A stretch of 64,000 bases of DNA, from positions 1 to 64,000 of the forward strand of contig NZ_LMOH01000026.1 of the NCBI RefSeq assembly GCF_001423245.1, read 5' to 3'. Every line of letters begins with the position of its first letter. Position 1 is the stretch's first letter. The translations under genes and the position numbers were made by a program. The notes under the pieces were generated by a model. The model made no database searches. It saw only the letters and a program-made list of their open reading frames with translations, and was not told the origin of the DNA. Shown here one piece after another: positions 1-64,000 of this stretch. Source of the stretch: Aureimonas sp. Leaf324. Lineage in GTDB: Bacteria; Pseudomonadota; Alphaproteobacteria; Rhizobiales; Rhizobiaceae.

Positions 1-93
1 CCACACCTCCGGTCGGGCTACGCCCTCCCTACGATGCGGCCCGCGCCGTCCGTCTCATCCTGATTGACGCCCAGTCTCATCCTGTTTGTCGCC
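1..93. mobile_element. End of a probable IS21-family insertion sequence
   Basis: Two 20-bp direct repeats that agree at 18 of 20 positions lie at 52-71 and 74-93, both of the form GTCTCATCCTG.TTG.CGCC. Multiple short direct repeats near the ends, used as transposase binding sites, are typical of IS21-family elements. The element would continue to the left of the window. The DnaQ-like reading frame that follows loses similarity exactly where the inner repeat begins, which supports an insertion junction near 93/94. No transposase gene is in view, so the family assignment is an inference. Confidence 0.5.
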
Positions 94-390
94 GCGCATT
101 TCCACATCGGCTATCGCGACCACTGACTGGCCTGGGAACCTTGAAGCTGAAGGATTTGGTTGTGGAAGCTGCACTTTCCGCAGCACACGGTAATCCCCAG
201 ATGCATGCAGGCATTCCAATGCCGCAAGCTTTTCGTCGGCACTTGGACCTATGCCTAGAAGGGAGGGCTCGGTTTGACTGTCGCCAATGCCCTGGAACGG
301 AACATGGACGCTTCCTCGGCCGAGCACTTGTGTATGCCACGACCCACGCACCCGTACCGATGCGTCAACGTCGTTTCTGAAGTGGACCAT
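94..390 (-). pseudogene. DnaQ-like 3'-5' exonuclease, N-terminal remnant cut by the IS
   Basis: The leftward frame contains the stretch LAALECLHASGDYRVLRKVQ followed by a proline-rich linker and VAIADVEMRGDKQDE. This is how stand-alone DnaQ/PolIII-epsilon-like 3'-5' exonucleases begin: a GDYRVLR segment, then the first exonuclease motif, normally V-D-x-E-T-T-G. The motif is degenerate here (ADVEMRG) and the frame then runs into the IS repeat at 93 and stops at 55. The rest of the exonuclease domain is missing. The start is uncertain; an ATG at 390 is the first plausible one, but the conserved part begins only near 235. The interpretation rests on pattern recognition of a short segment. Confidence 0.5.
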
Positions 391-409
391 GTTGGTACTG
401 CAGTGCTGA

Positions 410-778
410 CTATGATTCGGACGGACTGAGGTTGCGTGATCTTGCGTCACGCTCGGCACGAAACGCCGCCCTCCAATCCGGCACGGCATCAATGGCGTCT
501 CGTAGCCGTATTCGGTGCTTAGCCTTAGTCGACAGCCATTGGTTCGGGAGCTTACGTCGCCTCAACGCGCTCATAGACGCCACAAGCATGATCCCTGTCG
601 GTGCCATCGGCACAACGCCGATACGCCGCTCTTCCAAACCACACAGAATGCTGAATGTTAGAAATGATAGCAGTCGGTCGTCGAGTTCGGAGATATGTGG
701 ATCCACCGACTCACGAACGGCATTCTTTAAAGCACCCCAGAATGCGATATCATTTAGGTTCGGAGCGATGGAAGACAT
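410..778 (-). CDS. Hypothetical protein
   Basis: A 122-residue protein with no family I recognise. It is mixed in character, with a short hydrophobic stretch (LLSFLTFSILCGL) near the middle and a basic, arginine-rich C-terminal third, and no signal peptide. The ATG at 778 is preferred to a TTG one codon upstream; a weak GTAGGGCGG lies upstream. The gene follows the 97-residue gene above it after only 11 bp, so the two are probably co-transcribed. Codon use is less G+C-biased than in the chromosomal genes beyond 8.6 kb. It could be accessory cargo of a mobile element; no function can be given. Confidence 0.45.
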   Translation of the reverse strand: MSSIAPNLNDIAFWGALKNAVRESVDPHISELDDRLLSFLTFSILCGLEERRIGVVPMAPTGIMLVASMSALRRRKLPNQWLSTKAKHRIRLRDAIDAVPDWRAAFRAERDARSRNLSPSES

Positions 779-789
779 CAACGGCCGCC

Positions 790-1083
790 CTACTCATGGT
801 GGAAGGCGCGTAGAGCTGACGTCACCGCCTCCGGGGGTGTGCCGATGTAAATAAGCAGTTCGCGCGATCCGTCGTGCAGGCGCATCATGATCTCTCGTTC
901 TTCTCGCTCTTCCTTGGGAACCTGCAGATGCTGCATAGCTAGCCAGCCGATGTAGGGGACGAGCACATGTGTTCGCGTGCCATCGGACTCCTCTAAGAAG
1001 AGTACCCGACCTTTAACGAGATCCAGCGCCTCCTGGACACGGCCATCGAACCTCTCACGATACCAGGTATGCTCTTCGAACAT
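790..1083 (-). CDS. Hypothetical small protein
   Basis: A 97-residue acidic protein with no recognised family. It begins MFEEHTWYRERFDGRVQEAL and has a central beta-like stretch (RVLFLEESDGTRTHVLVPYI), then a charged segment rich in E and R. No membrane segment or signal peptide is visible. An AAGGG ribosome-binding site sits about 7 bp before the ATG at 1083, and the next gene starts 11 bp after the stop, so this looks like a real two-gene unit. It lies in the A+T-richer island, between the IS remnant and the Tn7-like module. Confidence 0.5.
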   Translation of the reverse strand: MFEEHTWYRERFDGRVQEALDLVKGRVLFLEESDGTRTHVLVPYIGWLAMQHLQVPKEEREEREIMMRLHDGSRELLIYIGTPPEAVTSALRAFHHE

Positions 1084-1144
1084 GATCGACCCTTACTAGA
1101 TGATTAAATATCTCTATTTTTACACGGCATGACGTATTAGAATT

Positions 1145-1438
1145 CTATGATTCCGGTGAATCTCGAATCTCGATAAATCTTCCGACTTCCTCGAACAAAC
1201 GATGATGTTCACTAGCCAAGGCTGCATGGCGAGGATTGGAAGCAAGCTGCTGGACAACGGACAAATCCGCCCCTTTCCGTTCTAAATCCCGAAGAGCACT
1301 GCGCACTTCGGCGAGTTTTCGGGCGCTGGTCTTAATGCGCAGAGCATCACCCAAGGTGAGTTCAGCGAGCTTATCCTCCCTCAGATTGAAGTCCGCTGTG
1401 TTATTACCTTCTCCAGACCTCTTGCACATCAACATCAT
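1145..1438 (-). CDS. Hypothetical small helical protein
   Basis: About 97 residues, predicted from composition to be mainly helical and highly charged (for instance SARKLAEVRSALRDLERKGAD). There is no signal peptide, and no family is recognised. Three ATG codons lie close together at 1438, 1435 and 1429; a GGTAGGA directly upstream of 1438 is better spaced for 1429, so the protein may begin MCKRSGEG. It reads in the same direction as the two genes to its left and the regulator to its right. Possible roles such as a toxin-antitoxin component or an anti-phage accessory cannot be supported from sequence alone. Confidence 0.45.
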   Translation of the reverse strand: MMLMCKRSGEGNNTADFNLREDKLAELTLGDALRIKTSARKLAEVRSALRDLERKGADLSVVQQLASNPRHAALASEHHRLFEEVGRFIEIRDSPES

Positions 1439-1759
1439 TCCTACCGAAGCGGCCTTTTAAGATTGGCGACGAACCAGTCACCGAGGCGACCATCATCCAA
1501 GGATTTCACCCATACTTACTGGAGTCAATGTTTTTATAAATGACTCGATGTCATCTAGAATGACATTGCGACCAGAGTGAAAAATTATAAGCGACTTGTT
1601 GTCTACCTTAATGAATATGGGTATCGGGCTGGTCTTGAATTACATAACGCACCATCTGCGTAAACCTACCGTCAGATAGCACTGAGCATCGGGCGGCCAT
1701 CAATCGCCTCTCCGCCCAGCGTCTTGAGGACACATTGCTTCGGTAGAATTATCGATCGC
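1439..1759. other. Non-coding gap, possible left end of the Tn7-like element
   Basis: No convincing gene is present in these 321 bp, which are A+T-rich. The gap holds a perfect 7-bp inverted repeat (ATGTCAT / ATGACAT around CTAGA) at 1548-1566 and four copies of GCGAC at 1466, 1486, 1568 and 1591. A Tn7-like left end would be expected hereabouts or further left, but no pair of ends with a matching target duplication could be identified. Confidence 0.4.
1548..1566. promoter_or_regulatory. Perfect inverted repeat (7-5-7)
   Basis: The arms ATGTCAT and ATGACAT flank CTAGA. The repeat lies upstream of the 97-residue gene ending at 1145 and downstream of the MerR-like gene. It could be an operator, or part of a transposon end, since the left arm contains TGTCA. 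The palindrome is seen directly; the role is inferred. Confidence 0.35.
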
Positions 1760-2431
1760 TTACAGCACTTTTGAGTGCACGCCGGGCTTTGCGACTTTCG
1801 AATTTGGCATTCCGCGACTGAACACGCGACGAATGACTGGCCCCGCAACGGCTTCACCTGGGTTCTCCTGGAGCAAAACGAGCGGTCTACCTAATGCGTT
1901 GGCGAACCTCACCGACAGAGTCACCAAGTTTATGGTCAAGACCTCGCAAGGGCTTCCAATGTCTGTCCAACTGGGAGGATGAGGCTGGAGAGTGAACGCG
2001 CACCCGTCCGACGAGATCAACAGAGTTCCACCCTCATCACCGTCCCAGCCCGATATCTCTCGAAGCAATACCTCATCAGCCTCGAGTCTTTGATATACGT
2101 CTTCTGACGTCTGAGGGGATCCCGTAAACTCCACAACACCATCCGCATTCATCATTGCATGATGCAACAGCAATGATTGGTATCTATCGGCCAACTCCAA
2201 TGCTTCTGTTTGAGAGGTTCCTCGAGAGCGCAGGATCTTCGCAAGGCAGAACCGAGCCGCATCGTGCGCTGTATAGCTTACTCGCGTGCCGGACTTCTTC
2301 GGCAGCACCCCCCGGCTTCGCCAAAGCCTCTGAAGTTCGGCTGTGAAGCCTGACGCCCGCTCAACCTCGGCAGCGCTGAGGGGATGCCAGGTGACCTGAA
2401 TACGGCCAGTCAGTTCACGCACTCGATCCAT
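1760..2431 (-). CDS. MerR-like transcriptional regulator, divergent from tnsA
   Basis: A 223-residue protein. Residues about 15-70 resemble the winged helix-turn-helix of MerR-type regulators: LSAAEVERASGF, then LQRLWRSRGVLP, then a wing and a tyrosine-containing FTAHD/YTAHDAARF-like segment. The C-terminal two thirds match nothing I know and lack an obvious metal-binding cysteine cluster. The ATG at 2431 is chosen because GGAGAGGTGAA sits just upstream; ATGs at 2452 and 2455 also exist. The gene is back to back with tnsA. MerR-family regulators sit in a similar place in some CRISPR-associated and other Tn7-like transposons, where they repress transposition genes. A regulatory role here is inferred from fold and position. 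Confidence 0.6.
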   Translation of the reverse strand: MDRVRELTGRIQVTWHPLSAAEVERASGFTAELQRLWRSRGVLPKKSGTRVSYTAHDAARFCLAKILRSRGTSQTEALELADRYQSLLLHHAMMNADGVVEFTGSPQTSEDVYQRLEADEVLLREISGWDGDEGGTLLISSDGCAFTLQPHPPSWTDIGSPCEVLTINLVTLSVRFANALGRPLVLLQENPGEAVAGPVIRRVFSRGMPNSKVAKPGVHSKVL

Positions 2432-2501
2432 TTCACCTCTCCGATACGGCATCATTGTTCACGATATGTGCCGGTTGTGCAATACCAGAAAAAACGTATC
2501 A

Positions 2502-2520
2502 TTGACACATATTGGATATG
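2502..2520 (+). promoter_or_regulatory. Putative tns promoter/operator: TTGACA followed by 13-bp palindrome
   Basis: A consensus -35 hexamer TTGACA (2502-2507) is followed at once by the palindrome CATAT-TGG-ATATG (2508-2520). MerR-type regulators bind dyads inside the -35/-10 spacer. No good -10 hexamer is visible, so the promoter is provisional. If it is real, tnsA cannot start at the ATG at 2466 and the downstream GTG at 2586 becomes the likely start. Confidence 0.4.
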
Positions 2521-2585
2521 ACGCGGTTGAAACCTCCGTGGGTATCGGAGGATCCCAAACCCCAGTCGAATGCAGGAACCTCGAT

Positions 2586-3296
2586 GTGAGCCAGATAACG
2601 TCCACAGCCGATGCCGCGATTGCCGATGCATGGGTGCCCCTTAAACCGAGCAGTGCATCACGCGGGGTTCGCGCAAAAAGCTCAGCTTCCGCGCGCGTCT
2701 TTCTCCAAGACGAAGGCAGGGAAGTAATGCTCGAAAGTGCGGCCGAGCATAGGATCAGGCTCGTTCTCAAAGCCCGTCCGGATGTTGCCAAGATCCAAGA
2801 GCAACCGACACCGATCACCTACGTCGACAGCGAGGGTAAGCCGCGCCAACGCACAGTCGATTTTCTGGTGACGCTCACCAGCGGCGAACAGATTGCGGTA
2901 GAGGTCAAAGCGAGCGTCCGGGTTACCGAGAAGCTTCGGAATGAGATCGCTTGCATCGCGGATCAGATGTCCCCGTCATATGCTAGTGGCGTGATCCTCC
3001 TGACGGAAACGTCGACACCGCGGGCTATCGTTACGGACGCATTGCTCTTCGCCTCCGTGAAGCGGGATGCGGACTACGACGCGTACCGCGCGTTGACTGA
3101 CGTAGCACGCGGTTTGGCAAGTCCAATATCGATCCGCGATCTAGGCGCCCGACTGAAGCGACCCACGAGTGGGTTCCGAGCAGTTGTTCGCTTGATCGCC
3201 GAGGGCGTTCTCGAAAGAGTTGAAAGCGTCCCCCTGTCCCTCGACACACTCGTCCGCGCCATGCCCATCGATGACGCGACTGGAGGGACCCCGTGA
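2586..3296 (+). CDS. tnsA: TnsA-like transposon endonuclease
   Basis: Together with TnsB, TnsA excises the element; it cuts the 5' ends of the transposon. The protein has the TnsA restriction-endonuclease-like core: an acidic residue in MLESAAEHRI, an aspartate in RQRTVDFLV and the V-E-V-K motif in EQIAVEVKAS, which together form the E...D...(E/Q)xK active site. A helical C-terminal part follows, which in TnsA contacts TnsC. GTG at 2586 with AGGA 8 bp upstream gives 236 residues, near the family size. An in-frame ATG at 2466 would add 40 residues that look unlike TnsA and would cover the putative promoter. The stop overlaps the GTG start of tnsB by 4 bp. Confidence 0.8.
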   Translation: MSQITSTADAAIADAWVPLKPSSASRGVRAKSSASARVFLQDEGREVMLESAAEHRIRLVLKARPDVAKIQEQPTPITYVDSEGKPRQRTVDFLVTLTSGEQIAVEVKASVRVTEKLRNEIACIADQMSPSYASGVILLTETSTPRAIVTDALLFASVKRDADYDAYRALTDVARGLASPISIRDLGARLKRPTSGFRAVVRLIAEGVLERVESVPLSLDTLVRAMPIDDATGGTP

Positions 3297-5560
3297 ACCC
3301 TAGCACGCTGCGGTATCGCATGGGTCCGCTCGATCGACTATCGATCAACGGAGAGCACTACCGACCGGTTTCGACTGACAGCGACGGCCACGTTCTGTGT
3401 AAGGACGCGGCTCCCGACCACCACATACGCTTTTCGCATAAAGATGTAGCCGACCTGCATGCTACCGGCGCGCTAGTCCGCGACGCCGATCATTTTTCGT
3501 TTGCAGGCGCTCAACACCGGCAGCAAGCTCGAAGCACGCTGCTCAGTCAGATCTCACCGAAACGACAGGACGATTTTCTCCATCGCCTCCGTACGGTGAA
3601 CGCATTTCTGGGTCTCGAACGGCAGGGCGAGGTGACACGCAGTGCGCTAGGATTCCAGAAAGCCGCTACCCTCATTGCCGCTCAACTGCAAAATGAAGAA
3701 TTCGAAGCCGATAAGGAAGAGGCCGACGCTCGTGCTAGCGACGCGAGAGCTGTAGCAGAAGCTCAAGACCTTGCGAGACCGAAAGGCTCGCGGAAGGGCG
3801 TGCGCCGACATGACTCGCGGCGCCCACCGATCGAGCGGCAGAACAGGTTACAGGCCCGAGAACCGGTGAGCGGTCGTACGTTAGCGTCCTGGGTTGGTCG
3901 CTTTGAGAAGAGCGGCGGCGACCCGGTGGGGCTTTGCGACGGATACGGCAATTGCGGTAGCAAGCCGAACCTTGATCCTGTGGTCGAAGTGATGATTGCG
4001 AGGATCATCAAAGATGAGTTCCTTACGGAGAAGCGTCCGTCGATCCGTCATTGTCATCGGTTAGTGACAAGCGCCCTGAGGATAGCGAACATCGAGCGAG
4101 TGCGGGATGGCAGTCCATCCCTGACGGTGCCGAGCTACTCAGCGTTCAAGACACGAGCGAAACAGGTTCCAGCTTTCACTCTCGTACGCACACGTCATGG
4201 GCAGGAAACTGCCGCAACCAAATTCGCTATGTCTTCGGGCGGGGCTGGCGCCTGGCTTCCACTTCAACGTGTAGAGACGGACGAGTGGACCGCTCATGTC
4301 CACCTTATCAAAGGCAGACCTGTCCCCCGGTCCGAACTCGAACACTACCGTGGTCAAGAGGTTGAGACGGTCCGCATTGTAGTAGCAATCGTGATCGATT
4401 GTGCAACTCGCTACATTCTCGGCTTATCAGTCGCCGAAACAGCATCTTCCGATAATGCAAAGAATGCGCTTCGGATGGCGATGTCGGATAAAAGCGCTGT
4501 CGCTCGTGCCGTAGGTGCTGGAAACGAATGGGGACCACACACCGGTATTATGGAGATATTCTCAGATGCCGGATCTTCCTTTGGAAAGACATATCAGATT
4601 GCTGCAATGGGTTTAGGTATAACCCACAGCTGGGGACCAGCCAAACAACCAAAGCTACGCTCGACCCTTGAGCGATTCAACAGGACGCTCGACCAGGTCT
4701 TTCTGCCATTTTTTACTGGTCGTACTTTCAGTAATACTGTTGTTGCGGGTTCTTACAACCCTGAACGAAGAGCATCCTTGACGGTTGTCGATTTCAACAA
4801 CGCTCTAATTCGATTTGTTGTTGATATCTACCATTCCACACCGCATGAAGGGCTGCATGGAAGAACGCCGGAAATGGCATGGCGCGATGCGATAAAAAGC
4901 TACGAGTTCCCTTTTCCACCAAATGGCGACTGCATGCGCGCCAACCTCGGCACCATTTATGAAAGAAAAGTCTCCGGAGAAGGAGTTCACTTCTCCAACA
5001 TACCATACAACTCATCTGAATTGCAACAATTTCGCCTGACCAGCGGCGATAATCAGATCATGATCGCTGTCGACCATAATGATATCAATCATATCTCTGG
5101 TTTATTTAATGGAAAGTGGCAGACTCTTGTATCTCCTGAAAACCGCCTTCAAGGCGTCCCATTGATAACATGGCGGGCGATGCAGAATGACATGAGGCGT
5201 CGTTACAAGGCCGAGGCTGCTGTCAGTAGCGCAACCGTTTTTGCCGCGATTGAACGCATCCAACATACAAGTCGGTCCGCGATCATTGATGCTGGACTTG
5301 GCGCCATCCGCCCATCTGACGAGGAGATCCGTCGGGACGAAGGCACTCTCCGTATCGGCTGGTCAACACCATATGCTCCACCCTCGAGCGGTAACCTCTC
5401 AGACCAAGACCTACTCGCCGTAGGAGAGTTCATCCCCAGCATGGGCCGAACTGTAGCCACCCATAACCACCGGCAGCCGTCAGAACCAGCGCGAGTGGGT
5501 GCAAGCAATAACTCAGTTGGCGATGACGACTCGGATTGGTTCCTCGAAAATGGCGACTGA
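3293..5560 (+). CDS. tnsB: TnsB-like DDE transposase (Mu/Tn7 type)
   Basis: The strand-transfer enzyme of the element, 755 residues, of the retroviral-integrase (rve) superfamily with a Mu-type C-terminal domain. The catalytic triad can be placed at D330 (QRVETDEW), D425 (IFSDAGSSFG) and E460 (RSTLERFNRTLD). The long N-terminal part before about residue 310 would hold the DNA-end-binding helix-turn-helix domains; a basic linker rich in R and K lies near 160-190. It begins with GTG inside the tnsA stop (GTGA overlap), and its own end overlaps tnsC. All catalytic residues are present and there is no frameshift, so the enzyme looks intact. Confidence 0.88.
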   Translation: MNPSTLRYRMGPLDRLSINGEHYRPVSTDSDGHVLCKDAAPDHHIRFSHKDVADLHATGALVRDADHFSFAGAQHRQQARSTLLSQISPKRQDDFLHRLRTVNAFLGLERQGEVTRSALGFQKAATLIAAQLQNEEFEADKEEADARASDARAVAEAQDLARPKGSRKGVRRHDSRRPPIERQNRLQAREPVSGRTLASWVGRFEKSGGDPVGLCDGYGNCGSKPNLDPVVEVMIARIIKDEFLTEKRPSIRHCHRLVTSALRIANIERVRDGSPSLTVPSYSAFKTRAKQVPAFTLVRTRHGQETAATKFAMSSGGAGAWLPLQRVETDEWTAHVHLIKGRPVPRSELEHYRGQEVETVRIVVAIVIDCATRYILGLSVAETASSDNAKNALRMAMSDKSAVARAVGAGNEWGPHTGIMEIFSDAGSSFGKTYQIAAMGLGITHSWGPAKQPKLRSTLERFNRTLDQVFLPFFTGRTFSNTVVAGSYNPERRASLTVVDFNNALIRFVVDIYHSTPHEGLHGRTPEMAWRDAIKSYEFPFPPNGDCMRANLGTIYERKVSGEGVHFSNIPYNSSELQQFRLTSGDNQIMIAVDHNDINHISGLFNGKWQTLVSPENRLQGVPLITWRAMQNDMRRRYKAEAAVSSATVFAAIERIQHTSRSAIIDAGLGAIRPSDEEIRRDEGTLRIGWSTPYAPPSSGNLSDQDLLAVGEFIPSMGRTVATHNHRQPSEPARVGASNNSVGDDDSDWFLENGD

Positions 5561-6617
5561 CGAAGCAAGCACGGGCAACGAACATTCCCGGTCAGGAACA
5601 ATGCGCGCCATAACCGCCGCCATGAGCGAAACGGAATGGGATCGTATCCACGCTGACGAAACATCCAACGCTACATTCATCGAAACCGACCGCCTTCATC
5701 GATTGCGCGAACATGTCGGTGAGTTGCTGCGGAGGACTGCCACGCGTAGGGACTCTAGTCAGAGCCTCGATAGCTCGAACCGCGTCGCGGGCCGAGCGCT
5801 CTTTTGCGTAGGAGATGCAGGTTCCGGAAAGACCGTCACGCTTCGGCGGGCAATTCTGTCGTTCTCAGCGCTTCGTCCTGTCGACGAAGGGGAACCCCGT
5901 CGGCCAATCCTGTCCATCAACGCACCAGATCAGCCTAGTCTGAACGCCATATACGGACGCCTACTTCAGTGCATGGACTACCCCTCCATGGCTGCGCGAT
6001 CGACCGAAGTCCTGCGTCAGCGCTTCCTCGCACAGTCCGAGCGCCTGGGTGTTGTGCTCATACACATTGATGATGCTGCGAACATGACTGTTGGACAGGA
6101 CGCATTTCGAGCACGACGTTCGGCCCAGAAAATCGCGGCGTGCTTGCGAAGCTTGATGGAGGAGGAACCACCCTTCTCGTTGATCGTCTCTGGCTTGGAG
6201 CCCACGCTACAGCTGCTGGAGCACGATGACGCGCTGGCGCGCCGCGCACAGCAAGTAGGGCTCTCTCGGGTTCGGCCTCAAGAACATAAGGTCATTGCCC
6301 ATGCGCTTCACCTGAGGGCGAAGGACCTGGGGTTAGTTTTTTCCCCCGATCGAGATCTGATCGGTCGCTTGGTTCATGCAGCCAATCAGCAGTTCGGCTT
6401 ATCCTTCGAACTGGCCTGGCACGCCATCGCGCTTGCACAAGCCGTCGGCGCGACCGAACTCGGGGCGTGCCATTTCGCCGACGCTTACTTTCGACGAACC
6501 AGCTGCCACCCGGGGCTGAATGTCTTCGAAGCACCGGACTGGGAACGGATCGATACGACCGCGATCATACCGAAGCTCGTAGATGATCCTTCTGTTACGC
6601 TGCGTAGGAGGCGTTGA
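5550..6617 (+). CDS. tnsC: TnsC-like AAA+ ATPase transposition regulator
   Basis: The ATP-dependent switch that bridges the target selector and the TnsAB transposase. The Walker A motif GDAGSGKT is near residues 88-95 and the Walker B is VLIHIDDAANM near 169-179, both well formed; an arginine-rich segment follows (ALARRAQQVGLSRVRP). At about 355 residues it is in the size range of TnsC/TniB proteins. The start is uncertain: the ATG at 5550 overlaps the tnsB stop by 11 bp, while a GTG at 5499 would add 17 residues and ATG 5523 is also possible. The end overlaps the tniQ start by one base (TGATG), so translation is probably coupled. Confidence 0.82.
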   Translation: MATDEASTGNEHSRSGTMRAITAAMSETEWDRIHADETSNATFIETDRLHRLREHVGELLRRTATRRDSSQSLDSSNRVAGRALFCVGDAGSGKTVTLRRAILSFSALRPVDEGEPRRPILSINAPDQPSLNAIYGRLLQCMDYPSMAARSTEVLRQRFLAQSERLGVVLIHIDDAANMTVGQDAFRARRSAQKIAACLRSLMEEEPPFSLIVSGLEPTLQLLEHDDALARRAQQVGLSRVRPQEHKVIAHALHLRAKDLGLVFSPDRDLIGRLVHAANQQFGLSFELAWHAIALAQAVGATELGACHFADAYFRRTSCHPGLNVFEAPDWERIDTTAIIPKLVDDPSVTLRRRR

Positions 6618-8440
6618 TGCCTCTCCTCGCGCGTGTTCGCCAACAGAACACCGAGTTGACCCAAGCCAGTTTTCTTGATCGATCCGCAGCCGTTAGCGGC
6701 TGCCCATCCGTCGCGAGCTTCTGTTTTGACCTGGGCCTTGACTTAAAGGATCTACGGAAAGGCTGCCCTGAGCAGCTTACCCGGTTAGCGGAATGTGTCG
6801 GCTCGGATCCAGCGTTGGCAGTAGCCAATGCAATCCGAGAAGTTGGCCCTCGGTCGTTCGAACTGCGGCGTTGCCACGTGATTTCGAACATGCTTCGGAC
6901 AGACGAGGTGGCCCTCTGTCCGGGCTGCGTTAACGACGATTTGATCAACGGCCCTGCGCGACGCACTCCGTACGACAATGTTTGGCTACGCATAGCTTGG
7001 CACTTCCGGGGGATCGAGACCTGCAACATTCATAACTATCGGCTGGAGCGGTTCTTGCTAGCGCGTACCAGATACGATCAGCGAAGCTTCGTGGTTTTCG
7101 GATGGGATGCAGCCTATCAACTCCAGTCTGGAGCCCGCAGTCCTGTGCCGCAGGAGCCAACCGAGTTCGAGAACTATATGACAGGACGTTTAAACGGAGC
7201 CGAGTTTGGGACTTGGCTAGATACGATCCCGTTCTCAGAGGTGGTGCGATTATGCAGCACATTTGGTCGGCTGACTTACGAGAGGAGAGGCCATCAGGCG
7301 GAAGCGAGCATCGCGGGCAGGGAGAGCCGCACTATACGGGATGCTGGCTTCCAGCTACTCAAACCATCTCGGCGATCGATTCCGGAATTTCTTACCACTT
7401 CGTTTTCAGAGCACCGTGGAGCAGTTACGGCTATCGAGGTACACAAGATTTTGGGTACCTATCTTACGAGTATACTTGAGCGCCGCGGTTACGAGACGAC
7501 CAGCTTCAGCGTGTTTCGTGAAGAGGTCGCAGAATTTATCAAACAGAACCGTAGAACGCCAAGTCCTGCTGCCTCAAAACCCCGAACAGGCTGTAAATCG
7601 GAAGGCAAGAAGCCGTATAAGATCTGTGAAGTAGCGGAAATCTTGAGCCTATCTCCTCAGACGGTTGCCACATTCGCTTCTGAGGCACAGTTGCCGTTCA
7701 ATGAGCATGGAGCTTTGACTGACCACGCTGTCGATCTGATACGGGCAAAGCATAAAGCACTCTGTTCGATGGAGCAGGTCCGCGACGCTCTTGGAATACC
7801 GAATGGTGGGGTCTGGCGTCTCGCGGAAGCTGGGTTGTTGGGAACAGTTCACCGGGGCAATAGAAAGCAATCGAAGAGGAAATTTGATCCCGGATCTGCT
7901 TCGACCCTTCTGGACGCACTACGTGACGCAGCATCTGCGTCATCGAGTGTTGCGGATGGGATTACGCTAAATGAAGCTGCCAGAAAATATCGCTGCGGCC
8001 TCGATACAGTTGTTAAATTGATACTATCGAGGCGCCTGAAATCCATCTCATATATCCCAGGCATAACGGGACTCGCCTCGCTGAGGTTATGTGAAAAGGA
8101 ATTCTTCCAGAAATTGACGGGTGTCAATTGGTTCGGAGTAACTATCCGACAAGCGTGTCAGCGCTTGGGTGTTTCATACATTGCCTTGAAGGGCCTAGTC
8201 CTTCTTGGGTTTCTAGAGGAAATTCGACTTGGCAGCGCCACGGCTAAAATAGTTTTCATATCTGAATCGTCGTTGATTGAATTCGATGCGAAATATATCA
8301 CGGCGAGTGCAGCTGCATCATTACATCATCAGCACAGTAGTGCGATGATCCGAGAGCTGGAGCGGAAGGGGATCAAGCCGGACATTACGCGAGGCGTATG
8401 CGGCGCAAATTTCTATTTGCGGTGGCGGTTCGGCCTGTAA
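6617..8440 (+). CDS. tniQ: TniQ/TnsD-like target-site selector with serial HTH units
   Basis: Members of this family pick the insertion site and recruit TnsC. The N-terminal half has the TniQ zinc site: C101 and C104 in CPGC, then C136 and H139 in CNIHNYRL. At 607 residues it is long, in the range of TnsD rather than short TniQ. From about residue 330 onward there are at least five helix-turn-helix-like units, for example ICEVAEILSLSPQTVATFA, GITLNEAARKYRCGLDTVVK and VTIRQACQRLGVSYIALKGL. These suggest recognition of an extended DNA sequence. ATG 6617 is chosen because AGGAGG lies 6 bp upstream and the start overlaps the tnsC stop. It is the last gene of the operon and faces the end of the chromosomal fumarase gene. 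Confidence 0.82.
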   Translation: MPLLARVRQQNTELTQASFLDRSAAVSGCPSVASFCFDLGLDLKDLRKGCPEQLTRLAECVGSDPALAVANAIREVGPRSFELRRCHVISNMLRTDEVALCPGCVNDDLINGPARRTPYDNVWLRIAWHFRGIETCNIHNYRLERFLLARTRYDQRSFVVFGWDAAYQLQSGARSPVPQEPTEFENYMTGRLNGAEFGTWLDTIPFSEVVRLCSTFGRLTYERRGHQAEASIAGRESRTIRDAGFQLLKPSRRSIPEFLTTSFSEHRGAVTAIEVHKILGTYLTSILERRGYETTSFSVFREEVAEFIKQNRRTPSPAASKPRTGCKSEGKKPYKICEVAEILSLSPQTVATFASEAQLPFNEHGALTDHAVDLIRAKHKALCSMEQVRDALGIPNGGVWRLAEAGLLGTVHRGNRKQSKRKFDPGSASTLLDALRDAASASSSVADGITLNEAARKYRCGLDTVVKLILSRRLKSISYIPGITGLASLRLCEKEFFQKLTGVNWFGVTIRQACQRLGVSYIALKGLVLLGFLEEIRLGSATAKIVFISESSLIEFDAKYITASAAASLHHQHSSAMIRELERKGIKPDITRGVCGANFYLRWRFGL

Positions 8441-8602
8441 CATTCGGAGCGTGCGAGCTGGTATCCAGAGCCCCCCTAGGCCATGACAATCTTCCGCGCT
8501 CATTGATGCAAATCCTGAACTGCCAAGCAGTGTGAAAACCCTTTGTTTTCAATGCCGTTCGATGCAGAATTCTTGGGCTCGCTACAACGAGAACCCGCCG
8601 CG
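8441..8602. other. Gap between tniQ and fumarase, probable site of the right transposon end
   Basis: The gap separates the convergent tniQ and fumarase genes. It contains an inverted repeat TGAAAAC-CCTTT-GTTTTCA at 8533-8551 that could act as a terminator. TGACA at 8484-8488 would fit a Tn7-like terminal TGTCA read inward, but no partner or target duplication was confirmed. Base composition changes to chromosomal G+C-rich sequence near 8560. Confidence 0.4.
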
Positions 8603-10141
8603 TCAGGCCGGCACCGAGCCTTTGACGGTCACCGCCGGGCGGCGCCACTGCGAGGGGCCGGTGCGGTGGATCGACGTGCCCTCGGCATCGACCGCCACGG
8701 TGACCGGCATGTCCTCCACAACGAATTCGTGGATCGCCTCCATGCCGAGATCGGCGAAGGCGAGGACCCGCGCCGCCTTCACGGCCTTCGAGACGAGATA
8801 GGCGGCGCCGCCGACGGCGATGAGGTAGGCCGCGCCGTGGCGACGGATGCTCTCGATCGCGGCGGGTCCCCGTTCGGCTTTGCCGATCATCACGAGAAGG
8901 CCGGTGGCGTCGAGCACGAGATCGGTGAAGCCGTCCATGCGCGTGGCCGTGGTCGGCCCCGCCGGTCCGACGACCTCCTCGCGCACCGGGTCGACCGGCC
9001 CGACATAGTAGATCGCGCGGTCTTTGAGATCCACCGGCAGCGGCTCGCCGCGGCGGATCATGTCGACTATCCGCTTGTGGGCGGCGTCGCGCCCGGTCAG
9101 CATCCGCCCCGACAGGAGCAGCGTCTCGCCGGCCCGCCAGGTCGCCACCTCCTCGCGCGTCAGGCGGCCGAGATCGATGCGCCGCGCGCCCGCGCTCTGC
9201 TCGCCCATGTCGAGCTCGGGCCAGAGGGAGAGGTCCGGCGGCACCAGCCGGGCCGGCCCCGAGCCGTCGAGGGTAAAGGTGAGATGCCGGTCGGCGGCGC
9301 ATTGTGGGATCAAGCCGACGGGCTTGGAGGCCGCATGGCAGGGATGCGAGCGGATCTTCACGTCGACGACCGTCGTCAGGCCGCCGAGCCCCTGCGCCCC
9401 GATGCCGAGCGCGTTGACGCGCTCGTAGATCTCGAGCCGCATCTCCTCGATCGGCGAGGACGGGCCTCGGCGGAGGAGTTCGGCCATGTCGATCGGCTCG
9501 AGAAGGGCTTCCTTCGCCATCATCATCGCCTTCTCGGCCGTGCCGCCGACGCCGATCCCGAGCAGCCCCGGCGGGCACCAGCCGGCGCCGAGCGTCTCGA
9601 CCGTCTCGACCACCCAGTCCGACACGGAGGCCGCGGGCGCGAGGTTGGCGAACTTCGCCTTGTTCTCCGAACCGCCGCCCTTGGCGGCGACCGTGATCGT
9701 CAGCGCTTCACCGGCCACAACATCGAAATGGACGACGGCCGGCGTGTTGTCGCCGGTGTTCGTTCGGCCGAACAGCGGATCACGGACGATCGAGGCGCGG
9801 AGCGGATTGTCGGGGTCGGTGTAGGCGCGCGCGACGCCCTCGTTGATGACGTCGGTGAGCGGGCGCGTCGTCTCGATACGCGCGCCGATGCCGAGCTTGA
9901 CGAAGACGTTGACCGTGCCCGTGTCCTGGCAGATCGGGCGCCGGCCGAAGGCCGCCATGCGCGAGTTGATCAGGATCTGGCGGATTGCGTCGCGCGCTGC
10001 CGGGCTCTCCTCGCGCTCATAGGCGCTCGTGAGGCTTCGGACGAAGCTCGGCGGGTGGAACACCGCGATGTATTGCAGCGCGTCGGCGACGGAGGAAACG
10101 AGGTCCGCCTCGCGGATCGGGGCGCCTTGCGAATTCATCAT
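8603..10141 (-). CDS. Class I fumarate hydratase / mesaconase
   Basis: An oxygen-sensitive [4Fe-4S] hydro-lyase of 512 residues with both the alpha and beta fumarase domains in one chain. The cysteine motifs of class I fumarases are present: RPICQDTGT in the N-terminal domain, GWCPPG, and HPCHAASKPVG; the beta-domain signature SGRMLTGRDAAHKR follows. Class I enzymes hydrate fumarate to malate, and some also hydrate mesaconate to (S)-citramalate. The ATG overlaps the stop of the CitE-like lyase gene (ATGA), and a CoA-transferase gene lies across a divergent promoter, so mesaconase activity is a good possibility; sequence alone cannot separate it from fumarase. Its 3' end borders the Tn7-like element. 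Confidence 0.85.
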   Translation of the reverse strand: MMNSQGAPIREADLVSSVADALQYIAVFHPPSFVRSLTSAYEREESPAARDAIRQILINSRMAAFGRRPICQDTGTVNVFVKLGIGARIETTRPLTDVINEGVARAYTDPDNPLRASIVRDPLFGRTNTGDNTPAVVHFDVVAGEALTITVAAKGGGSENKAKFANLAPAASVSDWVVETVETLGAGWCPPGLLGIGVGGTAEKAMMMAKEALLEPIDMAELLRRGPSSPIEEMRLEIYERVNALGIGAQGLGGLTTVVDVKIRSHPCHAASKPVGLIPQCAADRHLTFTLDGSGPARLVPPDLSLWPELDMGEQSAGARRIDLGRLTREEVATWRAGETLLLSGRMLTGRDAAHKRIVDMIRRGEPLPVDLKDRAIYYVGPVDPVREEVVGPAGPTTATRMDGFTDLVLDATGLLVMIGKAERGPAAIESIRRHGAAYLIAVGGAAYLVSKAVKAARVLAFADLGMEAIHEFVVEDMPVTVAVDAEGTSIHRTGPSQWRRPAVTVKGSVPA

Positions 10142-10965
10142 CGTCCTCCCCGGCCCGCCCGCGCGGCGGCCGCCAAAATCGCCTGTGCGCGCAGGATCAC
10201 CGGCGCGTCCACCATCTCGCCGTCGAGCGACACGGCGCCCCCGCCCTGCCCGGCGTCGAGAACCCGCCCCGCCCAGGCGACCGCCTCGGCGCCCGGCGCG
10301 AACCCGCGCGCGGCCGGCGGAACCTGGGCGGGATGGATCAGGAGCTTGGCGGAAAAGCCGAGGTCGGCGGCATAGGCCGCGTCGGCCTCGATCAGGGCTT
10401 CGTCGCGCGTCGCCGCCGTCACCCCGTCGATCGGGGCCGGACGAGACTTGAGGCGGCTCGCGAGCACGAACTCGTGGCGGGCGGAGGCCAGCGCCTCGCG
10501 CGTCGGCCGGCAGCCGAGATCGGCGGCATAGTCGAAGGTTCCAAAGGCAAGGCGCGCGGCGACGTTCGCGATCTCCCGGATCTCGCCGAGCCCGAGCGCG
10601 CTCTCGACCAGCGCCACCACGGGCCGGCCCGACGCCTCGGCGACCCGCTCGACATCGGCCGCGCACTCCGCCTTTGCCAGCATCACGCCTGCCACGTCGA
10701 TCCTTGCAGCGAGGGCGAGGTCCGCCGCGTGCGCAGGTTCGGCCACTGCGTTGATGCGCAGGAGAACGGCGCAGGGCGCGCTCGCGATCTCGGACGCGGC
10801 AGCCTCGATCGCCGCGCGGGCGCGCGCCTTGGCGTCCGGCGCGACGGCGTCCTCGAGATCGAGGATCACCGCGTCGGCGCCGGCCGAAAAGGCCTTTGCG
10901 AAACGCTCCGGGCGGTCGCCCGGCACGAAGAGGAACAGCGCGGCGTCGCTGATCGTGGAGGGCAT
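10138..10965 (-). CDS. CitE-like HpcH/HpaI aldolase family lyase (citramalyl-/malyl-CoA lyase type)
   Basis: A 275-residue TIM-barrel C-C lyase of the CitE family. Visible motifs are LFVPGDRPERFAKA at the N-terminus, VILDLEDAV, an arginine in LRINA, and the acidic metal ligands in VALVESALG and FGTFDYAADLG. Relatives cleave (S)-citramalyl-CoA to acetyl-CoA and pyruvate, or malyl-type CoA esters. It lacks CitD/CitF partners, so it is not a citrate lyase subunit. The ATG at 10965 has GGGAAG 5 bp upstream; a longer frame to 11028 is less likely. It is the first gene of a two-gene unit with the fumarase/mesaconase and is divergent from the CoA-transferase gene, which would make its citramalyl-CoA substrate. 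Confidence 0.78.
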   Translation of the reverse strand: MPSTISDAALFLFVPGDRPERFAKAFSAGADAVILDLEDAVAPDAKARARAAIEAAASEIASAPCAVLLRINAVAEPAHAADLALAARIDVAGVMLAKAECAADVERVAEASGRPVVALVESALGLGEIREIANVAARLAFGTFDYAADLGCRPTREALASARHEFVLASRLKSRPAPIDGVTAATRDEALIEADAAYAADLGFSAKLLIHPAQVPPAARGFAPGAEAVAWAGRVLDAGQGGGAVSLDGEMVDAPVILRAQAILAAAARAGRGGR

Positions 10966-11054
10966 GGGATCTTCCCTGTCTCGTCGGAACCACGGACCCG
11001 AGGGTTGTCGGATCTGTGGCCGCGTCACGGGAAATAGGCTTTCGCGCTGGCCGT

Positions 11055-11071
11055 CATAGGGGGTCCCTATG
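11055..11071. promoter_or_regulatory. Perfect 17-bp palindrome in the lyase/CoA-transferase divergent promoter
   Basis: The arms CATAGGG and CCCTATG surround GGT. It is the only strong dyad in the 218-bp gap between the two divergent genes, so it is a good candidate operator for joint control of both directions. No regulator gene is adjacent. The palindrome is seen directly; its function is inferred. Confidence 0.5.
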
Positions 11072-11183
11072 CGGCGCCGGCGCCCATATCGACGGGTTAT
11101 GGAGCGTCTCGCGCATCGCTATTGGCGGGGTGCGCCGGCACCGTTCTTAACTGCCGGCATCCGAGAAGCGAGGATCCGAGCCG

Positions 11184-12332
11184 ATGAACACCGATCTCGA
11201 GGGTCTTGTCGTCGTCTCCGTCGAACAGGCGGTCGCGGCCCCCTACCTGTCGAGCCGGCTGGCGGACGCGGGTGCGCGCGTCATCAAGGTGGAGCGGCCG
11301 GAGGGCGATTTCGCCCGCGGCTACGACCATCTGGTGAAGGGCGAAAGCGCCTATTTCGTCTGGCTCAACCGGGGCAAGGAATCGGTCTGCCTCGACCTGA
11401 AGTCGGAGGCCGACAAGGCGGTGCTCGCCCGCATGATCGATGCGGCCGACATCTTCGTCCAGAACCTGGCGCCCGGCGCGATCGACAAGCTCGGCTTCGC
11501 GCCCGCCGAGCTCCGCCGCCGCAACCCGCGCCTCATCACCTGCTCGATCTCGGGCTACGGCGACGAGGGCCCCTATCGCGACCTCAAGGCCTACGATCTC
11601 CTCGTGCAGGCGGAGAGCGGCCTGTCGAACATCACCGGCAACGAGCACGGCATGGCGCGCGTCGGCGTGTCGGTCTGCGACATCGCCGCCGGCATGACGG
11701 CCTTCCAGGCGGTGCTGCAGGCGCTGATCGGCCGGGCGAAGACCGGCGAAGGCCGGCACATCGACGTCTCGCTCTTCCACGCGCTCGCCGACTGGATGAA
11801 CGTGCCGTACCTGCAATACGTCTACGGCGGCAAGGAGCCGGCGCGCTCGGGGCTCAACCACCCGACCATCGCGCCCTACGGTGCCTATGCCTGCCGCGAC
11901 GGGGCCTCCGTCCTGTTCTCGATCCAGAACGAGCGGGAATGGGCCAATCTGTGCCGCGACGTCCTGTTGGTGCCGGATCTCGCGGGCGAACCGCTGTTTT
12001 CCGACAACTCCCGGCGCGTCGCCAACCGCGAGAAGCTCGATGCGATCGTCACGGGTGCCTTCGCCATGGCGGACCGGCCGGAGATGATCGAGCGGCTGGA
12101 AAAGGCGCGCATCGCCTATGGCCGCGTCAGCTCGATGCAGGATCTTGCCGACCACCCGCAGAACCGCTTCGTGACGGTCGAGACGCCGGCCGGCCCGGTG
12201 GCCTATCTCGCGCCCGGCGCGCGCTTCGACGGGCAGGATCCGGCGTTCCGTGCGGTTCCGGCGCTCGGGCAGCAGACCGAGGCGCTGCGCCGCGAATTCG
12301 CCCCCGCCGGCCGTGTGGAGGACGCGGCCTGA
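11184..12332 (+). CDS. Type III CoA-transferase (CaiB/BaiF family)
   Basis: A 382-residue family III CoA-transferase. The catalytic aspartate is D138 in KAYDLLVQAESGL, which matches the conserved D of formyl-CoA transferase. Other family marks are GARVIKVERPEGDFAR near the N-terminus, WLNRGKESVCLDLKS, NLAPGAIDKLGF and LITCSISGYG. These enzymes move CoA from a donor such as succinyl-CoA to a carboxylic acid. With a CitE-like lyase, a MaoC hydratase and a class I fumarase/mesaconase nearby, itaconate, mesaconate or citramalate is the likely acceptor, as for Ict in itaconate degradation. An SDR gene follows after 64 bp on the same strand. Confidence 0.8.
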   Translation: MNTDLEGLVVVSVEQAVAAPYLSSRLADAGARVIKVERPEGDFARGYDHLVKGESAYFVWLNRGKESVCLDLKSEADKAVLARMIDAADIFVQNLAPGAIDKLGFAPAELRRRNPRLITCSISGYGDEGPYRDLKAYDLLVQAESGLSNITGNEHGMARVGVSVCDIAAGMTAFQAVLQALIGRAKTGEGRHIDVSLFHALADWMNVPYLQYVYGGKEPARSGLNHPTIAPYGAYACRDGASVLFSIQNEREWANLCRDVLLVPDLAGEPLFSDNSRRVANREKLDAIVTGAFAMADRPEMIERLEKARIAYGRVSSMQDLADHPQNRFVTVETPAGPVAYLAPGARFDGQDPAFRAVPALGQQTEALRREFAPAGRVEDAA

Positions 12333-12396
12333 GCGGGCTCGCCGCGGTCGGGCCTTCCGCCATATGCTCTGCCATGATTTGGGAGGATCGCACGAC

Positions 12397-13152
12397 ATGA
12401 CGGGACGGCTGGACGGGAAATCGGCGCTGGTGACGGGCGCGGCATCGGGGTTCGGCGCGGCGATCGCCAAGGCCTTCGCACGCGAGGGCGCGCGCATCGT
12501 GATCATGGACCTCGACGAGGACGGCGGGCGGCGCGTCGCGGGCGAGATCGGCGCGGCGGCCGTGAGCCTCAAGGGCGACGTGACGCGGCGCGAGGACTTC
12601 GAGCGGGCGGTGGCCGAGGCCGCGCGGCACGGCGGCCAGCTCGACATCCTCGTCAACAATGCCGGCTGGACCCATCGCAACAAGCCGCTGGAGGAGGTCA
12701 CGGAGGACGAGTTCGACCGGGTCTACGCCATCAACGTCAAGTCGATCTACCACTCGGTGCAGGCGAGCCTGCCGGTCTTCTCGGCTCAGGGGTCGGGCGT
12801 CATCCTCAACATCGGATCGACCGCGGGCCTGCGCCCGCGCCCCGGCCTCACCTGGTACAACGGCTCGAAGGGCGCCGTGAACATGCTCAGCCGCTCGCTG
12901 GCGGTGGAGCTCGCCCCACGCGGCATCCGCGTCAACGCCATCGCCCCGGTGATGGGCGCGACTGCGCTGCTCGAAAGCTTCATGGGCCTGCCCGACACGC
13001 CGGAGAACCGCGCGAAGTTCATCGCGACGATCCCGCTCGGCCGCCTGTCGGAGCCCGACGACATTGCGGGCGCCTGCCTCTATCTCGCCTCCGACGAGGC
13101 CCGCTTCGTGACGGGCGTCATCCTCGAGGTCGACGGCGGACGGACGATCTGA
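12397..13152 (+). CDS. Short-chain dehydrogenase/reductase (SDR)
   Basis: A classical SDR of 251 residues. The cofactor loop is TGAASGFG near residue 14, the structural motif is NNAG, and the catalytic serine-tyrosine-lysine set lies in GSTAG...WYNGSKGA. An aspartate at the end of the second strand (IVIMDLDEDG) suggests NAD rather than NADP. GGGAGG lies 10 bp before the ATG. It follows the CoA-transferase gene on the same strand and converges with the threonate operon with only 4 bp between stops. Sugar-acid or hydroxyacid oxidation would suit the surroundings, but the substrate cannot be deduced. Confidence 0.75.
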   Translation: MTGRLDGKSALVTGAASGFGAAIAKAFAREGARIVIMDLDEDGGRRVAGEIGAAAVSLKGDVTRREDFERAVAEAARHGGQLDILVNNAGWTHRNKPLEEVTEDEFDRVYAINVKSIYHSVQASLPVFSAQGSGVILNIGSTAGLRPRPGLTWYNGSKGAVNMLSRSLAVELAPRGIRVNAIAPVMGATALLESFMGLPDTPENRAKFIATIPLGRLSEPDDIAGACLYLASDEARFVTGVILEVDGGRTI

Positions 13153-13156
13153 CCGG

Positions 13157-13933
13157 TCAGCGCTGCGGCGTGAACCAGCCGAGGCCGGCACGCGTGTCGC
13201 CCCGCGGCCGGTACTCGCAGCCGACCCAGCCGTCGTAGCCAGCTTCGTCGAGCTTTTCGAAGAGCCAGGGGTAGTTCACCTCGCCCTCGTCCGGTTCATG
13301 GCGGTCGGGAACGGAGGCGATCTGGATGTGCCCGACCGTGCCCTGATTGGCCTCGAACAGGCGCCACAGGTCTCCGTCCATGATCTGAGCATGGTAGAAG
13401 TCCATCTGGACCTTGAGGTTGGGCTCGCCGATCTCGGCGACGAGGGCGTGCGCCTCGCGCTGATGGTTGAGAAGATAGCCCGGCATGTCGCGCGTGTTGA
13501 TCGGCTCGATCACGAGCGTCAGGCCGTCATCGGCCAGGCGGCGCGCGGCGGCCGCGATGTTGCGGCGGTAGAGGTGGAGCGCGTGTCCGCGCTCGGTGCC
13601 GGCCGGCAGGAGCCCGGCCATGGCATGGATCCGCTCGCAGCCGAGCGCCCGCGCGTAGCGCACCGCCGTCTCGACGCCTTCCGTGAACTCCGCCTCGCGG
13701 CCTGGTAGGCAGGCGATGCCGCGCTCGCCGGCCGCCCAGTCGCCCGGCGGCATGTTGAAAAGGGCCTGCGTCAGCGCGTTCGCACGCAGCCGCTCGGCGA
13801 TCGCCTCGGCCTTCCATTCGTAGGGAAACAGGAACTCGACGCCGGCAAAGCCCGCGCGCGCCGCCTCGGCGAAGCGGTCGAGGAACGGCACCTCGTTGAA
13901 CATCATGGTGAGGTTGGCGGCAAAGCGCGGCAT
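13157..13933 (-). CDS. otnI: 2-oxo-tetronate isomerase (hydroxypyruvate isomerase family)
   Basis: A 258-residue TIM-barrel isomerase of the Hyi/xylose-isomerase-like superfamily. The two catalytic glutamates can be placed in LVIEPINTRD and VGCEYRPRGD, with the metal-site DFYHAQ between them. In L-threonate and D-erythronate catabolism OtnI converts 2-oxo-tetronate to 3-oxo-tetronate. The assignment depends on the operon, in which dehydrogenase, kinase and decarboxylase genes of the same route come just before it. Out of context it would simply be called hydroxypyruvate isomerase. It is the last gene of the unit. Confidence 0.78.
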   Translation of the reverse strand: MPRFAANLTMMFNEVPFLDRFAEAARAGFAGVEFLFPYEWKAEAIAERLRANALTQALFNMPPGDWAAGERGIACLPGREAEFTEGVETAVRYARALGCERIHAMAGLLPAGTERGHALHLYRRNIAAAARRLADDGLTLVIEPINTRDMPGYLLNHQREAHALVAEIGEPNLKVQMDFYHAQIMDGDLWRLFEANQGTVGHIQIASVPDRHEPDEGEVNYPWLFEKLDEAGYDGWVGCEYRPRGDTRAGLGWFTPQR

Positions 13934-13952
13934 GGGTGGTGTCCTCCGATCG

Positions 13953-14603
13953 CTACCAGATGGCGCCGAACGTCTCGCGCAGCGGCTGGATCTCGTCCTC
14001 GCCGAGAAGGCGCACCGGGCGTCCGTGGAGGAGAAGCGCGAGGCGCGCCGTCTCCTCGAGTTCCTCCATCGCGGCCTTGGCGGCGGAAAGGGTCGGGCCG
14101 GACACGACGGGGCCGTGATTGGCCAGAAGCACGCTGGAGCGCGTGTCCGCCACCCGCGCCACCGCCTCGCCCATCGCCGGGTCGCCCGGCCGGAAGTAGG
14201 GCAGGAGCGGCAGCCGCCCGACGCGCATCACGAAGTAGGGGGTGATCGCCGGGATGCAGCTCTCCGCGTCCAGCCCGTCGAGGCAGGACAGGGCGACGGC
14301 GTGGGGCGCATGGAGATGGACCACGGCGCCGGTGCCCGGCCGATTCTCGTAGAACGCGCGGTGGAGGACCGCCTCCTTTGTCGGCTTGTCGCCGGCCAGA
14401 TGGTTGCCGTCCCAGTCGAGCTTGGAGATGCGCTCCGGCACGAGGTCGCCGAGCGCGACATTGGTCGGCGTCATCAGCCAGCCGTCGTCGAGGCGCGCGC
14501 TGAGATTGCCGGACGTTCCGGGCGCAAGGCCGAGCGCGCGGAACTCCGCCCCGATCCGCGCCATCTCCTCGCGCAACGCGGTCTCCATGGGCGCCATCGT
14601 CAT
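13953..14603 (-). CDS. otnC: 3-oxo-tetronate 4-phosphate decarboxylase (class II aldolase family)
   Basis: A 216-residue class II aldolase/adducin-type protein. The zinc histidines are in VVHLHAPHA and LLANHGPVV, and GTSGNLSARL near residue 30 is the phosphate-binding loop. In the OtnC role it decarboxylates 3-oxo-tetronate 4-phosphate to dihydroxyacetone phosphate. The ATG at 14603 overlaps the kinase stop codon (ATGA), which decides the start over two later ATGs at 14597 and 14588. The next gene, otnI, begins 19 bp after the stop. L-fuculose-phosphate aldolase would be the naive label. Confidence 0.8.
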   Translation of the reverse strand: MTMAPMETALREEMARIGAEFRALGLAPGTSGNLSARLDDGWLMTPTNVALGDLVPERISKLDWDGNHLAGDKPTKEAVLHRAFYENRPGTGAVVHLHAPHAVALSCLDGLDAESCIPAITPYFVMRVGRLPLLPYFRPGDPAMGEAVARVADTRSSVLLANHGPVVSGPTLSAAKAAMEELEETARLALLLHGRPVRLLGEDEIQPLRETFGAIW

Positions 14604-15868
14604 GCGAGGCGCTCGAAGGCGCGCGTCATGATATCGGGCCCGCCGAAATTGCCGGACTTCAGCGCCAGCGCGAGCGGTTCGGGCGTGCCGACGCTCTGCG
14701 TCCAGGGCACGCCGGGATCGATCGTCGGGCCGATGCGAAGGTTCGCCACGCCGAGCGCGCTCACCACCGCGCCGGACGTCTCGCCACCGGCGACGAGGAT
14801 CCGGCGCACGCCGCCTGCCTCGACCAGCCGATGGGCGACGGTCGCAAGCGCATGCTCCACGCGCTCGCCCGACTGCGCGACGCCATACCGCTCCTGCACT
14901 GCGCGCAGGCGCTCGGGCGGCATGCTGGCGTGGATCAGCACCGGACCCTCGCTGCCTCGGTCGGCGGCGAACGCCACCAGCGCGTCGATGTGGCCTTGTG
15001 CGTCCGAAAACAGCGCGTCGACGTCGACCGCCATCGCCGGCATGTGCGCCTTGGCGTGCTCGACCTGGCCAAGCGTCGCGCGCGAGCAGCTGCCGGCGAC
15101 GACCAGCGCGCGGCCGCCGACGGGATCGAGCCGGGCGGCGTCGCCGCGTGGCGAGAAGCCCGGAAAGGTCGCGGGGATCGTGAGACCGAGGCCGGAACCG
15201 CCGGTGACGAGCGGAAGGTCGCTCGAGCCCTCGGCGATGGAGACGAGATCGTTGTGGTCGAGCGTATCGCAGACGGCGATGCCGACGCCCTCGCGGCGCA
15301 GCTCCGCGATCCGCGCGCGCACGCCCGCCGCGCCCTTGACCAGCGCATGATGGCTGACGAGGCCGACCGTGCGCCGCGTCTGCGGGGCGAGGACGCGCGG
15401 CAGGAAGGCGTCGCGCATCGGGGTGAGCGGGTGATCCTGCATGCCGCTCTCGTTGAGGAGCACGTCGCCCGCGAAGAGGTAGCCGTTGTAGACGGTGCGG
15501 CGGTTGGCCGGCAGCGAGGGGACGGCGAGCGTGAAGTCCTGCCCGAGCGCGTCGAGGAGCGCATCCGTCACCGGCCCGATATTGCCCTCCGGCGTCGAAT
15601 CGAAGGTCGAGCAGTACTTGAAGAAGAAGCGCACGGCGCCCTCCCCGCGCAGCCACGCCAGCGCTTCCAGCGACTGGCGGACGGCTTGCGTCGGCTCGAC
15701 CGTGCGCGACTTCAGCGAGACGACCACGGCGTCGCATTGCGTGTCGAGCGGCCCGTCCGGCACGCCGATCGTCTGTACGACGCGCATGCCGGCGGAAACG
15801 AGCTGGCTGGCGAGATCGGTCGCGCCGGTGAAATCGTCGGCGATGCAGCCAAGAAGCGGCGGCGCCAT
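14600..15868 (-). CDS. otnK: 3-oxo-tetronate kinase (DUF1537 four-carbon acid sugar kinase)
   Basis: A 422-residue kinase of the four-carbon acid sugar kinase family. The N-terminal substrate motif is IADDFTGATD (residues 9-18), and the C-terminal nucleotide-binding motif is VAGGETSGAVVSALG. It phosphorylates 3-oxo-tetronate at the 4-hydroxyl before decarboxylation by OtnC. Family length is typical. It starts one base after the dehydrogenase stop codon and overlaps otnC by 4 bp, so all four genes are probably made from one message. The DtnK branch (D-threonate) normally has a PdxA-like partner, which is absent here, so OtnK is favoured. Confidence 0.85.
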   Translation of the reverse strand: MAPPLLGCIADDFTGATDLASQLVSAGMRVVQTIGVPDGPLDTQCDAVVVSLKSRTVEPTQAVRQSLEALAWLRGEGAVRFFFKYCSTFDSTPEGNIGPVTDALLDALGQDFTLAVPSLPANRRTVYNGYLFAGDVLLNESGMQDHPLTPMRDAFLPRVLAPQTRRTVGLVSHHALVKGAAGVRARIAELRREGVGIAVCDTLDHNDLVSIAEGSSDLPLVTGGSGLGLTIPATFPGFSPRGDAARLDPVGGRALVVAGSCSRATLGQVEHAKAHMPAMAVDVDALFSDAQGHIDALVAFAADRGSEGPVLIHASMPPERLRAVQERYGVAQSGERVEHALATVAHRLVEAGGVRRILVAGGETSGAVVSALGVANLRIGPTIDPGVPWTQSVGTPEPLALALKSGNFGGPDIMTRAFERLA

Positions 15869-16783
15869 TCAGGCCGGCCCCTTGCCGCCGCGCGACGGCA
15901 GCGCGACGCCGGGGAAGATCTTCACTACGGCCGCGTCGTCCTCGCGCCCGAGGCCCATGGCGGAGGCCTGCGTGAACATCTGCAGCGCCTGCGCCGTCAG
16001 GGGCAGCGGGAACTTGCGCGCATGGGCGCTGCCGTGGACGAGCCCGAGGTCCTTGACGAAGATGTCGACCGCCGAGCGCGGAACGTAGTCGTCGTCGAGG
16101 ATGTGGGGCACCCGGTTCTCGAACATCCAGGAATTGCCGGCGCTCGCGGTGATCACGTCGAAAAGTGCCTTCGGATCGCAGCCGCCCGAAATGCCGTAGG
16201 CCATCGCCTCGGCGGCGGCCGCGATGTGGACGCCCGCCAGAAGCTGGTTCACGAGCTTGACCTGGGAGCCCGCGCCGATCTCGGGCCCGAGATCGAACAC
16301 CCGGGCCGCCACGGCATCGAAGGCAGGCCGGGCCTTCGCGAAGGCCGCCGGGTCGCCGGACGCCATGACCGTGATCTCGCCCGTCGCGGCCTTGGCGGCG
16401 CCGCCCGAGATCGGTCCGTCGATGAAGAGGAGCCCGGTGTCGAGGATCGGCCGGGCCAGCGCGCGCACGGCATCGGGAGCACAGGTCGCACACTGGACGA
16501 CGACCGAGCCGGGCGCCATGGCGCCCACCGCGCCGGCGTCTCCGAGGAGTGCGGCTTCCGCCTGCGCCGCATTGACGACGACGCAGAAGAGGATGTCCGC
16601 CTTCGCGCCGACCTCGGCCGGGGATGCGGCGACATGGCCGCCATTGTCCGCGAAGGCCGCGCCCGCGGCAGGATTGGGATCGAAGCCCCAGGTCTCGATG
16701 CCGGCGCGCACCAGCGACGCGGCGATGCCGAGCCCCATGGAGCCGAGCCCGACGACGCCGGCGCGGATCGGTTGCGTGGTCAT
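15869..16783 (-). CDS. ltnD: L-threonate dehydrogenase (3-hydroxyisobutyrate dehydrogenase family)
   Basis: A 304-residue NAD-dependent beta-hydroxyacid dehydrogenase. The Rossmann loop GLGSMG is at residues 12-17, the substrate loop is DGPISGGAAKAATG and the catalytic lysine lies in KLVNQLLAG. LtnD oxidises L-threonate to 2-oxo-L-threonate as the first step of the route completed by otnI, otnK and otnC. The ATG at 16783 is preceded by GGAGGA; a longer frame to 16843 has no support. It is the first gene of the operon. Other members of the family act on 3-hydroxyisobutyrate or tartronate semialdehyde, so the substrate is assigned by context. Confidence 0.82.
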   Translation of the reverse strand: MTTQPIRAGVVGLGSMGLGIAASLVRAGIETWGFDPNPAAGAAFADNGGHVAASPAEVGAKADILFCVVVNAAQAEAALLGDAGAVGAMAPGSVVVQCATCAPDAVRALARPILDTGLLFIDGPISGGAAKAATGEITVMASGDPAAFAKARPAFDAVAARVFDLGPEIGAGSQVKLVNQLLAGVHIAAAAEAMAYGISGGCDPKALFDVITASAGNSWMFENRVPHILDDDYVPRSAVDIFVKDLGLVHGSAHARKFPLPLTAQALQMFTQASAMGLGREDDAAVVKIFPGVALPSRGGKGPA

Positions 16784-16880
16784 CCCTTGGGTCCTCCTCC
16801 CCTCGAGAAACGAGGCGCCGCCCAAGCGAATCGGTCGACACACTGCCCCGGCAGCTTAAGCCGATCGGTAGGGCTCTGGC

Positions 16881-16905
16881 GAGAGGTCCGGTTTCCGGAC
16901 CTCTC
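16881..16905 (-). terminator. Strong hairpin after the MaoC gene
   Basis: Perfect 11-bp arms GAGAGGTCCGG and CCGGACCTCTC enclose TTT, beginning 10 bp beyond the hydratase stop codon. No T-run follows on the minus strand, so it may end transcription weakly or protect the 3' end. It separates the acyl-CoA dehydrogenase/hydratase unit from ltnD. Confidence 0.55.
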
Positions 16906-16914
16906 ACGGACGCG

Positions 16915-17751
16915 TCAGGCGAACTCGGCCTCCGCCGACATCGCGACCGGCCCGCCGGGGCGCGAGGTCCAGAGCGAGACACCGGCCTCCGCGCGCCGGG
17001 CATGGAGGCGCAGCCCGTCGCCGTCGAAAATCGTCGACAGGCTGCGGAAGCGGAAGCGCCGGGGCGTGCGGCCCGCGATCTCGGCGGCCAGAAGACAGAG
17101 AAGCGTCGCCTGCATCGGACCGTGGACCACGAGGCCCGGATAGTGCTCGACCTCGCGGGCGTAGCGCCGGTCGTAATGGATGCGGTGCCCGTTGAAGGTG
17201 AGCGCGGAGTAGCGGAAGAGAAGCGTCGGCGAGGTCTCGACGTCGCGGATCGTCTCGCCCTCGGGCGCCGGTTCGGCGGCCGGCGGCGCGGGCGCGTCGT
17301 CGCCGCGATAAACGAGGGTCTGCGTCTCGGCGACGCGCGTGTCGTCGCCGGCCCGGATTTCGTGCTCGACCTCGACGAAGCAGAGCGGCCCGGTGCGGCC
17401 GACCTTCGGGGTGACGCCGGCGATGCGCGAGACGCGCGTCACGCGCTCGCCGACCAGCAGCGGCGCATGGAACCGCAGGTCTCCCCCGGCCCACATGCGG
17501 CGCGGCAGCGGCACCGGCGGCAGGAAGGTGCCGAGCTGCGGATGTCCGTCGCGGCCGAGAGCGTCGGGTGGCAAAGCCGGCTGCGCGAGGCACAGATGGA
17601 TCATCGGCGGGGCGGGTGCTCCCTCGGCAGGGGGCGCACCCGGCAGCGCCAGCATCGCGTGGAACTTCGCGGCAAGATCGGGCGTCAGCCAGTCCTCGCG
17701 CCGCTCCTCCCGCCCGATCCACGCGCGCAGATGATCGAGATCGCCGGGCAT
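16915..17751 (-). CDS. MaoC-like hydratase (itaconyl-/mesaconyl-CoA hydratase type)
   Basis: A 278-residue double-hotdog hydratase with an N-terminal FAS1-like dehydratase part and a C-terminal MaoC part. The C-terminal hydratase signature is FNGHRIHYDRRYA, with D and H as candidate catalytic residues, followed by GLVVHGPMQATLL. Proteins of this build include itaconyl-CoA hydratase (Ich) and mesaconyl-C4-CoA hydratase. The start overlaps the stop of the acyl-CoA dehydrogenase gene by one base (TGATG). With the CoA-transferase and CitE-like lyase on the other side of the threonate operon, it would give a complete Ict-Ich-Ccl itaconate route. That link is an inference from gene content. Confidence 0.72.
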   Translation of the reverse strand: MPGDLDHLRAWIGREERREDWLTPDLAAKFHAMLALPGAPPAEGAPAPPMIHLCLAQPALPPDALGRDGHPQLGTFLPPVPLPRRMWAGGDLRFHAPLLVGERVTRVSRIAGVTPKVGRTGPLCFVEVEHEIRAGDDTRVAETQTLVYRGDDAPAPPAAEPAPEGETIRDVETSPTLLFRYSALTFNGHRIHYDRRYAREVEHYPGLVVHGPMQATLLCLLAAEIAGRTPRRFRFRSLSTIFDGDGLRLHARRAEAGVSLWTSRPGGPVAMSAEAEFA

Positions 17752-18917
17752 CAGAACGACCGCGGCAGGTCGAGCATGTGCTCGGCGACATAGGAGAGGA
17801 TGAGGTTGGTCGAGATCGGGGCAACCTGATAGAGCCGCGTCTCGCGGAACTTGCGCTCCACGTCGTATTCCGCCGCAAAGCCGAAGCCGCCATGGAACTG
17901 GATGCACGCGTTGGCCGCCTCCCAGCTGGCCTTGGCTGCCAGGTATTTCGCCATGTTGGCCTCGGCCCCGCACGGCCGGCCGGCGTCGTAGAGCCGGCAG
18001 GCCTCGTACCGCATGAGGTCGGCCGCCTTCAGCTCGATGAAGCTTTCGGCGATCGGGAACTGGACGCCCTGGTTCTGGCCGATCGGGCGACCGAACACGA
18101 CGCGCTCCTTGGCATAGGCCGTGACCTTGTCGACGAACCAGTAGCCGTCGCCGATGCACTCGGCGGCGATCAGCGCGCGCTCGGCGTTGAGCCCGGTCAG
18201 GATGTAGCGGAAGCCCTGGCCCTCCTCGCCGATCAGGTTCTCGGCGGGAATCTCGAGATCGTCGAAGAAGAGCTCGTTGGTCTCGTGGTTGACCATGTTG
18301 CGGATCGGCTGGACGGCGAGACCTCGCCCGATCGCCTCGCGCAGATCGACGAGGAAGATCGACAGGCCGTCCGACTTCTTCGCGACCCGGTCGATCGGCG
18401 TGGTGCGCGCGAGGAGAATCATCAGGTCGGAATGCTGCACACGGCTGATCCAGACCTTCTGGCCGTTGATCATCCAGCGATCGCCCCGGCGGACGGCGGT
18501 GGTCTTGATCTTCGTCGTGTCGGTGCCGGCGGTCGGCTCGGTGACGCCCATCGACTGAAGCCGCAGCTCGCCGCTCGCGATCTTCGGCAGATAGGTGCGG
18601 CGCTGCTCATCCGACCCGTGCCGCACCAGCGTCGTCATGTTGTACATCTGGCCGTGGCAGGCGCCGGAATTGCCGCCCGAACGGTTGATCTCCTCCATGA
18701 TGACGGAAGCCTCCGTCAGCCCGAGGCCGGAGCCGCCGTATTCCTCCGGGATCAGCGCGGCCAGCCAGCCGGCCTCCGTCAGCGCCTCGACGAAGGCTTC
18801 CGGATAGGCGCGCGCCTCGTCCACCTTGCGGTGGTACTCCGGCGGGAACGCGGCACAGAGAGCGCGTACCGCCTCGCGGATGTCGCCGTGCGGGTCGGGG
18901 GTCGACAGGGTGTCCAT
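17751..18917 (-). CDS. Acyl-CoA dehydrogenase family protein
   Basis: A 388-residue flavoprotein with the three acyl-CoA dehydrogenase domains. Recognisable marks are IPEEYGGSGLGLTEAS, MGVTEPTAGTDTTKIKTTA (FAD/substrate loop), INGQKVWIS, FGRPIGQNQGVQF and FHGGFGFAAEYDVERKFRE near the C-terminus. ATG 18917 is chosen because GGAG sits 6 bp upstream; the frame could open at 18944. It is translationally linked to the MaoC hydratase, so the pair probably acts on one CoA ester, perhaps a methylsuccinyl- or branched C5-CoA in this setting. The substrate cannot be read from the sequence. Confidence 0.82.
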   Translation of the reverse strand: MDTLSTPDPHGDIREAVRALCAAFPPEYHRKVDEARAYPEAFVEALTEAGWLAALIPEEYGGSGLGLTEASVIMEEINRSGGNSGACHGQMYNMTTLVRHGSDEQRRTYLPKIASGELRLQSMGVTEPTAGTDTTKIKTTAVRRGDRWMINGQKVWISRVQHSDLMILLARTTPIDRVAKKSDGLSIFLVDLREAIGRGLAVQPIRNMVNHETNELFFDDLEIPAENLIGEEGQGFRYILTGLNAERALIAAECIGDGYWFVDKVTAYAKERVVFGRPIGQNQGVQFPIAESFIELKAADLMRYEACRLYDAGRPCGAEANMAKYLAAKASWEAANACIQFHGGFGFAAEYDVERKFRETRLYQVAPISTNLILSYVAEHMLDLPRSF

Positions 18918-19037
18918 GGGCGCTCCGTCGTGAGGATCACCCATTTATGTCGGGCGCAGCGCCCCCTTTGGCAAAGAGGGATCGCGCCTGACGGCCATAG
19001 GCCGAAGCGATGGCCGCACGGCCGAGCCGTGGCGTGC

Positions 19038-20351
19038 CTAGTCCAGGCTCCTGCCGCGCGGCTCGACGTCGACCATGCGGATCGCCGCGGCCGCGAGGAT
19101 CAGGAACCCGGAGAGGAGCCCAAGCGCCCCCGTGAAGTTCGCCGCCATCAGCGGCGCGACGATCGAGGGCGCGAGCAGTCCGCCGAACCGCGCCATGGCG
19201 CCGGCCGTGCCCATGCCGGTCGCCCGCAGCGACGTCGGATAGATTTCCGGCGTGAAGGCGTAGATCGCGCCCCAAGTGCCGAGCAGCGCGAAGGACAGGA
19301 GCAGCGTCGAGCCGACGACGAGCGCCGGGGCCGCCCCGAGACTGAACAGCATCGAGCCGGCGGCGCTCAGAAGCAGAAAGCCGATCAGCGTCGGCCGCCG
19401 GCCCCAGCGCTCCACGCCGTAGGCGGCGAGCGCGTAACCGGGGAGCTGGACCAGGGCGATCAGAACCAGGAATTCCGGCCCGCGCAGGAAACCGAAGCCC
19501 TCGCCCGCCAGCCGCACGGGCAGGTAGACGAAGACGCCGTAGTAGGAGATCGAAACCAGCGCCCAGGCCGCCAGCACCAAGACGGTGCGCCGGCGCAGCG
19601 CCGCCGAGAACAGGTCGGAGATCGGGGCCTTCGCGCGCGTCTCCGGCTCGAGCACGCCGATCGTCACCCGCGAGCCGTTGATGTCGGCGACCCGCTGGAG
19701 CACGCGGCGGGCCTCCTCGCCGCGACCCGATCTGGCGAGATAGACCGGCGTTTCCGGCACGAAGAAGCGCAAGGCCAAGCCGATCAGGGCGGGCAGGCCG
19801 GTGCACAGGAAGATCGTGCGCCAGGCCTCGCCCCCGAGGCTTCCGGCATAGAGGGAAACGAGGGCGAGGAGAATGGTGCCGACGGCCCAGAAGGACTCCA
19901 GAAGCACCAGCCACCGGCCGCGCCGGTCGGACGGCAGGAACTCGGCCAGCATCGTGTAGTCCACCGGCAGCGTGCCGCCGACGCCGACCCCGGTCAGGAA
20001 GCGCAGCACGAGGAGCCAGGCGAAATCCGGCGCGAAGGCGGAGGCGATGCCGAACACGGCGTCGATCAGGACCGAGGCGATCAGCACCGGGCGGCGGCCG
20101 AAACGATCCGCCAGCCGTCCGAAGACGAAGGCGCCGACCAGCATGCCGACGAAGAACAGCGTCCCGGTCTGCAGGGCCTGCGGCACACCGAGGCCGAAGC
20201 TTGCGGCGATCGACGGCGCAGTGAAGCCGATCGCCAGCACCTGCATAGCGTCGGCGGCCCAGACGAGGCCGAACACGCCGAACAGTCGAAACTGGAAGCG
20301 CCCGAGACCGGCTGCGCGCAGTCCCTCGTCGACGGTGATGGTGCCCGGCAT
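19038..20351 (-). CDS. MFS transporter (sugar/acid family)
   Basis: A 437-residue inner-membrane transporter with about twelve hydrophobic segments. The MFS signature GRLADRFGRRPVL lies between segments 2 and 3, with a second copy, YGVERWGRRPTLIG, in the C-terminal half, and PETPVYLARSGR ends the first half, as in the sugar-porter and aromatic-acid/H+ symporter groups. ATG 20351 is chosen over an upstream extension that is arginine-rich and not membrane-like. The gene is 120 bp upstream of the acyl-CoA dehydrogenase on the same strand, so uptake of one of the acids degraded by the neighbouring enzymes is plausible. Specificity is unknown. Confidence 0.82.
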   Translation of the reverse strand: MPGTITVDEGLRAAGLGRFQFRLFGVFGLVWAADAMQVLAIGFTAPSIAASFGLGVPQALQTGTLFFVGMLVGAFVFGRLADRFGRRPVLIASVLIDAVFGIASAFAPDFAWLLVLRFLTGVGVGGTLPVDYTMLAEFLPSDRRGRWLVLLESFWAVGTILLALVSLYAGSLGGEAWRTIFLCTGLPALIGLALRFFVPETPVYLARSGRGEEARRVLQRVADINGSRVTIGVLEPETRAKAPISDLFSAALRRRTVLVLAAWALVSISYYGVFVYLPVRLAGEGFGFLRGPEFLVLIALVQLPGYALAAYGVERWGRRPTLIGFLLLSAAGSMLFSLGAAPALVVGSTLLLSFALLGTWGAIYAFTPEIYPTSLRATGMGTAGAMARFGGLLAPSIVAPLMAANFTGALGLLSGFLILAAAAIRMVDVEPRGRSLD

Positions 20352-20554
20352 GCGCTTCAGTCCCCCCGGCTCGACGATGCGCGCGGGCCGGCGCCGCCTT
20401 GGCGGCCGTCCCCTCCCGCAACGCGCGGGCCAGGCGAGGTTGTCGCCCGGCCCCGACCGCATCGGCAACCGCCAGGGGCGGCGATCGCGACGGCTGCGGG
20501 ACGTTATGCACAGGCCCGCTCGATATGTCCGACGAGTTGCCCCGGCCTCCGGCC

Positions 20555-21133
20555 TCAGCAGCGCGCGAGCTGGGCGGCGTAGCGGCGGGCCATGTCCTGC
20601 GCCCGCTTGGCGCCGCGCAGCGCCTCCGGTCGGCTGCGCCAGACGCCCCGCTCGTAGCCCGCGTGGCCCGAATGATAGGCGAGGTAGAGGCGGTAGGCGT
20701 CGCCCTTGTCGATGCCGAGCCGGCGCGCGCTGTCGGCATGGTACCAGCCGATGAAACGCACGGCGTCGCTAAAGTCGTTGCGGCTGTCGGCGTGGCGGCC
20801 CGTGCGGCGCTGGTAGTCGTCCCAGGTGCCGTCGAGCACCTGCGCATAGCCGTAGGCGGTCGAGATGCGCTTGCCGGGAATGAAGCCGAGGATCCAGCGG
20901 CGCGGCGGTCGGGCGCGCGCCTCGAAGTTGGATTCCGCCTGGATCGTCGCCATCAGAACGTGAACCGGCACGCCGAACTCGGCGGACGCGCGGCGGGCGT
21001 CGGCGCGCCAGTCCGACAGGAGCCCGTCGCGCTGGCTGAAGATGGCGCAGGCATTGCCGGTGCTCTTGGGCGCCGAGGCGCAGCCGGCGAGCGCCAGGAC
21101 GGCCAGAAGGCTCGGGATCGCTATGAAACGCAT
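20555..21133 (-). CDS. Lytic transglycosylase-like (SLT domain) lipoprotein
   Basis: A 192-residue secreted lipoprotein. The signal peptide ends with a lipobox LAGC, placing the lipidated cysteine at residue 18. The SLT-type lysozyme fold follows: a glutamate in TIQAESNFEARARPP is the probable catalytic acid, then STAYGYAQVLDGTWDDYQR and a tyrosine-rich LYLAYHSGHAGYERG. Such enzymes cleave the glycan of peptidoglycan with formation of the anhydro sugar. The gene stands alone between the MFS transporter and an SDR. Activity is inferred from the fold; the protein is shorter than housekeeping Slt or MltB enzymes. Confidence 0.75.
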   Translation of the reverse strand: MRFIAIPSLLAVLALAGCASAPKSTGNACAIFSQRDGLLSDWRADARRASAEFGVPVHVLMATIQAESNFEARARPPRRWILGFIPGKRISTAYGYAQVLDGTWDDYQRRTGRHADSRNDFSDAVRFIGWYHADSARRLGIDKGDAYRLYLAYHSGHAGYERGVWRSRPEALRGAKRAQDMARRYAAQLARC

Positions 21134-21235
21134 GGGCGTCCCCCTTTCGCGGGGGACGCTAGGAGGCCCGACTTAATGGAGCGTTATCCCTGACCAGCCC
21201 TTACCCTGCCATTCACAATGGGAACGATGCGGGCG

Positions 21236-22000
21236 TCAGCGCAGCGGCGGCTGGCCGTTCGAGGCCGACAGCCCGCCATCCACCGGCAGGTTGACGCCCG
21301 TGATGTAGCGGGCGTCTTCGCTGGCGAGGAAGGCGATGGCCCCGGAAATGTCGTCCGGCTGCGCGCCCCGCCCCATCGGGATCCGGGCCTCGAACTCAGC
21401 GATGAGATCGGGCTGGTCCTGCATGCCGGCGGTAAGGCCGGTATAGGTCAGCGACGGATTGACGGCGTTGACGCGCACGCCGTGCTTCGCCTCGTCGAGG
21501 CTGAGCGCGCGGGTGAAGTTCGTCACCGCGCCCTTGGCCGCGCAGTAGAAGCTGTGGTTCCAGTCGCCGCCGAGGCCCGAGACCGACGAGACGTTGACGA
21601 TCGCCCCGCGCGAGGCGCGCAAGGCGGCGATCGCCGCGCGGCTCATCTGGACGACCCCGTAGAGATCGCTCTCGATCACCGTGGTGAAGGCGGAGAAGTC
21701 GCCCTCGTCGAGCTTGCCGAGATGATCGACGCCCGCATTGTTGACGAGGACGTCGATGCGCCCGAAAGCCTTGGTCGCGTGCGCCACCAGCGCCCCGCAG
21801 TCCGCCATCCGGGACACGTCGCCGGCCAGCGTCTCGACACGCGCGTCCGAAAGGCTCGCTGCGACCTTCGACAATCCCTCGGCGTCGCGGTCATTGAGGA
21901 CAAGCGTCGCCCCTTCCGAGGCGAAGCGCCGGGCGGCGCCCTCCCCGATGCCCGATGCGGCGCCCGTGATGATGACGACCTTGTCCGTGAAACGTGCCAT
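21236..22000 (-). CDS. Short-chain dehydrogenase/reductase (SDR)
   Basis: A 254-residue classical SDR with cofactor loop TGAASGIG, structural NNAG, and the catalytic set SSVSG...FYCAAKGA (Ser, Tyr, Lys). The aspartate in LVLNDRDAEG points to NAD. The C-terminal YITGVNLPVDGGLSASNG is characteristic of the family. ATG 22000 is taken as the start; the reading frame continues upstream to 22387 without homology. No good ribosome-binding site is visible. It is divergent from the small DUF1127 gene and not part of an obvious pathway cluster; the substrate is unknown. Confidence 0.78.
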   Translation of the reverse strand: MARFTDKVVIITGAASGIGEGAARRFASEGATLVLNDRDAEGLSKVAASLSDARVETLAGDVSRMADCGALVAHATKAFGRIDVLVNNAGVDHLGKLDEGDFSAFTTVIESDLYGVVQMSRAAIAALRASRGAIVNVSSVSGLGGDWNHSFYCAAKGAVTNFTRALSLDEAKHGVRVNAVNPSLTYTGLTAGMQDQPDLIAEFEARIPMGRGAQPDDISGAIAFLASEDARYITGVNLPVDGGLSASNGQPPLR

Positions 22001-22274
22001 GTCGATGCGTTGCTTTTCGTTGGCCGGGGCGGCCCGTCGCCGCCGCACTCGATGCAGCGGAGAAGCCCGCAGGACCGGCGTCGGTTGCATCCGCGGCCAA
22101 ACCCCGCACCGGGTGCAAGGCTGCCTTGCACGGGCGAGATAGCGAGCGCCTGCATGGCTGTTCTGCGGACTTTGCGCTCCTTTCCGGCGAGGCACGCGAC
22201 TATGTTCCGGGTGTCGAAAGAAACGAGAGACGCGGCCACCATCGACGAGAGGCCGCAAAGAAAGGGACCATCCC

Positions 22275-22418
22275 ATGCGCTTCGCCAATGCCCTCCGCTC
22301 CTTCCGCAAGGCTCGCGAAACCGCCAACGAGTTGAATAGGCTGTCCAACCGCGAGCTCGCCGATCTCGGCATCTCGCGCTCCGACATCCCGGCGCTGGCC
22401 CGTCAGGCCAGCCGCTAA
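22275..22418 (+). CDS. DUF1127 small protein
   Basis: A 47-residue basic protein. The core ELNRLSNRELADLGISRSDI is the DUF1127 signature, preceded by an amphipathic N-terminal helix MRFANALRSFRKARE. DUF1127 proteins of rhizobia and relatives include small RNA-binding or phosphate- and metabolism-linked regulators; no function can be assigned here. AAAGGGA lies 8-9 bp before the ATG. A 12-bp terminator hairpin is found about 90 bp downstream. Confidence 0.82.
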   Translation: MRFANALRSFRKARETANELNRLSNRELADLGISRSDIPALARQASR

Positions 22419-22991
22419 CGAGATCCAAGGTTTCGCGTCGGCCACTCTCCTCCCAACGGCCGAAGCGGATCGAAGCCCGCGTTCCTCCCACGCTGGCTTT
22501 ACCCATGACGCCCTGCCGGTCCTCCCCCGGCAGGGCGTTCTGCGTTTGGGAGCCGCATGCCGGCGCGCGGACGTGCTCGGCGCCTCGTCTGCGGGACCGG
22601 AACCCGCAGCCAGCCGCGAACGACACTCGGGCCGACAAGGCGCCTGCCGCGACGGCCTCGAGGTTCCAGCCGTCGCCTCGAACGCCCTGACGCATCGGTC
22701 CTTCGCTGCGATGCGGGCTCGGGCATCTTGGCCGTTGCGGGGCTGCGGGGGTCATTCACCGGCGACAGGCTGCTGCAGGCGAGCCCATCCCGCTTGTCGT
22801 TCCGGCCTTGCCGGGGCGGGCTCGACCCGGCGCACCAGGCTTGCGTGGGACGTCCCGACACGGTCGACGATGGGATGGGGTTCCGCGAACGGGCAGCGCC
22901 CTGGGCGCCGACGGTGGCGTCCAGGGCGATCCTTCAGCGCCTTGGCAACTCGATCCGCGGGAAAAGCCGGCCGCGGCTTCGGCCTTTCGCC
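22419..22991. other. Intergenic gap between convergent small genes
   Basis: Apart from the terminator hairpin at 22508-22538 I see no gene, RNA or repeat that I can support. Several open frames cross the gap on both strands, but all are arginine- and proline-rich and look like by-products of high G+C. Confidence 0.4.
22508..22538 (+). terminator. Intrinsic terminator-like hairpin after the DUF1127 gene
   Basis: The arms ACGCCCTGCCGG (22508-22519) and CCGGCAGGGCGT (22527-22538) pair perfectly over 12 bp with a 7-nt loop, followed by TCTGCGTTT. It lies in the gap between convergent small genes and could serve both directions. Confidence 0.65.
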
Positions 22992-23180
22992 TCAGTCCAC
23001 CGGCAGGGCGGCCGACTGGAGGCCGATGAGGAGATCGCGGATCGCCGCCGGCTGAACGGTCAGCGCGACCGCGTCGCCGGAGCCCGTCAGGCCGAACACG
23101 GCGATCGTTCCGTCCTCGTGCGGCTCGACCCGCTCGACCCGGGCCAGGGTGACGCTCCTGAAGCGACGATCCTTCACCAT
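22992..23180 (-). CDS. Hypothetical 62-residue protein
   Basis: The ATG at 23180 has a strong GGGGGAG 5-6 bp upstream, which argues for a real gene; the longer frame to 23234 is unlikely. The protein begins MVKDRRFRSVTLARVERVEP and has a beta-rich middle (GTIAVFGLTGSGDAVALTV), then a short helix ending LLIGLQSAALPVD. It looks like a small single-domain cytoplasmic protein. It lies 100 bp upstream of the chemoreceptor gene on the same strand... more exactly downstream of it, after that gene's stop at 23280. No family is recognised. Confidence 0.5.
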   Translation of the reverse strand: MVKDRRFRSVTLARVERVEPHEDGTIAVFGLTGSGDAVALTVQPAAIRDLLIGLQSAALPVD

Positions 23181-23279
23181 TTCACTCCCCCTGCCCCATG
23201 CCTTCGGTCTTCGCGCACCGGCGCCTGCCGACACCCCGGATCGGCCGCGTTGCCGGTCCGCGTCCCGTGCGGGCGCCGC

Positions 23280-25229
23280 TCAAAACTCTTCCCAATTGTC
23301 CTCCAGGGCGGTCAAGGCCGCGTTACCCTGGGCGACCGGCTTCATCTGAACGACGGGGCGGGCGGCGGGGGTGGCCGACGCGGAGCGCCGGGCGACCTTC
23401 GCCGTGCGCTGGGCCGCGCGCTCGCTCTGGCGCGCGTGGTTGGCGGTGGCGGCCGTCTTGAAGTCGGCGATGAGGCGGGCGAGTTCGTCGGTCTCGTTCG
23501 CCAGCGTCTGCGCGGCCGCCGTCGCCTGCTCGACCATCGCCGCGTTCTGCTGGGTCACCTTGTCCATCTGGTCGGCTGCCGTCGACACCTCGCGGAGCGA
23601 CACGGCCTGTTCCTGCGCCCGGCGCGCGATCTCCGACACGACGCGGCTCACCTCGCCGACCTCGGAGATGATCTCCGTCAGGCTCTTGCCGGAGGCCGAG
23701 ACAAGCTCGACGCCCGACGCCACCTGCTCGCCCGACGCCTGGATCAGGTCCTTGATCTCCTTCGCCGCTTCGGCCGAGCGCTGGGCAAGGCCGCGCACCT
23801 CTTGGGCGACGACCGCGAAGCCACGGCCGGCCTCGCCGGCGCGTGCGGCTTCCACGCCCGCGTTCAGCGCGAGAAGGTTGGTCTGGAAGGCGATCTCGTC
23901 GATCACCGAGATGATGTTGCCGATCTTCTGCGAGGACTGCTCGATCATCTGCATCGCGTCGATCGCGCGGCCGACGATCTCGCCGCCCTTCTGCGCGTTG
24001 CGCTGGGCGCTCCGGGCGCTGGTCTGCGCCTGGTTGGCGTTCTCGGCCGTCTCGTTGACGGCGCGCGTCACCTCGCCGAGCGCCGCGACCGTCTCCTCGA
24101 GGCTCGCCGCCTGCTGCTCGGTGCGCTGGGCGAGGTCGTTCGAGGCGACGTTGATCTCGGTCAGACCCGTGCGGATCGAACCGATCGAGCCGACGACGGC
24201 GCCGATCGTGTGCTCCAGCTTGCCCATCGCGCCATTGAACTGGTCGCGCGTCGCCATGTATTCGGCCGCCACCGCCTCGTCCATGCGCGCCGTCAGATCG
24301 CCCGCCGCAAGACGCGCGAAGCCGCCCTCGATGCTGGCGACGAAGGCGGCCAGTTCCTGCGCCTTGATCCGCTCGGCCGCTGCCTCGCGCTCCAGCCGGG
24401 CGAGTTCGGCGGTCCGAGCGATCTCGGCCTCGGCCTCAAGACGCTTGTTCTGCACCGCCGAGTCCCTGAAGACCTGAACCGTACGCGCCATGCCGCCGAT
24501 CTCGTCGCCGCGGTCCTGCCCCGTCACCTCGACATCGAGACGTCCGCCGGCGAGTTCCACCATCTTGCTCTGAAGGTGAGCAAGCGGCGCGGTAATGGCG
24601 CGGCCGGAGATCCAGAGGGCCAGCACGAGACCGAGGACGGCGCTTGCGATCGAACCGCCTTGCAGCGACCAGGCCGCGGTCGCCGCCTGGTCCGTCAGCG
24701 ATGCGCTCGTGGCGGCGACCCGTTTGATGAGCCGGTCGTTGAGCGTGGACGTCTGCTTGCTGAGATCGACGATCGCCGGATCGACCGCCGTCATGATGGT
24801 CCGCGCCGCATCGTCGTCGTTGCGCAAGCCGGTTGCGATCGCGGCATTGGTCCGCTCGACGATGAGGTCCATTTTCGTCCCGAGGGCCTTCAGCGCGTCC
24901 GCCTCGTCGGTCAGCCGCGACGTGACCTCGCCGAAGTAGGACCGCATCGCATCGAACTGGTCCTTGGCCATCGCCGCGGCGGATTGCGCATCAGCCGAAG
25001 CGCCGTCGTAGGCGATGACACGGTAGGCGGCATAGCCGACCGCGTTGGCGGTCCGGTTCAGGCGGGCGAGGTAGATCGCCGACTTGTCGAGGCGCTCGAT
25101 CATCTCCGAATAATCGCGGTCGGCCGATCGGATGACCGAGGACGCGTAGAACGACGCGGCGATGCCGAGGAGAGAGATGAAAACCGCGATCATCGCGATC
25201 TTGGTGGAGATCCGCAGATTGTTCAGCAT
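23280..25229 (-). CDS. Methyl-accepting chemotaxis protein with C-terminal NWEEF pentapeptide
   Basis: A 649-residue transmembrane chemoreceptor. A first membrane segment spans about residues 10-30, a helical periplasmic sensing region follows (4-helix-bundle-like), and a second segment lies near 190-212. Then come HAMP units and the cytoplasmic coiled coil, with the conserved hairpin tip in [20 protein letters not shown] and [20 protein letters not shown]. The last five residues, NWEEF, match the NWxxF tether that binds CheR/CheB in high-abundance receptors. No che genes are in the window. The ligand cannot be predicted. The small 62-residue gene follows on the same strand. Confidence 0.9.
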
Positions 25230-25732
25230 GGGGCAGACCTAACGAAGAGGTGATAGCCCGCTTAAAATTCTACAGGTTTCTTGAGACGCCCCTAACGCCG
25301 GACCACAACCCTGAGGATTTCAAGACATAACTGAAATAAAAGGTCCGCCCTGTGTCGTCTGGGATGCAGGAGCAAGGTGACATCATGTGGACGGCCTGCG
25401 CCTCCTGCCCGACGGACGCGGTGTCGGGCGAATGCTCGGCCGAGAGGCGAAGGCTTGTCGGCGCGGGACCGGGGCATGCGGCGGGGGCCCGGCAGCCTCC
25501 ATCGCATGTCGAGGCATCGAAACCGCCGAGCGCGTGAGATACCAGTCGGAATCGGGCCCTTCGCACGCGCAGACCCGCCGATCGGCCGTTCCATTCGCGC
25601 GGATCGGTGCTGAAGGTGAAGCTTCGAGATCAGGCGGCGACGGTTGGACGCCTGGGAAGCCGTCCCGTCAGGAGCGTCACGGCCCATTCCGAAAACGCTC
25701 AAAGGCGCCATCAGCATTCGGAATGGGGGAAA
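25230..25732. other. Intergenic region upstream of the chemoreceptor
   Basis: No gene is supported in these 503 bp. The part nearest the chemoreceptor start (25240-25340) is A+T-richer and should hold its promoter, but no clear hexamer pair is visible. The rest shows no repeat or RNA I recognise. Confidence 0.4.
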
Positions 25733-25808
<76 letters not shown>

Positions 25809-25905
25809 GGAACGCGGTGGGCGCTGGCCCCTCGCGTCTGAGGGGGCTTCTAAGGGAAGCGCCCCATCATGTCCAGAGGAAACTTCGGGGTTTCGTGCGA
25901 AAGGT

Positions 25906-26304
25906 TCAGGGCTGCAGCCAGGGAAGGTTCGCGACCAGAGCCGAAGGCAGGGGACGGGGGTGAATGCGCAGTTCCTCGCTCGACGGCTGACCGGTCGCGG
26001 CGGTCTCCTCGACCTCGCTGTCCGCCACATCCATGAAGTGGATGCCGGCGAGAGAGTCCCGGCGATAGACGAGCTTGGCGGGGCGGACGGCCTCCTCGTC
26101 GCCGATGCGGATCTCGAAGACCTTGGGCAGCGGGACGGCGGGGTCGATCGTCAGAAGGGCGCCGGTGGCCGAGATGTTGCGAACCGTGCAGTCGAAGGTC
26201 GAATAGCGGTTATTGAAGAGGATCTTGCCGCTTTTCAGGATGCGGGTGCGCGGCGCGACGCGGCGCTCGGCGTCATTCAGGGCGGCTTGGGACATGGCGA
26301 CCAT
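25906..26304 (-). CDS. PilZ domain protein
   Basis: A 132-residue protein made of a single PilZ domain, a cyclic-di-GMP binding module. The N-terminal arginine motif is ERRVAPRTR (RxxxR) and the second motif is NISATG in CTVRNISATGALL, as required for ligand binding. ATG 26304 is chosen because AGAGGA lies about 5 bp upstream; a frame to 26337 and a later ATG at 26295 exist. There is no membrane segment or fused output domain, so it would act through a partner. It stands alone beside tRNA-Lys. Confidence 0.85.
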   Translation of the reverse strand: MVAMSQAALNDAERRVAPRTRILKSGKILFNNRYSTFDCTVRNISATGALLTIDPAVPLPKVFEIRIGDEEAVRPAKLVYRRDSLAGIHFMDVADSEVEETAATGQPSSEELRIHPRPLPSALVANLPWLQP

Positions 26305-26395
26305 GAGATCCTCTCGGCGTTCGCATCGGCGAACCATCGCTCCGAAAGGTTAGCATCGACTGAATCCTGCGCCGGGACGCCGCCACCGGCCGTTC

Positions 26396-26422
26396 GGGAC
26401 CGGGGCGAAGCGCCCCGATCCC
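26396..26422 (-). terminator. Hairpin after ilvC
   Basis: The arms GGGACCGGGGCG and CGCCCCGATCCC (11 of 12 pairs) flank AAG, about 14 bp past the ilvC stop. There is no U-run, so it is a probable but not classic terminator. Confidence 0.5.
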
Positions 26423-26436
26423 GCAGGCGGGACGGC

Positions 26437-27486
<1,050 letters not shown>

Positions 27487-28125
27487 TCAGGCGCCGGATG
27501 GGGTTTGACGGGACGAGACGCCCGCCTGTTCGCTCGTCCCGAAGAGGACGAAGAATTGCTGCGTGGCCGTGCGCGCGGCCCGCTCGATCCCGGCGGCATC
27601 GAGCGTCGGCCGATCGCCGAGGAGAAGTCGGATCTGCGTGTCGCGCACGGTCAGCCCGAAGAAGGTCGAGAAGGCCTCGCCGGTGTCGGCGAAGGCCAGA
27701 AGTCCGGCGCGCCGCCCCGCCTCCAGCACCCCTCCGAGGCGCTGGCGCATTGCGGCCGGCCCGTTCTCGAGGACGATCGCGCCCAGATCCCGCCGGTCGG
27801 AACCCGCATGGCCGACCGCCAGCCGATTGAGCGCGATCGAGGTCTCGCCCGAAAGAACGGTGAGCCAGTCGGTGGCAAAACCGAGGAGGCTGGACTCCAG
27901 CCGCGCGCGGTCGAGCGTCTGCGGGTCGAGGGGCACGGCGCGCACCTTGGCCGCCTGCCACTGGACGGTCGCGGTGAGCAGCCCGTCGCGCCCGCCGAAC
28001 CACTTGTAGAGCGTTTCCTTGGAGCAGCTGGCGCGCCGCGCGACGGCGGTCATCGTCAGGCTCTCGTCGTCCGACACGAGCAGCGCCAGCGCCGCGTCGA
28101 GGACTTCGCCCTGACGCCTCGTCAT
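27487..28125 (-). CDS. TetR-family transcriptional regulator
   Basis: A 212-residue repressor-type protein. The N-terminal helix-turn-helix is TMTAVARRASCSKETLYKWF. The C-terminal ligand domain (ending FFVLFGTSEQ) resembles the AefR-like TetR group. The frame opens at 28248, but a palindromic operator at 28197-28219 would then lie inside the gene, so ATG 28125 is chosen; it places the usual 10 residues before helix 1. A TTG at about 28158 is an alternative. The gene is 30 bp upstream of ilvC on the same strand, so it may control itself and ilvC. The ligand is unknown. Confidence 0.82.
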   Translation of the reverse strand: MTRRQGEVLDAALALLVSDDESLTMTAVARRASCSKETLYKWFGGRDGLLTATVQWQAAKVRAVPLDPQTLDRARLESSLLGFATDWLTVLSGETSIALNRLAVGHAGSDRRDLGAIVLENGPAAMRQRLGGVLEAGRRAGLLAFADTGEAFSTFFGLTVRDTQIRLLLGDRPTLDAAGIERAARTATQQFFVLFGTSEQAGVSSRQTPSGA

Positions 28126-28196
28126 CGCCCGCCCGTCGATCTCGACCGTCCCGCCCAATGGAAGCCGCCCTGCCCAACCGCGGAACCCGTCCGCAT

Positions 28197-28219
28197 GCGT
28201 ACCGTACGTTACGGTACGC
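28197..28219. promoter_or_regulatory. Perfect 23-bp palindrome, probable TetR operator
   Basis: Arms GCGTACCGTA and TACGGTACGC flank CGT, a perfect 10-bp dyad of the size TetR-family dimers bind. It lies 70-95 bp upstream of the regulator's start, so autoregulation and control of the downstream ilvC is the simplest reading. The palindrome is seen directly; the binding is inferred. Confidence 0.75.
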
Positions 28220-28315
28220 CGTTTAGCCGCGATCCCGTCGCTTCGCAAGGGTGGAGGCGATCCGTTGGAAAAGTTTCATCGAGGCCGAGCGGGCGGGACC
28301 GCCGGATCAGAAGGG

Positions 28316-29056
28316 TCAGCCGGCGCAGGCGTCGATGAAGCGGCGCACCGAGCCGGCCATGCCGAACTCCAGCGCATCGGCGGTCAGGCCGTGGCCGATC
28401 GAGACCTCGGCAAGTTGCGGCAGGCGCCGCACCAGCGGGGGCAGATTGGCGACGGTGAGGTCGTGGCCGGCATTGAGGCCGAGGCCGAGCGCGCTGGCTG
28501 CGTTGCCCGCGCGCCCCATCCGGTCAAGCCAGGCTTCGGCCGCGACCGGGTCGGAATGGGTGCCGCCGTAGGGGCCCGTGTAGAGCTCGACGCGGTCGCA
28601 CCCGGTGTCGGCGGCGGCGTTCATGATCGAGGGGTCGGCATCGGCGAAGAGCGAGACCCGCATCCCTTCCCCCTTCAACCGCTCGACGACGCCCTTGAGG
28701 AGCGCGGCATGGGCGGCGAAGTCCCAGCCGTGGTCGGAGGTCGGTTGGGACGGATCGTCGGGCACGAGCGTGACCTGCTCGGGCCGGTTGGCCAGCACGA
28801 GCTGCAGGAAGTCCTCGCTTGGGAACCCCTCGATGTTGAACTCGGCTCCCGGAAACTCCTCGTCGATCAGGCGGCGCAGGACCGGCAGATCGGAAAAGCG
28901 GATATGCCGCTGATCGGGGCGCGGATGGACGGTCAGCCCGTGCGCGCCCGCCTCCAGCGCGATGCGCCCGAAGCGCTCGACGCTCGGCCACGGCAGGTCG
29001 CGCCGGTTGCGCAGCATCGCGACGGCATTGAGATTGACCGACAGTTCGCAGGGCAT
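28316..29056 (-). CDS. pdxJ: Pyridoxine 5'-phosphate synthase
   Basis: The last ring-closing step of de novo vitamin B6 synthesis, joining 3-amino-2-oxopropyl phosphate and deoxyxylulose 5-phosphate. At 246 residues it is a typical PdxJ TIM barrel. Family segments include [15 protein letters not shown] at the N-terminus, [38 protein letters not shown] and [12 protein letters not shown], plus EVSIGHGL near the C-terminus. PdxA is not in the window. The gene is between a helicase gene and the TetR gene on the same strand and ends 96 bp before the TetR operator. Confidence 0.95.
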
Positions 29057-29148
29057 CGGGTCGTCTCCTCCTCAAGCTTCTCCGGGCGAACGGGAAGCGT
29101 CTGCCGTCGAACGATGCGCCCGGACCAAGGTTGCGGGCGCCGCACGTC

Positions 29149-30276
29149 TCACTTCACGATGGTCAGGCGCTCGGCCGCGCGGGTGATGGCGGTGTAAAGC
29201 CAGCGCTCGCGCGAATCCTTGAAGGCCCAGCTCTCGTCGAACAGCATGACATGATCCCACTGCGACCCTTGCGCCTTGTGGACGGTCAGCGCGTATCCGT
29301 AGTCGAAGTCGTCGTAGCGCTTCTTGGTGGCCCAGGGCACTTCGGCGCTCGGGTTCTCGAAGGCTTCCCGAAGGAGCTTGATCTTGGCCGCGCCCCGGTC
29401 GATGTCGTCGTCGTCCGGCTTCACGATGAGATTGGTACCGGGCTTGGTCTTTTCGGGCGAGGCCGTCATCACCTGCCAGAGCGAGCCGTTCAGCAGCCCC
29501 TTGGCCGGGTCGTTGCGCAGGCACACCAGCTTGTCGCCCGACTGCGGCAGCGGGCCGGTGAAGCCCTTCAGCTCGCGCAGCCGGTTGTTGTAGAGGCGGC
29601 GCGTGCGATTGGTGCCGACGAGCACCTGATCGGCGGCCAGCACCTCGTCGCGGTCCACCTCGCGCTTCGAGATGACCTTGGCGGCGCCATGGTCGCCGAA
29701 CGAGAGCGGGCGTCCCTCGCGTGCCTCGAGCGCCAAGGCGAGGATCGGGTTGTCGCGCGCCTGCCGGTGGATCTCGGTGAGGAGGAAGTCGGGCTCGGCC
29801 TCGGTGAAGAAGCCGCCGCCCGAGACCGGCGGCAACTGGCCGGGATCGCCGAGCACCAGGATCGGCGTGCCGAACGACAGGAGATCGCGCCCCAGCGCCT
29901 CGTCCACCATCGAGCACTCGTCGACGACGACGAGCTTGGCCTTGGCGACGGGGCTCTGGCGATTGAGCGAGAAGGTGGGCGAGACGCGCGCCGTGCCCGT
30001 TGTCTCGTCGTCGGTCGCCTCCTCGCCTCGCGGGCGATAGATCAGCGAATGCAGCGTCTTCGCGGATTTCGCCCCCTTGGAGCGCAGCACCTGCGCGGCC
30101 TTGCCGGTGAAAGCGGCGAACTGGACGCCGCCCTCGATCCCTTCGGCGAAGTGGCGCGCGAGCGTCGTCTTGCCGGTGCCGGCATAGCCGAAGAGGCGGA
30201 AGATCGGCTGGTCGCCGCGCTTCAGCCAGTCGGCGACGCGCGTCAGGGCCTCGTCCTGTTGGGGTGAGAACTTCAT
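29149..30276 (-). CDS. RecD-like superfamily 1B DNA helicase
   Basis: A 375-residue ATP-dependent helicase related to RecD2/Dda. Motif I is GYAGTGKTTLA near residue 30, motif Ia FTGKAAQVL, motif II VVVDECSMVD, motif III LVLGDPGQLPPV and motif VI in ALTVHKAQGSQWDHV and YTAITRA near the C-terminus. It lacks the long N-terminal domain of RecD2 and any RecBC partner. ATG 30276 is preferred because the upstream extension to 30312 is not conserved-looking. Such stand-alone helicases are widespread in this order; the exact role in repair is not known. Confidence 0.88.
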   Translation of the reverse strand: MKFSPQQDEALTRVADWLKRGDQPIFRLFGYAGTGKTTLARHFAEGIEGGVQFAAFTGKAAQVLRSKGAKSAKTLHSLIYRPRGEEATDDETTGTARVSPTFSLNRQSPVAKAKLVVVDECSMVDEALGRDLLSFGTPILVLGDPGQLPPVSGGGFFTEAEPDFLLTEIHRQARDNPILALALEAREGRPLSFGDHGAAKVISKREVDRDEVLAADQVLVGTNRTRRLYNNRLRELKGFTGPLPQSGDKLVCLRNDPAKGLLNGSLWQVMTASPEKTKPGTNLIVKPDDDDIDRGAAKIKLLREAFENPSAEVPWATKKRYDDFDYGYALTVHKAQGSQWDHVMLFDESWAFKDSRERWLYTAITRAAERLTIVK

Positions 30277-30316
30277 GGGGCTCGGCGTCGCAGAAATCGG
30301 CCCCCGCGGCAAGCCG

Positions 30317-30913
30317 TCAGCGGAGGAGCGGCCAGAGCGTCGCGACGAGCGCGAGGCCCATGACGAGATTGAAGATGCGCAGGCGCCGGGGATCGGCGAG
30401 GAAGTTGCGAAGGCCCATGCCGAACCCCGTCCAGATCACCGCGGTCGGGATGCCGACGAGGAGGAACGCCGCCACGACGACCAGCATGGAGAGAACCGGC
30501 GCGTCGGCGCTGACATAGGCGCCCATGGCGACCAGCGCCATCGCCCAGCCCTTCGGATTGACGACCTGGAACAGGGCGGCCTGGACGAAGGTGACCGGCT
30601 TCTCCACGCGGGCGCCTGAGCCCATCGAGGCCTTGGAGAAGGCGATCTTCCAGGACAGCCACAGGAGATAGGCCGCGCTCGCGATCTTCATGGAGAGCTG
30701 CAGGCCGGGCGCGGAATGGAGGAGCGCGCCGAGCCCCGCGCCCACCGCCAGAAGCAGGAGGCCGAAGCCGAGCTCGATCCCGAGCATGTGCGGGATCGTG
30801 CGGCGGAAGCCGAAGTTCACGCCCGACGTCATCAGCATCAGGTTGTTGGGCCCCGGCGTCAGCGAGGAGACCACAGCAAAGGTGGTGAGCGCGAGAAGGA
30901 CATCGGGCGACAT
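30317..30913 (-). CDS. LysE/RhtB family amino-acid exporter
   Basis: A 198-residue inner-membrane protein with about six hydrophobic segments. The family signature is TPGPNNLMLMTSGVNFGFRR in the first loop, with NPKGWAMAL in the middle. Members export lysine, homoserine, threonine or branched-chain amino acids. It lies 100 bp downstream of ilvH on the same strand, which makes export of branched-chain amino acids an attractive but unproved idea. ATG 30913 is chosen; the frame extends ten codons further. Confidence 0.85.
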   Translation of the reverse strand: MSPDVLLALTTFAVVSSLTPGPNNLMLMTSGVNFGFRRTIPHMLGIELGFGLLLLAVGAGLGALLHSAPGLQLSMKIASAAYLLWLSWKIAFSKASMGSGARVEKPVTFVQAALFQVVNPKGWAMALVAMGAYVSADAPVLSMLVVVAAFLLVGIPTAVIWTGFGMGLRNFLADPRRLRIFNLVMGLALVATLWPLLR

Positions 30914-31013
30914 CGTCGGGCATCCGGTTCGAGAACGGCGCAAGGGATCGCGCCCGGCGGGCGGCCGAGCGTGACGACGAGGGCGATACGGCCGGCGGCG
31001 CAGCGCCCGGCGG

Positions 31014-31595
31014 TCAGGCCTCGATGATCGGGTCCTTGCCGCGGCTCATGGCGGCGACGCCGGTGCGGCAGACCTCGACGAGGCCGAGTGGCGCCATGAT
31101 CTGGATGAACTTCTCGATCTTCGAGGTCTTGCCGGTGATCTCGAACACGAAGTGGTCGGTGGTGCTGTCCACCACCTTGGCGCGGAACACGTCGGCCAGG
31201 CGCAGCGCCTCGACGCGGTCGTCGCCCGCGCCCGCCACCTTGACCAGCGCGAGCTCGCGCTCGATCGGCCCGTCCTCGCCCTGCCCCGTCGCGGTCTTGG
31301 TGAGGTCGACGACCCGGTGCACCGGCACGATGCGGTCGAGCTGGCTCTTCACCTGCTCGATGACGCCCGGCGCGCCGCGCGTCACCACGGTGATGCGCGA
31401 CAGGTGCTTGTTGTGGTCCGTCTCGGAGACCGTGAGGCTTTCGATGTTGTAGCCGCGGCCCGAGAACAGGCCGATCACCCGCGCGAGCACGCCCGGCTCG
31501 TTGTCCACCACGATCGACAGGGTGCGAGAGACGACCGGCGGCTTGTCGTCGGTGATGAAGTAGGCGGAGGCGGGCGGCTGAAGCGGAAGGTTCAT
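31014..31595 (-). CDS. ilvH: Acetolactate synthase small (regulatory) subunit
   Basis: The regulatory subunit that gives acetohydroxyacid synthase its valine feedback and full activity. A 193-residue protein with an N-terminal ACT domain (TLSIVVDNEPGVLARVIGLF, then RGYNIESLTVS) and the usual C-terminal domain. It follows ilvB after 70 bp on the same strand. The length is typical, and the valine-site region GVLARVIGLFSGRGYN is intact. Confidence 0.95.
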   Translation of the reverse strand: MNLPLQPPASAYFITDDKPPVVSRTLSIVVDNEPGVLARVIGLFSGRGYNIESLTVSETDHNKHLSRITVVTRGAPGVIEQVKSQLDRIVPVHRVVDLTKTATGQGEDGPIERELALVKVAGAGDDRVEALRLADVFRAKVVDSTTDHFVFEITGKTSKIEKFIQIMAPLGLVEVCRTGVAAMSRGKDPIIEA

Positions 31596-31665
31596 GGGTC
31601 TTTCCCGGAGAGGTCGGCGCGGCGGTCGTGAGGAGATCGGCGGGGCTGATGCCCCGCCGCATGGC

Positions 31666-33459
31666 TTACACCAGCGCCTTGCCCTTGGCGTCGATCGCGT
31701 TGGCGACCGCGTCGTCGCTCGCTTCGTCGGGGAGCAGGATCTCGTTGTGCGCCTTGCCGGACGGGATCATCGGGAAGCAGTTGGTGAGGTTGGCGACGCA
31801 GCAGTCGACGATCACCGGCCCGTCGGTGTCGATCATCGCCCGGATGCCGGCGTCGAGATCGCCCGCGCTCTCGATGCGGATGCCCGTGCCGCCATAGGCC
31901 TCGGCGAGCTTGACGAAATCCGGCATCGCCTCGGAATAGGAGTTCGACAGGCGGTTGCCGTGCAAGAGCTGCTGCCATTGGCGCACCATGCCCATGTACT
32001 GGTTGTTCAGGATGAACACCTTGACGGGCGCGCCGTGCTGGACGGCGGTCGAGAGCTCCTGCGTCATCATCTGGATCGAGGCGTCGCCCGCGATGTCGAT
32101 GACGAGCGCATCCGGGTGCGCGATCTGGACGCCGACGGCCGCCGGCAGGCCGTAGCCCATGGTGCCGAGGCCCCCGGAGGTCATCCAGCGGTTGGGCTCC
32201 TCGAAGCCGTAGAACTGCGCGGCCCACATCTGGTGCTGGCCGACCTCCGTGGTGATGAAGGTCTTGCGGTCCTTGGTCAGCTCGTAGAGGCGCTTGACCG
32301 CGTGCTGCGGCAGGATGAGGTCGCCCTCCTGGCGGTAGCTCAGGCAGTTGCGCGCCTTCCAGCCGGCGATCTTGCCCTTCCAGTCGGACAGCGCCTCGCG
32401 ATCGAGCGTGTCGCCGGTCTCTCGCCAGACGCCGATCATCGCCTCCAGCACGTGGGCGACGTCGCCGATAACGGCCAAATCGACGCGCACGGTCTTGTTG
32501 ATCTGCGAAGGGTCGATGTCGATGTGGATCTTCTTCGATCCCGGCGAGAAGGCGTCGAGGCGGCCGGTGATCCGGTCGTCGAAGCGCGCGCCGATGCAGA
32601 CCATGACGTCGCAGCCGTGCATGGCGAGGTTGGCTTCGTAGGTGCCGTGCATGCCGAGCATGCCGAGCCAGTTCTCGCCGCTCGCCGGATAGGCGCCGAG
32701 GCCCATCAGGGTCGAGGTGATGGGGAAATCCGTCATCGCGACGAGCTCGCGCAGGAGCTTCGACGCCTCGGGCCCCGAATTGATGACGCCGCCGCCGGTG
32801 TAGAGGATCGGACGTTTGGCGCTCTTCATCAGCTCGACGGCCGCGCGGATGCGGCCGAGATCGGCGTCGAGCTTCGGCTGGTAGCGCTGCGTGGCGCGCG
32901 AGAGCGAGGGCGGCGTGTAGGTGCCGGTCGCGAACTGGACGTCCTTCGGAATGTCGACGACGACCGGGCCCGGACGGCCCGAGGTCGCGACATGGAAGGC
33001 CTCGTGCAGGATCTCGGCGAGGTCCTCGACGCTCTTCACCAGCCAGTTGTGCTTGGTGCAGGGGCGCGTGATGCCGACCGTGTCGCATTCCTGGAACGCG
33101 TCGGAGCCGATCAGCGTCGTCGGGACCTGGCCGGTGATGCAGACGAGCGGGATGGAATCCATCAGCGCGTCCTGCAGCGGCGTCACCGCGTTGGTCGCGC
33201 CGGGGCCCGAGGTCACCAGCATCACGCCGGGCTTGCCGGTGGAGCGGGCATAGCCCTCGGCCGCATGGCCGGCGCCCTGCTCGTGGCGGACCAGGATGTG
33301 CTTGACGTCGGACTGCTGGAACAGCGCGTCGTAGATCGGAAGGACCGCGCCGCCGGGATAGCCGAAGAGATGCTCGACGCCGTGATCCTTCATCGCCTGA
33401 ACCACCATCTGGGCTCCGGTCATCTGGCGGACGGTGGTCTCGATCGTCATCTGGTTCAT
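31666..33459 (-). CDS. ilvB: Acetolactate synthase large (catalytic) subunit
   Basis: A ThDP- and FAD-dependent enzyme that condenses pyruvate with pyruvate or 2-oxobutyrate, the first common step to valine, leucine and isoleucine. It has 597 residues. The catalytic glutamate is in RHEQGAGHAAEGYAR, the FAD/pyruvate region in MLVTSGPGATN, and the ThDP-magnesium motif in DIAGDASIQMMTQELSTA...ILNN. It begins 69 bp after an attenuator hairpin and 129 bp after a leader-peptide stop codon, so expression is probably governed by supply of charged branched-chain tRNAs. ilvH follows. Confidence 0.96.
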   Translation of the reverse strand: MNQMTIETTVRQMTGAQMVVQAMKDHGVEHLFGYPGGAVLPIYDALFQQSDVKHILVRHEQGAGHAAEGYARSTGKPGVMLVTSGPGATNAVTPLQDALMDSIPLVCITGQVPTTLIGSDAFQECDTVGITRPCTKHNWLVKSVEDLAEILHEAFHVATSGRPGPVVVDIPKDVQFATGTYTPPSLSRATQRYQPKLDADLGRIRAAVELMKSAKRPILYTGGGVINSGPEASKLLRELVAMTDFPITSTLMGLGAYPASGENWLGMLGMHGTYEANLAMHGCDVMVCIGARFDDRITGRLDAFSPGSKKIHIDIDPSQINKTVRVDLAVIGDVAHVLEAMIGVWRETGDTLDREALSDWKGKIAGWKARNCLSYRQEGDLILPQHAVKRLYELTKDRKTFITTEVGQHQMWAAQFYGFEEPNRWMTSGGLGTMGYGLPAAVGVQIAHPDALVIDIAGDASIQMMTQELSTAVQHGAPVKVFILNNQYMGMVRQWQQLLHGNRLSNSYSEAMPDFVKLAEAYGGTGIRIESAGDLDAGIRAMIDTDGPVIVDCCVANLTNCFPMIPSGKAHNEILLPDEASDDAVANAIDAKGKALV

Positions 33460-33527
33460 GGCTCGGCCTGCTCGTGTTGGGTGCCGGCTTTTCTAGGCTG
33501 CGGCGCGTTCTTCGGAAAATTCAGGCA

Positions 33528-33553
33528 ATAAAAAAGGCCCTTCGAGGGGCCTT
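33528..33553 (-). terminator. Attenuator terminator upstream of ilvB
   Basis: Read on the minus strand, AAGGCCC-CTCGAA-GGGCCTT forms a 7-bp stem followed by TTTTTTATT, a classic intrinsic terminator. It lies between the leader peptide stop (33588) and ilvB (33459). A competing longer pairing, GCGCACACG with CGTGTGCGC, brackets the segment just upstream and should act as the pause or anti-terminator arm. Confidence 0.82.
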
Positions 33554-33587
33554 GGGATGCGCACACGTGGCAGGAGCCGGACGGTCG

Positions 33588-33641
33588 TTAGACCGCCTCG
33601 CGTGTGCGCCTGCTTACGAGAATGAGCGTGATCGTCTGCAT
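33588..33641 (-). CDS. ilvB leader peptide for transcription attenuation
   Basis: A 17-codon frame reading M Q T I T L I L V S R R T R E A V, then TAA. Five of the first nine codons after the start are for Ile, Leu or Val, and the last codon is Val, which is the signature of ribosome-mediated attenuation of branched-chain amino-acid genes. The coding part overlaps the first arm of the GCGCACACG/CGTGTGCGC pairing. When these tRNAs are uncharged the ribosome would stall and prevent the terminator at 33528-33553 from forming. The mechanism is inferred from layout; the codons and hairpins are visible. Confidence 0.8.
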   Translation of the reverse strand: MQTITLILVSRRTREAV

Positions 33642-33701
33642 GGGGCGGGACCTTACGGAGCGTTCACACGAGCGTCAAGCGCCGCGGAACTCTTTTTCGC
33701 C

Positions 33702-34541
33702 TCACGCGCCCATGCGCTTCAGGGCGTCGGTCGGATCGAGGTCCGGCGAGCGGATGTGGCCGTAGCGCGAGAGGATGAGCGCATAGGCGCCGAAGGCGAC
33801 GAGACCGAGCCCGGTGCCGGACAGGAGCAGCCAGCCGTAGGGCCAGGAGCCGATGGCGACCAGCGCGTCCTCCAGGCCGGGCATGTGGTCGGGCGACCAG
33901 CGCGAGGCGCCGGTGAAGAACAAGAAGGCGAGCGCTGCAAAGACCAGCGCGCGCGCCGCGATGCCGAACCGGCAGACGGCCGTCATCCAGCGGGCATGGG
34001 CCGGCGGCAGGCTGAGGAACCGGAGGAACGAGCCGCTCCAGGCCTTCTTCGCCTGGCTGCCGGCAACGCCGAGCATCACGATCCCGGCGGGGACGGTGAA
34101 CCAGGGTCCGAACAGCGGCGCCCACTGGTTGAGAAGGCCGCCGCCCTCGCCCCCGCCCGTCGACAGGCCGAACAGGAGGGAGGCGGCATAGAACGACAGG
34201 AAGAGATAGGTGAGGCCGGAGACGAAACGGCCGATGCGGGTCGCGATGCCCTTGGCGCCCGTTCCGTATCCGTCGGCGTCGAAGATCGCCTGCACGAAGC
34301 GCCAGAGCGAGAAGCAGGGCAGCGCGACGGCGAGGAGCACCAGGAGGACCCCGCCGAGCGGCGAGGCGACGATCCGGCTGATCGCGTCCTCCTCGCTCAG
34401 GGTGCCGCCGCCGGTGGCGAAGGCCGTGCGGAACGCGAAGGTGCCGATCACGATGAAGACGGCCGCCCGCGCGAGATAGCCGAGCCGCGCGCCCTTCTCG
34501 ATGGCGTCGCGATGGTCGCGCACGGGAAGGCTGGTCGACAT
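33702..34541 (-). CDS. DUF1206 membrane protein
   Basis: A 279-residue inner-membrane protein with about six membrane segments arranged as three repeats of a two-segment unit. The unit begins with a basic-aromatic stretch such as EKGARLGYLARAAVFIVIG and recurs as CRFGIAARALVFAALAFLF. This is the DUF1206 pattern. Function is unknown for the family. The gene lies alone between the ilvB leader region and miaA on the minus strand. Confidence 0.8.
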   Translation of the reverse strand: MSTSLPVRDHRDAIEKGARLGYLARAAVFIVIGTFAFRTAFATGGGTLSEEDAISRIVASPLGGVLLVLLAVALPCFSLWRFVQAIFDADGYGTGAKGIATRIGRFVSGLTYLFLSFYAASLLFGLSTGGGEGGGLLNQWAPLFGPWFTVPAGIVMLGVAGSQAKKAWSGSFLRFLSLPPAHARWMTAVCRFGIAARALVFAALAFLFFTGASRWSPDHMPGLEDALVAIGSWPYGWLLLSGTGLGLVAFGAYALILSRYGHIRSPDLDPTDALKRMGA

Positions 34542-34594
34542 GGCGGCACTCCTTGTGGGCCTCGAAACGGCTCCGTGACCGGTCGGTTCCGTCG

Positions 34595-35503
34595 TCAGGC
34601 TCCCAGGTTGTAGCGTCCGGGATCGTCCAGTCGATGCCAGTCCGGGCCGAACTGGTTGCGGAACCAGGTCTCCTGCCGCTTGGCATATTGCCGGGTCCGG
34701 GTGACCGCGCGCTCGCGCGCGTCGGCGGCAGGCAGGCGCCCTTCGGCATGATCGAGGAGTTCGCGAAGGCCGATCGCCTGTGCGGCGAGGCCCTGCATCG
34801 CATCCGGCCCCCGCTCCCGGAACGCCAACGCTTCAGCCAGCGCGCCCTCGGCCAGCATCGCGTCGAAGCGATCGGCGATACGGGCGCGCAGCACCGCGCG
34901 ATCGGGGGCGACGACGAGCTTCACCACGCCGTCCGCGGCCAGAAGGGGTAGCCCCGCATTGCGACGGAGCGCAGCGAGCGGCTGGCCCGTCGCCTCGATG
35001 AGTTCCAGCGCGCGCACGATGCGCGAGGGGTCGCTCGGGCGGATCGCGCGCGCGGCCTCCGGGTCTCGCGCGGCGAGTTCGCGGTGCAGCGTTTCGGGGG
35101 GCTCGCCGGCCCCGCGCGTGCGCCAGTGGTCCCGGATCGCGTCCGGCACGGGCGGCAGATCGTCGAAGCCGCCGAGCAGCGCCTTGAAATAGAGCCCGGT
35201 GCCGCCGCAGATCACGGGCACGAGCCCGCGGGTCCTCAGTTCGTCGAGGAGCGGCTTCATCTCGCGCAGCCAGTGCCCGGCGGAATAGGGCGCGGCAGGA
35301 TCGACATGGCCGTAGAGGCGATGCTCGACGCCCCCCATCTCGGCTTCGCTCGGCCGGGCGCTGAGAATACGGAGCCCATCGTAGACCTGCATCGAATCGG
35401 CGTTGACGACGACGCCGCCGACGTCACGCGCCAGCCGCAGCGCCAGCCCCGACTTGCCGCTCGCAGTCGGCCCCGCTATCAGGATCGCCTCCGGTTTCTC
35501 CAT
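34595..35503 (-). CDS. miaA: tRNA dimethylallyltransferase
   Basis: Adds dimethylallyl to A37 of tRNAs that read UNN codons. A 302-residue protein with P-loop GPTASGKSGLAL near residues 11-22, VNADSMQVYDGLRI, the substrate motif GGTGLYFKALLGG and the conserved tail TRQYAKRQETWFRNQ. The start at 35503 is only 21 bp from the divergent serB start, so the two promoters must overlap the opposite genes or the messages must have very short leaders. Confidence 0.95.
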   Translation of the reverse strand: MEKPEAILIAGPTASGKSGLALRLARDVGGVVVNADSMQVYDGLRILSARPSEAEMGGVEHRLYGHVDPAAPYSAGHWLREMKPLLDELRTRGLVPVICGGTGLYFKALLGGFDDLPPVPDAIRDHWRTRGAGEPPETLHRELAARDPEAARAIRPSDPSRIVRALELIEATGQPLAALRRNAGLPLLAADGVVKLVVAPDRAVLRARIADRFDAMLAEGALAEALAFRERGPDAMQGLAAQAIGLRELLDHAEGRLPAADARERAVTRTRQYAKRQETWFRNQFGPDWHRLDDPGRYNLGA

Positions 35504-35524
35504 CCGTGTCAGGTCGCCGCTTCC

Positions 35525-36406
35525 ATGTTTGTCGTCACCCTCCTGTCGGCGCGGCGGGACCCGCGCGTGTCGCGCATCCTGGCGGAAACCGCCGCCGGCG
35601 AGATCGGCGAGGCCGACATCCATTGGCTGGAAGCCGACGTCGCCTGCGACCTCGTCACCGCCGAACCGCTGAGCCCCACCACGCGCGAGCGGCTTCGGCG
35701 CCTCGCGCTCGACGAGGGCGTCGACTGCGTGGTGCAGGAGCAGGCGGGACGCCGCAAGCGGATTCTCCTGGCCGACATGGATTCCACCATGATCGACCAG
35801 GAATGCATCGACGAACTGGCCGCCGCGATCGGGATCAAGGACCAGGTCGCCGCCATCACGGCGCGCGCGATGAACGGGGAGATCGCCTTCGAGCCGGCGC
35901 TGCGCGAGCGCGTGGCCCTCCTGAAGGACCTGCCCGTCTCGACCATCGCCGACGTCATCGCCCACCACATCACACTGAGCCAGGGCGGCGCGACGCTGGT
36001 GCGGACCATGAACCGCAACGGCGCCCACACGGCGCTCGTCTCCGGCGGATTCACCGCGTTCACCTCGGTCATCGCCGAGCGCCTCGGCTTTGCCGAGAAC
36101 CGTGCCAACGTCCTCGACGTCTCCGGCGACAGGTTGAGCGGCACCGTGGCCGAGCCGATCCTCGGGGCCGAAGCCAAGCTCGCCGCGCTGCAGGACATCG
36201 CGGCCCGTCTCGGCACGACACCGCAGGACGCGATCGCCGTCGGCGACGGGGCGAACGACCTGCCGATGATCCTGGCCGCCGGCACCGGTGTCGCGATCCA
36301 CGCCAAGCCGGCGGTGGCCGCGCGCGCGCCGCTCCGGATCGACCACGGCGACCTGACGGCGCTTCTCTTCATCCAGGGCTACCGCGCCAGCGAGTTCGTC
36401 GACTGA
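35525..36406 (+). CDS. serB: Phosphoserine phosphatase
   Basis: The last step of serine synthesis. A 293-residue HAD-superfamily phosphatase: D84 and D86 in ADMDSTMIDQEC are the nucleophile and acid/base, SGGF carries motif II, and GDGANDLPMI is motif III. An N-terminal ACT-like regulatory domain (residues 1-70) precedes the catalytic part, as in many bacterial SerB proteins. No clear ribosome-binding site precedes the ATG. The stop overlaps the start of an acetyltransferase gene by one base. Confidence 0.94.
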   Translation: MFVVTLLSARRDPRVSRILAETAAGEIGEADIHWLEADVACDLVTAEPLSPTTRERLRRLALDEGVDCVVQEQAGRRKRILLADMDSTMIDQECIDELAAAIGIKDQVAAITARAMNGEIAFEPALRERVALLKDLPVSTIADVIAHHITLSQGGATLVRTMNRNGAHTALVSGGFTAFTSVIAERLGFAENRANVLDVSGDRLSGTVAEPILGAEAKLAALQDIAARLGTTPQDAIAVGDGANDLPMILAAGTGVAIHAKPAVAARAPLRIDHGDLTALLFIQGYRASEFVD

Positions 36407-36987
36407 TGGACGGGCTCCGGACCGAGCGGCTCACCTTGCGCCGCTGGCGCGAGGCCGACCGGCCGGTCTTCCACCGTCTCAACGCCGATCCCGTCGTCAT
36501 GCGCTTCTTCGACAAACGGCTGAGCCGGGAAGAGGCGGATGCCACGATGGACCGCTGGAACGCTGGCCTCGACCGGGAGCAGATGAGCTTCCTCGCCGCG
36601 GAACGCCTGTCCGACGGCGCGGTCATCGGCACGATCGGGCTCTCGCCCGTCACCGAAGACTCTTACGCCTTCGCCCCGACCGTCCAGATCGGCTGGCGCC
36701 TCCTGCCGGATGCCGAGGGACGAGGCTATGCCAGCGAAGGGGCCCGGGCCTGCCTCGCCTACGGGTTCGACGTCCTGAACCTGCCCGAGATCGTCGCCCA
36801 ATGCGTCGTCGAGAATCGACCGTCCGAGACGGTGATGCTGCGCCTCGGCATGACGCTCCGCGGCACCTTCGACCATCCCAAGGTCGCGGCCGACACGCAT
36901 CCCCATCTCGTCCGCCACAGCCTCTACGGTCTCACGGCCGACGCGTGGCGGCGGGCCAGCCGCCAGAGCATTTCCCAGCCGGGTTGA
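36406..36987 (+). CDS. GNAT family N-acetyltransferase
   Basis: A 193-residue acetyltransferase of the RimJ/RimL-like group. It starts with the typical LRTERLTLRRWREADRP and has the acetyl-CoA loop in LLPDAEGRGYASEGARA, followed by VVENRPSETVMLRLGM. Translation is coupled to serB (TGATG). The substrate is unknown. The last codons and the stop (RQSISQPG, then TGA) lie inside one end of the dispersed repeat at 36966-37149, so the repeat supplies the C-terminus. Confidence 0.85.
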   Translation: MDGLRTERLTLRRWREADRPVFHRLNADPVVMRFFDKRLSREEADATMDRWNAGLDREQMSFLAAERLSDGAVIGTIGLSPVTEDSYAFAPTVQIGWRLLPDAEGRGYASEGARACLAYGFDVLNLPEIVAQCVVENRPSETVMLRLGMTLRGTFDHPKVAADTHPHLVRHSLYGLTADAWRRASRQSISQPG

Positions 36988-37149
36988 ACGGGCGTCATCG
37001 TCCTCCGGACGCCCGCCGCGCGGCGGGCGCTTTCGCTCCGCGCCGGCATCGTTCGTCGTCCACGATGCGACGACAGCGCTTTTTCCTCCCGCCCTGCCAG
37101 GCGGCGACATCACTCTCGGGCCGGCCATCCGACCCCGCCGGAAAAGGCT
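36966..37149 (-). repeat. Dispersed intergenic repeat, copy A (inverted relative to copies B and C)
   Basis: This fills the gap between the convergent acetyltransferase and Deg protease genes. Read on the minus strand it begins AAGCCTTTTCC, has GGGTCGGATGG (37125-37135), GTCGTCGCATCG (37063-37074), a G+C-rich internal palindrome (GCCCGCCGCGCGGCGGGC) and GATGACGCCCGTTC, and ends at an imperfect inverted copy of its first 27 bp. Copies B and C share the same order of blocks. Confidence 0.75.
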
Positions 37150-38772
<1,623 letters not shown>

Positions 38773-38851
38773 CCGAATTCTTCCTCGGCCGGGGGCATGG
38801 CGGCGGCGGGCCGCCCCAAAGAGGCAAGCCGATAAAAGCGTTGGAATCAAG

Positions 38852-38881
38852 AAGCCCGCCGCGTGTCGACGCGGCGGGCTT
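38852..38881 (-). terminator. Terminator of the hflK-hflC operon
   Basis: A perfect 12-bp stem (AAGCCCGCCGCG with CGCGGCGGGCTT) and a 6-nt loop, 15 bp after the hflC stop, followed by a few T residues on the minus strand. The inverse orientation lacks a T-run. Confidence 0.7.
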
Positions 38882-38896
38882 TGACGGTCGGACCGG

Positions 38897-39913
38897 TCAG
38901 TTGGCCGGTGCGGCAGGCACTCCGGCTGGGGCCGACGGCGCCGGCGTGGCGGGCGGTGCCGGCGGAGCCGCCGGAAGCACGCTCGGCGCCTGCGGCGAAA
39001 CGCTCGCGGTTGGCGCCCTGCCCGTCGTCCCGCCCGGTCCTCCGGCATTGTCGAAGTAGCGGAAGAACTGCGAGTCCGGGCGCAGCAGCATCGTCGTGCC
39101 GCCGTTCTCCAGCGCCGTGCGATACGCCTGCATGGCGCGGTAGAACTCGAAGAACTCCGGATCGCGCTGGTAGGCGTTGGCGAAGATCGACGAACGCTCC
39201 GCCTCGCCTTCGCCCTGCAGCACCTCGGCATCGCGCCGGGCGCCCGCGACCGTCTCCGAGACCGAGCGGTCGGTCGCGGCACGGATCTCGCGCGCCGACA
39301 CGCGGCCGCGGGCGCGAACCCGCTCGGCTTCGGCCAGACGCTCGGCGCGCATGCGCGCGAAGGTCTGCTGCGAGACGTCGTCGGTGAGGTCGGTGCGGCG
39401 GATGCGCACGTCCACGAGATCGATACCGAGCTGCGTGGCATCGGGGCGGATCTGGTCGCGAACCTCGACCATCATCTGCGCCCGCTCCTCGGACAGCGCC
39501 GATTCGAAGTTGCGCAGACCGTAGACCCGGCGCACGGCCGCGTCGAAGCGGTTGCGCAGACGCTGCTCGGCCTGATCCACCGAGCCCGACACGGCTTGGC
39601 GGAAGCGGGCCGCGTCGTTGATGCGGTACACGAGGAAGGCGTCGACGATGTAGAAGGCGCCGCCCGAGACCTGGACGCGCATGTTGTCGAGGTCGAGGCG
39701 CAGGAGCCGGTTCGGCAGGACCTGGATGTTGTCGGCGCCCGCGAAGTTCAGCGGCAGCTTGAAGTAGAGGCCGGGCTCGGTGACGACACGCTGGATCTGG
39801 CCGAAGCGCGTGACGACGGCCTGGTTGCCCTCGCGCACGATGAAGACCGAGTTGTAGAGGACGAACAGCGCGGCGAGGACGACCGCGAGCGAAGCGTAGA
39901 CGCGGTTGCTCAT
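38897..39913 (-). CDS. hflC: HflC, modulator of FtsH protease
   Basis: A membrane-anchored SPFH/band-7 protein of 338 residues that with HflK forms a large complex around FtsH. One N-terminal membrane segment (residues about 7-25) is followed by the band-7 domain beginning VREGNQAVVTRFGQ, then an alanine/glutamate/arginine-rich helix. The C-terminus is an unusual Pro/Ala-rich tail of about 45 residues. The start overlaps the hflK stop (ATGA). Confidence 0.93.
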   Translation of the reverse strand: MSNRVYASLAVVLAALFVLYNSVFIVREGNQAVVTRFGQIQRVVTEPGLYFKLPLNFAGADNIQVLPNRLLRLDLDNMRVQVSGGAFYIVDAFLVYRINDAARFRQAVSGSVDQAEQRLRNRFDAAVRRVYGLRNFESALSEERAQMMVEVRDQIRPDATQLGIDLVDVRIRRTDLTDDVSQQTFARMRAERLAEAERVRARGRVSAREIRAATDRSVSETVAGARRDAEVLQGEGEAERSSIFANAYQRDPEFFEFYRAMQAYRTALENGGTTMLLRPDSQFFRYFDNAGGPGGTTGRAPTASVSPQAPSVLPAAPPAPPATPAPSAPAGVPAAPAN

Positions 39914-41148
39914 CGGCCGGTCCCCTGGATGCTGGACAGGTTGGTGCCCTGCACGTTGCCGTTCTGGGCCGGCACCGGCACGCTGGAATCGGGCGTGTTG
40001 GTGTTGCTCGGCTGGATGGTGCGCGTGCCGCCGACGCCGTTGGGTCCCTGCGCGCCGGGGCGCGGCAGCTCGTTCAGCGGCAGGTAGGGCACGACGCCCT
40101 GTCCGCCGCCCGCCTGCGGGTCCATGATGACCTTGGACGAAGCCCCGAGCACGCCTTCCATCGTCTCGAAGTAGAGACGCTGGCGGGTGATCTCCGGTGC
40201 CTTCTCGTATTCGCCGAGGATGGCGGTGAAGCGCTGCGATTCGCCCTCAGCCTCCTGCACCACACGGTTCTTGTAGGCGGCGGCGTCCTCGCGGATCTGC
40301 ACCGCCTCGCCCTGCGCCCGGCCGAGCTGCTCGTTCTGGTAGCGGCGCGCCTCGTCGACGAACTGCGCCTCGTTCTGCTCAGCGCGCTGCACCTCCTCGA
40401 AGGCGTCGGCGACGTCGGACGGGGGCGCGGCGTCCTGGATGGTGATGGCGTTGACCTGAAGGCCGGCGCCATAGGTGTTGAGGGTGTCCTGCGTGATCGC
40501 GCGGACCTGCTCGGCGATGCCCGCGCGGTCGTCGCGGAAGATGTCCTCGACCGGACGACGGCCGACGACCTCGCGCATGGCGCTCTCGGCCACCTGGCGC
40601 AGCAGCGCCGGCGGGTCCTGGACGTTGAACAGGAAGCTCGTGGGGCTCGCGACCTGGTAGTTCACGGTGAACTGCACGTCGACGATATTCTGGTCGCCCG
40701 ACAGCATCAGGCCGGAGCCCTCGCCGCCCTGGTTGGAGCCGATCACCATCTGGCTTTCGGACGTCTTGACCGTCTCGACCGTCTCGAACGGCCAGAGGAC
40801 GAAGTGAAGGCCGGGCTCGGACAGCTGCTCGTTCGGCTTGCCGAACAAGAGCTCGACGCCGCGCTCGTCCGGCTGCACCGTGTAGACCGCGTTCAGGAGC
40901 CAGACCACCGCAAGACCCGCGACCGCGAGGCCGGCGATCGCCGCACTGCCGCCGGCGCCCTGGCCGCGACCGCCGCCGCCGCCCGGCATCGCGCGGCGCA
41001 GGCGGTCCTGGCCCCGACGCAGGATGTCCTCGAGATCAGGCGAGTTGTTGTTGCCGCCGGGGCGCGGTCCTTGCGGTCCCTGCCCCCAAGGGCCGCCGCC
41101 GCCGCCGCCTTTCCAGCCGCCGTTCCCCGTCTGATTGCTCCAGGGCAT
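39910..41148 (-). CDS. hflK: HflK, modulator of FtsH protease
   Basis: The partner of HflC, 412 residues. The N-terminus is a glycine-rich cytoplasmic tail (GGWKGGGGGGPWGQGPQG), followed by one membrane segment near residue 75 and a band-7 domain beginning YTVQPDERGVELLFG. A second coiled helix (NEAQFVDEARRYQNEQLGRA) and a low-complexity Asn/Gly/Pro tail follow. ATG 41148 is chosen because the upstream extension to 41199 has no RBS. It is co-transcribed with hflC. Confidence 0.93.
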   Translation of the reverse strand: MPWSNQTGNGGWKGGGGGGPWGQGPQGPRPGGNNNSPDLEDILRRGQDRLRRAMPGGGGGRGQGAGGSAAIAGLAVAGLAVVWLLNAVYTVQPDERGVELLFGKPNEQLSEPGLHFVLWPFETVETVKTSESQMVIGSNQGGEGSGLMLSGDQNIVDVQFTVNYQVASPTSFLFNVQDPPALLRQVAESAMREVVGRRPVEDIFRDDRAGIAEQVRAITQDTLNTYGAGLQVNAITIQDAAPPSDVADAFEEVQRAEQNEAQFVDEARRYQNEQLGRAQGEAVQIREDAAAYKNRVVQEAEGESQRFTAILGEYEKAPEITRQRLYFETMEGVLGASSKVIMDPQAGGGQGVVPYLPLNELPRPGAQGPNGVGGTRTIQPSNTNTPDSSVPVPAQNGNVQGTNLSSIQGTGR

Positions 41149-41283
41149 GGATGTCCTTCCGTCCGAACTTTTCGCGCGCGCCCCGGAAATCCGGCACATC
41201 GCGTCGTCAACTCCTTATAGGAACCGCAAAATCGCGTTTCAACGCGCGTCACGGGCGAATGATCGCGAGCTCTCCTGCCATGG

Positions 41284-41808
41284 TTAGCGCGGCGAGGACG
41301 CCCGCTCCCACCGCTCGTAGCGCGTCGGCGCGCTGTCGCGCGGGTCGGCGGCGCCGTTCTCCTCTGCCACCAGCCGGAAACCGGCGGCGGCAAGGTCGGG
41401 AAAGAAGGCGTCTCCCGGCGGCTCGGCTTCGATCACCGTCCGCTCGACGCGGGTCGTCCGGGACAGGAACGCGCGGTAGATCTCGGCGCCGCCCGCGATC
41501 ACGATTTCGTTCGCGCCGCGGCGATCCGCCGCTCGCGCCGCCAGCGCCACCGCCTCGTCCGGGGACTTGGCCAGAATCGCCCCCTCGAACGGCAGGGCGG
41601 ACGCGCGGGTGAGAACGATCGTGTCGCGCCCCGGCAGGACGCGGCCGATCGATTCGAGCGTGCGCCGCCCCATGATCATCGGCTTGCCCATGGTGAGCGC
41701 GCGGTAGCGCTTCAGGTCGGACGGCACCGACCAGGGCATTCCCCCAACATGACCGATCACGCCGTTGGCGGCGGTCGCGACCACGGCCACGAGAGGAAGC
41801 GTGCTCAT
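41284..41808 (-). CDS. folA: Dihydrofolate reductase
   Basis: Reduces dihydrofolate, which the neighbouring thymidylate synthase produces. It has 174 residues. Marks are VVATAANGVIG, then GMPWSVPSDLKRYRALTMGKPMIMGRRT (active-site and NADPH loops, given here in part: residues about 22-50), LPGRDTIVLTR and IVIAGGAEIYRAFL. It starts 10 bp after the thyA stop with GAGGAG upstream, so the pair is an operon. Confidence 0.95.
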   Translation of the reverse strand: MSTLPLVAVVATAANGVIGHVGGMPWSVPSDLKRYRALTMGKPMIMGRRTLESIGRVLPGRDTIVLTRASALPFEGAILAKSPDEAVALAARAADRRGANEIVIAGGAEIYRAFLSRTTRVERTVIEAEPPGDAFFPDLAAAGFRLVAEENGAADPRDSAPTRYERWERASSPR

Positions 41809-41818
41809 CTCGCTCCTC

Positions 41819-42613
41819 TCAGACCGCGACGGGCGCGGCGATATGGCCGTGCGCCTCGTAGCCCTCGATCGCGATGTCCTCGAAGCGGAAGGCAAAGAGG
41901 TCGGTGACGTCCGGGTTCAGGTGCAGGCGCGGCAGCGGCAGGGGGTCGCGCGTCAGCTGCAGGCGGGCCTGCTCGAGGTGGTTGTGATAGAGATGCGCGT
42001 CGCCGAGCGTGTGGACGAAGTCGCCGGGCTCCAGCCCCGTGACCTGCGCCACCATGTGCGTTAGGAGCGCGTAGGACGCGATGTTGAACGGCACGCCGAG
42101 GAAGATGTCGCCGGATCGCTGGTAGAGCTGGCAGGACAGGCGCCCGTTCGAGACGTAGAACTGGAAGAGGCAGTGGCAAGGCGGCAGCGCCATCTCGTCC
42201 ACCATCGCCGGGTTCCAGGCCGAGACGATGAGGCGGCGCGAGTTCGGGTTCTTGCGAATCTGGTCGACCACGTTCGCGATCTGGTCGATGTGCCCGCCCC
42301 GCCCGTCCGGCCAGGAGCGCCACTGCGAGCCGTAGACGGGACCGAGATCGCCGTTCTCGTCGGCCCACTCGTCCCAGATGCGCACGCCGTTGTCCCTGAG
42401 ATAGGCGATGTTGGTCTCGCCCTTCAGGAACCAGAGAAGCTCGTGAATGATCGAGCGAAGGTGCAGGCGCTTGGTGGTGACGAGCGGAAACCCTTCGGCC
42501 AGATCGAAACGCATCTGATGGCCGAAGACGCCGCGGGTGCCGGTGCCGGTGCGGTCGCCGCGGTCCGTGCCCTCGTTCAGCGCGCGGGCGAGAAGGTCGA
42601 GATAGGCGCGCAT
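41819..42613 (-). CDS. thyA: Thymidylate synthase (ThyA type)
   Basis: Methylates dUMP to dTMP using methylene-tetrahydrofolate. It has 264 residues, the same length as the E. coli enzyme, and aligns with it from the start: [19 protein letters not shown], then [20 protein letters not shown]. The catalytic cysteine is in [14 protein letters not shown] and the folate/dUMP site in [20 protein letters not shown] 42613 is preferred to a GTG two codons upstream. folA follows directly. Confidence 0.96.
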
Positions 42614-42756
42614 CGGCACTCCGGGGTCGCAATCACCGCCCGATGGATCGACCCTTTGCGGCGCGGAGTCGAGTCCCTTCCGCGTCCTCGCCCGTATCAG
42701 CCATCAAAACGGATTTCCCGTCTTTTCAGCGGAACGCCAAGCCCCTATATTCAAGG

Positions 42757-43085
42757 TGCTGGGGCTTGCTCCGGCTATGGCGATAAACGGCCGATGGAAT
42801 AAACCTTTCGGACCCGGGGGCGGTACCCGGCGCCTCCACCTGAGCCCAGCCTCGAGCGCTGGTCTGAGGCGGGGGCGAAATAGGATCGACGAGGGTGTAA
42901 AGATCGTTCTTTCGCTCGGCATTGTACCACCGTTATCGGGCTGAAAAAGTAGTTGCCAACGACAACTATGCGGAAGTCCGTCTCGCCGCTTAACGCGGTG
43001 CGATAGCTTCAAATCAAGCCCTGAGGGTTCGCACTTTCAGGCGGGGCTCGGAGGTGCCTGGCAACAGAAACCTCCACTTCCTTTC
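42757..43085 (+). ncRNA. ssrA: Permuted two-piece tmRNA
   Basis: The 3' part of the tRNA-like domain comes first: a T arm CCGGG-GGCGGTA-CCCGG and acceptor strand CGCCTCC-ACC at 42831-42840. A short spacer (42841-42870) follows, then the 5' part GGGGGCGAAATAGGATCGACG at 42871-42891. GGGGGCG pairs with CGCCTCC over 7 bp including one G.U. The tag frame at 42955-42993 reads A N D N Y A E V R L A A, then TAA. This order is the alphaproteobacterial permuted form, matured into acceptor and coding pieces. A TATA-like CTATAT at 42745-42750 is a possible -10. Both outer ends are approximate. Confidence 0.92.
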
Positions 43086-43130
43086 GGGCCCCGTCGCCCG
43101 CAGTCGAGCGTTGCGAATTCAGGACCACCG

Positions 43131-43736
43131 ATGGGCCAGGACCTTATCCGATACGATGTTCTGGCGCAGGATGCCCTGCGCGGTGTGATACGCAAGGTGC
43201 TGGGCGAGGTCGTCAAGACCGGCCTGCCGGGCGAACATCACTTCTTCATCACCTTCCTGACCTCGGCGCCCGGCGTGCGCCTGTCGTCGCGCCTGCGCGA
43301 GAAGTACCCGGAGCTGATGACCATCGTCATCCAGCACCAGTACTGGGACCTCACGGTCAACGACAACGCGTTCGAGGTCGGGCTGTCCTTCTCCGACATT
43401 CCCGAGCGCCTGCTGATCCCCTATTCCGCGATCCGCGGCTTCTACGATCCGGCCGTGAATTTCGAGCTCGAGTTCGACGTCCGCGACATGGACGCCGCCA
43501 ACTCGCAGGACGAGACGGGTACCACCGCCCCCACGGCCCTGGCTCCGGTGTCGCCGAACGCGACCGCCGTGAAGCCGCTGCCGACCAAGGCCGCCCCCGC
43601 CGCCAAGCTGCCGGCCAAGCCGTCGAAGGAGGCGAAGACCGAAACCGGCGACGCCGCTGCCGCGGACGAGAAGGAACAGGCCGAGAAGGCCTCGGCCGAC
43701 GTCGTGTCGCTGGACGCCTTCCGCAAGAAGCCCTGA
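43131..43736 (+). CDS. sspB: SspB, ClpXP adaptor for ssrA-tagged proteins
   Basis: A 201-residue alpha-type SspB that delivers ssrA-tagged proteins to ClpXP. The substrate-binding domain covers about residues 1-120 (for example GEHHFFITFLTSAPGVRLS and FEVGLSFSDIPERLLIPYSA). A long Ala/Pro/Lys linker follows, and the C-terminus VVSLDAFRKKP is the ClpX-docking tail. The gene begins about 45 bp after the tmRNA gene, so the tag and its adaptor are encoded side by side. Confidence 0.93.
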   Translation: MGQDLIRYDVLAQDALRGVIRKVLGEVVKTGLPGEHHFFITFLTSAPGVRLSSRLREKYPELMTIVIQHQYWDLTVNDNAFEVGLSFSDIPERLLIPYSAIRGFYDPAVNFELEFDVRDMDAANSQDETGTTAPTALAPVSPNATAVKPLPTKAAPAAKLPAKPSKEAKTETGDAAAADEKEQAEKASADVVSLDAFRKKP

Positions 43737-43740
43737 CGCC

Positions 43741-43959
43741 TTGGGCGACGTGATCAACCTCCGCCTCGCCAGCAAGCGCGCCGCGCGCGCGGCCGAGGGG
43801 CAGGCGGCGGAGCGCAATCGCGCTCGCCACGGGATCGCCAAGCCCGAGCGAGAAGCGGCCCGCCGTGAGGCCGAACGGACCGAGCGACTGCTCGACGGCG
43901 CGCGGCGCGACCTCTCTGCCGGGAACAATCACGAGACGGACGACCCGTCCGCGCGATGA
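43741..43959 (+). CDS. DUF4169 small protein
   Basis: A 72-residue highly charged helical protein. The N-terminus GDVINLRLASKRAARA is the DUF4169 pattern. The start is a TTG at 43741 (a GTG at 43750 is possible), only 4 bp after the sspB stop, so it is probably translated by coupling. Function is unknown. The stop overlaps the start of the next gene (ATGA). Confidence 0.7.
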   Translation: MGDVINLRLASKRAARAAEGQAAERNRARHGIAKPEREAARREAERTERLLDGARRDLSAGNNHETDDPSAR

Positions 43960-44180
43960 CCGAAAAGCGCTCGCTGTCGATCCGGGGACACCGGACCTCG
44001 ATCAGCCTCGAGGACGCCTTCTGGTCGGAACTTCGCGCCATCGCGGCCCGCCGCCACACCAGCCTCGCCGCCCTGATCGCCGAGATCGACGCCGAGCGGG
44101 CGCCGGACACCAACCTCTCCTCGGCGATCCGCCTCCGCGTGCTGGCGGACGCGCTGTCTCGCGCAAAGGCCGACGCCTGA
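43956..44180 (+). CDS. Ribbon-helix-helix domain protein
   Basis: A 74-residue protein: RSLSIRGHRTSISLEDAFW is the beta strand and helix A of a ribbon-helix-helix fold, and HTSLAALIAEIDAERA helix B. It is probably a small DNA-binding protein. It forms a compact operon with sspB and the DUF4169 gene, an order I associate with Hyphomicrobiales genomes, but its targets are not known. Confidence 0.78.
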   Translation: MTEKRSLSIRGHRTSISLEDAFWSELRAIAARRHTSLAALIAEIDAERAPDTNLSSAIRLRVLADALSRAKADA

Positions 44181-44705
44181 ACGGCGACGGATCGCTATTC
44201 CCGTCGACCCTTGATTCAGTCAGCGCCGCGTGCGGTCGACAGGTCGGGCGCCGGTCCCGCTGAGGCTTCGGAGCGGCGCCCGGCCTTCTTCCCTGTAGAT
44301 CGCCCGATGCCGAACGAGCGCGGATGGTGCCCGCGCAGGCTCAAGAGCTGCACGCCGAAGGCACACGAGGCGTCGTCCATCGATGCGCTGGACGGCCGCT
44401 GCCGTCCGGTCGAGCCACGGGCGATCCGGCCACACGGCTGGACTTCGGGAGCCAGCGGCCATGGCTGCCCATCCTTGCCACTCCGACAGACCCGGTTGGC
44501 TTGAGGGTCGCCGTCCCCCTCTTCATGGCAGGCGCCGGGCCGTCATCCGAGTTTACCAACGGCACGAGACGGCGGGCGGCGGATCGCCGACGCGAAAGCC
44601 CGCCATCGATCAGAAGCCAGATCGGCAGGCACGACGATTCGACGGGGGATCGGTGAAGAGGAATTCGTTTCCCGAAGGCGGATGTCGCTCTTTCCAGTCC
44701 ACGGC
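44181..44705. other. Intergenic gap before repeat copy B
   Basis: No gene or RNA can be supported in these 525 bp. Open frames on both strands are short or low-complexity. The gap separates the convergent ribbon-helix-helix and AsmA genes; its right-hand continuation is the dispersed repeat. Confidence 0.4.
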
Positions 44706-44890
44706 AAGCGCCTTCGACCGGGTCGGATGGTCGGCACGGAGGTGATCTCGTCTCGTGGCGAGGCGCGGAGGAGGGAGCGATGCCGTCCCATCGGGACCGC
44801 CGAGCAAAGCCGGAGCGAAGCGAGAGCGCCCCGCCGCGCAGGCGGGCGTCCGAAAGATGACCACGACCGTTCAACCCGATCGGACAGTGC
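44706..44890 (+). repeat. Dispersed intergenic repeat, copy B
   Basis: It begins AAGCGCCTTCGACC, has GGGTCGGATGG at 44720-44730, GAGCGATGCCGTC near 44775-44787, CGGAGCGAAGCGAGAGCGCC, a G+C-rich internal palindrome and GATGACCACGACCGTTC, and ends just at the AsmA stop codon. Its two ends are imperfect inverted copies of each other. The differences are mostly transitions, as expected if G.U pairs in an RNA hairpin are tolerated. Confidence 0.75.
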
Positions 44891-47800
44891 CTAGAAGCCG
44901 TTGGGGTTGGATACGCCCGGCAGGCCGCCGAAACCGGCGGCGGGCGCTGCGGCGGGCGGCGGCAGGGGTTGCAGCTCGAAATCGGACGGCGGAGGCCGGG
45001 ACGTCGGCGGTGCGGGGGGAAGCGCCTCCCGGGCCGCCTGCGCCGCGGCGGCGCGCGCCGCCTCCTCGCGCGCGGTGGCCTCTCGTGCCGCTTCGGCCCG
45101 GCGCGCGGCTTCGGCCTCGGCCTCGCGCCGCGCGGCCGCCTCACGCTCGCGCGCGGCGCGCTCGGCTTCCTGCCGAGCCGCCTCCTCGCGAGCGGCGGCC
45201 TCCTCTGCCTCGCGCTCCCGGCGGAAGGTCTCGCGCACCGTCTCGCGCTCGCGATAGACCCGCGCCTCGCGCCGCAGCCGGACGGTCTCGCGCAGGTCGT
45301 CCTCGATCGCCTCGATCCGCTCCTCCTCGCGCCGGGCACCAAGCGCCGAAAGATAGGTCGAGAGCGGCCGGATGTTCGCCTCGACGGTCGGCTCGGCGAG
45401 AGGGCCGGCGATGCGGTAGCCGACGCTCGGCGGCGCATCCGCGATCGCGTCGTCGGCGGGGGGAACGAGCGCGAGCACGAGACCGGCGTCAACGCGCTGC
45501 GAGCGGAGGTCGAACGCCGCCGTCCCCTCCAGCGACGCACCGTCGAAGGCATGTCGGACCGGCGCGGTGCGCAGCACGCCCGCCCCCATCGTCCAGTCGG
45601 CAGAGAGCGTTCCGAGCGACGCGCTCGAACCTTGCGACAACCGGTCGACCAGGGCGGCGACCGCCGGCTCGCCGGTCTCGAACCCTTCGGCCTCCGACGC
45701 TTCGAGGACGGGCGGCAGGAGATCGGGTCGAACGCCGGCAAGGCGCGCGCCCTCGACGCTCATGCGGCCGCGTCCGTCGAGCGAGGCGAAGAGCGCCGGC
45801 CAGTTTTCGCCGCCGCCGGACGCCGCGCCCGAAAGGTCGAGACGGCCGGCGAAGACGCCGTTCGCGGTTTCGATCGGCTGGCCGCCGAGACGCATGTCGA
45901 GCCGGGTCGACAGGATGCCTGCCGCATTGCGAACCTCGCCGGAGCCCGTCAGCTGGCCGCCCGCAGCCGTCTCGGCGGCAAGGCCGGACAAGGCGAGGCG
46001 TGTTCCGTCGCCAGCCACGTCGGCCGTGACGTCGGACAGCGACAGCCCGAGCCCGGACGCTCGGGCCACCGTGGCGGCGATCTGGAACTCGCGCGCCGGC
46101 AGGAGCGGCGAGGCGAAGGGCGTCGGCACATCGCCGGCCGAGGCGTCGGCCAAGTCGACCCCCGCCACGAGCGTTCCCATCCAGTCCAGCGACAGCGTGG
46201 ACACGTCGAGCGTGCCGGAGACGGGCGCGCCCTTCGGGGCCGACAGGGCGCCCGCGACCTGCGAGCCGTCGATCGTCGCGGCAAGGTCGCGGAGCGTCCA
46301 GCCGCCGTCCGCCCAGGAGAGCCGCGCCGTGCCGGATGCCGGCAGGCCCTCCAGCGGCTGGCCGAAGGCGAGACCGAGGCGCGTCGCCCAAGGGGCCGCA
46401 TCTTCGCTCGCCAAGCGCAGCGACAGGTCGGCCGACTGCAGGCCCTCGGCGCCGATCGTCGCCGTCCCATCCGCCGAGGCCTCGCTGCCGGTGGAGCGGA
46501 GGGTCAGCGACACGTCGGCCGCAGCGCCCGGCATGCCCGAGGCTGTGAGTTTCACATCGAGCGGCACCGTCGCGCCGATCGGCAAGGAGGACAGGCCCGC
46601 CTGCGCCAGGAGCCGGTCCGCATCGGCCTGGGCGAGCGACAGGTCGAGGCCGAAGCGCCCGTTGCGCTGGGTGGCGGCGAGCCCGTTCTCGATCGCAAGC
46701 CGCAGCGCGACCTCGGTGCCTCCGGCGCGTCCCGACAGGTCGAGCGCGAGATCGTCGCGGTTGGCGCCTTGCGAGGCGGCCGTGCCCCCGAGCGTCAGCG
46801 GGCCGAGCGTCGGCGCGCGGCGTGACAGCGTTGCGGCGAGCGGGCTGTCCGGCAGGCGGCGGCGCAGGAACTCGGCAAGGCCCGAGGGGTCGTCGGCCGA
46901 GATCTCGAGGCTGAGATCGGGCCGCAGCGTCCCGAACGGGTCGAGAAGGGTTCCTTCGAGATGGATGTCGGCGCCCGCAAAATCGCGCGCGTCGAACGCT
47001 GCGATGTCGACGAGGCCGCGGTCGAGCGAAAGGTCGGCATCGAGCCCGGCGGCCTGGAAGTCGCCGAACCGGGCGGCGCCGGTGGAGAACTGCACCTCGA
47101 AGCGTTCGCCCTCGCGCGGCGCGCCCTCGCGCAAGGCGAGAAGCCGCGCGAGCGCCGCCACCGGCTCGAGGTCGACGCCCTCGCCCGTCAGATCGATCGC
47201 GGTGTTGCGGCCTTCCGGTCGGACGGCGCGGCGGATCGAGCCCTTCAGGCCCTGTCCGTCGAGATCGATCTCGAGCGCGTCGAAGCGCTGGTCGGTCGGC
47301 GTCAGCTCGACATTGGCGGAAAAGCCCGCCCGCTGGAGGCGCGCGAGCGCCGGGTCGGACACGCCGGCCGCCCAGCCGAGGAATGCGGCCGGCTGGCGCG
47401 CGGCGACGAGCAGGTCGCCCCGGAAGCCGGGCTCGTCGTCGGTGCGCAGGACACCCGAGGCCTCCACCAGCGTGCGGCCGGGCAGTTCGGCCGAGAGCGA
47501 CTGGAGAGACCAGCCCTCGGTCGCGGGCGAGCCGGCCAGCGAGACGTTGCGGATCGTCGTGTCGCCGACGGTCACGAGCGGCAAGGCGAGGCGCACGCGC
47601 CCCGGCATGCGCGGCGTCGGCAGCCGCGCGAGGGCCGCGCGCAAGGCCTCGATCCGGGCCGCCAGTCCCGGCGCCTCACCGCTCGGGGCGGCGGGCGGCG
47701 CGATGCGATCGACGTCGATCGCCTGACCGTCGAGCTGCAGGTCGAAGCGCGGGATCGTGCCGATGTCGATCAGCGCCGAGCCGGTCGCGACATAGGGCTG

Positions 47801-48658
47801 CTGCGGATCGCCGACCTCGGCCCTGAGGTCGCTCGCGCGCAGCGAGGTCGGCGTCAGGTCGAGCCGGGCGGTCATGCGCGAGGGCGGCAAGATCGCCGTC
47901 GGCTTTCCGTCGCGGCTCGCCGCCGGGTCGATCGGGCTCGAGACGCTGAGCGTGCCGCCGGCCAGCGGCTCGCCGTCGATCGTCGACACGATCGCATCGA
48001 AGGCGGCGCGCGCGTCGAGCCGCTGCGAATCGATCGTTAGGCGGGCGGCGAGCCGCCCCTCCCCGGCCCCCGTGCCGGTCGAAAGCGAGACGGCCAGGGG
48101 CTCGCCGTCGGCGAGCAGCGTCGCGCTGCCGGCAAAGGGCCCGCGCAGCGACTGCGCCGAGAGGATGCCGTTGACGTCGGTCAGCGCGATGCGACGCCCC
48201 GAGCGGCGGTCGGAGAGAAGCGCCGAACCGTCGGCCACCACGATCCGCTCCAGCACCACCGTTTCGCGCGGCGGCGCGGCGCCGGGCCCGACCGGCCAGC
48301 GGATCGCGCCGTCGGGCTCGACCGGGAGACTCAGCGCCGGGCCGTCGATCTGCATGTCGAAGATGCGGATCTCGCCCGACAGGTAGGGCGCCAGCTCGGC
48401 GTCCATGCGGAAGGCGCGCGCCGTCAGCACCGGGTCGGCCGGATCGTCGCCAACGACGACGTCGGTGAAGAACAGGGACGGGAACGGGAGGAGCCGGGCC
48501 GAGGCCGTGCCGCGCACCGCGACGCGCTGCCCGAGAATGCGCGACGCCTCGGCCTCGAAGCTCGCGCGGTAGGTCGTCCAGTCGATGAAGGACGGGCCGA
48601 CGAGAAGCGCGAGGAGGACGACCACGAGAAGGCCGCCCAGCGCGATGAAGAGCTTCAT
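44891..48658 (-). CDS. Large AsmA-family envelope protein
   Basis: A 1255-residue protein with one N-terminal membrane anchor (residues 3-21) and the AsmA start KLFIALGGLLVVVLLALLVG, then FIDWTTYRASFEAEASRILG. The body is thousands of bases of beta-rich repeats with DLSLRLASED-like segments, matching the bridge-like lipid-transfer fold of the AsmA/TamB clan. The last 180 residues are unusual: an arginine/glutamate/alanine coiled coil (REREAEEAAAREEAARQEAE) and a proline-rich tail. It is divergent from uvrD. A role in lipid transport to the outer membrane is inferred from family. Confidence 0.85.
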   Translation of the reverse strand: MKLFIALGGLLVVVLLALLVGPSFIDWTTYRASFEAEASRILGQRVAVRGTASARLLPFPSLFFTDVVVGDDPADPVLTARAFRMDAELAPYLSGEIRIFDMQIDGPALSLPVEPDGAIRWPVGPGAAPPRETVVLERIVVADGSALLSDRRSGRRIALTDVNGILSAQSLRGPFAGSATLLADGEPLAVSLSTGTGAGEGRLAARLTIDSQRLDARAAFDAIVSTIDGEPLAGGTLSVSSPIDPAASRDGKPTAILPPSRMTARLDLTPTSLRASDLRAEVGDPQQPYVATGSALIDIGTIPRFDLQLDGQAIDVDRIAPPAAPSGEAPGLAARIEALRAALARLPTPRMPGRVRLALPLVTVGDTTIRNVSLAGSPATEGWSLQSLSAELPGRTLVEASGVLRTDDEPGFRGDLLVAARQPAAFLGWAAGVSDPALARLQRAGFSANVELTPTDQRFDALEIDLDGQGLKGSIRRAVRPEGRNTAIDLTGEGVDLEPVAALARLLALREGAPREGERFEVQFSTGAARFGDFQAAGLDADLSLDRGLVDIAAFDARDFAGADIHLEGTLLDPFGTLRPDLSLEISADDPSGLAEFLRRRLPDSPLAATLSRRAPTLGPLTLGGTAASQGANRDDLALDLSGRAGGTEVALRLAIENGLAATQRNGRFGLDLSLAQADADRLLAQAGLSSLPIGATVPLDVKLTASGMPGAAADVSLTLRSTGSEASADGTATIGAEGLQSADLSLRLASEDAAPWATRLGLAFGQPLEGLPASGTARLSWADGGWTLRDLAATIDGSQVAGALSAPKGAPVSGTLDVSTLSLDWMGTLVAGVDLADASAGDVPTPFASPLLPAREFQIAATVARASGLGLSLSDVTADVAGDGTRLALSGLAAETAAGGQLTGSGEVRNAAGILSTRLDMRLGGQPIETANGVFAGRLDLSGAASGGGENWPALFASLDGRGRMSVEGARLAGVRPDLLPPVLEASEAEGFETGEPAVAALVDRLSQGSSASLGTLSADWTMGAGVLRTAPVRHAFDGASLEGTAAFDLRSQRVDAGLVLALVPPADDAIADAPPSVGYRIAGPLAEPTVEANIRPLSTYLSALGARREEERIEAIEDDLRETVRLRREARVYRERETVRETFRREREAEEAAAREEAARQEAERAAREREAAARREAEAEAARRAEAAREATAREEAARAAAAQAAREALPPAPPTSRPPPSDFELQPLPPPAAAPAAGFGGLPGVSNPNGF

Positions 48659-48853
48659 GCGTCATGCCTCCTTCCCACGAGCGCGCGTCCGGCCGCCCGA
48701 GCGGCGGCGCCGTTCCTCGTTCTTGCGGCATAAGCCGCGGAAAGAGCAAGGCGGCCGGCGCCACAGACCACGGGAAAGGCAGCCCTTGGCGACGGTGGCG
48801 TCTTGATCCCCTGTTCCCCTAGTGTTCCCCGCGAAATCGATTAAGTAGGGGCG

Positions 48854-51520
48854 ATGGACGAGACACGTGATCCGAACGCCGCCCCCGCAGGCCGGCCGAA
48901 GGGCGGCATTGCCGCGCGCGCGCTGGCCGCACGCGGCGGGCTGGTCGCGCCGAACGCGGCCGAATACCTTGCGGGGCTGAACCCCGAGCAGCGCGCCGCG
49001 GTCGAGACGACCGAGGGTCCGGTGCTGGTGCTGGCGGGCGCGGGCACCGGCAAGACACGTGTCCTGACGACCCGCATCGCCCATATCCTGGCGACCCGCC
49101 GCGCCTTTCCGTCGCAGATCCTCGCGGTGACCTTCACCAACAAGGCCGCGCGCGAGATGAAAACGCGAATCGGCCATCTCGTCGGCGGCGAGGTGGAGGG
49201 CATGCCTTGGCTCGGCACCTTCCACTCGATCGGCGTCAAGATCCTGCGGCGCCATGCCGAGCTGGTGAACCTCAAGTCGAACTTCACCATCCTCGACACC
49301 GACGACCAGATCCGCCTGATCAAGCAGTTGATCCAGGCCGAGAACCTCGACGACAAGCGCTGGCCGGCGCGCACCTTCGCCAACCTGATGGACGGCTGGA
49401 AGAACAAGGGCCTGACGCCGGACAAGATCCCGGAAGGCGACGCGCGGGCGTTTGCCAACGGCAAGGGGCGCGAGCTCTACCGCGCCTATCAGGACCGCCT
49501 CGTCAGCCTCAACGCCGCCGATTTCGGCGATCTCCTGATGCACCCGATCGCGATCTTCCAGAACCATCCGGACGTGCTCGCCGACTATCACAAGCGCTTC
49601 CGCTACATCCTCGTCGACGAGTACCAGGACACCAACGTCGCGCAGTATCTCTGGCTGCGCCTCCTCGCCCAGCATTCCGCGGTGCGCGCCGAGGCCGGCC
49701 AGGACAAGGTGAACGTCTGCTGCGTCGGCGACGACGACCAGTCGATCTACGGCTGGCGCGGCGCGGAGGTCGACAACATCCTGCGCTTCGAGCGCGACTT
49801 TCCCGGCGCGACCGTGATCCGGCTGGAGCGCAACTACCGCTCCACCGAGCATATCCTCGGAGCGGCGGCCGGCCTCATCGCCAACAACGAGGACCGGCTC
49901 GGCAAGACGCTCTTCACGGACCTGCGCGATCCCGAGCACGAGAAGGTGACGGTTAACGCCGGCTGGGACTCGGAAGAGGAAGCGCGCGCCATCGGCGAGG
50001 AGATCGAGCAGCTCCAGCGCAAGGGCCTGAAGCTCAACGACATGGCGATCCTGGTGCGCGCCTCGTTCCAGATGCGCGAGTTCGAGGACCGCTTCGTCAC
50101 GCTGGGCCTCAACTACCGCGTCATCGGCGGCCCGCGGTTCTACGAGCGGCAGGAGATCCGCGACGCGCTAGCCTATTTCCGATGCGTCTGCCAGCCGGCC
50201 GACGACCTCGCCTTCGAGCGGATCGTCAACACGCCGAAACGCGGTCTCGGCGACGCCGCGATCCGCCTCCTGCACGACTACGCCCGCGCCAAGGGCCTGC
50301 CGCTCATCGCGGCGGCGGCCGACATCGTGCAAGGGGACGAGTTGAAGCCGCGCCCGCGCGCCGCGCTTGCCGACGTCGTGCGCAACTTCGAGCGCTGGTC
50401 GGGGCTCCTCTCCACCATGCGCCACACCGATCTCGGCGAGATGATCCTCGACGAGTCCGGCTATACCGAGATGTGGCAGGCCGACCGCTCGGCCGAGGCG
50501 CCGGGGCGGCTGGAGAACCTCAAGGAGCTCATCCGCTCCATGGACGACTACGAGAGCCTGCCGGGCTTTCTGGAGCATATCGCCCTCGTCATGGACGCCG
50601 AGCAGAACGCCGAGACCGACGCCGTCTCGATCATGACGCTGCATTCGGCCAAGGGGCTGGAGTTCGAGACCGTGTTCCTCCCCGGCTGGGAGGAGGGTCT
50701 CTTCCCGCACCAGCGCTCGCTCGACGAGGGCGGGCGTTCGGGTCTGGAGGAGGAACGGCGCCTCGCCTATGTCGGCATCACGCGCGGCAAGCGGCGGGTG
50801 AAGATCTGGTTCGTCTCGAACCGGCGCATCCACGGCATGTGGCAGTCGACGATCCCGTCGCGCTTTCTCGACGAACTGCCCGAGGAGCATGTCGAGGTGA
50901 TGGAAGCCTCCGCCTCCTACGGCGGCTACGGTGCCGGCGGCATGGGCGGCTACGGCGCTTCGCGCTGGGACGGCAATGCCTTCTCGACCTCGTCCTACGG
51001 CACGCCCGGCTGGCGGCGTGCGCAGGCGTCGGGCGGGGCCGGCGGCTATGCCGGAGGGCGCGGCCGCGCGATCGAATACGGCGAGGGCGGCGTCTCGGGC
51101 TCGGACACGCGCTCGCGCGCGGCGGCGACCGCCGACAAGTACATCGCGCGCGACGGCGCAGGCGGTCGGTCGCCCGGCAGCGTCGAGGAGGCACCGGCGA
51201 ACGGGCCCGACCGGTCGGGCTTTGCGGGCCGGCTGACCGACCCGTTCTCCGCCAACCGGTCGCGCGGCGCCAACCAGCCCCCGCGAAAGGGCGGCGGTCT
51301 CTACTCCTCTGCACGCGCCGGCGGCCCGCGCGAGATCGAGGGTACCCTCGTCGCCAAGTCGGTCGCCGACGAGCCGAGCCGGTTCTCGGTGGGTGACCGC
51401 GTCTTCCACATCAAGTTCGGCGGGGGCACGGTGGCGCTTGTCGAAGGCAACAAGCTGACGGTGGACTTCGACCGCGCCGGACAGAAGCGGGTGCTCGACG
51501 GGTTCGTGGAGCCGGCCTGA
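48854..51520 (+). CDS. uvrD: UvrD/PcrA-type DNA helicase
   Basis: A superfamily 1A 3'-5' helicase of excision and mismatch repair, 888 residues. The Walker A motif AGAGTGKT is at residues 61-68, motif II is LVDEYQDTN, motif III GDDDQSIYGWRGA and motif VI RRLAYVGITRGKRR. After the helicase core a glycine/serine-rich linker of about 130 residues (near 700-830) leads to a small beta-rich C-terminal domain (VGDRVFHIKFGGGTVALVEG) that binds partners in PcrA. A 35-residue N-terminal extension precedes the core. ATG 48854 has TAGGGG upstream. Confidence 0.94.
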   Translation: MDETRDPNAAPAGRPKGGIAARALAARGGLVAPNAAEYLAGLNPEQRAAVETTEGPVLVLAGAGTGKTRVLTTRIAHILATRRAFPSQILAVTFTNKAAREMKTRIGHLVGGEVEGMPWLGTFHSIGVKILRRHAELVNLKSNFTILDTDDQIRLIKQLIQAENLDDKRWPARTFANLMDGWKNKGLTPDKIPEGDARAFANGKGRELYRAYQDRLVSLNAADFGDLLMHPIAIFQNHPDVLADYHKRFRYILVDEYQDTNVAQYLWLRLLAQHSAVRAEAGQDKVNVCCVGDDDQSIYGWRGAEVDNILRFERDFPGATVIRLERNYRSTEHILGAAAGLIANNEDRLGKTLFTDLRDPEHEKVTVNAGWDSEEEARAIGEEIEQLQRKGLKLNDMAILVRASFQMREFEDRFVTLGLNYRVIGGPRFYERQEIRDALAYFRCVCQPADDLAFERIVNTPKRGLGDAAIRLLHDYARAKGLPLIAAAADIVQGDELKPRPRAALADVVRNFERWSGLLSTMRHTDLGEMILDESGYTEMWQADRSAEAPGRLENLKELIRSMDDYESLPGFLEHIALVMDAEQNAETDAVSIMTLHSAKGLEFETVFLPGWEEGLFPHQRSLDEGGRSGLEEERRLAYVGITRGKRRVKIWFVSNRRIHGMWQSTIPSRFLDELPEEHVEVMEASASYGGYGAGGMGGYGASRWDGNAFSTSSYGTPGWRRAQASGGAGGYAGGRGRAIEYGEGGVSGSDTRSRAAATADKYIARDGAGGRSPGSVEEAPANGPDRSGFAGRLTDPFSANRSRGANQPPRKGGGLYSSARAGGPREIEGTLVAKSVADEPSRFSVGDRVFHIKFGGGTVALVEGNKLTVDFDRAGQKRVLDGFVEPA

Positions 51521-51651
51521 GCGCCCCGCTCATCCGGGTGCTGCAAGCGCGCGGCAGTTCGATCTGATCGCATGACGGGGCCAACCTGGCGGTATTCGTC
51601 CGCGACGGGGTCGCCTTGCCACGTCTCGGAAAGACGGCCTGATGCTCGCGG
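51521..51651. other. Intergenic gap before repeat copy C
   Basis: Nothing further is recognised between the uvrD stop and the dispersed repeat; no terminator hairpin of its own is evident. Confidence 0.35.
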
Positions 51652-51816
51652 AGCGTTTGCGAGCGGGTCGGATGGTCGGCACGCGGGGTGAGTTCGGTTC
51701 AAGGCAAGGCGCGAGGATCCGAGCGATGCCGTCGCATCGCGACCGAGGTACAACGCCGGCGCGGAACGGGCGCGAAGGACGATGACGACCGTTCGACCTG
51801 GTCGGAAAGCGTTTCA
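51652..51816 (+). repeat. Dispersed intergenic repeat, copy C
   Basis: It begins AGCGTTTGCGAGC, has GGGTCGGATGG at 51665-51675, GAGCGATGCCGTCGCATCG at 51721-51739, CGCGGAACGGGCGCG and GATGACGACCGTTC, and ends GGTCGGAAAGCGTTT. Its first and last 31 bp pair at 21 positions as inverted repeats. It is shorter than copies A and B because the internal G+C-rich palindrome is missing. The remaining gap to 52039 shows no gene. Confidence 0.75.
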
Positions 51817-52039
51817 GGCCCGAGCGAGAGAGGCATGTGCATGTCCCGTCGCGGTCGCAGATCAGTCCCCGGGATCAGCGTTGCGCCCGCGCGAGCCAGT
51901 TCAGCCACCGAGCCGGAACGCGCGATCGACGACCCGGCTCCCGCAGCGTGACACGGATCGTCCGACCCGAACGCAGGAAGGGCGAGACGCCGACGCCTCG
52001 CCCTTCCCGTCTCGTTCGTCGATCGCCCGGCCTAGTCGG

Positions 52040-52606
52040 TCAGGATACGCCGGCCAGAAGCTCGTGCACGCGGCGCAGATAAGCTTCGGTCTGACGGCAC
52101 TTGGACTCGGCCTCGAGCGCCCGCTGCTCGGCGCGCTTGGCGCGCATGTCGGCTTCCCACTCGTGGTACTCGGCGTCGCGCAGCGCCGTCTCGGCGGTGA
52201 CGACCCGTTCTTCCGACTGGCGAAGCCGCTCCTCGAGCGACTGGATGTGCGTCTGCAGCCGGTGCTGGTCCTCGGCCGAACGGTCGGCGAGCGCCTTGGA
52301 CTGCTTCTCCAGTTGGACGAAGCGTTTCTCGTAGGCGCGGATCGTCGCCGCCGTGCGCTCGACCAACGTCAGCGTGCGCGTCCAGTCGGTCGGCGACGGC
52401 TCGATCGTGAGATGGCCGACCGCGAGCGCCACGGCGTTGGCCGGAGCGGCGCCGGCCGGCACCGTCTCGACCTCGGCGGCCTCGGGCACGGCGGCCTCGT
52501 TCGCCGGGTAGAGCGTCGTCACCTCGGCCCCGCGCGTCCCGTCCGACTGCACCATCACCTCGGCCTCCAGCTCGGGAAAGGAGGCGGGCTCGCGAACCGC
52601 GCTCAT
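52040..52606 (-). CDS. Coiled-coil protein (third of a three-gene cluster)
   Basis: A 188-residue protein. The N-terminal 70 residues are acidic and Pro/Ala-rich; from about residue 80 to the end there is a long coiled coil (IRAYEKRFVQLEKQSKALAD, LEERLRQSEERVVTAETALR). There is no membrane segment or signal. Its ATG overlaps the stop of the preceding coiled-coil gene (ATGA), so the two products are probably made in step and may associate. No named family is recognised. Confidence 0.68.
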   Translation of the reverse strand: MSAVREPASFPELEAEVMVQSDGTRGAEVTTLYPANEAAVPEAAEVETVPAGAAPANAVALAVGHLTIEPSPTDWTRTLTLVERTAATIRAYEKRFVQLEKQSKALADRSAEDQHRLQTHIQSLEERLRQSEERVVTAETALRDAEYHEWEADMRAKRAEQRALEAESKCRQTEAYLRRVHELLAGVS

Positions 52607-53079
52607 TCGTCGATACCGAGCCGCCCGCTGGCGAGCGCGGCGCGCAGTTCGGCCTCGGCGCTGTCCTCGTTCGACAGGACCTGCCCGAAGCTGCCGACGA
52701 TGGTGTCGTGCATCTTGGCGAGCCAGGTCTCCGCCTCGGCGGCCCGCGCTTCGGCCAGACGCACGCGCGCCTCGGTCTCGGCCAGCCGCACCTCGGCCTC
52801 GTCGAGCTGCTCCTGCAGCGAGCGAATCTCCTCGCTCGCCCGCTCGGCGTCGAGACGGTGCTCGATCTCCATCTCGGTCGCGCGCTCGTCGCGGATGCGG
52901 ATCGCCTCGCTCGCCTCGCGCACGAGGTCGAGCGCCGCCGACCAGTCGCGCGCGGCGCCCGACCGGTCGTTGTTGGAGACCAGGACGAAGCTGCCGTCGG
53001 TGCGGCCGGAGCCCGCATGCTCCGAGACACTCTGACGAAGGCTCACGCCGATCTCTTCGCTTGCACTGTTGGCCATCAT
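52603..53079 (-). CDS. Coiled-coil protein (second of a three-gene cluster)
   Basis: A 158-residue protein with a coiled coil from about residue 45 to 125 (RASEEIRSLQEQLDEAEVRL, AETEARVRLAEARAAEAETW) and short non-coiled ends. ATG 53079 is chosen because AAAGGAT is 5 bp upstream; another ATG follows at once. It has no signal or membrane segment. It lies 169 bp after the large coiled-coil gene and overlaps the next. It shares the N-terminal half-plus-coil plan of its neighbour and may be a paralogue. Confidence 0.66.
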   Translation of the reverse strand: MMANSASEEIGVSLRQSVSEHAGSGRTDGSFVLVSNNDRSGAARDWSAALDLVREASEAIRIRDERATEMEIEHRLDAERASEEIRSLQEQLDEAEVRLAETEARVRLAEARAAEAETWLAKMHDTIVGSFGQVLSNEDSAEAELRAALASGRLGIDE

Positions 53080-53248
53080 GCCGATCCTTTGCCGCCGCTC
53101 ACGCATCGCCGCCGAGGGCTCTCCCCGAACCTTCGACCATTTCCCCGCATCCCATCAATAGGTTGCGGTGCATTTCCTTCCGGCCGCAGGCCGCGGATCG
53201 CTCGGGCCGGGTCCTCGCCCGCCCGAGCCGGTCGCGGCCGCCCGGCCG

Positions 53249-54769
53249 TCAGTCGCCCTTCTCGGGCATCATGAACGGTCGCACGTTGGAGGAGGTTTCG
53301 CCACCGTGGCCGTCGTGCAATCCGTCGCCCATCAGTCCGGCGTCGCCGGTGCGCGAGCGCGTCGCCCGCTTCAGCGTCTCGTTCTGCCGCTGCAGCGCCG
53401 TGCGGTTCTCTCGGGCGATGTCGAGCGCGCCCTGCGCCAGCGTGCGCTCGGCCTTCTCGGTCTGCAACTCCTCGATGAGGCGGCGGTTCGCCGCCTCGAG
53501 CGTCTGGCGCTCCTGCTCGAAACGCAAGGTCAGCGCCTCGACCCGGTCCGACAGGTTGTTGGCGCGGGTCGTCACGCCCTCCAGCGCCGCGTCCTTGGCC
53601 GCCAGCGCCTTGACCAGCATGTCGGCGCGCGCCTCGAGCTCCATCCGGCCCTTCTGCGCGTCCTGAAGCTGCGTCAGGAGGCGCGTCGCCTCCGTCTTGC
53701 TGGCTTCCAGGCGCCGGTCGAACGTGGTCCGCTCGGCGATCGCCTCCTTGTTGGCACGCTCGGCGGCGCGCATGGCCTCTTCGCGCTCGCGCAGCTGGCC
53801 GCGCACCTGGGCGAGGATCTGGTCGGTCGCCATCAGGCGGGCCGAGAGGGCCTCGATCTTCATCGCCGCGCTGGAGCGCTCGGTCTTCATGGCCGCGAGT
53901 TCGGCCTCGAGCTGCGCCACGGCGCGCTGACGCCCGGCCTGCTCGGCCGCGATGTGGGACTCCTGAAGGGCGATCGTCTGGAGATGCGCCTCGACCTGGG
54001 TCGACAGCTCGTCCATGCGCGAGCCGGCCGAGACGAGTTCGGCCGCCTGCTCTTCGGCAAGGTTCTGGAAGCGGCGGTTTTCCTGCTCCAGGATCTGCCG
54101 GCGCTCGGAGACCTCGGCGAGCATGCGCTCGGCGTCGGCGAGCGCCTGGTCCGACACCTGCGCCTCGGCGCGCAGGGTCTTCACCTCCAGCGCCAGCGAC
54201 TGGTTCTGCTCGACTTCGGCGAGCAACTGCCGCTCCAGCGCGTTGGCGTGCGTCGTCTTCTCGCGCAGCGTCAGGCGCTGCTCGTCGAACCCGGTCTCCT
54301 GCTCGCGCAGAAGATTCTCGAGGCGCGTCGCGCGCGACACCGCGGTCGAGAGTTCGCTGGACGCCGTGGAATAGCGGCCAAGGAGCGAGTCGACCTCGCG
54401 CCGCAGCGCCTGCCCGCTCTCCATCTCCTGCTGCAGCAGCGCCTCGAGCTCGAGGATGCGCGACTTGGAGCGCGGCAACTCCTCGGCGATCGTCTCGATC
54501 GGTCCGATGAGCTGGGAGAAGTCGTCGGTCAGGGAGCGCAGGTCGCCGAGCCGCTCGGCCATCTCGCCGATGCGCACCTTCAGCATCTCGTTGCGCTGGC
54601 CGATGCTGTCGAGCGGCGACACGAAACCGGGATGGGCGCCGGACGAAGCAGGGGCAGAGGCGCGAGGGGCCACGGGATCCACAACCTTTCCGAAGTCGGG
54701 GCGCTCGGCGGCGTTCTCGCTCGGGCGCTGGCCGTCACGCCGAAAGAAGAACGACAGCGGTGAGCTCAT
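53249..54769 (-). CDS. Long coiled-coil protein, possibly cytoskeletal
   Basis: A 506-residue protein that is coiled coil from about residue 55 to 470, with almost continuous heptads (LRREVDSLLGRYSTASSELS, LAEVSERRQILEQENRRFQN) and short non-helical ends; the last 35 residues are Gly-rich. Length and plan resemble crescentin-like filament proteins of alphaproteobacteria, but general coiled-coil similarity is weak evidence. It heads a cluster of three coiled-coil genes. A near-consensus CtrA box lies 70 bp upstream, which suggests cell-cycle control. Confidence 0.72.
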   Translation of the reverse strand: MSSPLSFFFRRDGQRPSENAAERPDFGKVVDPVAPRASAPASSGAHPGFVSPLDSIGQRNEMLKVRIGEMAERLGDLRSLTDDFSQLIGPIETIAEELPRSKSRILELEALLQQEMESGQALRREVDSLLGRYSTASSELSTAVSRATRLENLLREQETGFDEQRLTLREKTTHANALERQLLAEVEQNQSLALEVKTLRAEAQVSDQALADAERMLAEVSERRQILEQENRRFQNLAEEQAAELVSAGSRMDELSTQVEAHLQTIALQESHIAAEQAGRQRAVAQLEAELAAMKTERSSAAMKIEALSARLMATDQILAQVRGQLREREEAMRAAERANKEAIAERTTFDRRLEASKTEATRLLTQLQDAQKGRMELEARADMLVKALAAKDAALEGVTTRANNLSDRVEALTLRFEQERQTLEAANRRLIEELQTEKAERTLAQGALDIARENRTALQRQNETLKRATRSRTGDAGLMGDGLHDGHGGETSSNVRPFMMPEKGD

Positions 54770-54838
54770 CCCTATCGACTCCCTTTCGATCCGATCACGG
54801 ACCGGTCTTGCCGGTCCCCTCGGACCGAAGCAATCTGA

Positions 54839-54853
54839 TTTACGAAATATTAA
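54839..54853 (-). promoter_or_regulatory. Near-consensus CtrA box
   Basis: Plus-strand TTTA-N7-TTAA differs by one base from the CtrA recognition pattern TTAA-N7-TTAA. It is 70-84 bp upstream of the long coiled-coil gene, a typical position for activation, and sits in a rare A+T-rich patch. The assignment is by pattern only. Confidence 0.4.
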
Positions 54854-54989
54854 TCAATTTTTCCAGATGAGTGCGGGCTGGTCACACCGACGGGAGCGAC
54901 CGCGCGACCGGCCGGCGGCGCCGTTCAGGAACCGTTCAGTCGCGAACCAGTTAATGCGCATGATCCCCATGTATTTTCGGAGGAATTCC

Positions 54990-55505
54990 ATGCGCATTCC
55001 GAAATGGCTGGCCGGACGCACCCTGGCCGTCGCCCTGGCGCTGACGATGGTTCCGGCCGCCCTACCCTCGACGACCCCGCTGGTCGGCGTGTCCAGCGCC
55101 AAGGCCGACCCCTACTATCGCTACGGCCCGCACTACGGGCCCGGCGGCTTCCGGGGCGCCGGCTGGGGCGGCCAGCGCTACTACGGCGGCCGCGGCTATT
55201 ATGGTGGCCCGCGCTACTACGGCGGTCGCGGCTATGGTTATGGCCATCGCGGCTATCGCCGTCACGGCGGCGGCGGTGCGGCGGTCGCGGGCGCGATCGT
55301 CGGCCTTGGCGTCGGTGCGGCGATCGCCAGCGCCGCGCAGCCCCGCTACGTCGAGCGCGCCCCGCGCTACTATGCGGCGCCGGCCTACCGGGCCGAGCCC
55401 TGGACGCGCGAGTGGTACCGCTACTGCGCCCAGCGCTACCGCTCCTTCGATCCGCGGTCGGGCACCTTCCAGCCCTATAACGGCCCGCGTCAGCTCTGCC
55501 GCTGA
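54990..55505 (+). CDS. BA14K-like secreted protein, Gly/Tyr-rich
   Basis: A 171-residue exported protein. The signal peptide ends near residue 39 (VSSAKA). A Gly/Tyr/Arg-rich repeat region follows (RYYGGRGYYGGPRYYGGRGY), then a glycine-rich hydrophobic stretch (GGAAVAGAIVGLGVGAAIAS), and the C-terminus is the BA14K motif WYRYCAQRYRSFDPRSGTFQ ending PRQLCR, with two cysteines. BA14K is a Brucella immunoreactive and lectin-like protein. An excellent GGAGGA lies upstream of the ATG. A paralogue follows. Confidence 0.8.
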   Translation: MRIPKWLAGRTLAVALALTMVPAALPSTTPLVGVSSAKADPYYRYGPHYGPGGFRGAGWGGQRYYGGRGYYGGPRYYGGRGYGYGHRGYRRHGGGGAAVAGAIVGLGVGAAIASAAQPRYVERAPRYYAAPAYRAEPWTREWYRYCAQRYRSFDPRSGTFQPYNGPRQLCR

Positions 55506-55531
55506 CACCCCGACCGGTCTGACCTCGACGG

Positions 55532-55558
55532 CGGCCGCCCCATCCGGGGCGGCCGTTT
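55532..55558 (+). terminator. Terminator after the first BA14K gene
   Basis: The arms CGGCCGCCCC and GGGGCGGCCG form a 10-bp stem with loop ATCC, followed by TTTC. It lies 26 bp beyond the stop codon. Confidence 0.7.
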
Positions 55559-55629
55559 CACCTTGGGGAACCAAGCGCCGGCCTTGCGACTTGCAAGGAG
55601 TAAGCGTGGGCAGGCTCGAGGAGGATGGG

Positions 55630-56118
55630 ATGATCGGCTGGCGTCCAGCGGCAATCGTGATGCTCGGCGCGGCGGCATGCCTCGCCTCGTCCGTCTTGCC
55701 CGCATCGGCCTGGGAATATGTCGGGCTCGATCCCTACAACCGGCCGGTCTACGCGCCGTCCGGACCGATCCCCAAGGTTCCGCTCGCCGTCTCGCCGCCG
55801 GTCTACCAGCGCAAGTCCGGCGCATTCGGCGGGCCGCAGGTGGCGGGGCCGCTCTACTACGCCCGCCCCGCACCGCCGGTGCCCGGCCTCTATCGCGACG
55901 ATCCCGCCCTCACCGCGGGGTCGATCCTCGCCTTCGACGTCGATGCCGCGCTCGCGGATGCCGAGGCCCCGCGCAGCGTGACCGTGGTCCGGCGCGGCGC
56001 CGGGCCGGCGCCGTTCACCGGTTCGTGGTATCGCTATTGCGAGACGCGCTACCGCTCGTTCGATCCCGAGACCGGCACCTACCAGCCATCCTCCGGCCCG
56101 CGCCGCCTCTGCCGCTAG
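55630..56118 (+). CDS. BA14K-like secreted protein, second copy
   Basis: A 162-residue exported protein with a signal peptide ending near residue 27 (PASA). The middle part lacks the Gly/Tyr repeats of its neighbour and is Pro-rich. The C-terminal motif WYRYCETRYRSFDPETGTYQ and final PRRLCR match the first copy almost residue for residue, so the two genes are diverged tandem paralogues that share only their C-terminal module. GAGGAGG lies upstream of the ATG at 55630; the frame opens earlier. It is convergent with the aminopeptidase gene. Confidence 0.78.
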   Translation: MIGWRPAAIVMLGAAACLASSVLPASAWEYVGLDPYNRPVYAPSGPIPKVPLAVSPPVYQRKSGAFGGPQVAGPLYYARPAPPVPGLYRDDPALTAGSILAFDVDAALADAEAPRSVTVVRRGAGPAPFTGSWYRYCETRYRSFDPETGTYQPSSGPRRLCR

Positions 56119-56130
56119 CGGATCGTCCGC

Positions 56131-57954
56131 TCAAGCCAGCGGACGCGTCGCCGCCTCCAGCCACGCGCGCGCCTCACCATCGAGGCGCGGGCCGATCTTT
56201 TCGCGCACCTCGCCGTGATACGCGTCGAGCCAGGCGCGCTCCTCGGCATCCAGAAGGTCGACGGCGATCATCCGCCGGTCGATCGGGGCGAAGGTCAGGG
56301 TCTCGAACGCATGGGTGTCGAGGTCGGCGCCCGCGATGAGCTCGGCCGGGAGCACCAGGATGAGGTTCTCGATGCGGATGCCGAAGGCGCCCTCGCGATA
56401 GTAGCCCGGCTCGTTGGAGACGATCATCCCCTCCTCCAGGACGGCCATGCCGCGCTTGGAGATCGACTGCGGCCCCTCGTGGACGGCGAGATAGGAGCCG
56501 ATGCCGTGGCCCGTGCCGTGCGCGTAGTCGCAGCCGGCGCGCCAGAGCGCGACGCGCGCCAGCGGGTCGAGATCGATGCCGCGCGTGCCGACCGGAAAGC
56601 GGGCGCGGCTGACGGCGATCATGCCCTTCAGGACCAGCGTAAACTTGTGCCGCGCCTCCTCGCTCACCGCGCCGATCGCCACCGTGCGGGTGATGTCGGT
56701 GGTGCCGTCGCGGTACTGCGCGCCGGAATCGATCAGGAACACCTCGCCGGCGGCCAAGACCCGGTTCGACTGGCGGTTCACCCGGTAGTGCGGGAGCGCG
56801 GCATTGGGGCCGGCCGCCGAGATCGTGTCGAAGGAGAGATCGCGGAGGGGCTGCCGGTCCGCTTCGCCGTGACGCTTGCGGAAGCCCTCCAGCGCCTCGG
56901 CCGCGCCGATCTCATCGAGGCTGCCGGGCGCCTGCGCGTCGAGCCAGGCGAGGAAGGCCGAGACCGCTGCACCGTCGCGCAGGTGGGCGCGGCGCGAGCC
57001 CTCGATCTCCACGGCGTTCTTGCGGGCGCGGGGCAGGCGCGCCGGATCGGTGCCGTGCACCACGGTCCCGCCGGCGGCGTCCACGACCTCGCGCAGCCGG
57101 TCGGCGGCGAGCGCGGGATCCAGCATGACGCGGCGCCCGTCGGCAATGTCGCCGAGCGCTGCCTCCAGCGCCTCGGGCGCCGCAATGTCGGCGAGCGGGG
57201 CGAGGGCTTCCATCGCCTCCACCCCGAGCTTGTCGCGGTCGATAAAGAGGGTCGCGCGCCCCTCGCGTGGGATCAGCGCAAAGGACAGGGGCAGCGGCGT
57301 GTGCGGCACATCGGAGCCGCGGATGTTGAAGGTCCAGGCGACGGACGACGGGTCGGTGAGGACTGTCGCGTTGGCAGCGGCCTTGCGGAGCGCCTCGCGG
57401 ATCTGCCCGAGCTTCTCCTCGCCCGAGCGGCCGGCGAGCGACTGCGGGTGGGCCGAGACGGCGCCCTTCGGCGGCTCCGGCCGGTCCTGCCAGACGCGAT
57501 CGAGCGGGTTGTGGCGAAGGGCGACGAGTTCGCCGCCGGCCTCGCCCATGGCGGTGCGCAGCGCCGCCACCTCGCCGAGCGTGTGCAGCCAAGGGTCGAT
57601 GCCGATCCGCAGACCCTTGGCGTGTTCGCGCAGATAGGTCCCGAGCGGCGTGTCGACCGAGCTTTCGATGGCGAATACGGCGGCGTCGACCTGCGCGCGC
57701 ACCTGCACCGTGTAACGTCCGTCGACGAAGATCGCGGCCCCTTCCGGCAGCACCAGCGCGGTGCCGGCCGAGCCGGTGAAGCCGGTCAGCCAGCGCAGCC
57801 GGTCGGCGGAGGCCGGGATGTACTCGCCCTGGTGCTCGTCGGCGCGCGGCACCACGAACCCGTCGACGCCGGCTTCCCTCAGGCTCGCCCGCAGGCGCTC
57901 GACGCGCGAGGCGCTCTGGCTGGAATCGGACACCTCGTCGAAGCTCTGGAACAT
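56131..57954 (-). CDS. Aminopeptidase P family protein (M24)
   Basis: A 607-residue metallopeptidase that removes an N-terminal residue before proline. Two N-terminal creatinase-like domains are followed by the pita-bread catalytic domain. The metal ligands are in [18 protein letters not shown] (two aspartates), [10 protein letters not shown] (histidine), SNEPGYY and RIENL (glutamates). The large three-domain size resembles eukaryotic XPNPEP1-like members common in this order. ATG 57954 is chosen, with AAGGAAGGG upstream; the frame extends 7 codons to 57975. Confidence 0.9.
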
Positions 57955-58104
57955 GGAACCGGCCCTTCCTTGCATTGTCGCATTCCTCTGTTTCAGTCTC
58001 GGCCGGCGATCTCAAGGCCCGATCCACCATCCGCTGGAATGGTCGGGTCGACGCCGGGGCGGCCCGCTTGATCGGAGGCTCGAACGGGAGTAGAGATCGC
58101 TCAG

Positions 58105-58134
58105 TGACGTTTACGCAAACGTCAAAGTTTGACG
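58105..58134 (+). promoter_or_regulatory. Compound palindromic operator before the beta-oxidation genes
   Basis: The arms TGACGTTT (58105-58112) and AAACGTCA (58117-58124) form one dyad. The right arm is shared with a second, perfect dyad CGTCAAA-G-TTTGACG (58120-58134). The site ends 14 bp before the ATG. Such TGACGTTTAC-type sites recall operators of the TetR/MerR regulators of fatty-acid and branched-chain acyl-CoA degradation (for example LiuR, PsrA), but I cannot match it to one of them with confidence. Confidence 0.6.
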
Positions 58135-58148
58135 CTGGGAGTTCCGTC

Positions 58149-59945
58149 ATGCCGGTCTATCAGGCCCCCGTCGCCGATACGCTCTTCGTCCTCAACGACA
58201 TCCTCGGCTGGGAACGCCACGGCAACCTGCCGGGCTTTGCGGATGCGACGCCGGACGTCGTCGAGGCGATCCTCGGCGAGGCCGGCAAGTTCGCGACCGA
58301 CATCTTCCTGCCGCTCAACCAGGTGGGCGACCACGAGGGCTGCCAGCGCGCGGCCGACGCCTCGGTGACGACGCCGAAGGGCTTCAAGGAAGCCTACAAT
58401 CAGTTCCGCGAGGCCGGCTGGGGCGGCCTGTCGGCGAGCCCCGAATATGGCGGCCAGGGCCTGCCGCACACGCTGGCGGCCGCCGTCAACGAGTTCCTGT
58501 CCTCTGCCAACATGGCCTTCGCCATGTATCCGGGCCTAACGCGCGGCGCGATCGCGGCGATCGAGAGCCACGGCTCGGACGAGCAGAAGGCGCTCTACCT
58601 GCCCAAGATGGTGGACGGCATCTGGACCGGCACCATGAACCTCACCGAGCCCCATTGCGGCACGGACCTCGGTCTCCTGCGCACCCGTGCGGTGCCGGCG
58701 GAGGACGGGACGTTCAGGATTTCGGGCCAGAAGATCTTCATCTCGGCCGGCGAGCACGACCTGTCGGAGAACATTGTCCACCTCGTCCTCGCCCGCATCG
58801 AGGGCGCGCCGGAGGGCGTGAAGGGCATTTCGCTCTTCATCGTGCCGAAGTTCCTGCCCGACGAGGCGGGCAACCCGGGCGCGCGCAACGGCGTCTCCTG
58901 CGGCTCGCTCGAGGAGAAGATGGGCATCCACGGCAACGCCACCTGCGTCATGAACTACGACGGGGCGACGGGGTGGCTGGTCGGCGAGGCGCACAAGGGC
59001 CTGCGCGCCATGTTCACGATGATGAACGAGGCGCGGCTCGGCGTCGGCGTGCAGGGGCTCGCGATCTCCGAGATCGCCTACCAGAACGCCGTCGCCTATG
59101 CCCGCGACCGCCTGCAGGGCCGCGCGCTCGCCGGCTCCAAGCACGGCGAGAAGGCGGCCGACCCGATCATCGTCCACCCCGACGTGCGCCGCATGCTGAT
59201 GACGATCCGCGCCGTCAACGAGGCGGGCCGCGCGCTGATCCTCTGGACGGCGCTGCGGGGCGACCTCGCGCACCGCGCCGAGGACGCCAAGGTCCGCGAA
59301 GCGTCCGACGACTGGATGGGCCTCCTCACCCCGGTCATCAAGGGCGTCCTCACCGACAAGGGGTTCGAGAACGCCGTGATGGCGCAGCAGGTCTACGGCG
59401 GCCACGGCTATGTCCGGGAATGGGGCATGGAGCAGTTCGTGCGCGATGCGCGCATCGCCCAGATCTACGAGGGCGCCAACGGCATCCAGGCGCTCGACCT
59501 CGTCGGGCGCAAGCTGGCGCTGAACGGCGGCCGGGCGATCCAGGCCTTCTTCAAGGAGGTCGGCGGCTTCTGCGAGGAGCACCGCTCGAACGACGAGATG
59601 GCCCCCTTCACCAAGTCGCTGAAGAAGGGCCTCAACGATCTCCAGTCGGCCACGATGTGGCTGATGACCAACGCCATGGCCAAGCCCGACAACGCGGGCG
59701 CCGCCTCCACCGACTACATGCACCTCTTCGGGCTCGTCGCGCTCGGCTACATGTGGGGTCGCATGGCGCACGCCGCGCAGGAGAAGCTGGCGGCGGGCGC
59801 CGGCGACGATACATCCTTCCTCGAGAACAAGCTCGTCACGGCGCGCTTCTACATGGACCGTCTGATGCCCGAGACATCCGCCCACCTCGCTCGTATCTCG
59901 TCGGGCGCCGACTCGATGATGGCGCTCGGCGCCGACGCCTTCTGA
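58149..59945 (+). CDS. Acyl-CoA dehydrogenase (large, FadE/DmdC-like)
   Basis: A 598-residue flavoprotein, longer than the 388-residue enzyme at 17751 because it has an extra C-terminal domain, as in FadE-like and methylmercaptopropionyl-CoA dehydrogenases. FAD/substrate motifs are [19 protein letters not shown] and [15 protein letters not shown]; the catalytic region is [16 protein letters not shown], and [18 protein letters not shown] marks the C-terminal FAD contact. The operator just upstream and the thiolase 29 bp downstream make it the first gene of a beta-oxidation unit. Chain-length preference is not predictable. Confidence 0.9.
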
Positions 59946-59974
59946 TCCGGCCGCACAGGAAAGACGAAGATCTC

Positions 59975-61183
59975 ATGACCGACGCTTTCATCTACGACCA
60001 CGTGCGCACCCCGCGCGGCCGCGGCAAGAAGGACGGATCGCTGCACGAGGTGCCGGCCGTCCGGCTCGGCGCCAAGGTGCTGGAGGCTCTGCGCGACCGC
60101 AACGGCCTGCCGACGGCCGAAGTCGACGACATCATCTTCGGCTGCGTCGATCCGGTCGGCGAGGCCGGCTCGGTGATCCCGAAGGCCTCGGCCTTCGAGG
60201 CGGACTACGCCTTCGCCGCGCCCGGCATGCAGATCTCGCGCTTCTGCGCGTCCGGCCTCGACGCGGTGAATCTGGGCGCCGCCAAGATCGCAGCGGGCTC
60301 GGACGAACTCGTGATCGCGGGCGGCGTCGAATCCATGTCGCGCGTCGGCATGGGCATGTCGGGCGGCGCCTGGATCATGGACCCCTCGGTCGGCATCCCC
60401 GCCTACTTCATGCCGCAGGGCGTCTCGGCCGACCTCATCGCCACGAAATACGACTTCAGCCGAGACGACGTCGACGCCTACGCCGTGGAATCGCAGAAGC
60501 GCGCGGCAAAAGCCTGGGAGGAAGGCCGCTTCCAGCGCTCCGTGATCCCGGTGAAGGACCAGAACGGACTTCTCATCCTCGACCGCGACGAGCACATGCG
60601 CCCCTCGACCGACATGCAGTCGCTGGGCTCGCTCAACGCCTCCTTCGCCATGATGGGCGAGATGGGCGGCTACGATGCGGTCGCGATCCAGGCGCATCCC
60701 GAGATCGAGGCGGTCAACCACGTCCACCATGCCGGCAACTCGTCGGGAATCGTGGACGGCGCGGCGGCGGTGCTCTTGGGCTCGAAGGCGGCCGGCGAGA
60801 CGCTTGGCCTGAAGCCGAGAGCGCGCATCCGCGCCTTCGCCTCGATCGGCTCGGACCCGGCGCTGATGCTGACCGGCCCGGTGGACGTGACGAAGAAGCT
60901 CCTCGACCGCTCCGGCATGTCGCTCGCGGACATCGACCTCTTCGAGCTGAACGAGGCGTTCGCGGCGGTCGTCCTACGCTACCTCCAGGCCTTCGAGATC
61001 GATCCGGCCGTCATGAACGTCAACGGCGGCGCGATCGCCATGGGCCATCCGCTCGGCGCGACCGGTGCGATGATCCTCGGCACGGTGCTCGACGAGCTGG
61101 AGCGCCAGGACAAGCAGACTGCCCTCGTCACCTTGTGCATCGGCGCCGGCATGGGCACGGCGACGATCATCGAGCGCGTGTGA
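59975..61183 (+). CDS. Acetyl-CoA acyltransferase (thiolase)
   Basis: Cleaves 3-ketoacyl-CoA with CoA to release acetyl-CoA. It has 402 residues. The nucleophile is C91 in [12 protein letters not shown], and the histidines and second cysteine are in [27 protein letters not shown] and [13 protein letters not shown]. It lies between the acyl-CoA dehydrogenase and FadJ genes in the same direction; the three supply all four steps of a beta-oxidation cycle. FadA rather than a biosynthetic thiolase is favoured by context. Confidence 0.92.
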
Positions 61184-61209
61184 TGCGGGCAGCGCCCTGC
61201 CTCCGGCGG

Positions 61210-61995
61210 TCAGGCGACCCGGCTGCGGTCCGCCCGGTGGGTGGCGCGCACCGACATGTCGATCGGTGGGAGGGCCTCGAAGGCGGGCTTGGCGAACCAG
61301 TAGCCCTGGAACAGCGTGATGCCGGCCGCCTTCAGGACGGTGAACTCGTCCTCGGTCTCGACGCCTTCGGCCAAGACCTGGATGCCGAGCTCGCGCGCGG
61401 CGGTCGCGATCGTCGCCACGATGATCTGGCGCGGACGGCTCACCTCGATGCCGCGGATCAGCTTCATGTCGAGCTTGATGAGGTCGGGCTGGAAGTCTGC
61501 CAAGAGCGTCAGGCCGGCATAGCCGGCACCGAAATCGTCGAGCGCCGTGATGAAGCCCTGCCGCCGGTATTCGGTCAGGATGTTCTGGAGATGGCCGGTG
61601 TCGACGATCTCCTCGTTCTCGGTGAACTCGAACATCAGCGACTCGAGCGGGAAATCGTGGCGGCGCGCGGCGATCAGCGTTGCGCGCAGGCACGCCGCCG
61701 GCTCGTAGACGGCGTTGGGCAGGAAGTTGATCGACAGGCGCGTGTTCTGCCCACGCGGGAAGAGACGGGCGGCGAGTTCCAGCGCCTTCACGCGGCAGGC
61801 CTGGTCGAAGCGGTAACGCTGCTCGTCGGAGACCTTCGAGAGAATGGCGTAGGCCCCCTCGCCCGCCGTCCCGCGGATCAGCGCCTCGTAGCCCCACACA
61901 CGCGACGCGGCGATGTCGAAGATCGGCTGGAAGGCCATCGAGAAATCGAAGTCGAGCGGCTTGCCCGAGCGGCACCCTTCGCAATCCGTCGCCAT
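61210..61995 (-). CDS. EAL-domain cyclic-di-GMP phosphodiesterase
   Basis: A 261-residue protein made up almost wholly of one EAL domain. The catalytic residues look complete: E37 in GYEALIRG, N in SINFLP, E in FEFTENEE, the aspartate pair in LDDFGAGYAG, K in LIKLD, E in AEGVET and Q in LFQGYWFAKP. It should therefore hydrolyse cyclic-di-GMP. The N-terminus has a C-x2-C pair (DCEGC). There is no GGDEF, PAS or membrane domain. It lies on the opposite strand between the thiolase and FadJ genes. The PilZ receptor gene at 25906 is the only other c-di-GMP gene in the window. Confidence 0.88.
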   Translation of the reverse strand: MATDCEGCRSGKPLDFDFSMAFQPIFDIAASRVWGYEALIRGTAGEGAYAILSKVSDEQRYRFDQACRVKALELAARLFPRGQNTRLSINFLPNAVYEPAACLRATLIAARRHDFPLESLMFEFTENEEIVDTGHLQNILTEYRRQGFITALDDFGAGYAGLTLLADFQPDLIKLDMKLIRGIEVSRPRQIIVATIATAARELGIQVLAEGVETEDEFTVLKAAGITLFQGYWFAKPAFEALPPIDMSVRATHRADRSRVA

Positions 61996-62140
61996 CGTCC
62001 CGGTCCCATCGCGTTTTCCGTGGGACCGATTCTACGCAACAGGTCTTTGGAATCCCTGAAGACCAAGGGCTTTTGATAGCCTGCCACATGACTTCCGCAG
62101 GACTTGAGCGCCGCGGATCGTTCGTTCGGGAGACACGCGC

Positions 62141-64000
62141 ATGGATCTTCGCAACTTCACCGTCGAGACCGACGCGGACGGCTTGGCCCTCGTCACCTGG
62201 GACATGCCGGATCGCTCGATGAACGTCTTCACCGAGGAGGTGCTGCGCGAGATCGAGACGCTGGTCGACCGCTTCGCCGCGGATGCGGCCGTGAAGGGCG
62301 TGGTGCTCGCCTCCGGCAAGACGGGCACGTTCACCGGCGGCGCCGACCTCAACATGCTCGGCGCCATGTTCGCCGCCTTCGACGCGAAGCGGAAGAGCGA
62401 CCCGCAGGGCGCCGTCGCCGAGCTCTTCGAGCGCTGCGGCGAGATGGGCCGGATCTGGCGCAAGCTGGAGACGTCGGGCAAGCCCTATGTCTGCGCCATC
62501 AACGGCACCTGCATGGGCGGCGGCTTCGAGCTGGCGCTGGCCTGCCACGGGCGCGTTGCCGCCCAGAGTGCGAAGATGGGCCTGCCGGAAGTGAAGGTCG
62601 GCATCTTCCCCGGCGCCGGGGGCACGCAGCGCGTGCCGCGCCTCGCGGATACGCAAAGCGCGCTCCAGATGCTCCTGAAGGGCGAGACGCTGACCGCCGC
62701 CAAGGCCAAGGGTATGAAGCTGATCGACGAGGTCGTGCCCGACGACCAGCTGATCGAGGCGGCGAAGGCCATGCTGAAAGCGGGCCTCAAGCCGGTGAAG
62801 GCCTGGGACGAGAAGGGCTTCAAGCTGCCGTCCGGCCCGGTCTATTCGCCCGCCGGGGCGCAGGTCTGGCCCGCCGTCGCCTCGCTCTACCGCAAGGAGA
62901 CCGCCGACAACTATCCCGGCGCCCGCGCCATCGTGAAATGCGTCTACGAGGGCCTCTTGGTTCCGATCGACGTGGGCCTGCGGATCGAGCAGCGCTACTT
63001 CACCGAGGTCCTGCAGACCACCGAAGCGGCGATGATGATCCGCTCGCTGTTCGTCTCGATGCAGGCGCTGAACAAGGGCGCGCGCCGCCCGGCCGGCGTG
63101 CCCGAGCAGGCGATCGCCAAGGTCGGCGTCGTCGGCGCCGGCTTCATGGGCGCCGGCATCGCCTATGTGGCGGCGAAGGCCGGCATCGAGGTGGTGCTGG
63201 TCGACCGCGACCAAACTGCCGCCGACAAGGGCAAGGCGCATTCGGCTGGTCTGATGGAAGCGCTCGTCAAGAAGGGCCGCGCCAAGGCCGAGGAAGCCCA
63301 GGCCCTGCTCGCCCGCATCACCGCGACCCCCGACTACGCCGCGCTCGCCGACGCCGACCTCGTGATCGAGGCCGTGTTCGAGGACCGCGACGTGAAGGCC
63401 GAGGTCTCGCGGCGTGTGGCCGAGGTCCTGAAACCGCAGGCGATCTTCGCCTCCAACACCTCGACGCTGCCGATCACGAGCCTTGCGGAAGCCTTCCCCG
63501 ACGCCTCGCGCTTCGTCGGCATCCACTTCTTCTCACCGGTTGACCGGATGATGCTGACCGAGGTGATCCTCGGCAAGGAGACGGGCGACCGGGCGCTCGC
63601 CGTCGCGCTCGACTTCGTGCGCGCGATCAAGAAGACGCCGATCGTCGTCAACGACACGCGCGGCTTCTTCGCCAACCGCTGCGTGCTCCGCTACATGACG
63701 GAAGCCTACGACATGCTGGTCGAGGGCGTGCCGCCGGTGATGATCGAGAACGCGGCGAAGTTCGCCGGCATGCCGGTGGGGCCCCTCGCGCTGAACGACG
63801 AGACGGCGGTCGATCTGTCCCAAAAGATCATGAAGGCGACGATCCGCGACATGGGCGAAGGATCGATCGACCCGCGCCACTTCGCGCTCGTCAACGAGAT
63901 GGTGGACGGCGAAGGCCGGCTCGGCCGCAAGGCCGGCAAGGGCTTCTACGACTATCCGGCCAAGCCCGCCAGGAAGCACATCTGGCCGGGTCTCAAGGAC
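62141..64000 (+). CDS. fadJ: Bifunctional enoyl-CoA hydratase/3-hydroxyacyl-CoA dehydrogenase (partial at window end)
   Basis: The FadJ/FadB-type alpha subunit of beta-oxidation. 620 codons are visible and the gene continues past 64000. The N-terminal crotonase domain has TFTGGADLNML, the oxyanion-hole CMGGGFELALACH and GIFPGAGGTQRVPR. A linker follows, and then the Rossmann loop VGVVGAGFMGAGIA near residue 330 and the dehydrogenase segments SNTSTLPITSL and HFFSPVDRMMLTEVI. FadJ versus FadB cannot be decided without the rest. It completes the route begun at 58149, although an EAL gene on the other strand interrupts the unit. Confidence 0.93.
   Translation, partial: MDLRNFTVETDADGLALVTWDMPDRSMNVFTEEVLREIETLVDRFAADAAVKGVVLASGKTGTFTGGADLNMLGAMFAAFDAKRKSDPQGAVAELFERCGEMGRIWRKLETSGKPYVCAINGTCMGGGFELALACHGRVAAQSAKMGLPEVKVGIFPGAGGTQRVPRLADTQSALQMLLKGETLTAAKAKGMKLIDEVVPDDQLIEAAKAMLKAGLKPVKAWDEKGFKLPSGPVYSPAGAQVWPAVASLYRKETADNYPGARAIVKCVYEGLLVPIDVGLRIEQRYFTEVLQTTEAAMMIRSLFVSMQALNKGARRPAGVPEQAIAKVGVVGAGFMGAGIAYVAAKAGIEVVLVDRDQTAADKGKAHSAGLMEALVKKGRAKAEEAQALLARITATPDYAALADADLVIEAVFEDRDVKAEVSRRVAEVLKPQAIFASNTSTLPITSLAEAFPDASRFVGIHFFSPVDRMMLTEVILGKETGDRALAVALDFVRAIKKTPIVVNDTRGFFANRCVLRYMTEAYDMLVEGVPPVMIENAAKFAGMPVGPLALNDETAVDLSQKIMKATIRDMGEGSIDPRHFALVNEMVDGEGRLGRKAGKGFYDYPAKPARKHIWPGLKD

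What the first reader, a model, noticed from the sequence alone, without database searches (positions are those of the whole stretch)
1760..8440. Intact-looking TnsABC-TniQ transposition module with a divergent MerR-like regulator and no defined cargo
All catalytic motifs of TnsA (E..D..VEVK), TnsB (D330, D425, E460), TnsC (Walker A and B) and TniQ (C-x2-C, C-x2-H) are present with 1-11 bp overlaps and no frameshift, so the module may be active. Unlike Tn7, it is tniQ rather than tnsA that faces the chromosome, with a regulator on the other side. The combination of TnsA, a long TniQ and a MerR-like regulator outside a CRISPR context is the best candidate here for an undescribed element.
Basis: partly seen in the sequence, partly recalled or inferred. 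Interest (0 to 1): 0.75.

Follow-up and report, generated by a model that had tools for sequence, protein, structure and literature searches.

The report
Tn7-like transposon carrying defence genes
The genes are one end of an apparently intact 'jumping' element of the Tn7 kind that landed next to a leucine tRNA gene, probably in an Aureimonas bacterium, and carries about 33 kilobases of cargo, part of which resembles genes that protect bacteria from viruses.

Summary
The tnsA-tnsB-tnsC-tniQ module is real and intact. Joining the flanks restores the empty site of two congeners (758 and 757 of 800 bases identical). The element has 5'-TGT...ACA-3' ends, a 5-bp target duplication (CTCGT) and TnsB-type sites at matching offsets. 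It sits between the 3' ends of a tRNA-Leu(CAA) gene and a fumarase gene. The contig break is a repeated IS21 element, giving about 42.6 kb in all. 'No defined cargo' is therefore wrong: about 33 kb of cargo lies upstream of tnsA, including TIR proteins and a 5mC-methyltransferase/DndH-like/Vsr cassette. TniQ is TnsD-like: a TniQ core plus an HTH array. No CRISPR was found in the sequenced part. TnsB falls in an alphaproteobacterial clade apart from Tn7, Tn6900, Tn402 and Tn6022-like references; no relative found exceeds about 32% identity over most of its length. It is an undescribed member of a known kind (Tn7-like, protein-guided homing, defence-type cargo). Target choice (tRNA-Leu rather than fumarase), activity and MerR control are inferred.

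The parts
1..98 (.). end of a repeated IS21-family element at the contig break (interrupts the transposon)
   Evidence: 97-98 bp identical at the starts of four other contigs and twice near C12:816110-816305; the C12 copy spans about 2640 bp to a match with C29:1-102 in the same orientation and codes for IstB_IS21 and a Mu-transpos_C_2 protein
1..8586 (.). left-end (tniQ-side) part of the Tn7-like element; the other part is G000:C29:1-31605
   Evidence: junctions, TSD and empty site; G+C 54.9% against 69.8% in window 8592-64000
1760..2455 (-). MerR-like regulator, divergent from tnsA (a start further in, near 2431, is possible)
   Evidence: Pfam MerR_1 1.6e-6; no homologue by tblastn in 81 loci of related modules, where TnsB hit 81 of 81 as control
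2466..3296 (+). tnsA, endonuclease subunit (later in-frame starts at 2475, 2502 and 2538 are possible)
   Evidence: Pfam Tn7_TnsA-like_N 5.8e-8; E94, D132 and K148 conserved; starts listed
3293..5560 (+). tnsB, DDE transposase, 755 aa
5550..6617 (+). tnsC, AAA+ regulator (TniB family)
   Evidence: Pfam TniB 1.9e-13; Walker A and B conserved
6617..8440 (+). tniQ, TnsD-like target selector: TniQ core plus an array of HTH domains (about five by reading the predicted secondary structure)
   Evidence: Pfam TniQ and HTH_17; model mean pLDDT 84.0; PDB TniQ Z 13.8, a TnsD (8v32) Z 9.6, Xis/BldC/Par-type HTH Z 8-9
8554..8577 (-). putative TnsB site of the left end (AATTCTGCAT core, +9 from the terminus)
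   Evidence: core shared at the same offset with the right end on C29; right-end sites at +9 and +30
8584..8586 (.). left-end terminus (ACA; reads TGTAGCG inward)
8587..8591 (.). target-site duplication ACGAG (CTCGT on the other strand)
   Evidence: same 5 bp flank the right end on C29:31606-31610
8603..10138 (-). flanking fumarate hydratase gene (start approximate); its stop is 11 bp from the TSD; the alternative attachment gene
   Evidence: Pfam Fumerase 1.3e-91 and Fumerase_C 2.9e-80; collinear with G164 and G152 at 93-94% identity from 8588 on

Best explanation
A Tn7-like cut-and-paste transposon of about 42.6 kb: right end - about 33 kb of cargo (interrupted by an IS21 copy) - merR-like gene - tnsA-tnsB-tnsC-tniQ - left end. 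It is inserted 3' of a tRNA-Leu(CAA) gene in a chromosome that is probably of Aureimonas. Most likely mechanism: TnsB binds the end sites; TnsA and TnsB excise the element; the long TniQ acts like TnsD, binding the 3' part of the tRNA-Leu gene through its HTH array; TnsC couples it to TnsAB, which insert just beyond the gene and leave a 5-bp duplication. The MerR-like protein probably represses or tunes the divergent tns operon. Shown: genes, motifs, ends, TSD, empty site, cargo. Inferred: activity, direct DNA binding by TniQ, tRNA-Leu as the recognised gene (about 0.65, fumarase about 0.25), regulation by MerR, and the 2.4 kb of unassembled IS21.
For: Empty sites in two congeners: joined flanks align end to end at 758 and 757 of 800. 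TSD CTCGT and TGT/ACA termini. The TnsB-site core TTCTGCAT lies at +17 in both ends and again at +38 in the right end. Motifs intact. TniQ model: core plus HTH array, with PDB TniQ entries as best matches and a TnsD (8v32) at Z 9.6. tRNA-Leu(CAA) is intact 13 bp from the TSD and is present in both empty sites. IS21 copies bridge the two contig ends in the right orientation on C12. No CRISPR-like repeats. Cargo profiles.
Against: No transposition was measured. The element is split over two contigs, so its continuity rests on the matching TSD, the empty site and the IS21 copies. The insertion lies between two 3' ends, so fumarase is not excluded as the target, and only one insertion is known at this site. 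Orientation towards attachment genes looks mixed among relatives: in L118 and L147 the tniQ-side end may face a tRNA (ends there unproven). Fold matches of single HTH domains at Z 8-9 are only suggestive.
Confidence: 0.83

Rival explanations
1. Same transposon, but TniQ recognises the 3' end of the fumarate hydratase gene rather than the tRNA gene.
For: The fumarase stop is 11 bp from the TSD on the tniQ side. A second related module in the genome appears tied to a protein-coding gene, probably nrdJ. In L118 and L147 it may be the tniQ-side end that lies by a tRNA, so the tniQ side may be the target side.
Against: No fumarase gene lies in the fetched stretches (up to about 10 kb each side, some much shorter) of the 81 module loci searched; TnsB as control hit 81 of 81. 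In Tn7 the end upstream of tnsA faces the target gene (recalled; that this end is called the right end is in PMC11406308, passages seen), and here that end faces the tRNA.
Confidence: 0.25
2. A decaying or immobile remnant kept only for its cargo.
For: An IS21 copy appears to interrupt it; no second copy was found in the genome, the only other TnsB being 30% identical.
Against: Both ends, the TSD and the catalytic motifs are intact, the four genes have no frameshift, and the site is empty in two congeners, so the insertion looks recent.
Confidence: 0.15
3. A CRISPR-guided (CAST) element whose Cas genes are lost or not assembled.
For: Among solved structures TnsB and TniQ are closest to I-F3 CAST proteins. 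A MerR-type regulator is known in V-K CASTs (PMC9938897, abstract and outline seen).
Against: No CRISPR-like direct repeats; no cas effector hit, only a generic DEDDh exonuclease; the missing stretch is explained by an IS21 copy; [quoted passage not shown]
Confidence: 0.03

Closest known systems
Tn7 (TnsABC+TnsD, glmS)
   Same: TnsA, TnsB, TnsC and a TnsD-like TniQ; TGT/ACA ends with TnsB-type sites; 5-bp TSD; insertion just beyond a gene's 3' end
   Different: no tnsE-like hit among the proteins scanned; TnsB outside the Tn7 lineage; site beside tRNA-Leu and fumarase; tns genes at the left end with cargo upstream of tnsA; divergent MerR-like gene
CAST I-D / I-B2 TnsD homing at tRNA genes (CyCAST, PmcCAST; PMC10293859, PMC11406308, passages read)
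   Same: protein-guided homing beyond a tRNA gene, for CyCAST also tRNA-Leu; long TnsD-like protein with C-terminal HTH domains
   Different: no Cas genes found; a single TniQ; TnsA and TnsB not fused; insertion 13 bp from the tRNA end (encoded CCA) instead of 30-33 nt
I-F3 CAST (Tn6900, Tn6677, Tn7016)
   Same: closest solved TnsB and TniQ-core relatives
   Different: no Cascade genes found; long TniQ; TnsB in a separate, fully supported alphaproteobacterial clade
Defence-carrying Tn7-like transposons surveyed in PMC8649781 (section 5 and passages read)
   Same: defence-type cargo; 'safe' site downstream of a tRNA
   Different: this element and its site were not seen in the parts read; the word 'alphaproteobacteria' does not occur in that main text; its supplementary tables were not seen
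CvkR, MerR-type repressor of V-K CAST (PMC9938897, abstract and outline)
   Same: MerR-type regulator beside transposition genes
   Different: V-K CAST of cyanobacteria; homology to the window's MerR-like protein was not tested directly

Membership tests
Tn7-like transposons | TnsB DDE transposase with its motifs | tested here: met
   D330, D425 and E460 invariant in 19 of 19; PDB TnsB matches; Pfam rve slightly under its cut-off
Tn7-like transposons | TnsA endonuclease as partner | tested here: met
Tn7-like transposons | TnsC AAA+ ATPase | tested here: met
Tn7-like transposons | TniQ/TnsD target selector | tested here: met
Tn7-like transposons | 5-bp TSD and TGT/ACA ends with TnsB sites | tested here: met
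   the site motif rests on three sites that were themselves used to define it
Tn7-like transposons | insertion at a fixed site beside a conserved gene | tested here: inconclusive
   one insertion seen; 13 bp from tRNA-Leu and 11 bp from the fumarase stop; no second element at this site was found
Tn7-like transposons | cut-and-paste transposition | not testable with these tools
   needs a transposition assay
CRISPR-associated transposon | Cas effector genes and CRISPR array | tested here: not met
   (20 C29 ORFs by Pfam, 16 by PADLOC) and 108 on the sequenced 40.2 kb; about 2.4 kb inferred to be IS21 was not seen
Tn5053/Tn402 family | TniA without TnsA, plus resolvase TniR (definition recalled; gene set seen in R751) | tested here: not met
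   TnsA present; the Tn402 TniA reference falls outside the clade
Tn6022 family | short TniQ with TnsF, inserted in comM (PMC10293859 section 11) | tested here: not met
   single 608-aa TniQ; site lies between tRNA-Leu and fumarase; Tn6022-like reference outside the clade; TnsF itself not searched for

The most novel reading that the evidence does not exclude
A distinct, widespread alphaproteobacterial lineage of Tn7-like elements with one long TniQ as selector that homes to 3' ends of different genes (tRNA-Leu here; other tRNAs and nrdJ in relatives), here with its own MerR-type control and carrying an uncharacterised 5mC-methyltransferase / DndH-like ATPase / Vsr defence cassette.
Probability: 0.45. 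Interest if true: 0.55.

Novelty: new member of a known kind. Interest (0 to 1): 0.42.

Why it matters
It turns a gene cluster with 'no cargo' into a delimited transposon with known ends, duplication and empty site, ready for direct tests of protein-guided (CRISPR-free) insertion in Alphaproteobacteria. Its relatives share the operon but seem to sit by different genes, so comparing TniQ C-termini could show how the HTH array encodes the target. Its cargo includes a conserved gene cassette that is not described as a unit in the profiles of PADLOC 2.0.0.

Tried and rejected
Looking for shared left-end motifs in relatives gave mostly chance matches; only L118 and L147 share GTGGCAATYGACA next to a tRNA, and a follow-up BLAST did not confirm their ends. 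A fumarase search in relatives failed because my script picked the wrong record as 'window' (the query was empty). One search repeated it with the right record, but its later part stopped with an error (redone); one search repeated the search with TnsB as a positive control (81 of 81 loci) and again found no fumarase, MerR or small-ORF homologue. The same slip affected the first row of the TnsA and TnsC profiles; conservation was recomputed with the right rows. Weak Pfam/PADLOC searches did not identify the 503- and 703-aa cargo proteins. A paper search for DndH with Vsr and cytosine methyltransferase listed nothing that by title fits the cassette. Considered and rejected: CAST, Tn402-type element, no insertion. 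A TniQ tree was not built. Absences from fold lists were not used as evidence.

In one search six loci that duplicate G-genome loci were left out by name, and loci with no TnsB match over 1,700 bp, or with stops in it, were dropped by the script; 70 rows were used. In one search TnsC rows of 450 aa or more were dropped (17 rows used), and TnsA was available for 14 of the 19 loci (15 rows with the window). In some searches the 81 loci include L109, L116, L128, L138, L157 and L159, near-copies of G-genome loci.
Full report
WHAT IS IN THE WINDOW. The window is G000:C26:1-64000 and starts at the first base of contig C26, which is 375,798 bp long. The operon tnsA 2466-3296, tnsB 3293-5560, tnsC 5550-6617 and tniQ 6617-8440 is intact, with a divergent MerR_1 protein at 2455-1760. 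TnsB D330, D425 and E460 are invariant in 19 of 19 aligned proteins; the four cysteine/histidine residues of the TniQ zinc motif are invariant in 18 of 18 and 44 of 44.

BOUNDARIES. In congeners G164 and G152 the DNA is collinear with the window from 8588 rightwards (93.3% and 94.1% identity over about 3.4 kb). On the other side of that point both have a tRNA-Leu(CAA) gene, its 3' end about 15 bp away. Searching the own genome with that sequence found the missing flank on C29:31606 onwards. The two junctions show element termini TGTAGCG... (left end, last base 8586) and TGTGCCG... (right end, last base C29:31605), flanked by the same 5 bp, CTCGT. Joining the flanks with one copy of the 5 bp gives a sequence that aligns over all 800 bases to both empty sites, 758 and 757 identical, in one block for G152 and in two blocks for G164, with no gap at the junction. 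Of 31 genomes searched with the right flank, only these two had it at 94-95% up to the junction. Other congeners matched only inside the gene and were not used as empty sites.

END SITES. TTCTGCAT occurs at offset 17 in both ends and again at 38 in the right end. A matrix built from these three sites scores them 22.5-24.7 bits, against a maximum of 13.7 in 55 kb of flanking DNA. That separation is partly built in, since the same sites define the matrix; the independent facts are the shared core at the same offset, the TGT starts and the duplication. No other strong site was found in the left end (next best 4.4 bits).

THE GAP. The first 97-98 bp of C26 occur at the starts of four other contigs and twice in C12. 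The first 97-105 bp of C29 recur on six other contigs. On C12:816208-818847 both lie in one element of about 2640 bp in the orientation expected, coding for IstB_IS21 and a Mu-transpos_C_2 protein. The inferred total is 8,586 + 31,605 + about 2,440 = about 42.6 kb. G+C is 54.9% (C26 part) and 61.4% (C29 part), against 69.8% in the rest of the window.

CARGO. Profiles on the C29 part (20 ORFs by Pfam, 16 by PADLOC): DEDDh exonuclease (C29:103-849); amidase/glucosaminidase (2564-3841); 1023-aa protein with an N-terminal TIR (5376-8447; a WD40-like part rests only on a weak THOC3 beta-propeller match); 346-aa protein whose residues 4-183 match the first 176 of 906 positions of PDC-S60 (9490-10530); 444-aa TIR/TPR-S-type protein (11323-12657); several unknowns; then a five-gene operon next to the right end: 5mC methyltransferase (29630-30967), 703 aa, 503 aa, 1822 aa with a DndH-like C-terminal ATPase, and Vsr (20096-20632). 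The 503- and 703-aa proteins have no PADLOC match and no Pfam match above cut-off. Both occur in the same four plasmid records. In the Sinorhizobium fredii and Rhizobium leguminosarum records the gene order methyltransferase-703-503-ATPase-Vsr is the same; in Pseudoalteromonas the order differs and no Vsr is listed; the Shinella record's neighbourhood was not read. Its function is inferred to be defence.

TniQ. AlphaFold2 on 44 aligned sequences gave mean pLDDT 84.0, pTM 0.63. Residues 4-318 match TniQ structures (Z 13.8, rmsd 5.5, 265 aligned, 6uvn), and residues 1-291 a TnsD in a TnsD-TnsC-DNA complex (8v32, Z 9.6, rmsd 6.2, 204 aligned). Residues 334-383 and 506-561 match HTH domains of pSK1 Par (Z 8.8) and of Xis and BldC (Z 8.2-9.1). 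The ten best Foldseek matches are TniQ entries. 'About five' HTH domains is my reading of the secondary structure. This is the architecture that PMC10293859 (passages and section 11 read) describes for TnsD proteins of protein-guided insertion. CyCAST TnsD homes 30-33 nt beyond tRNA-Leu (same paper, passage read).

RELATIVES. In 151 family genomes, 32 (own included) have a TnsB match at E<=0.001, the highest identity of a match to another element being 32%. In 385 class genomes 2, the own included, match at E<=1e-30. For TniQ, 3 of 397 order genomes, the own included, match at E<=1e-20. A genome-contig scan returned 62 loci at 24-39% identity in the best segment (39% and 34% only over short matches), with alphaproteobacterial names. 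All four genes lie on one strand in 67 of 81 loci, in the order A-B-C-Q in 66 (L050 has a second TnsB-like piece upstream); of the other 14, several are cut by contig ends and some (for example L120, L140) lack tnsC and tniQ next to tnsB. In the TnsB tree (70 rows; quick method) the window lies among 65 alphaproteobacterial rows apart from five references (support 100) on a long branch of 1.8; its place inside is unsure, and the tree warns of long branches among the references. A profile of the family scores I-F3 TnsB best among solved structures (1.3e-79), then V-K (1.8e-37) and Tn7 (1.9e-20).

TARGET. The TSD is 13 bp from the annotated tRNA-Leu (ARAGORN C29:31624-31710, encoded CCA included) and 17 bp from its acceptor stem; the fumarase stop is 11 bp away on the other side (fumarase by Pfam). 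No fumarase or MerR homologue was found by tblastn at E<=0.01 in the 81 loci searched, with TnsB found in 81 of 81 as control. In Tn7 the end upstream of tnsA faces the target gene (recalled), which here is the tRNA. Against this, L118 and L147 may have the tniQ-side end by a tRNA. I therefore hold tRNA-Leu at about 0.65.

LITERATURE. PMC8649781 (section 5 and passages), PMC10293859 (outline, passages, section 11), PMC11406308 (passages), PMC9938897 (abstract, outline). Searches for Tn7-like with Alphaproteobacteria, TniQ, tRNA, TnsB, attachment site and cargo (one search gave no paper; 20 of 23 and 15 of 26 papers listed) showed no paper that, by its listed title and start of abstract, describes this element or its site; most subscription journals are not in that library.

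VERDICT. An intact-looking, probably recent Tn7-like insertion with a TnsD-like selector and defence-type cargo: a new, divergent member of a known kind.

Noticed in passing
G000:C29:20096-30967 (L044:2096-12967): Five-gene cassette: 5mC methyltransferase, 703 aa, 503 aa, 1822-aa DndH-like ATPase, Vsr. Same order in Sinorhizobium and Rhizobium plasmids and a variant in Pseudoalteromonas; not a described unit in the PADLOC 2.0.0 profiles. Candidate undescribed restriction/defence system.
   Followed up: partly
G000:C12:about 53,690-169,780 (L045, L100): A second tnsABC-tniQ module in the same genome. Its tniQ-side flank matches DNA just downstream of a TSCPD-domain gene (probably nrdJ; name recalled, Pfam) in congener G151, and that gene ends at C12:53,646 in G000: possibly an element of about 116 kb in an nrdJ site with TSD GATGC (read by eye), or several stacked insertions.
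   Followed up: partly
G079:C9/C30 and G037:C1:1044710-1152313: Related modules in other genomes also appear linked to nrdJ 3' ends; G037 has a second nrdJ 3' fragment at the tniQ side.
   Followed up: partly
L118:8006-8105, L147:15268-15369, L115:8917-9010: Related modules lie by tRNA-Pro, tRNA-Arg and tRNA-Arg 3' ends; L118 and L147 share GTGGCAATYGACA ending 10 and 12 bp from the tRNA, perhaps element termini.
   Followed up: partly
window 410-1438: Three small minus-strand ORFs (123, 97, 97 aa) between the IS21 end and merR, without significant profile match (Pfam, PADLOC; two of them also PHROGs) and without tblastn match in 81 related loci.
   Followed up: yes
window 2432-2517: The longest merR and tnsA ORFs start only 10 bp apart, so the true starts may lie further in; the stretch holds two ATCATTG copies that could be operator sites (read by eye).
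   Followed up: no
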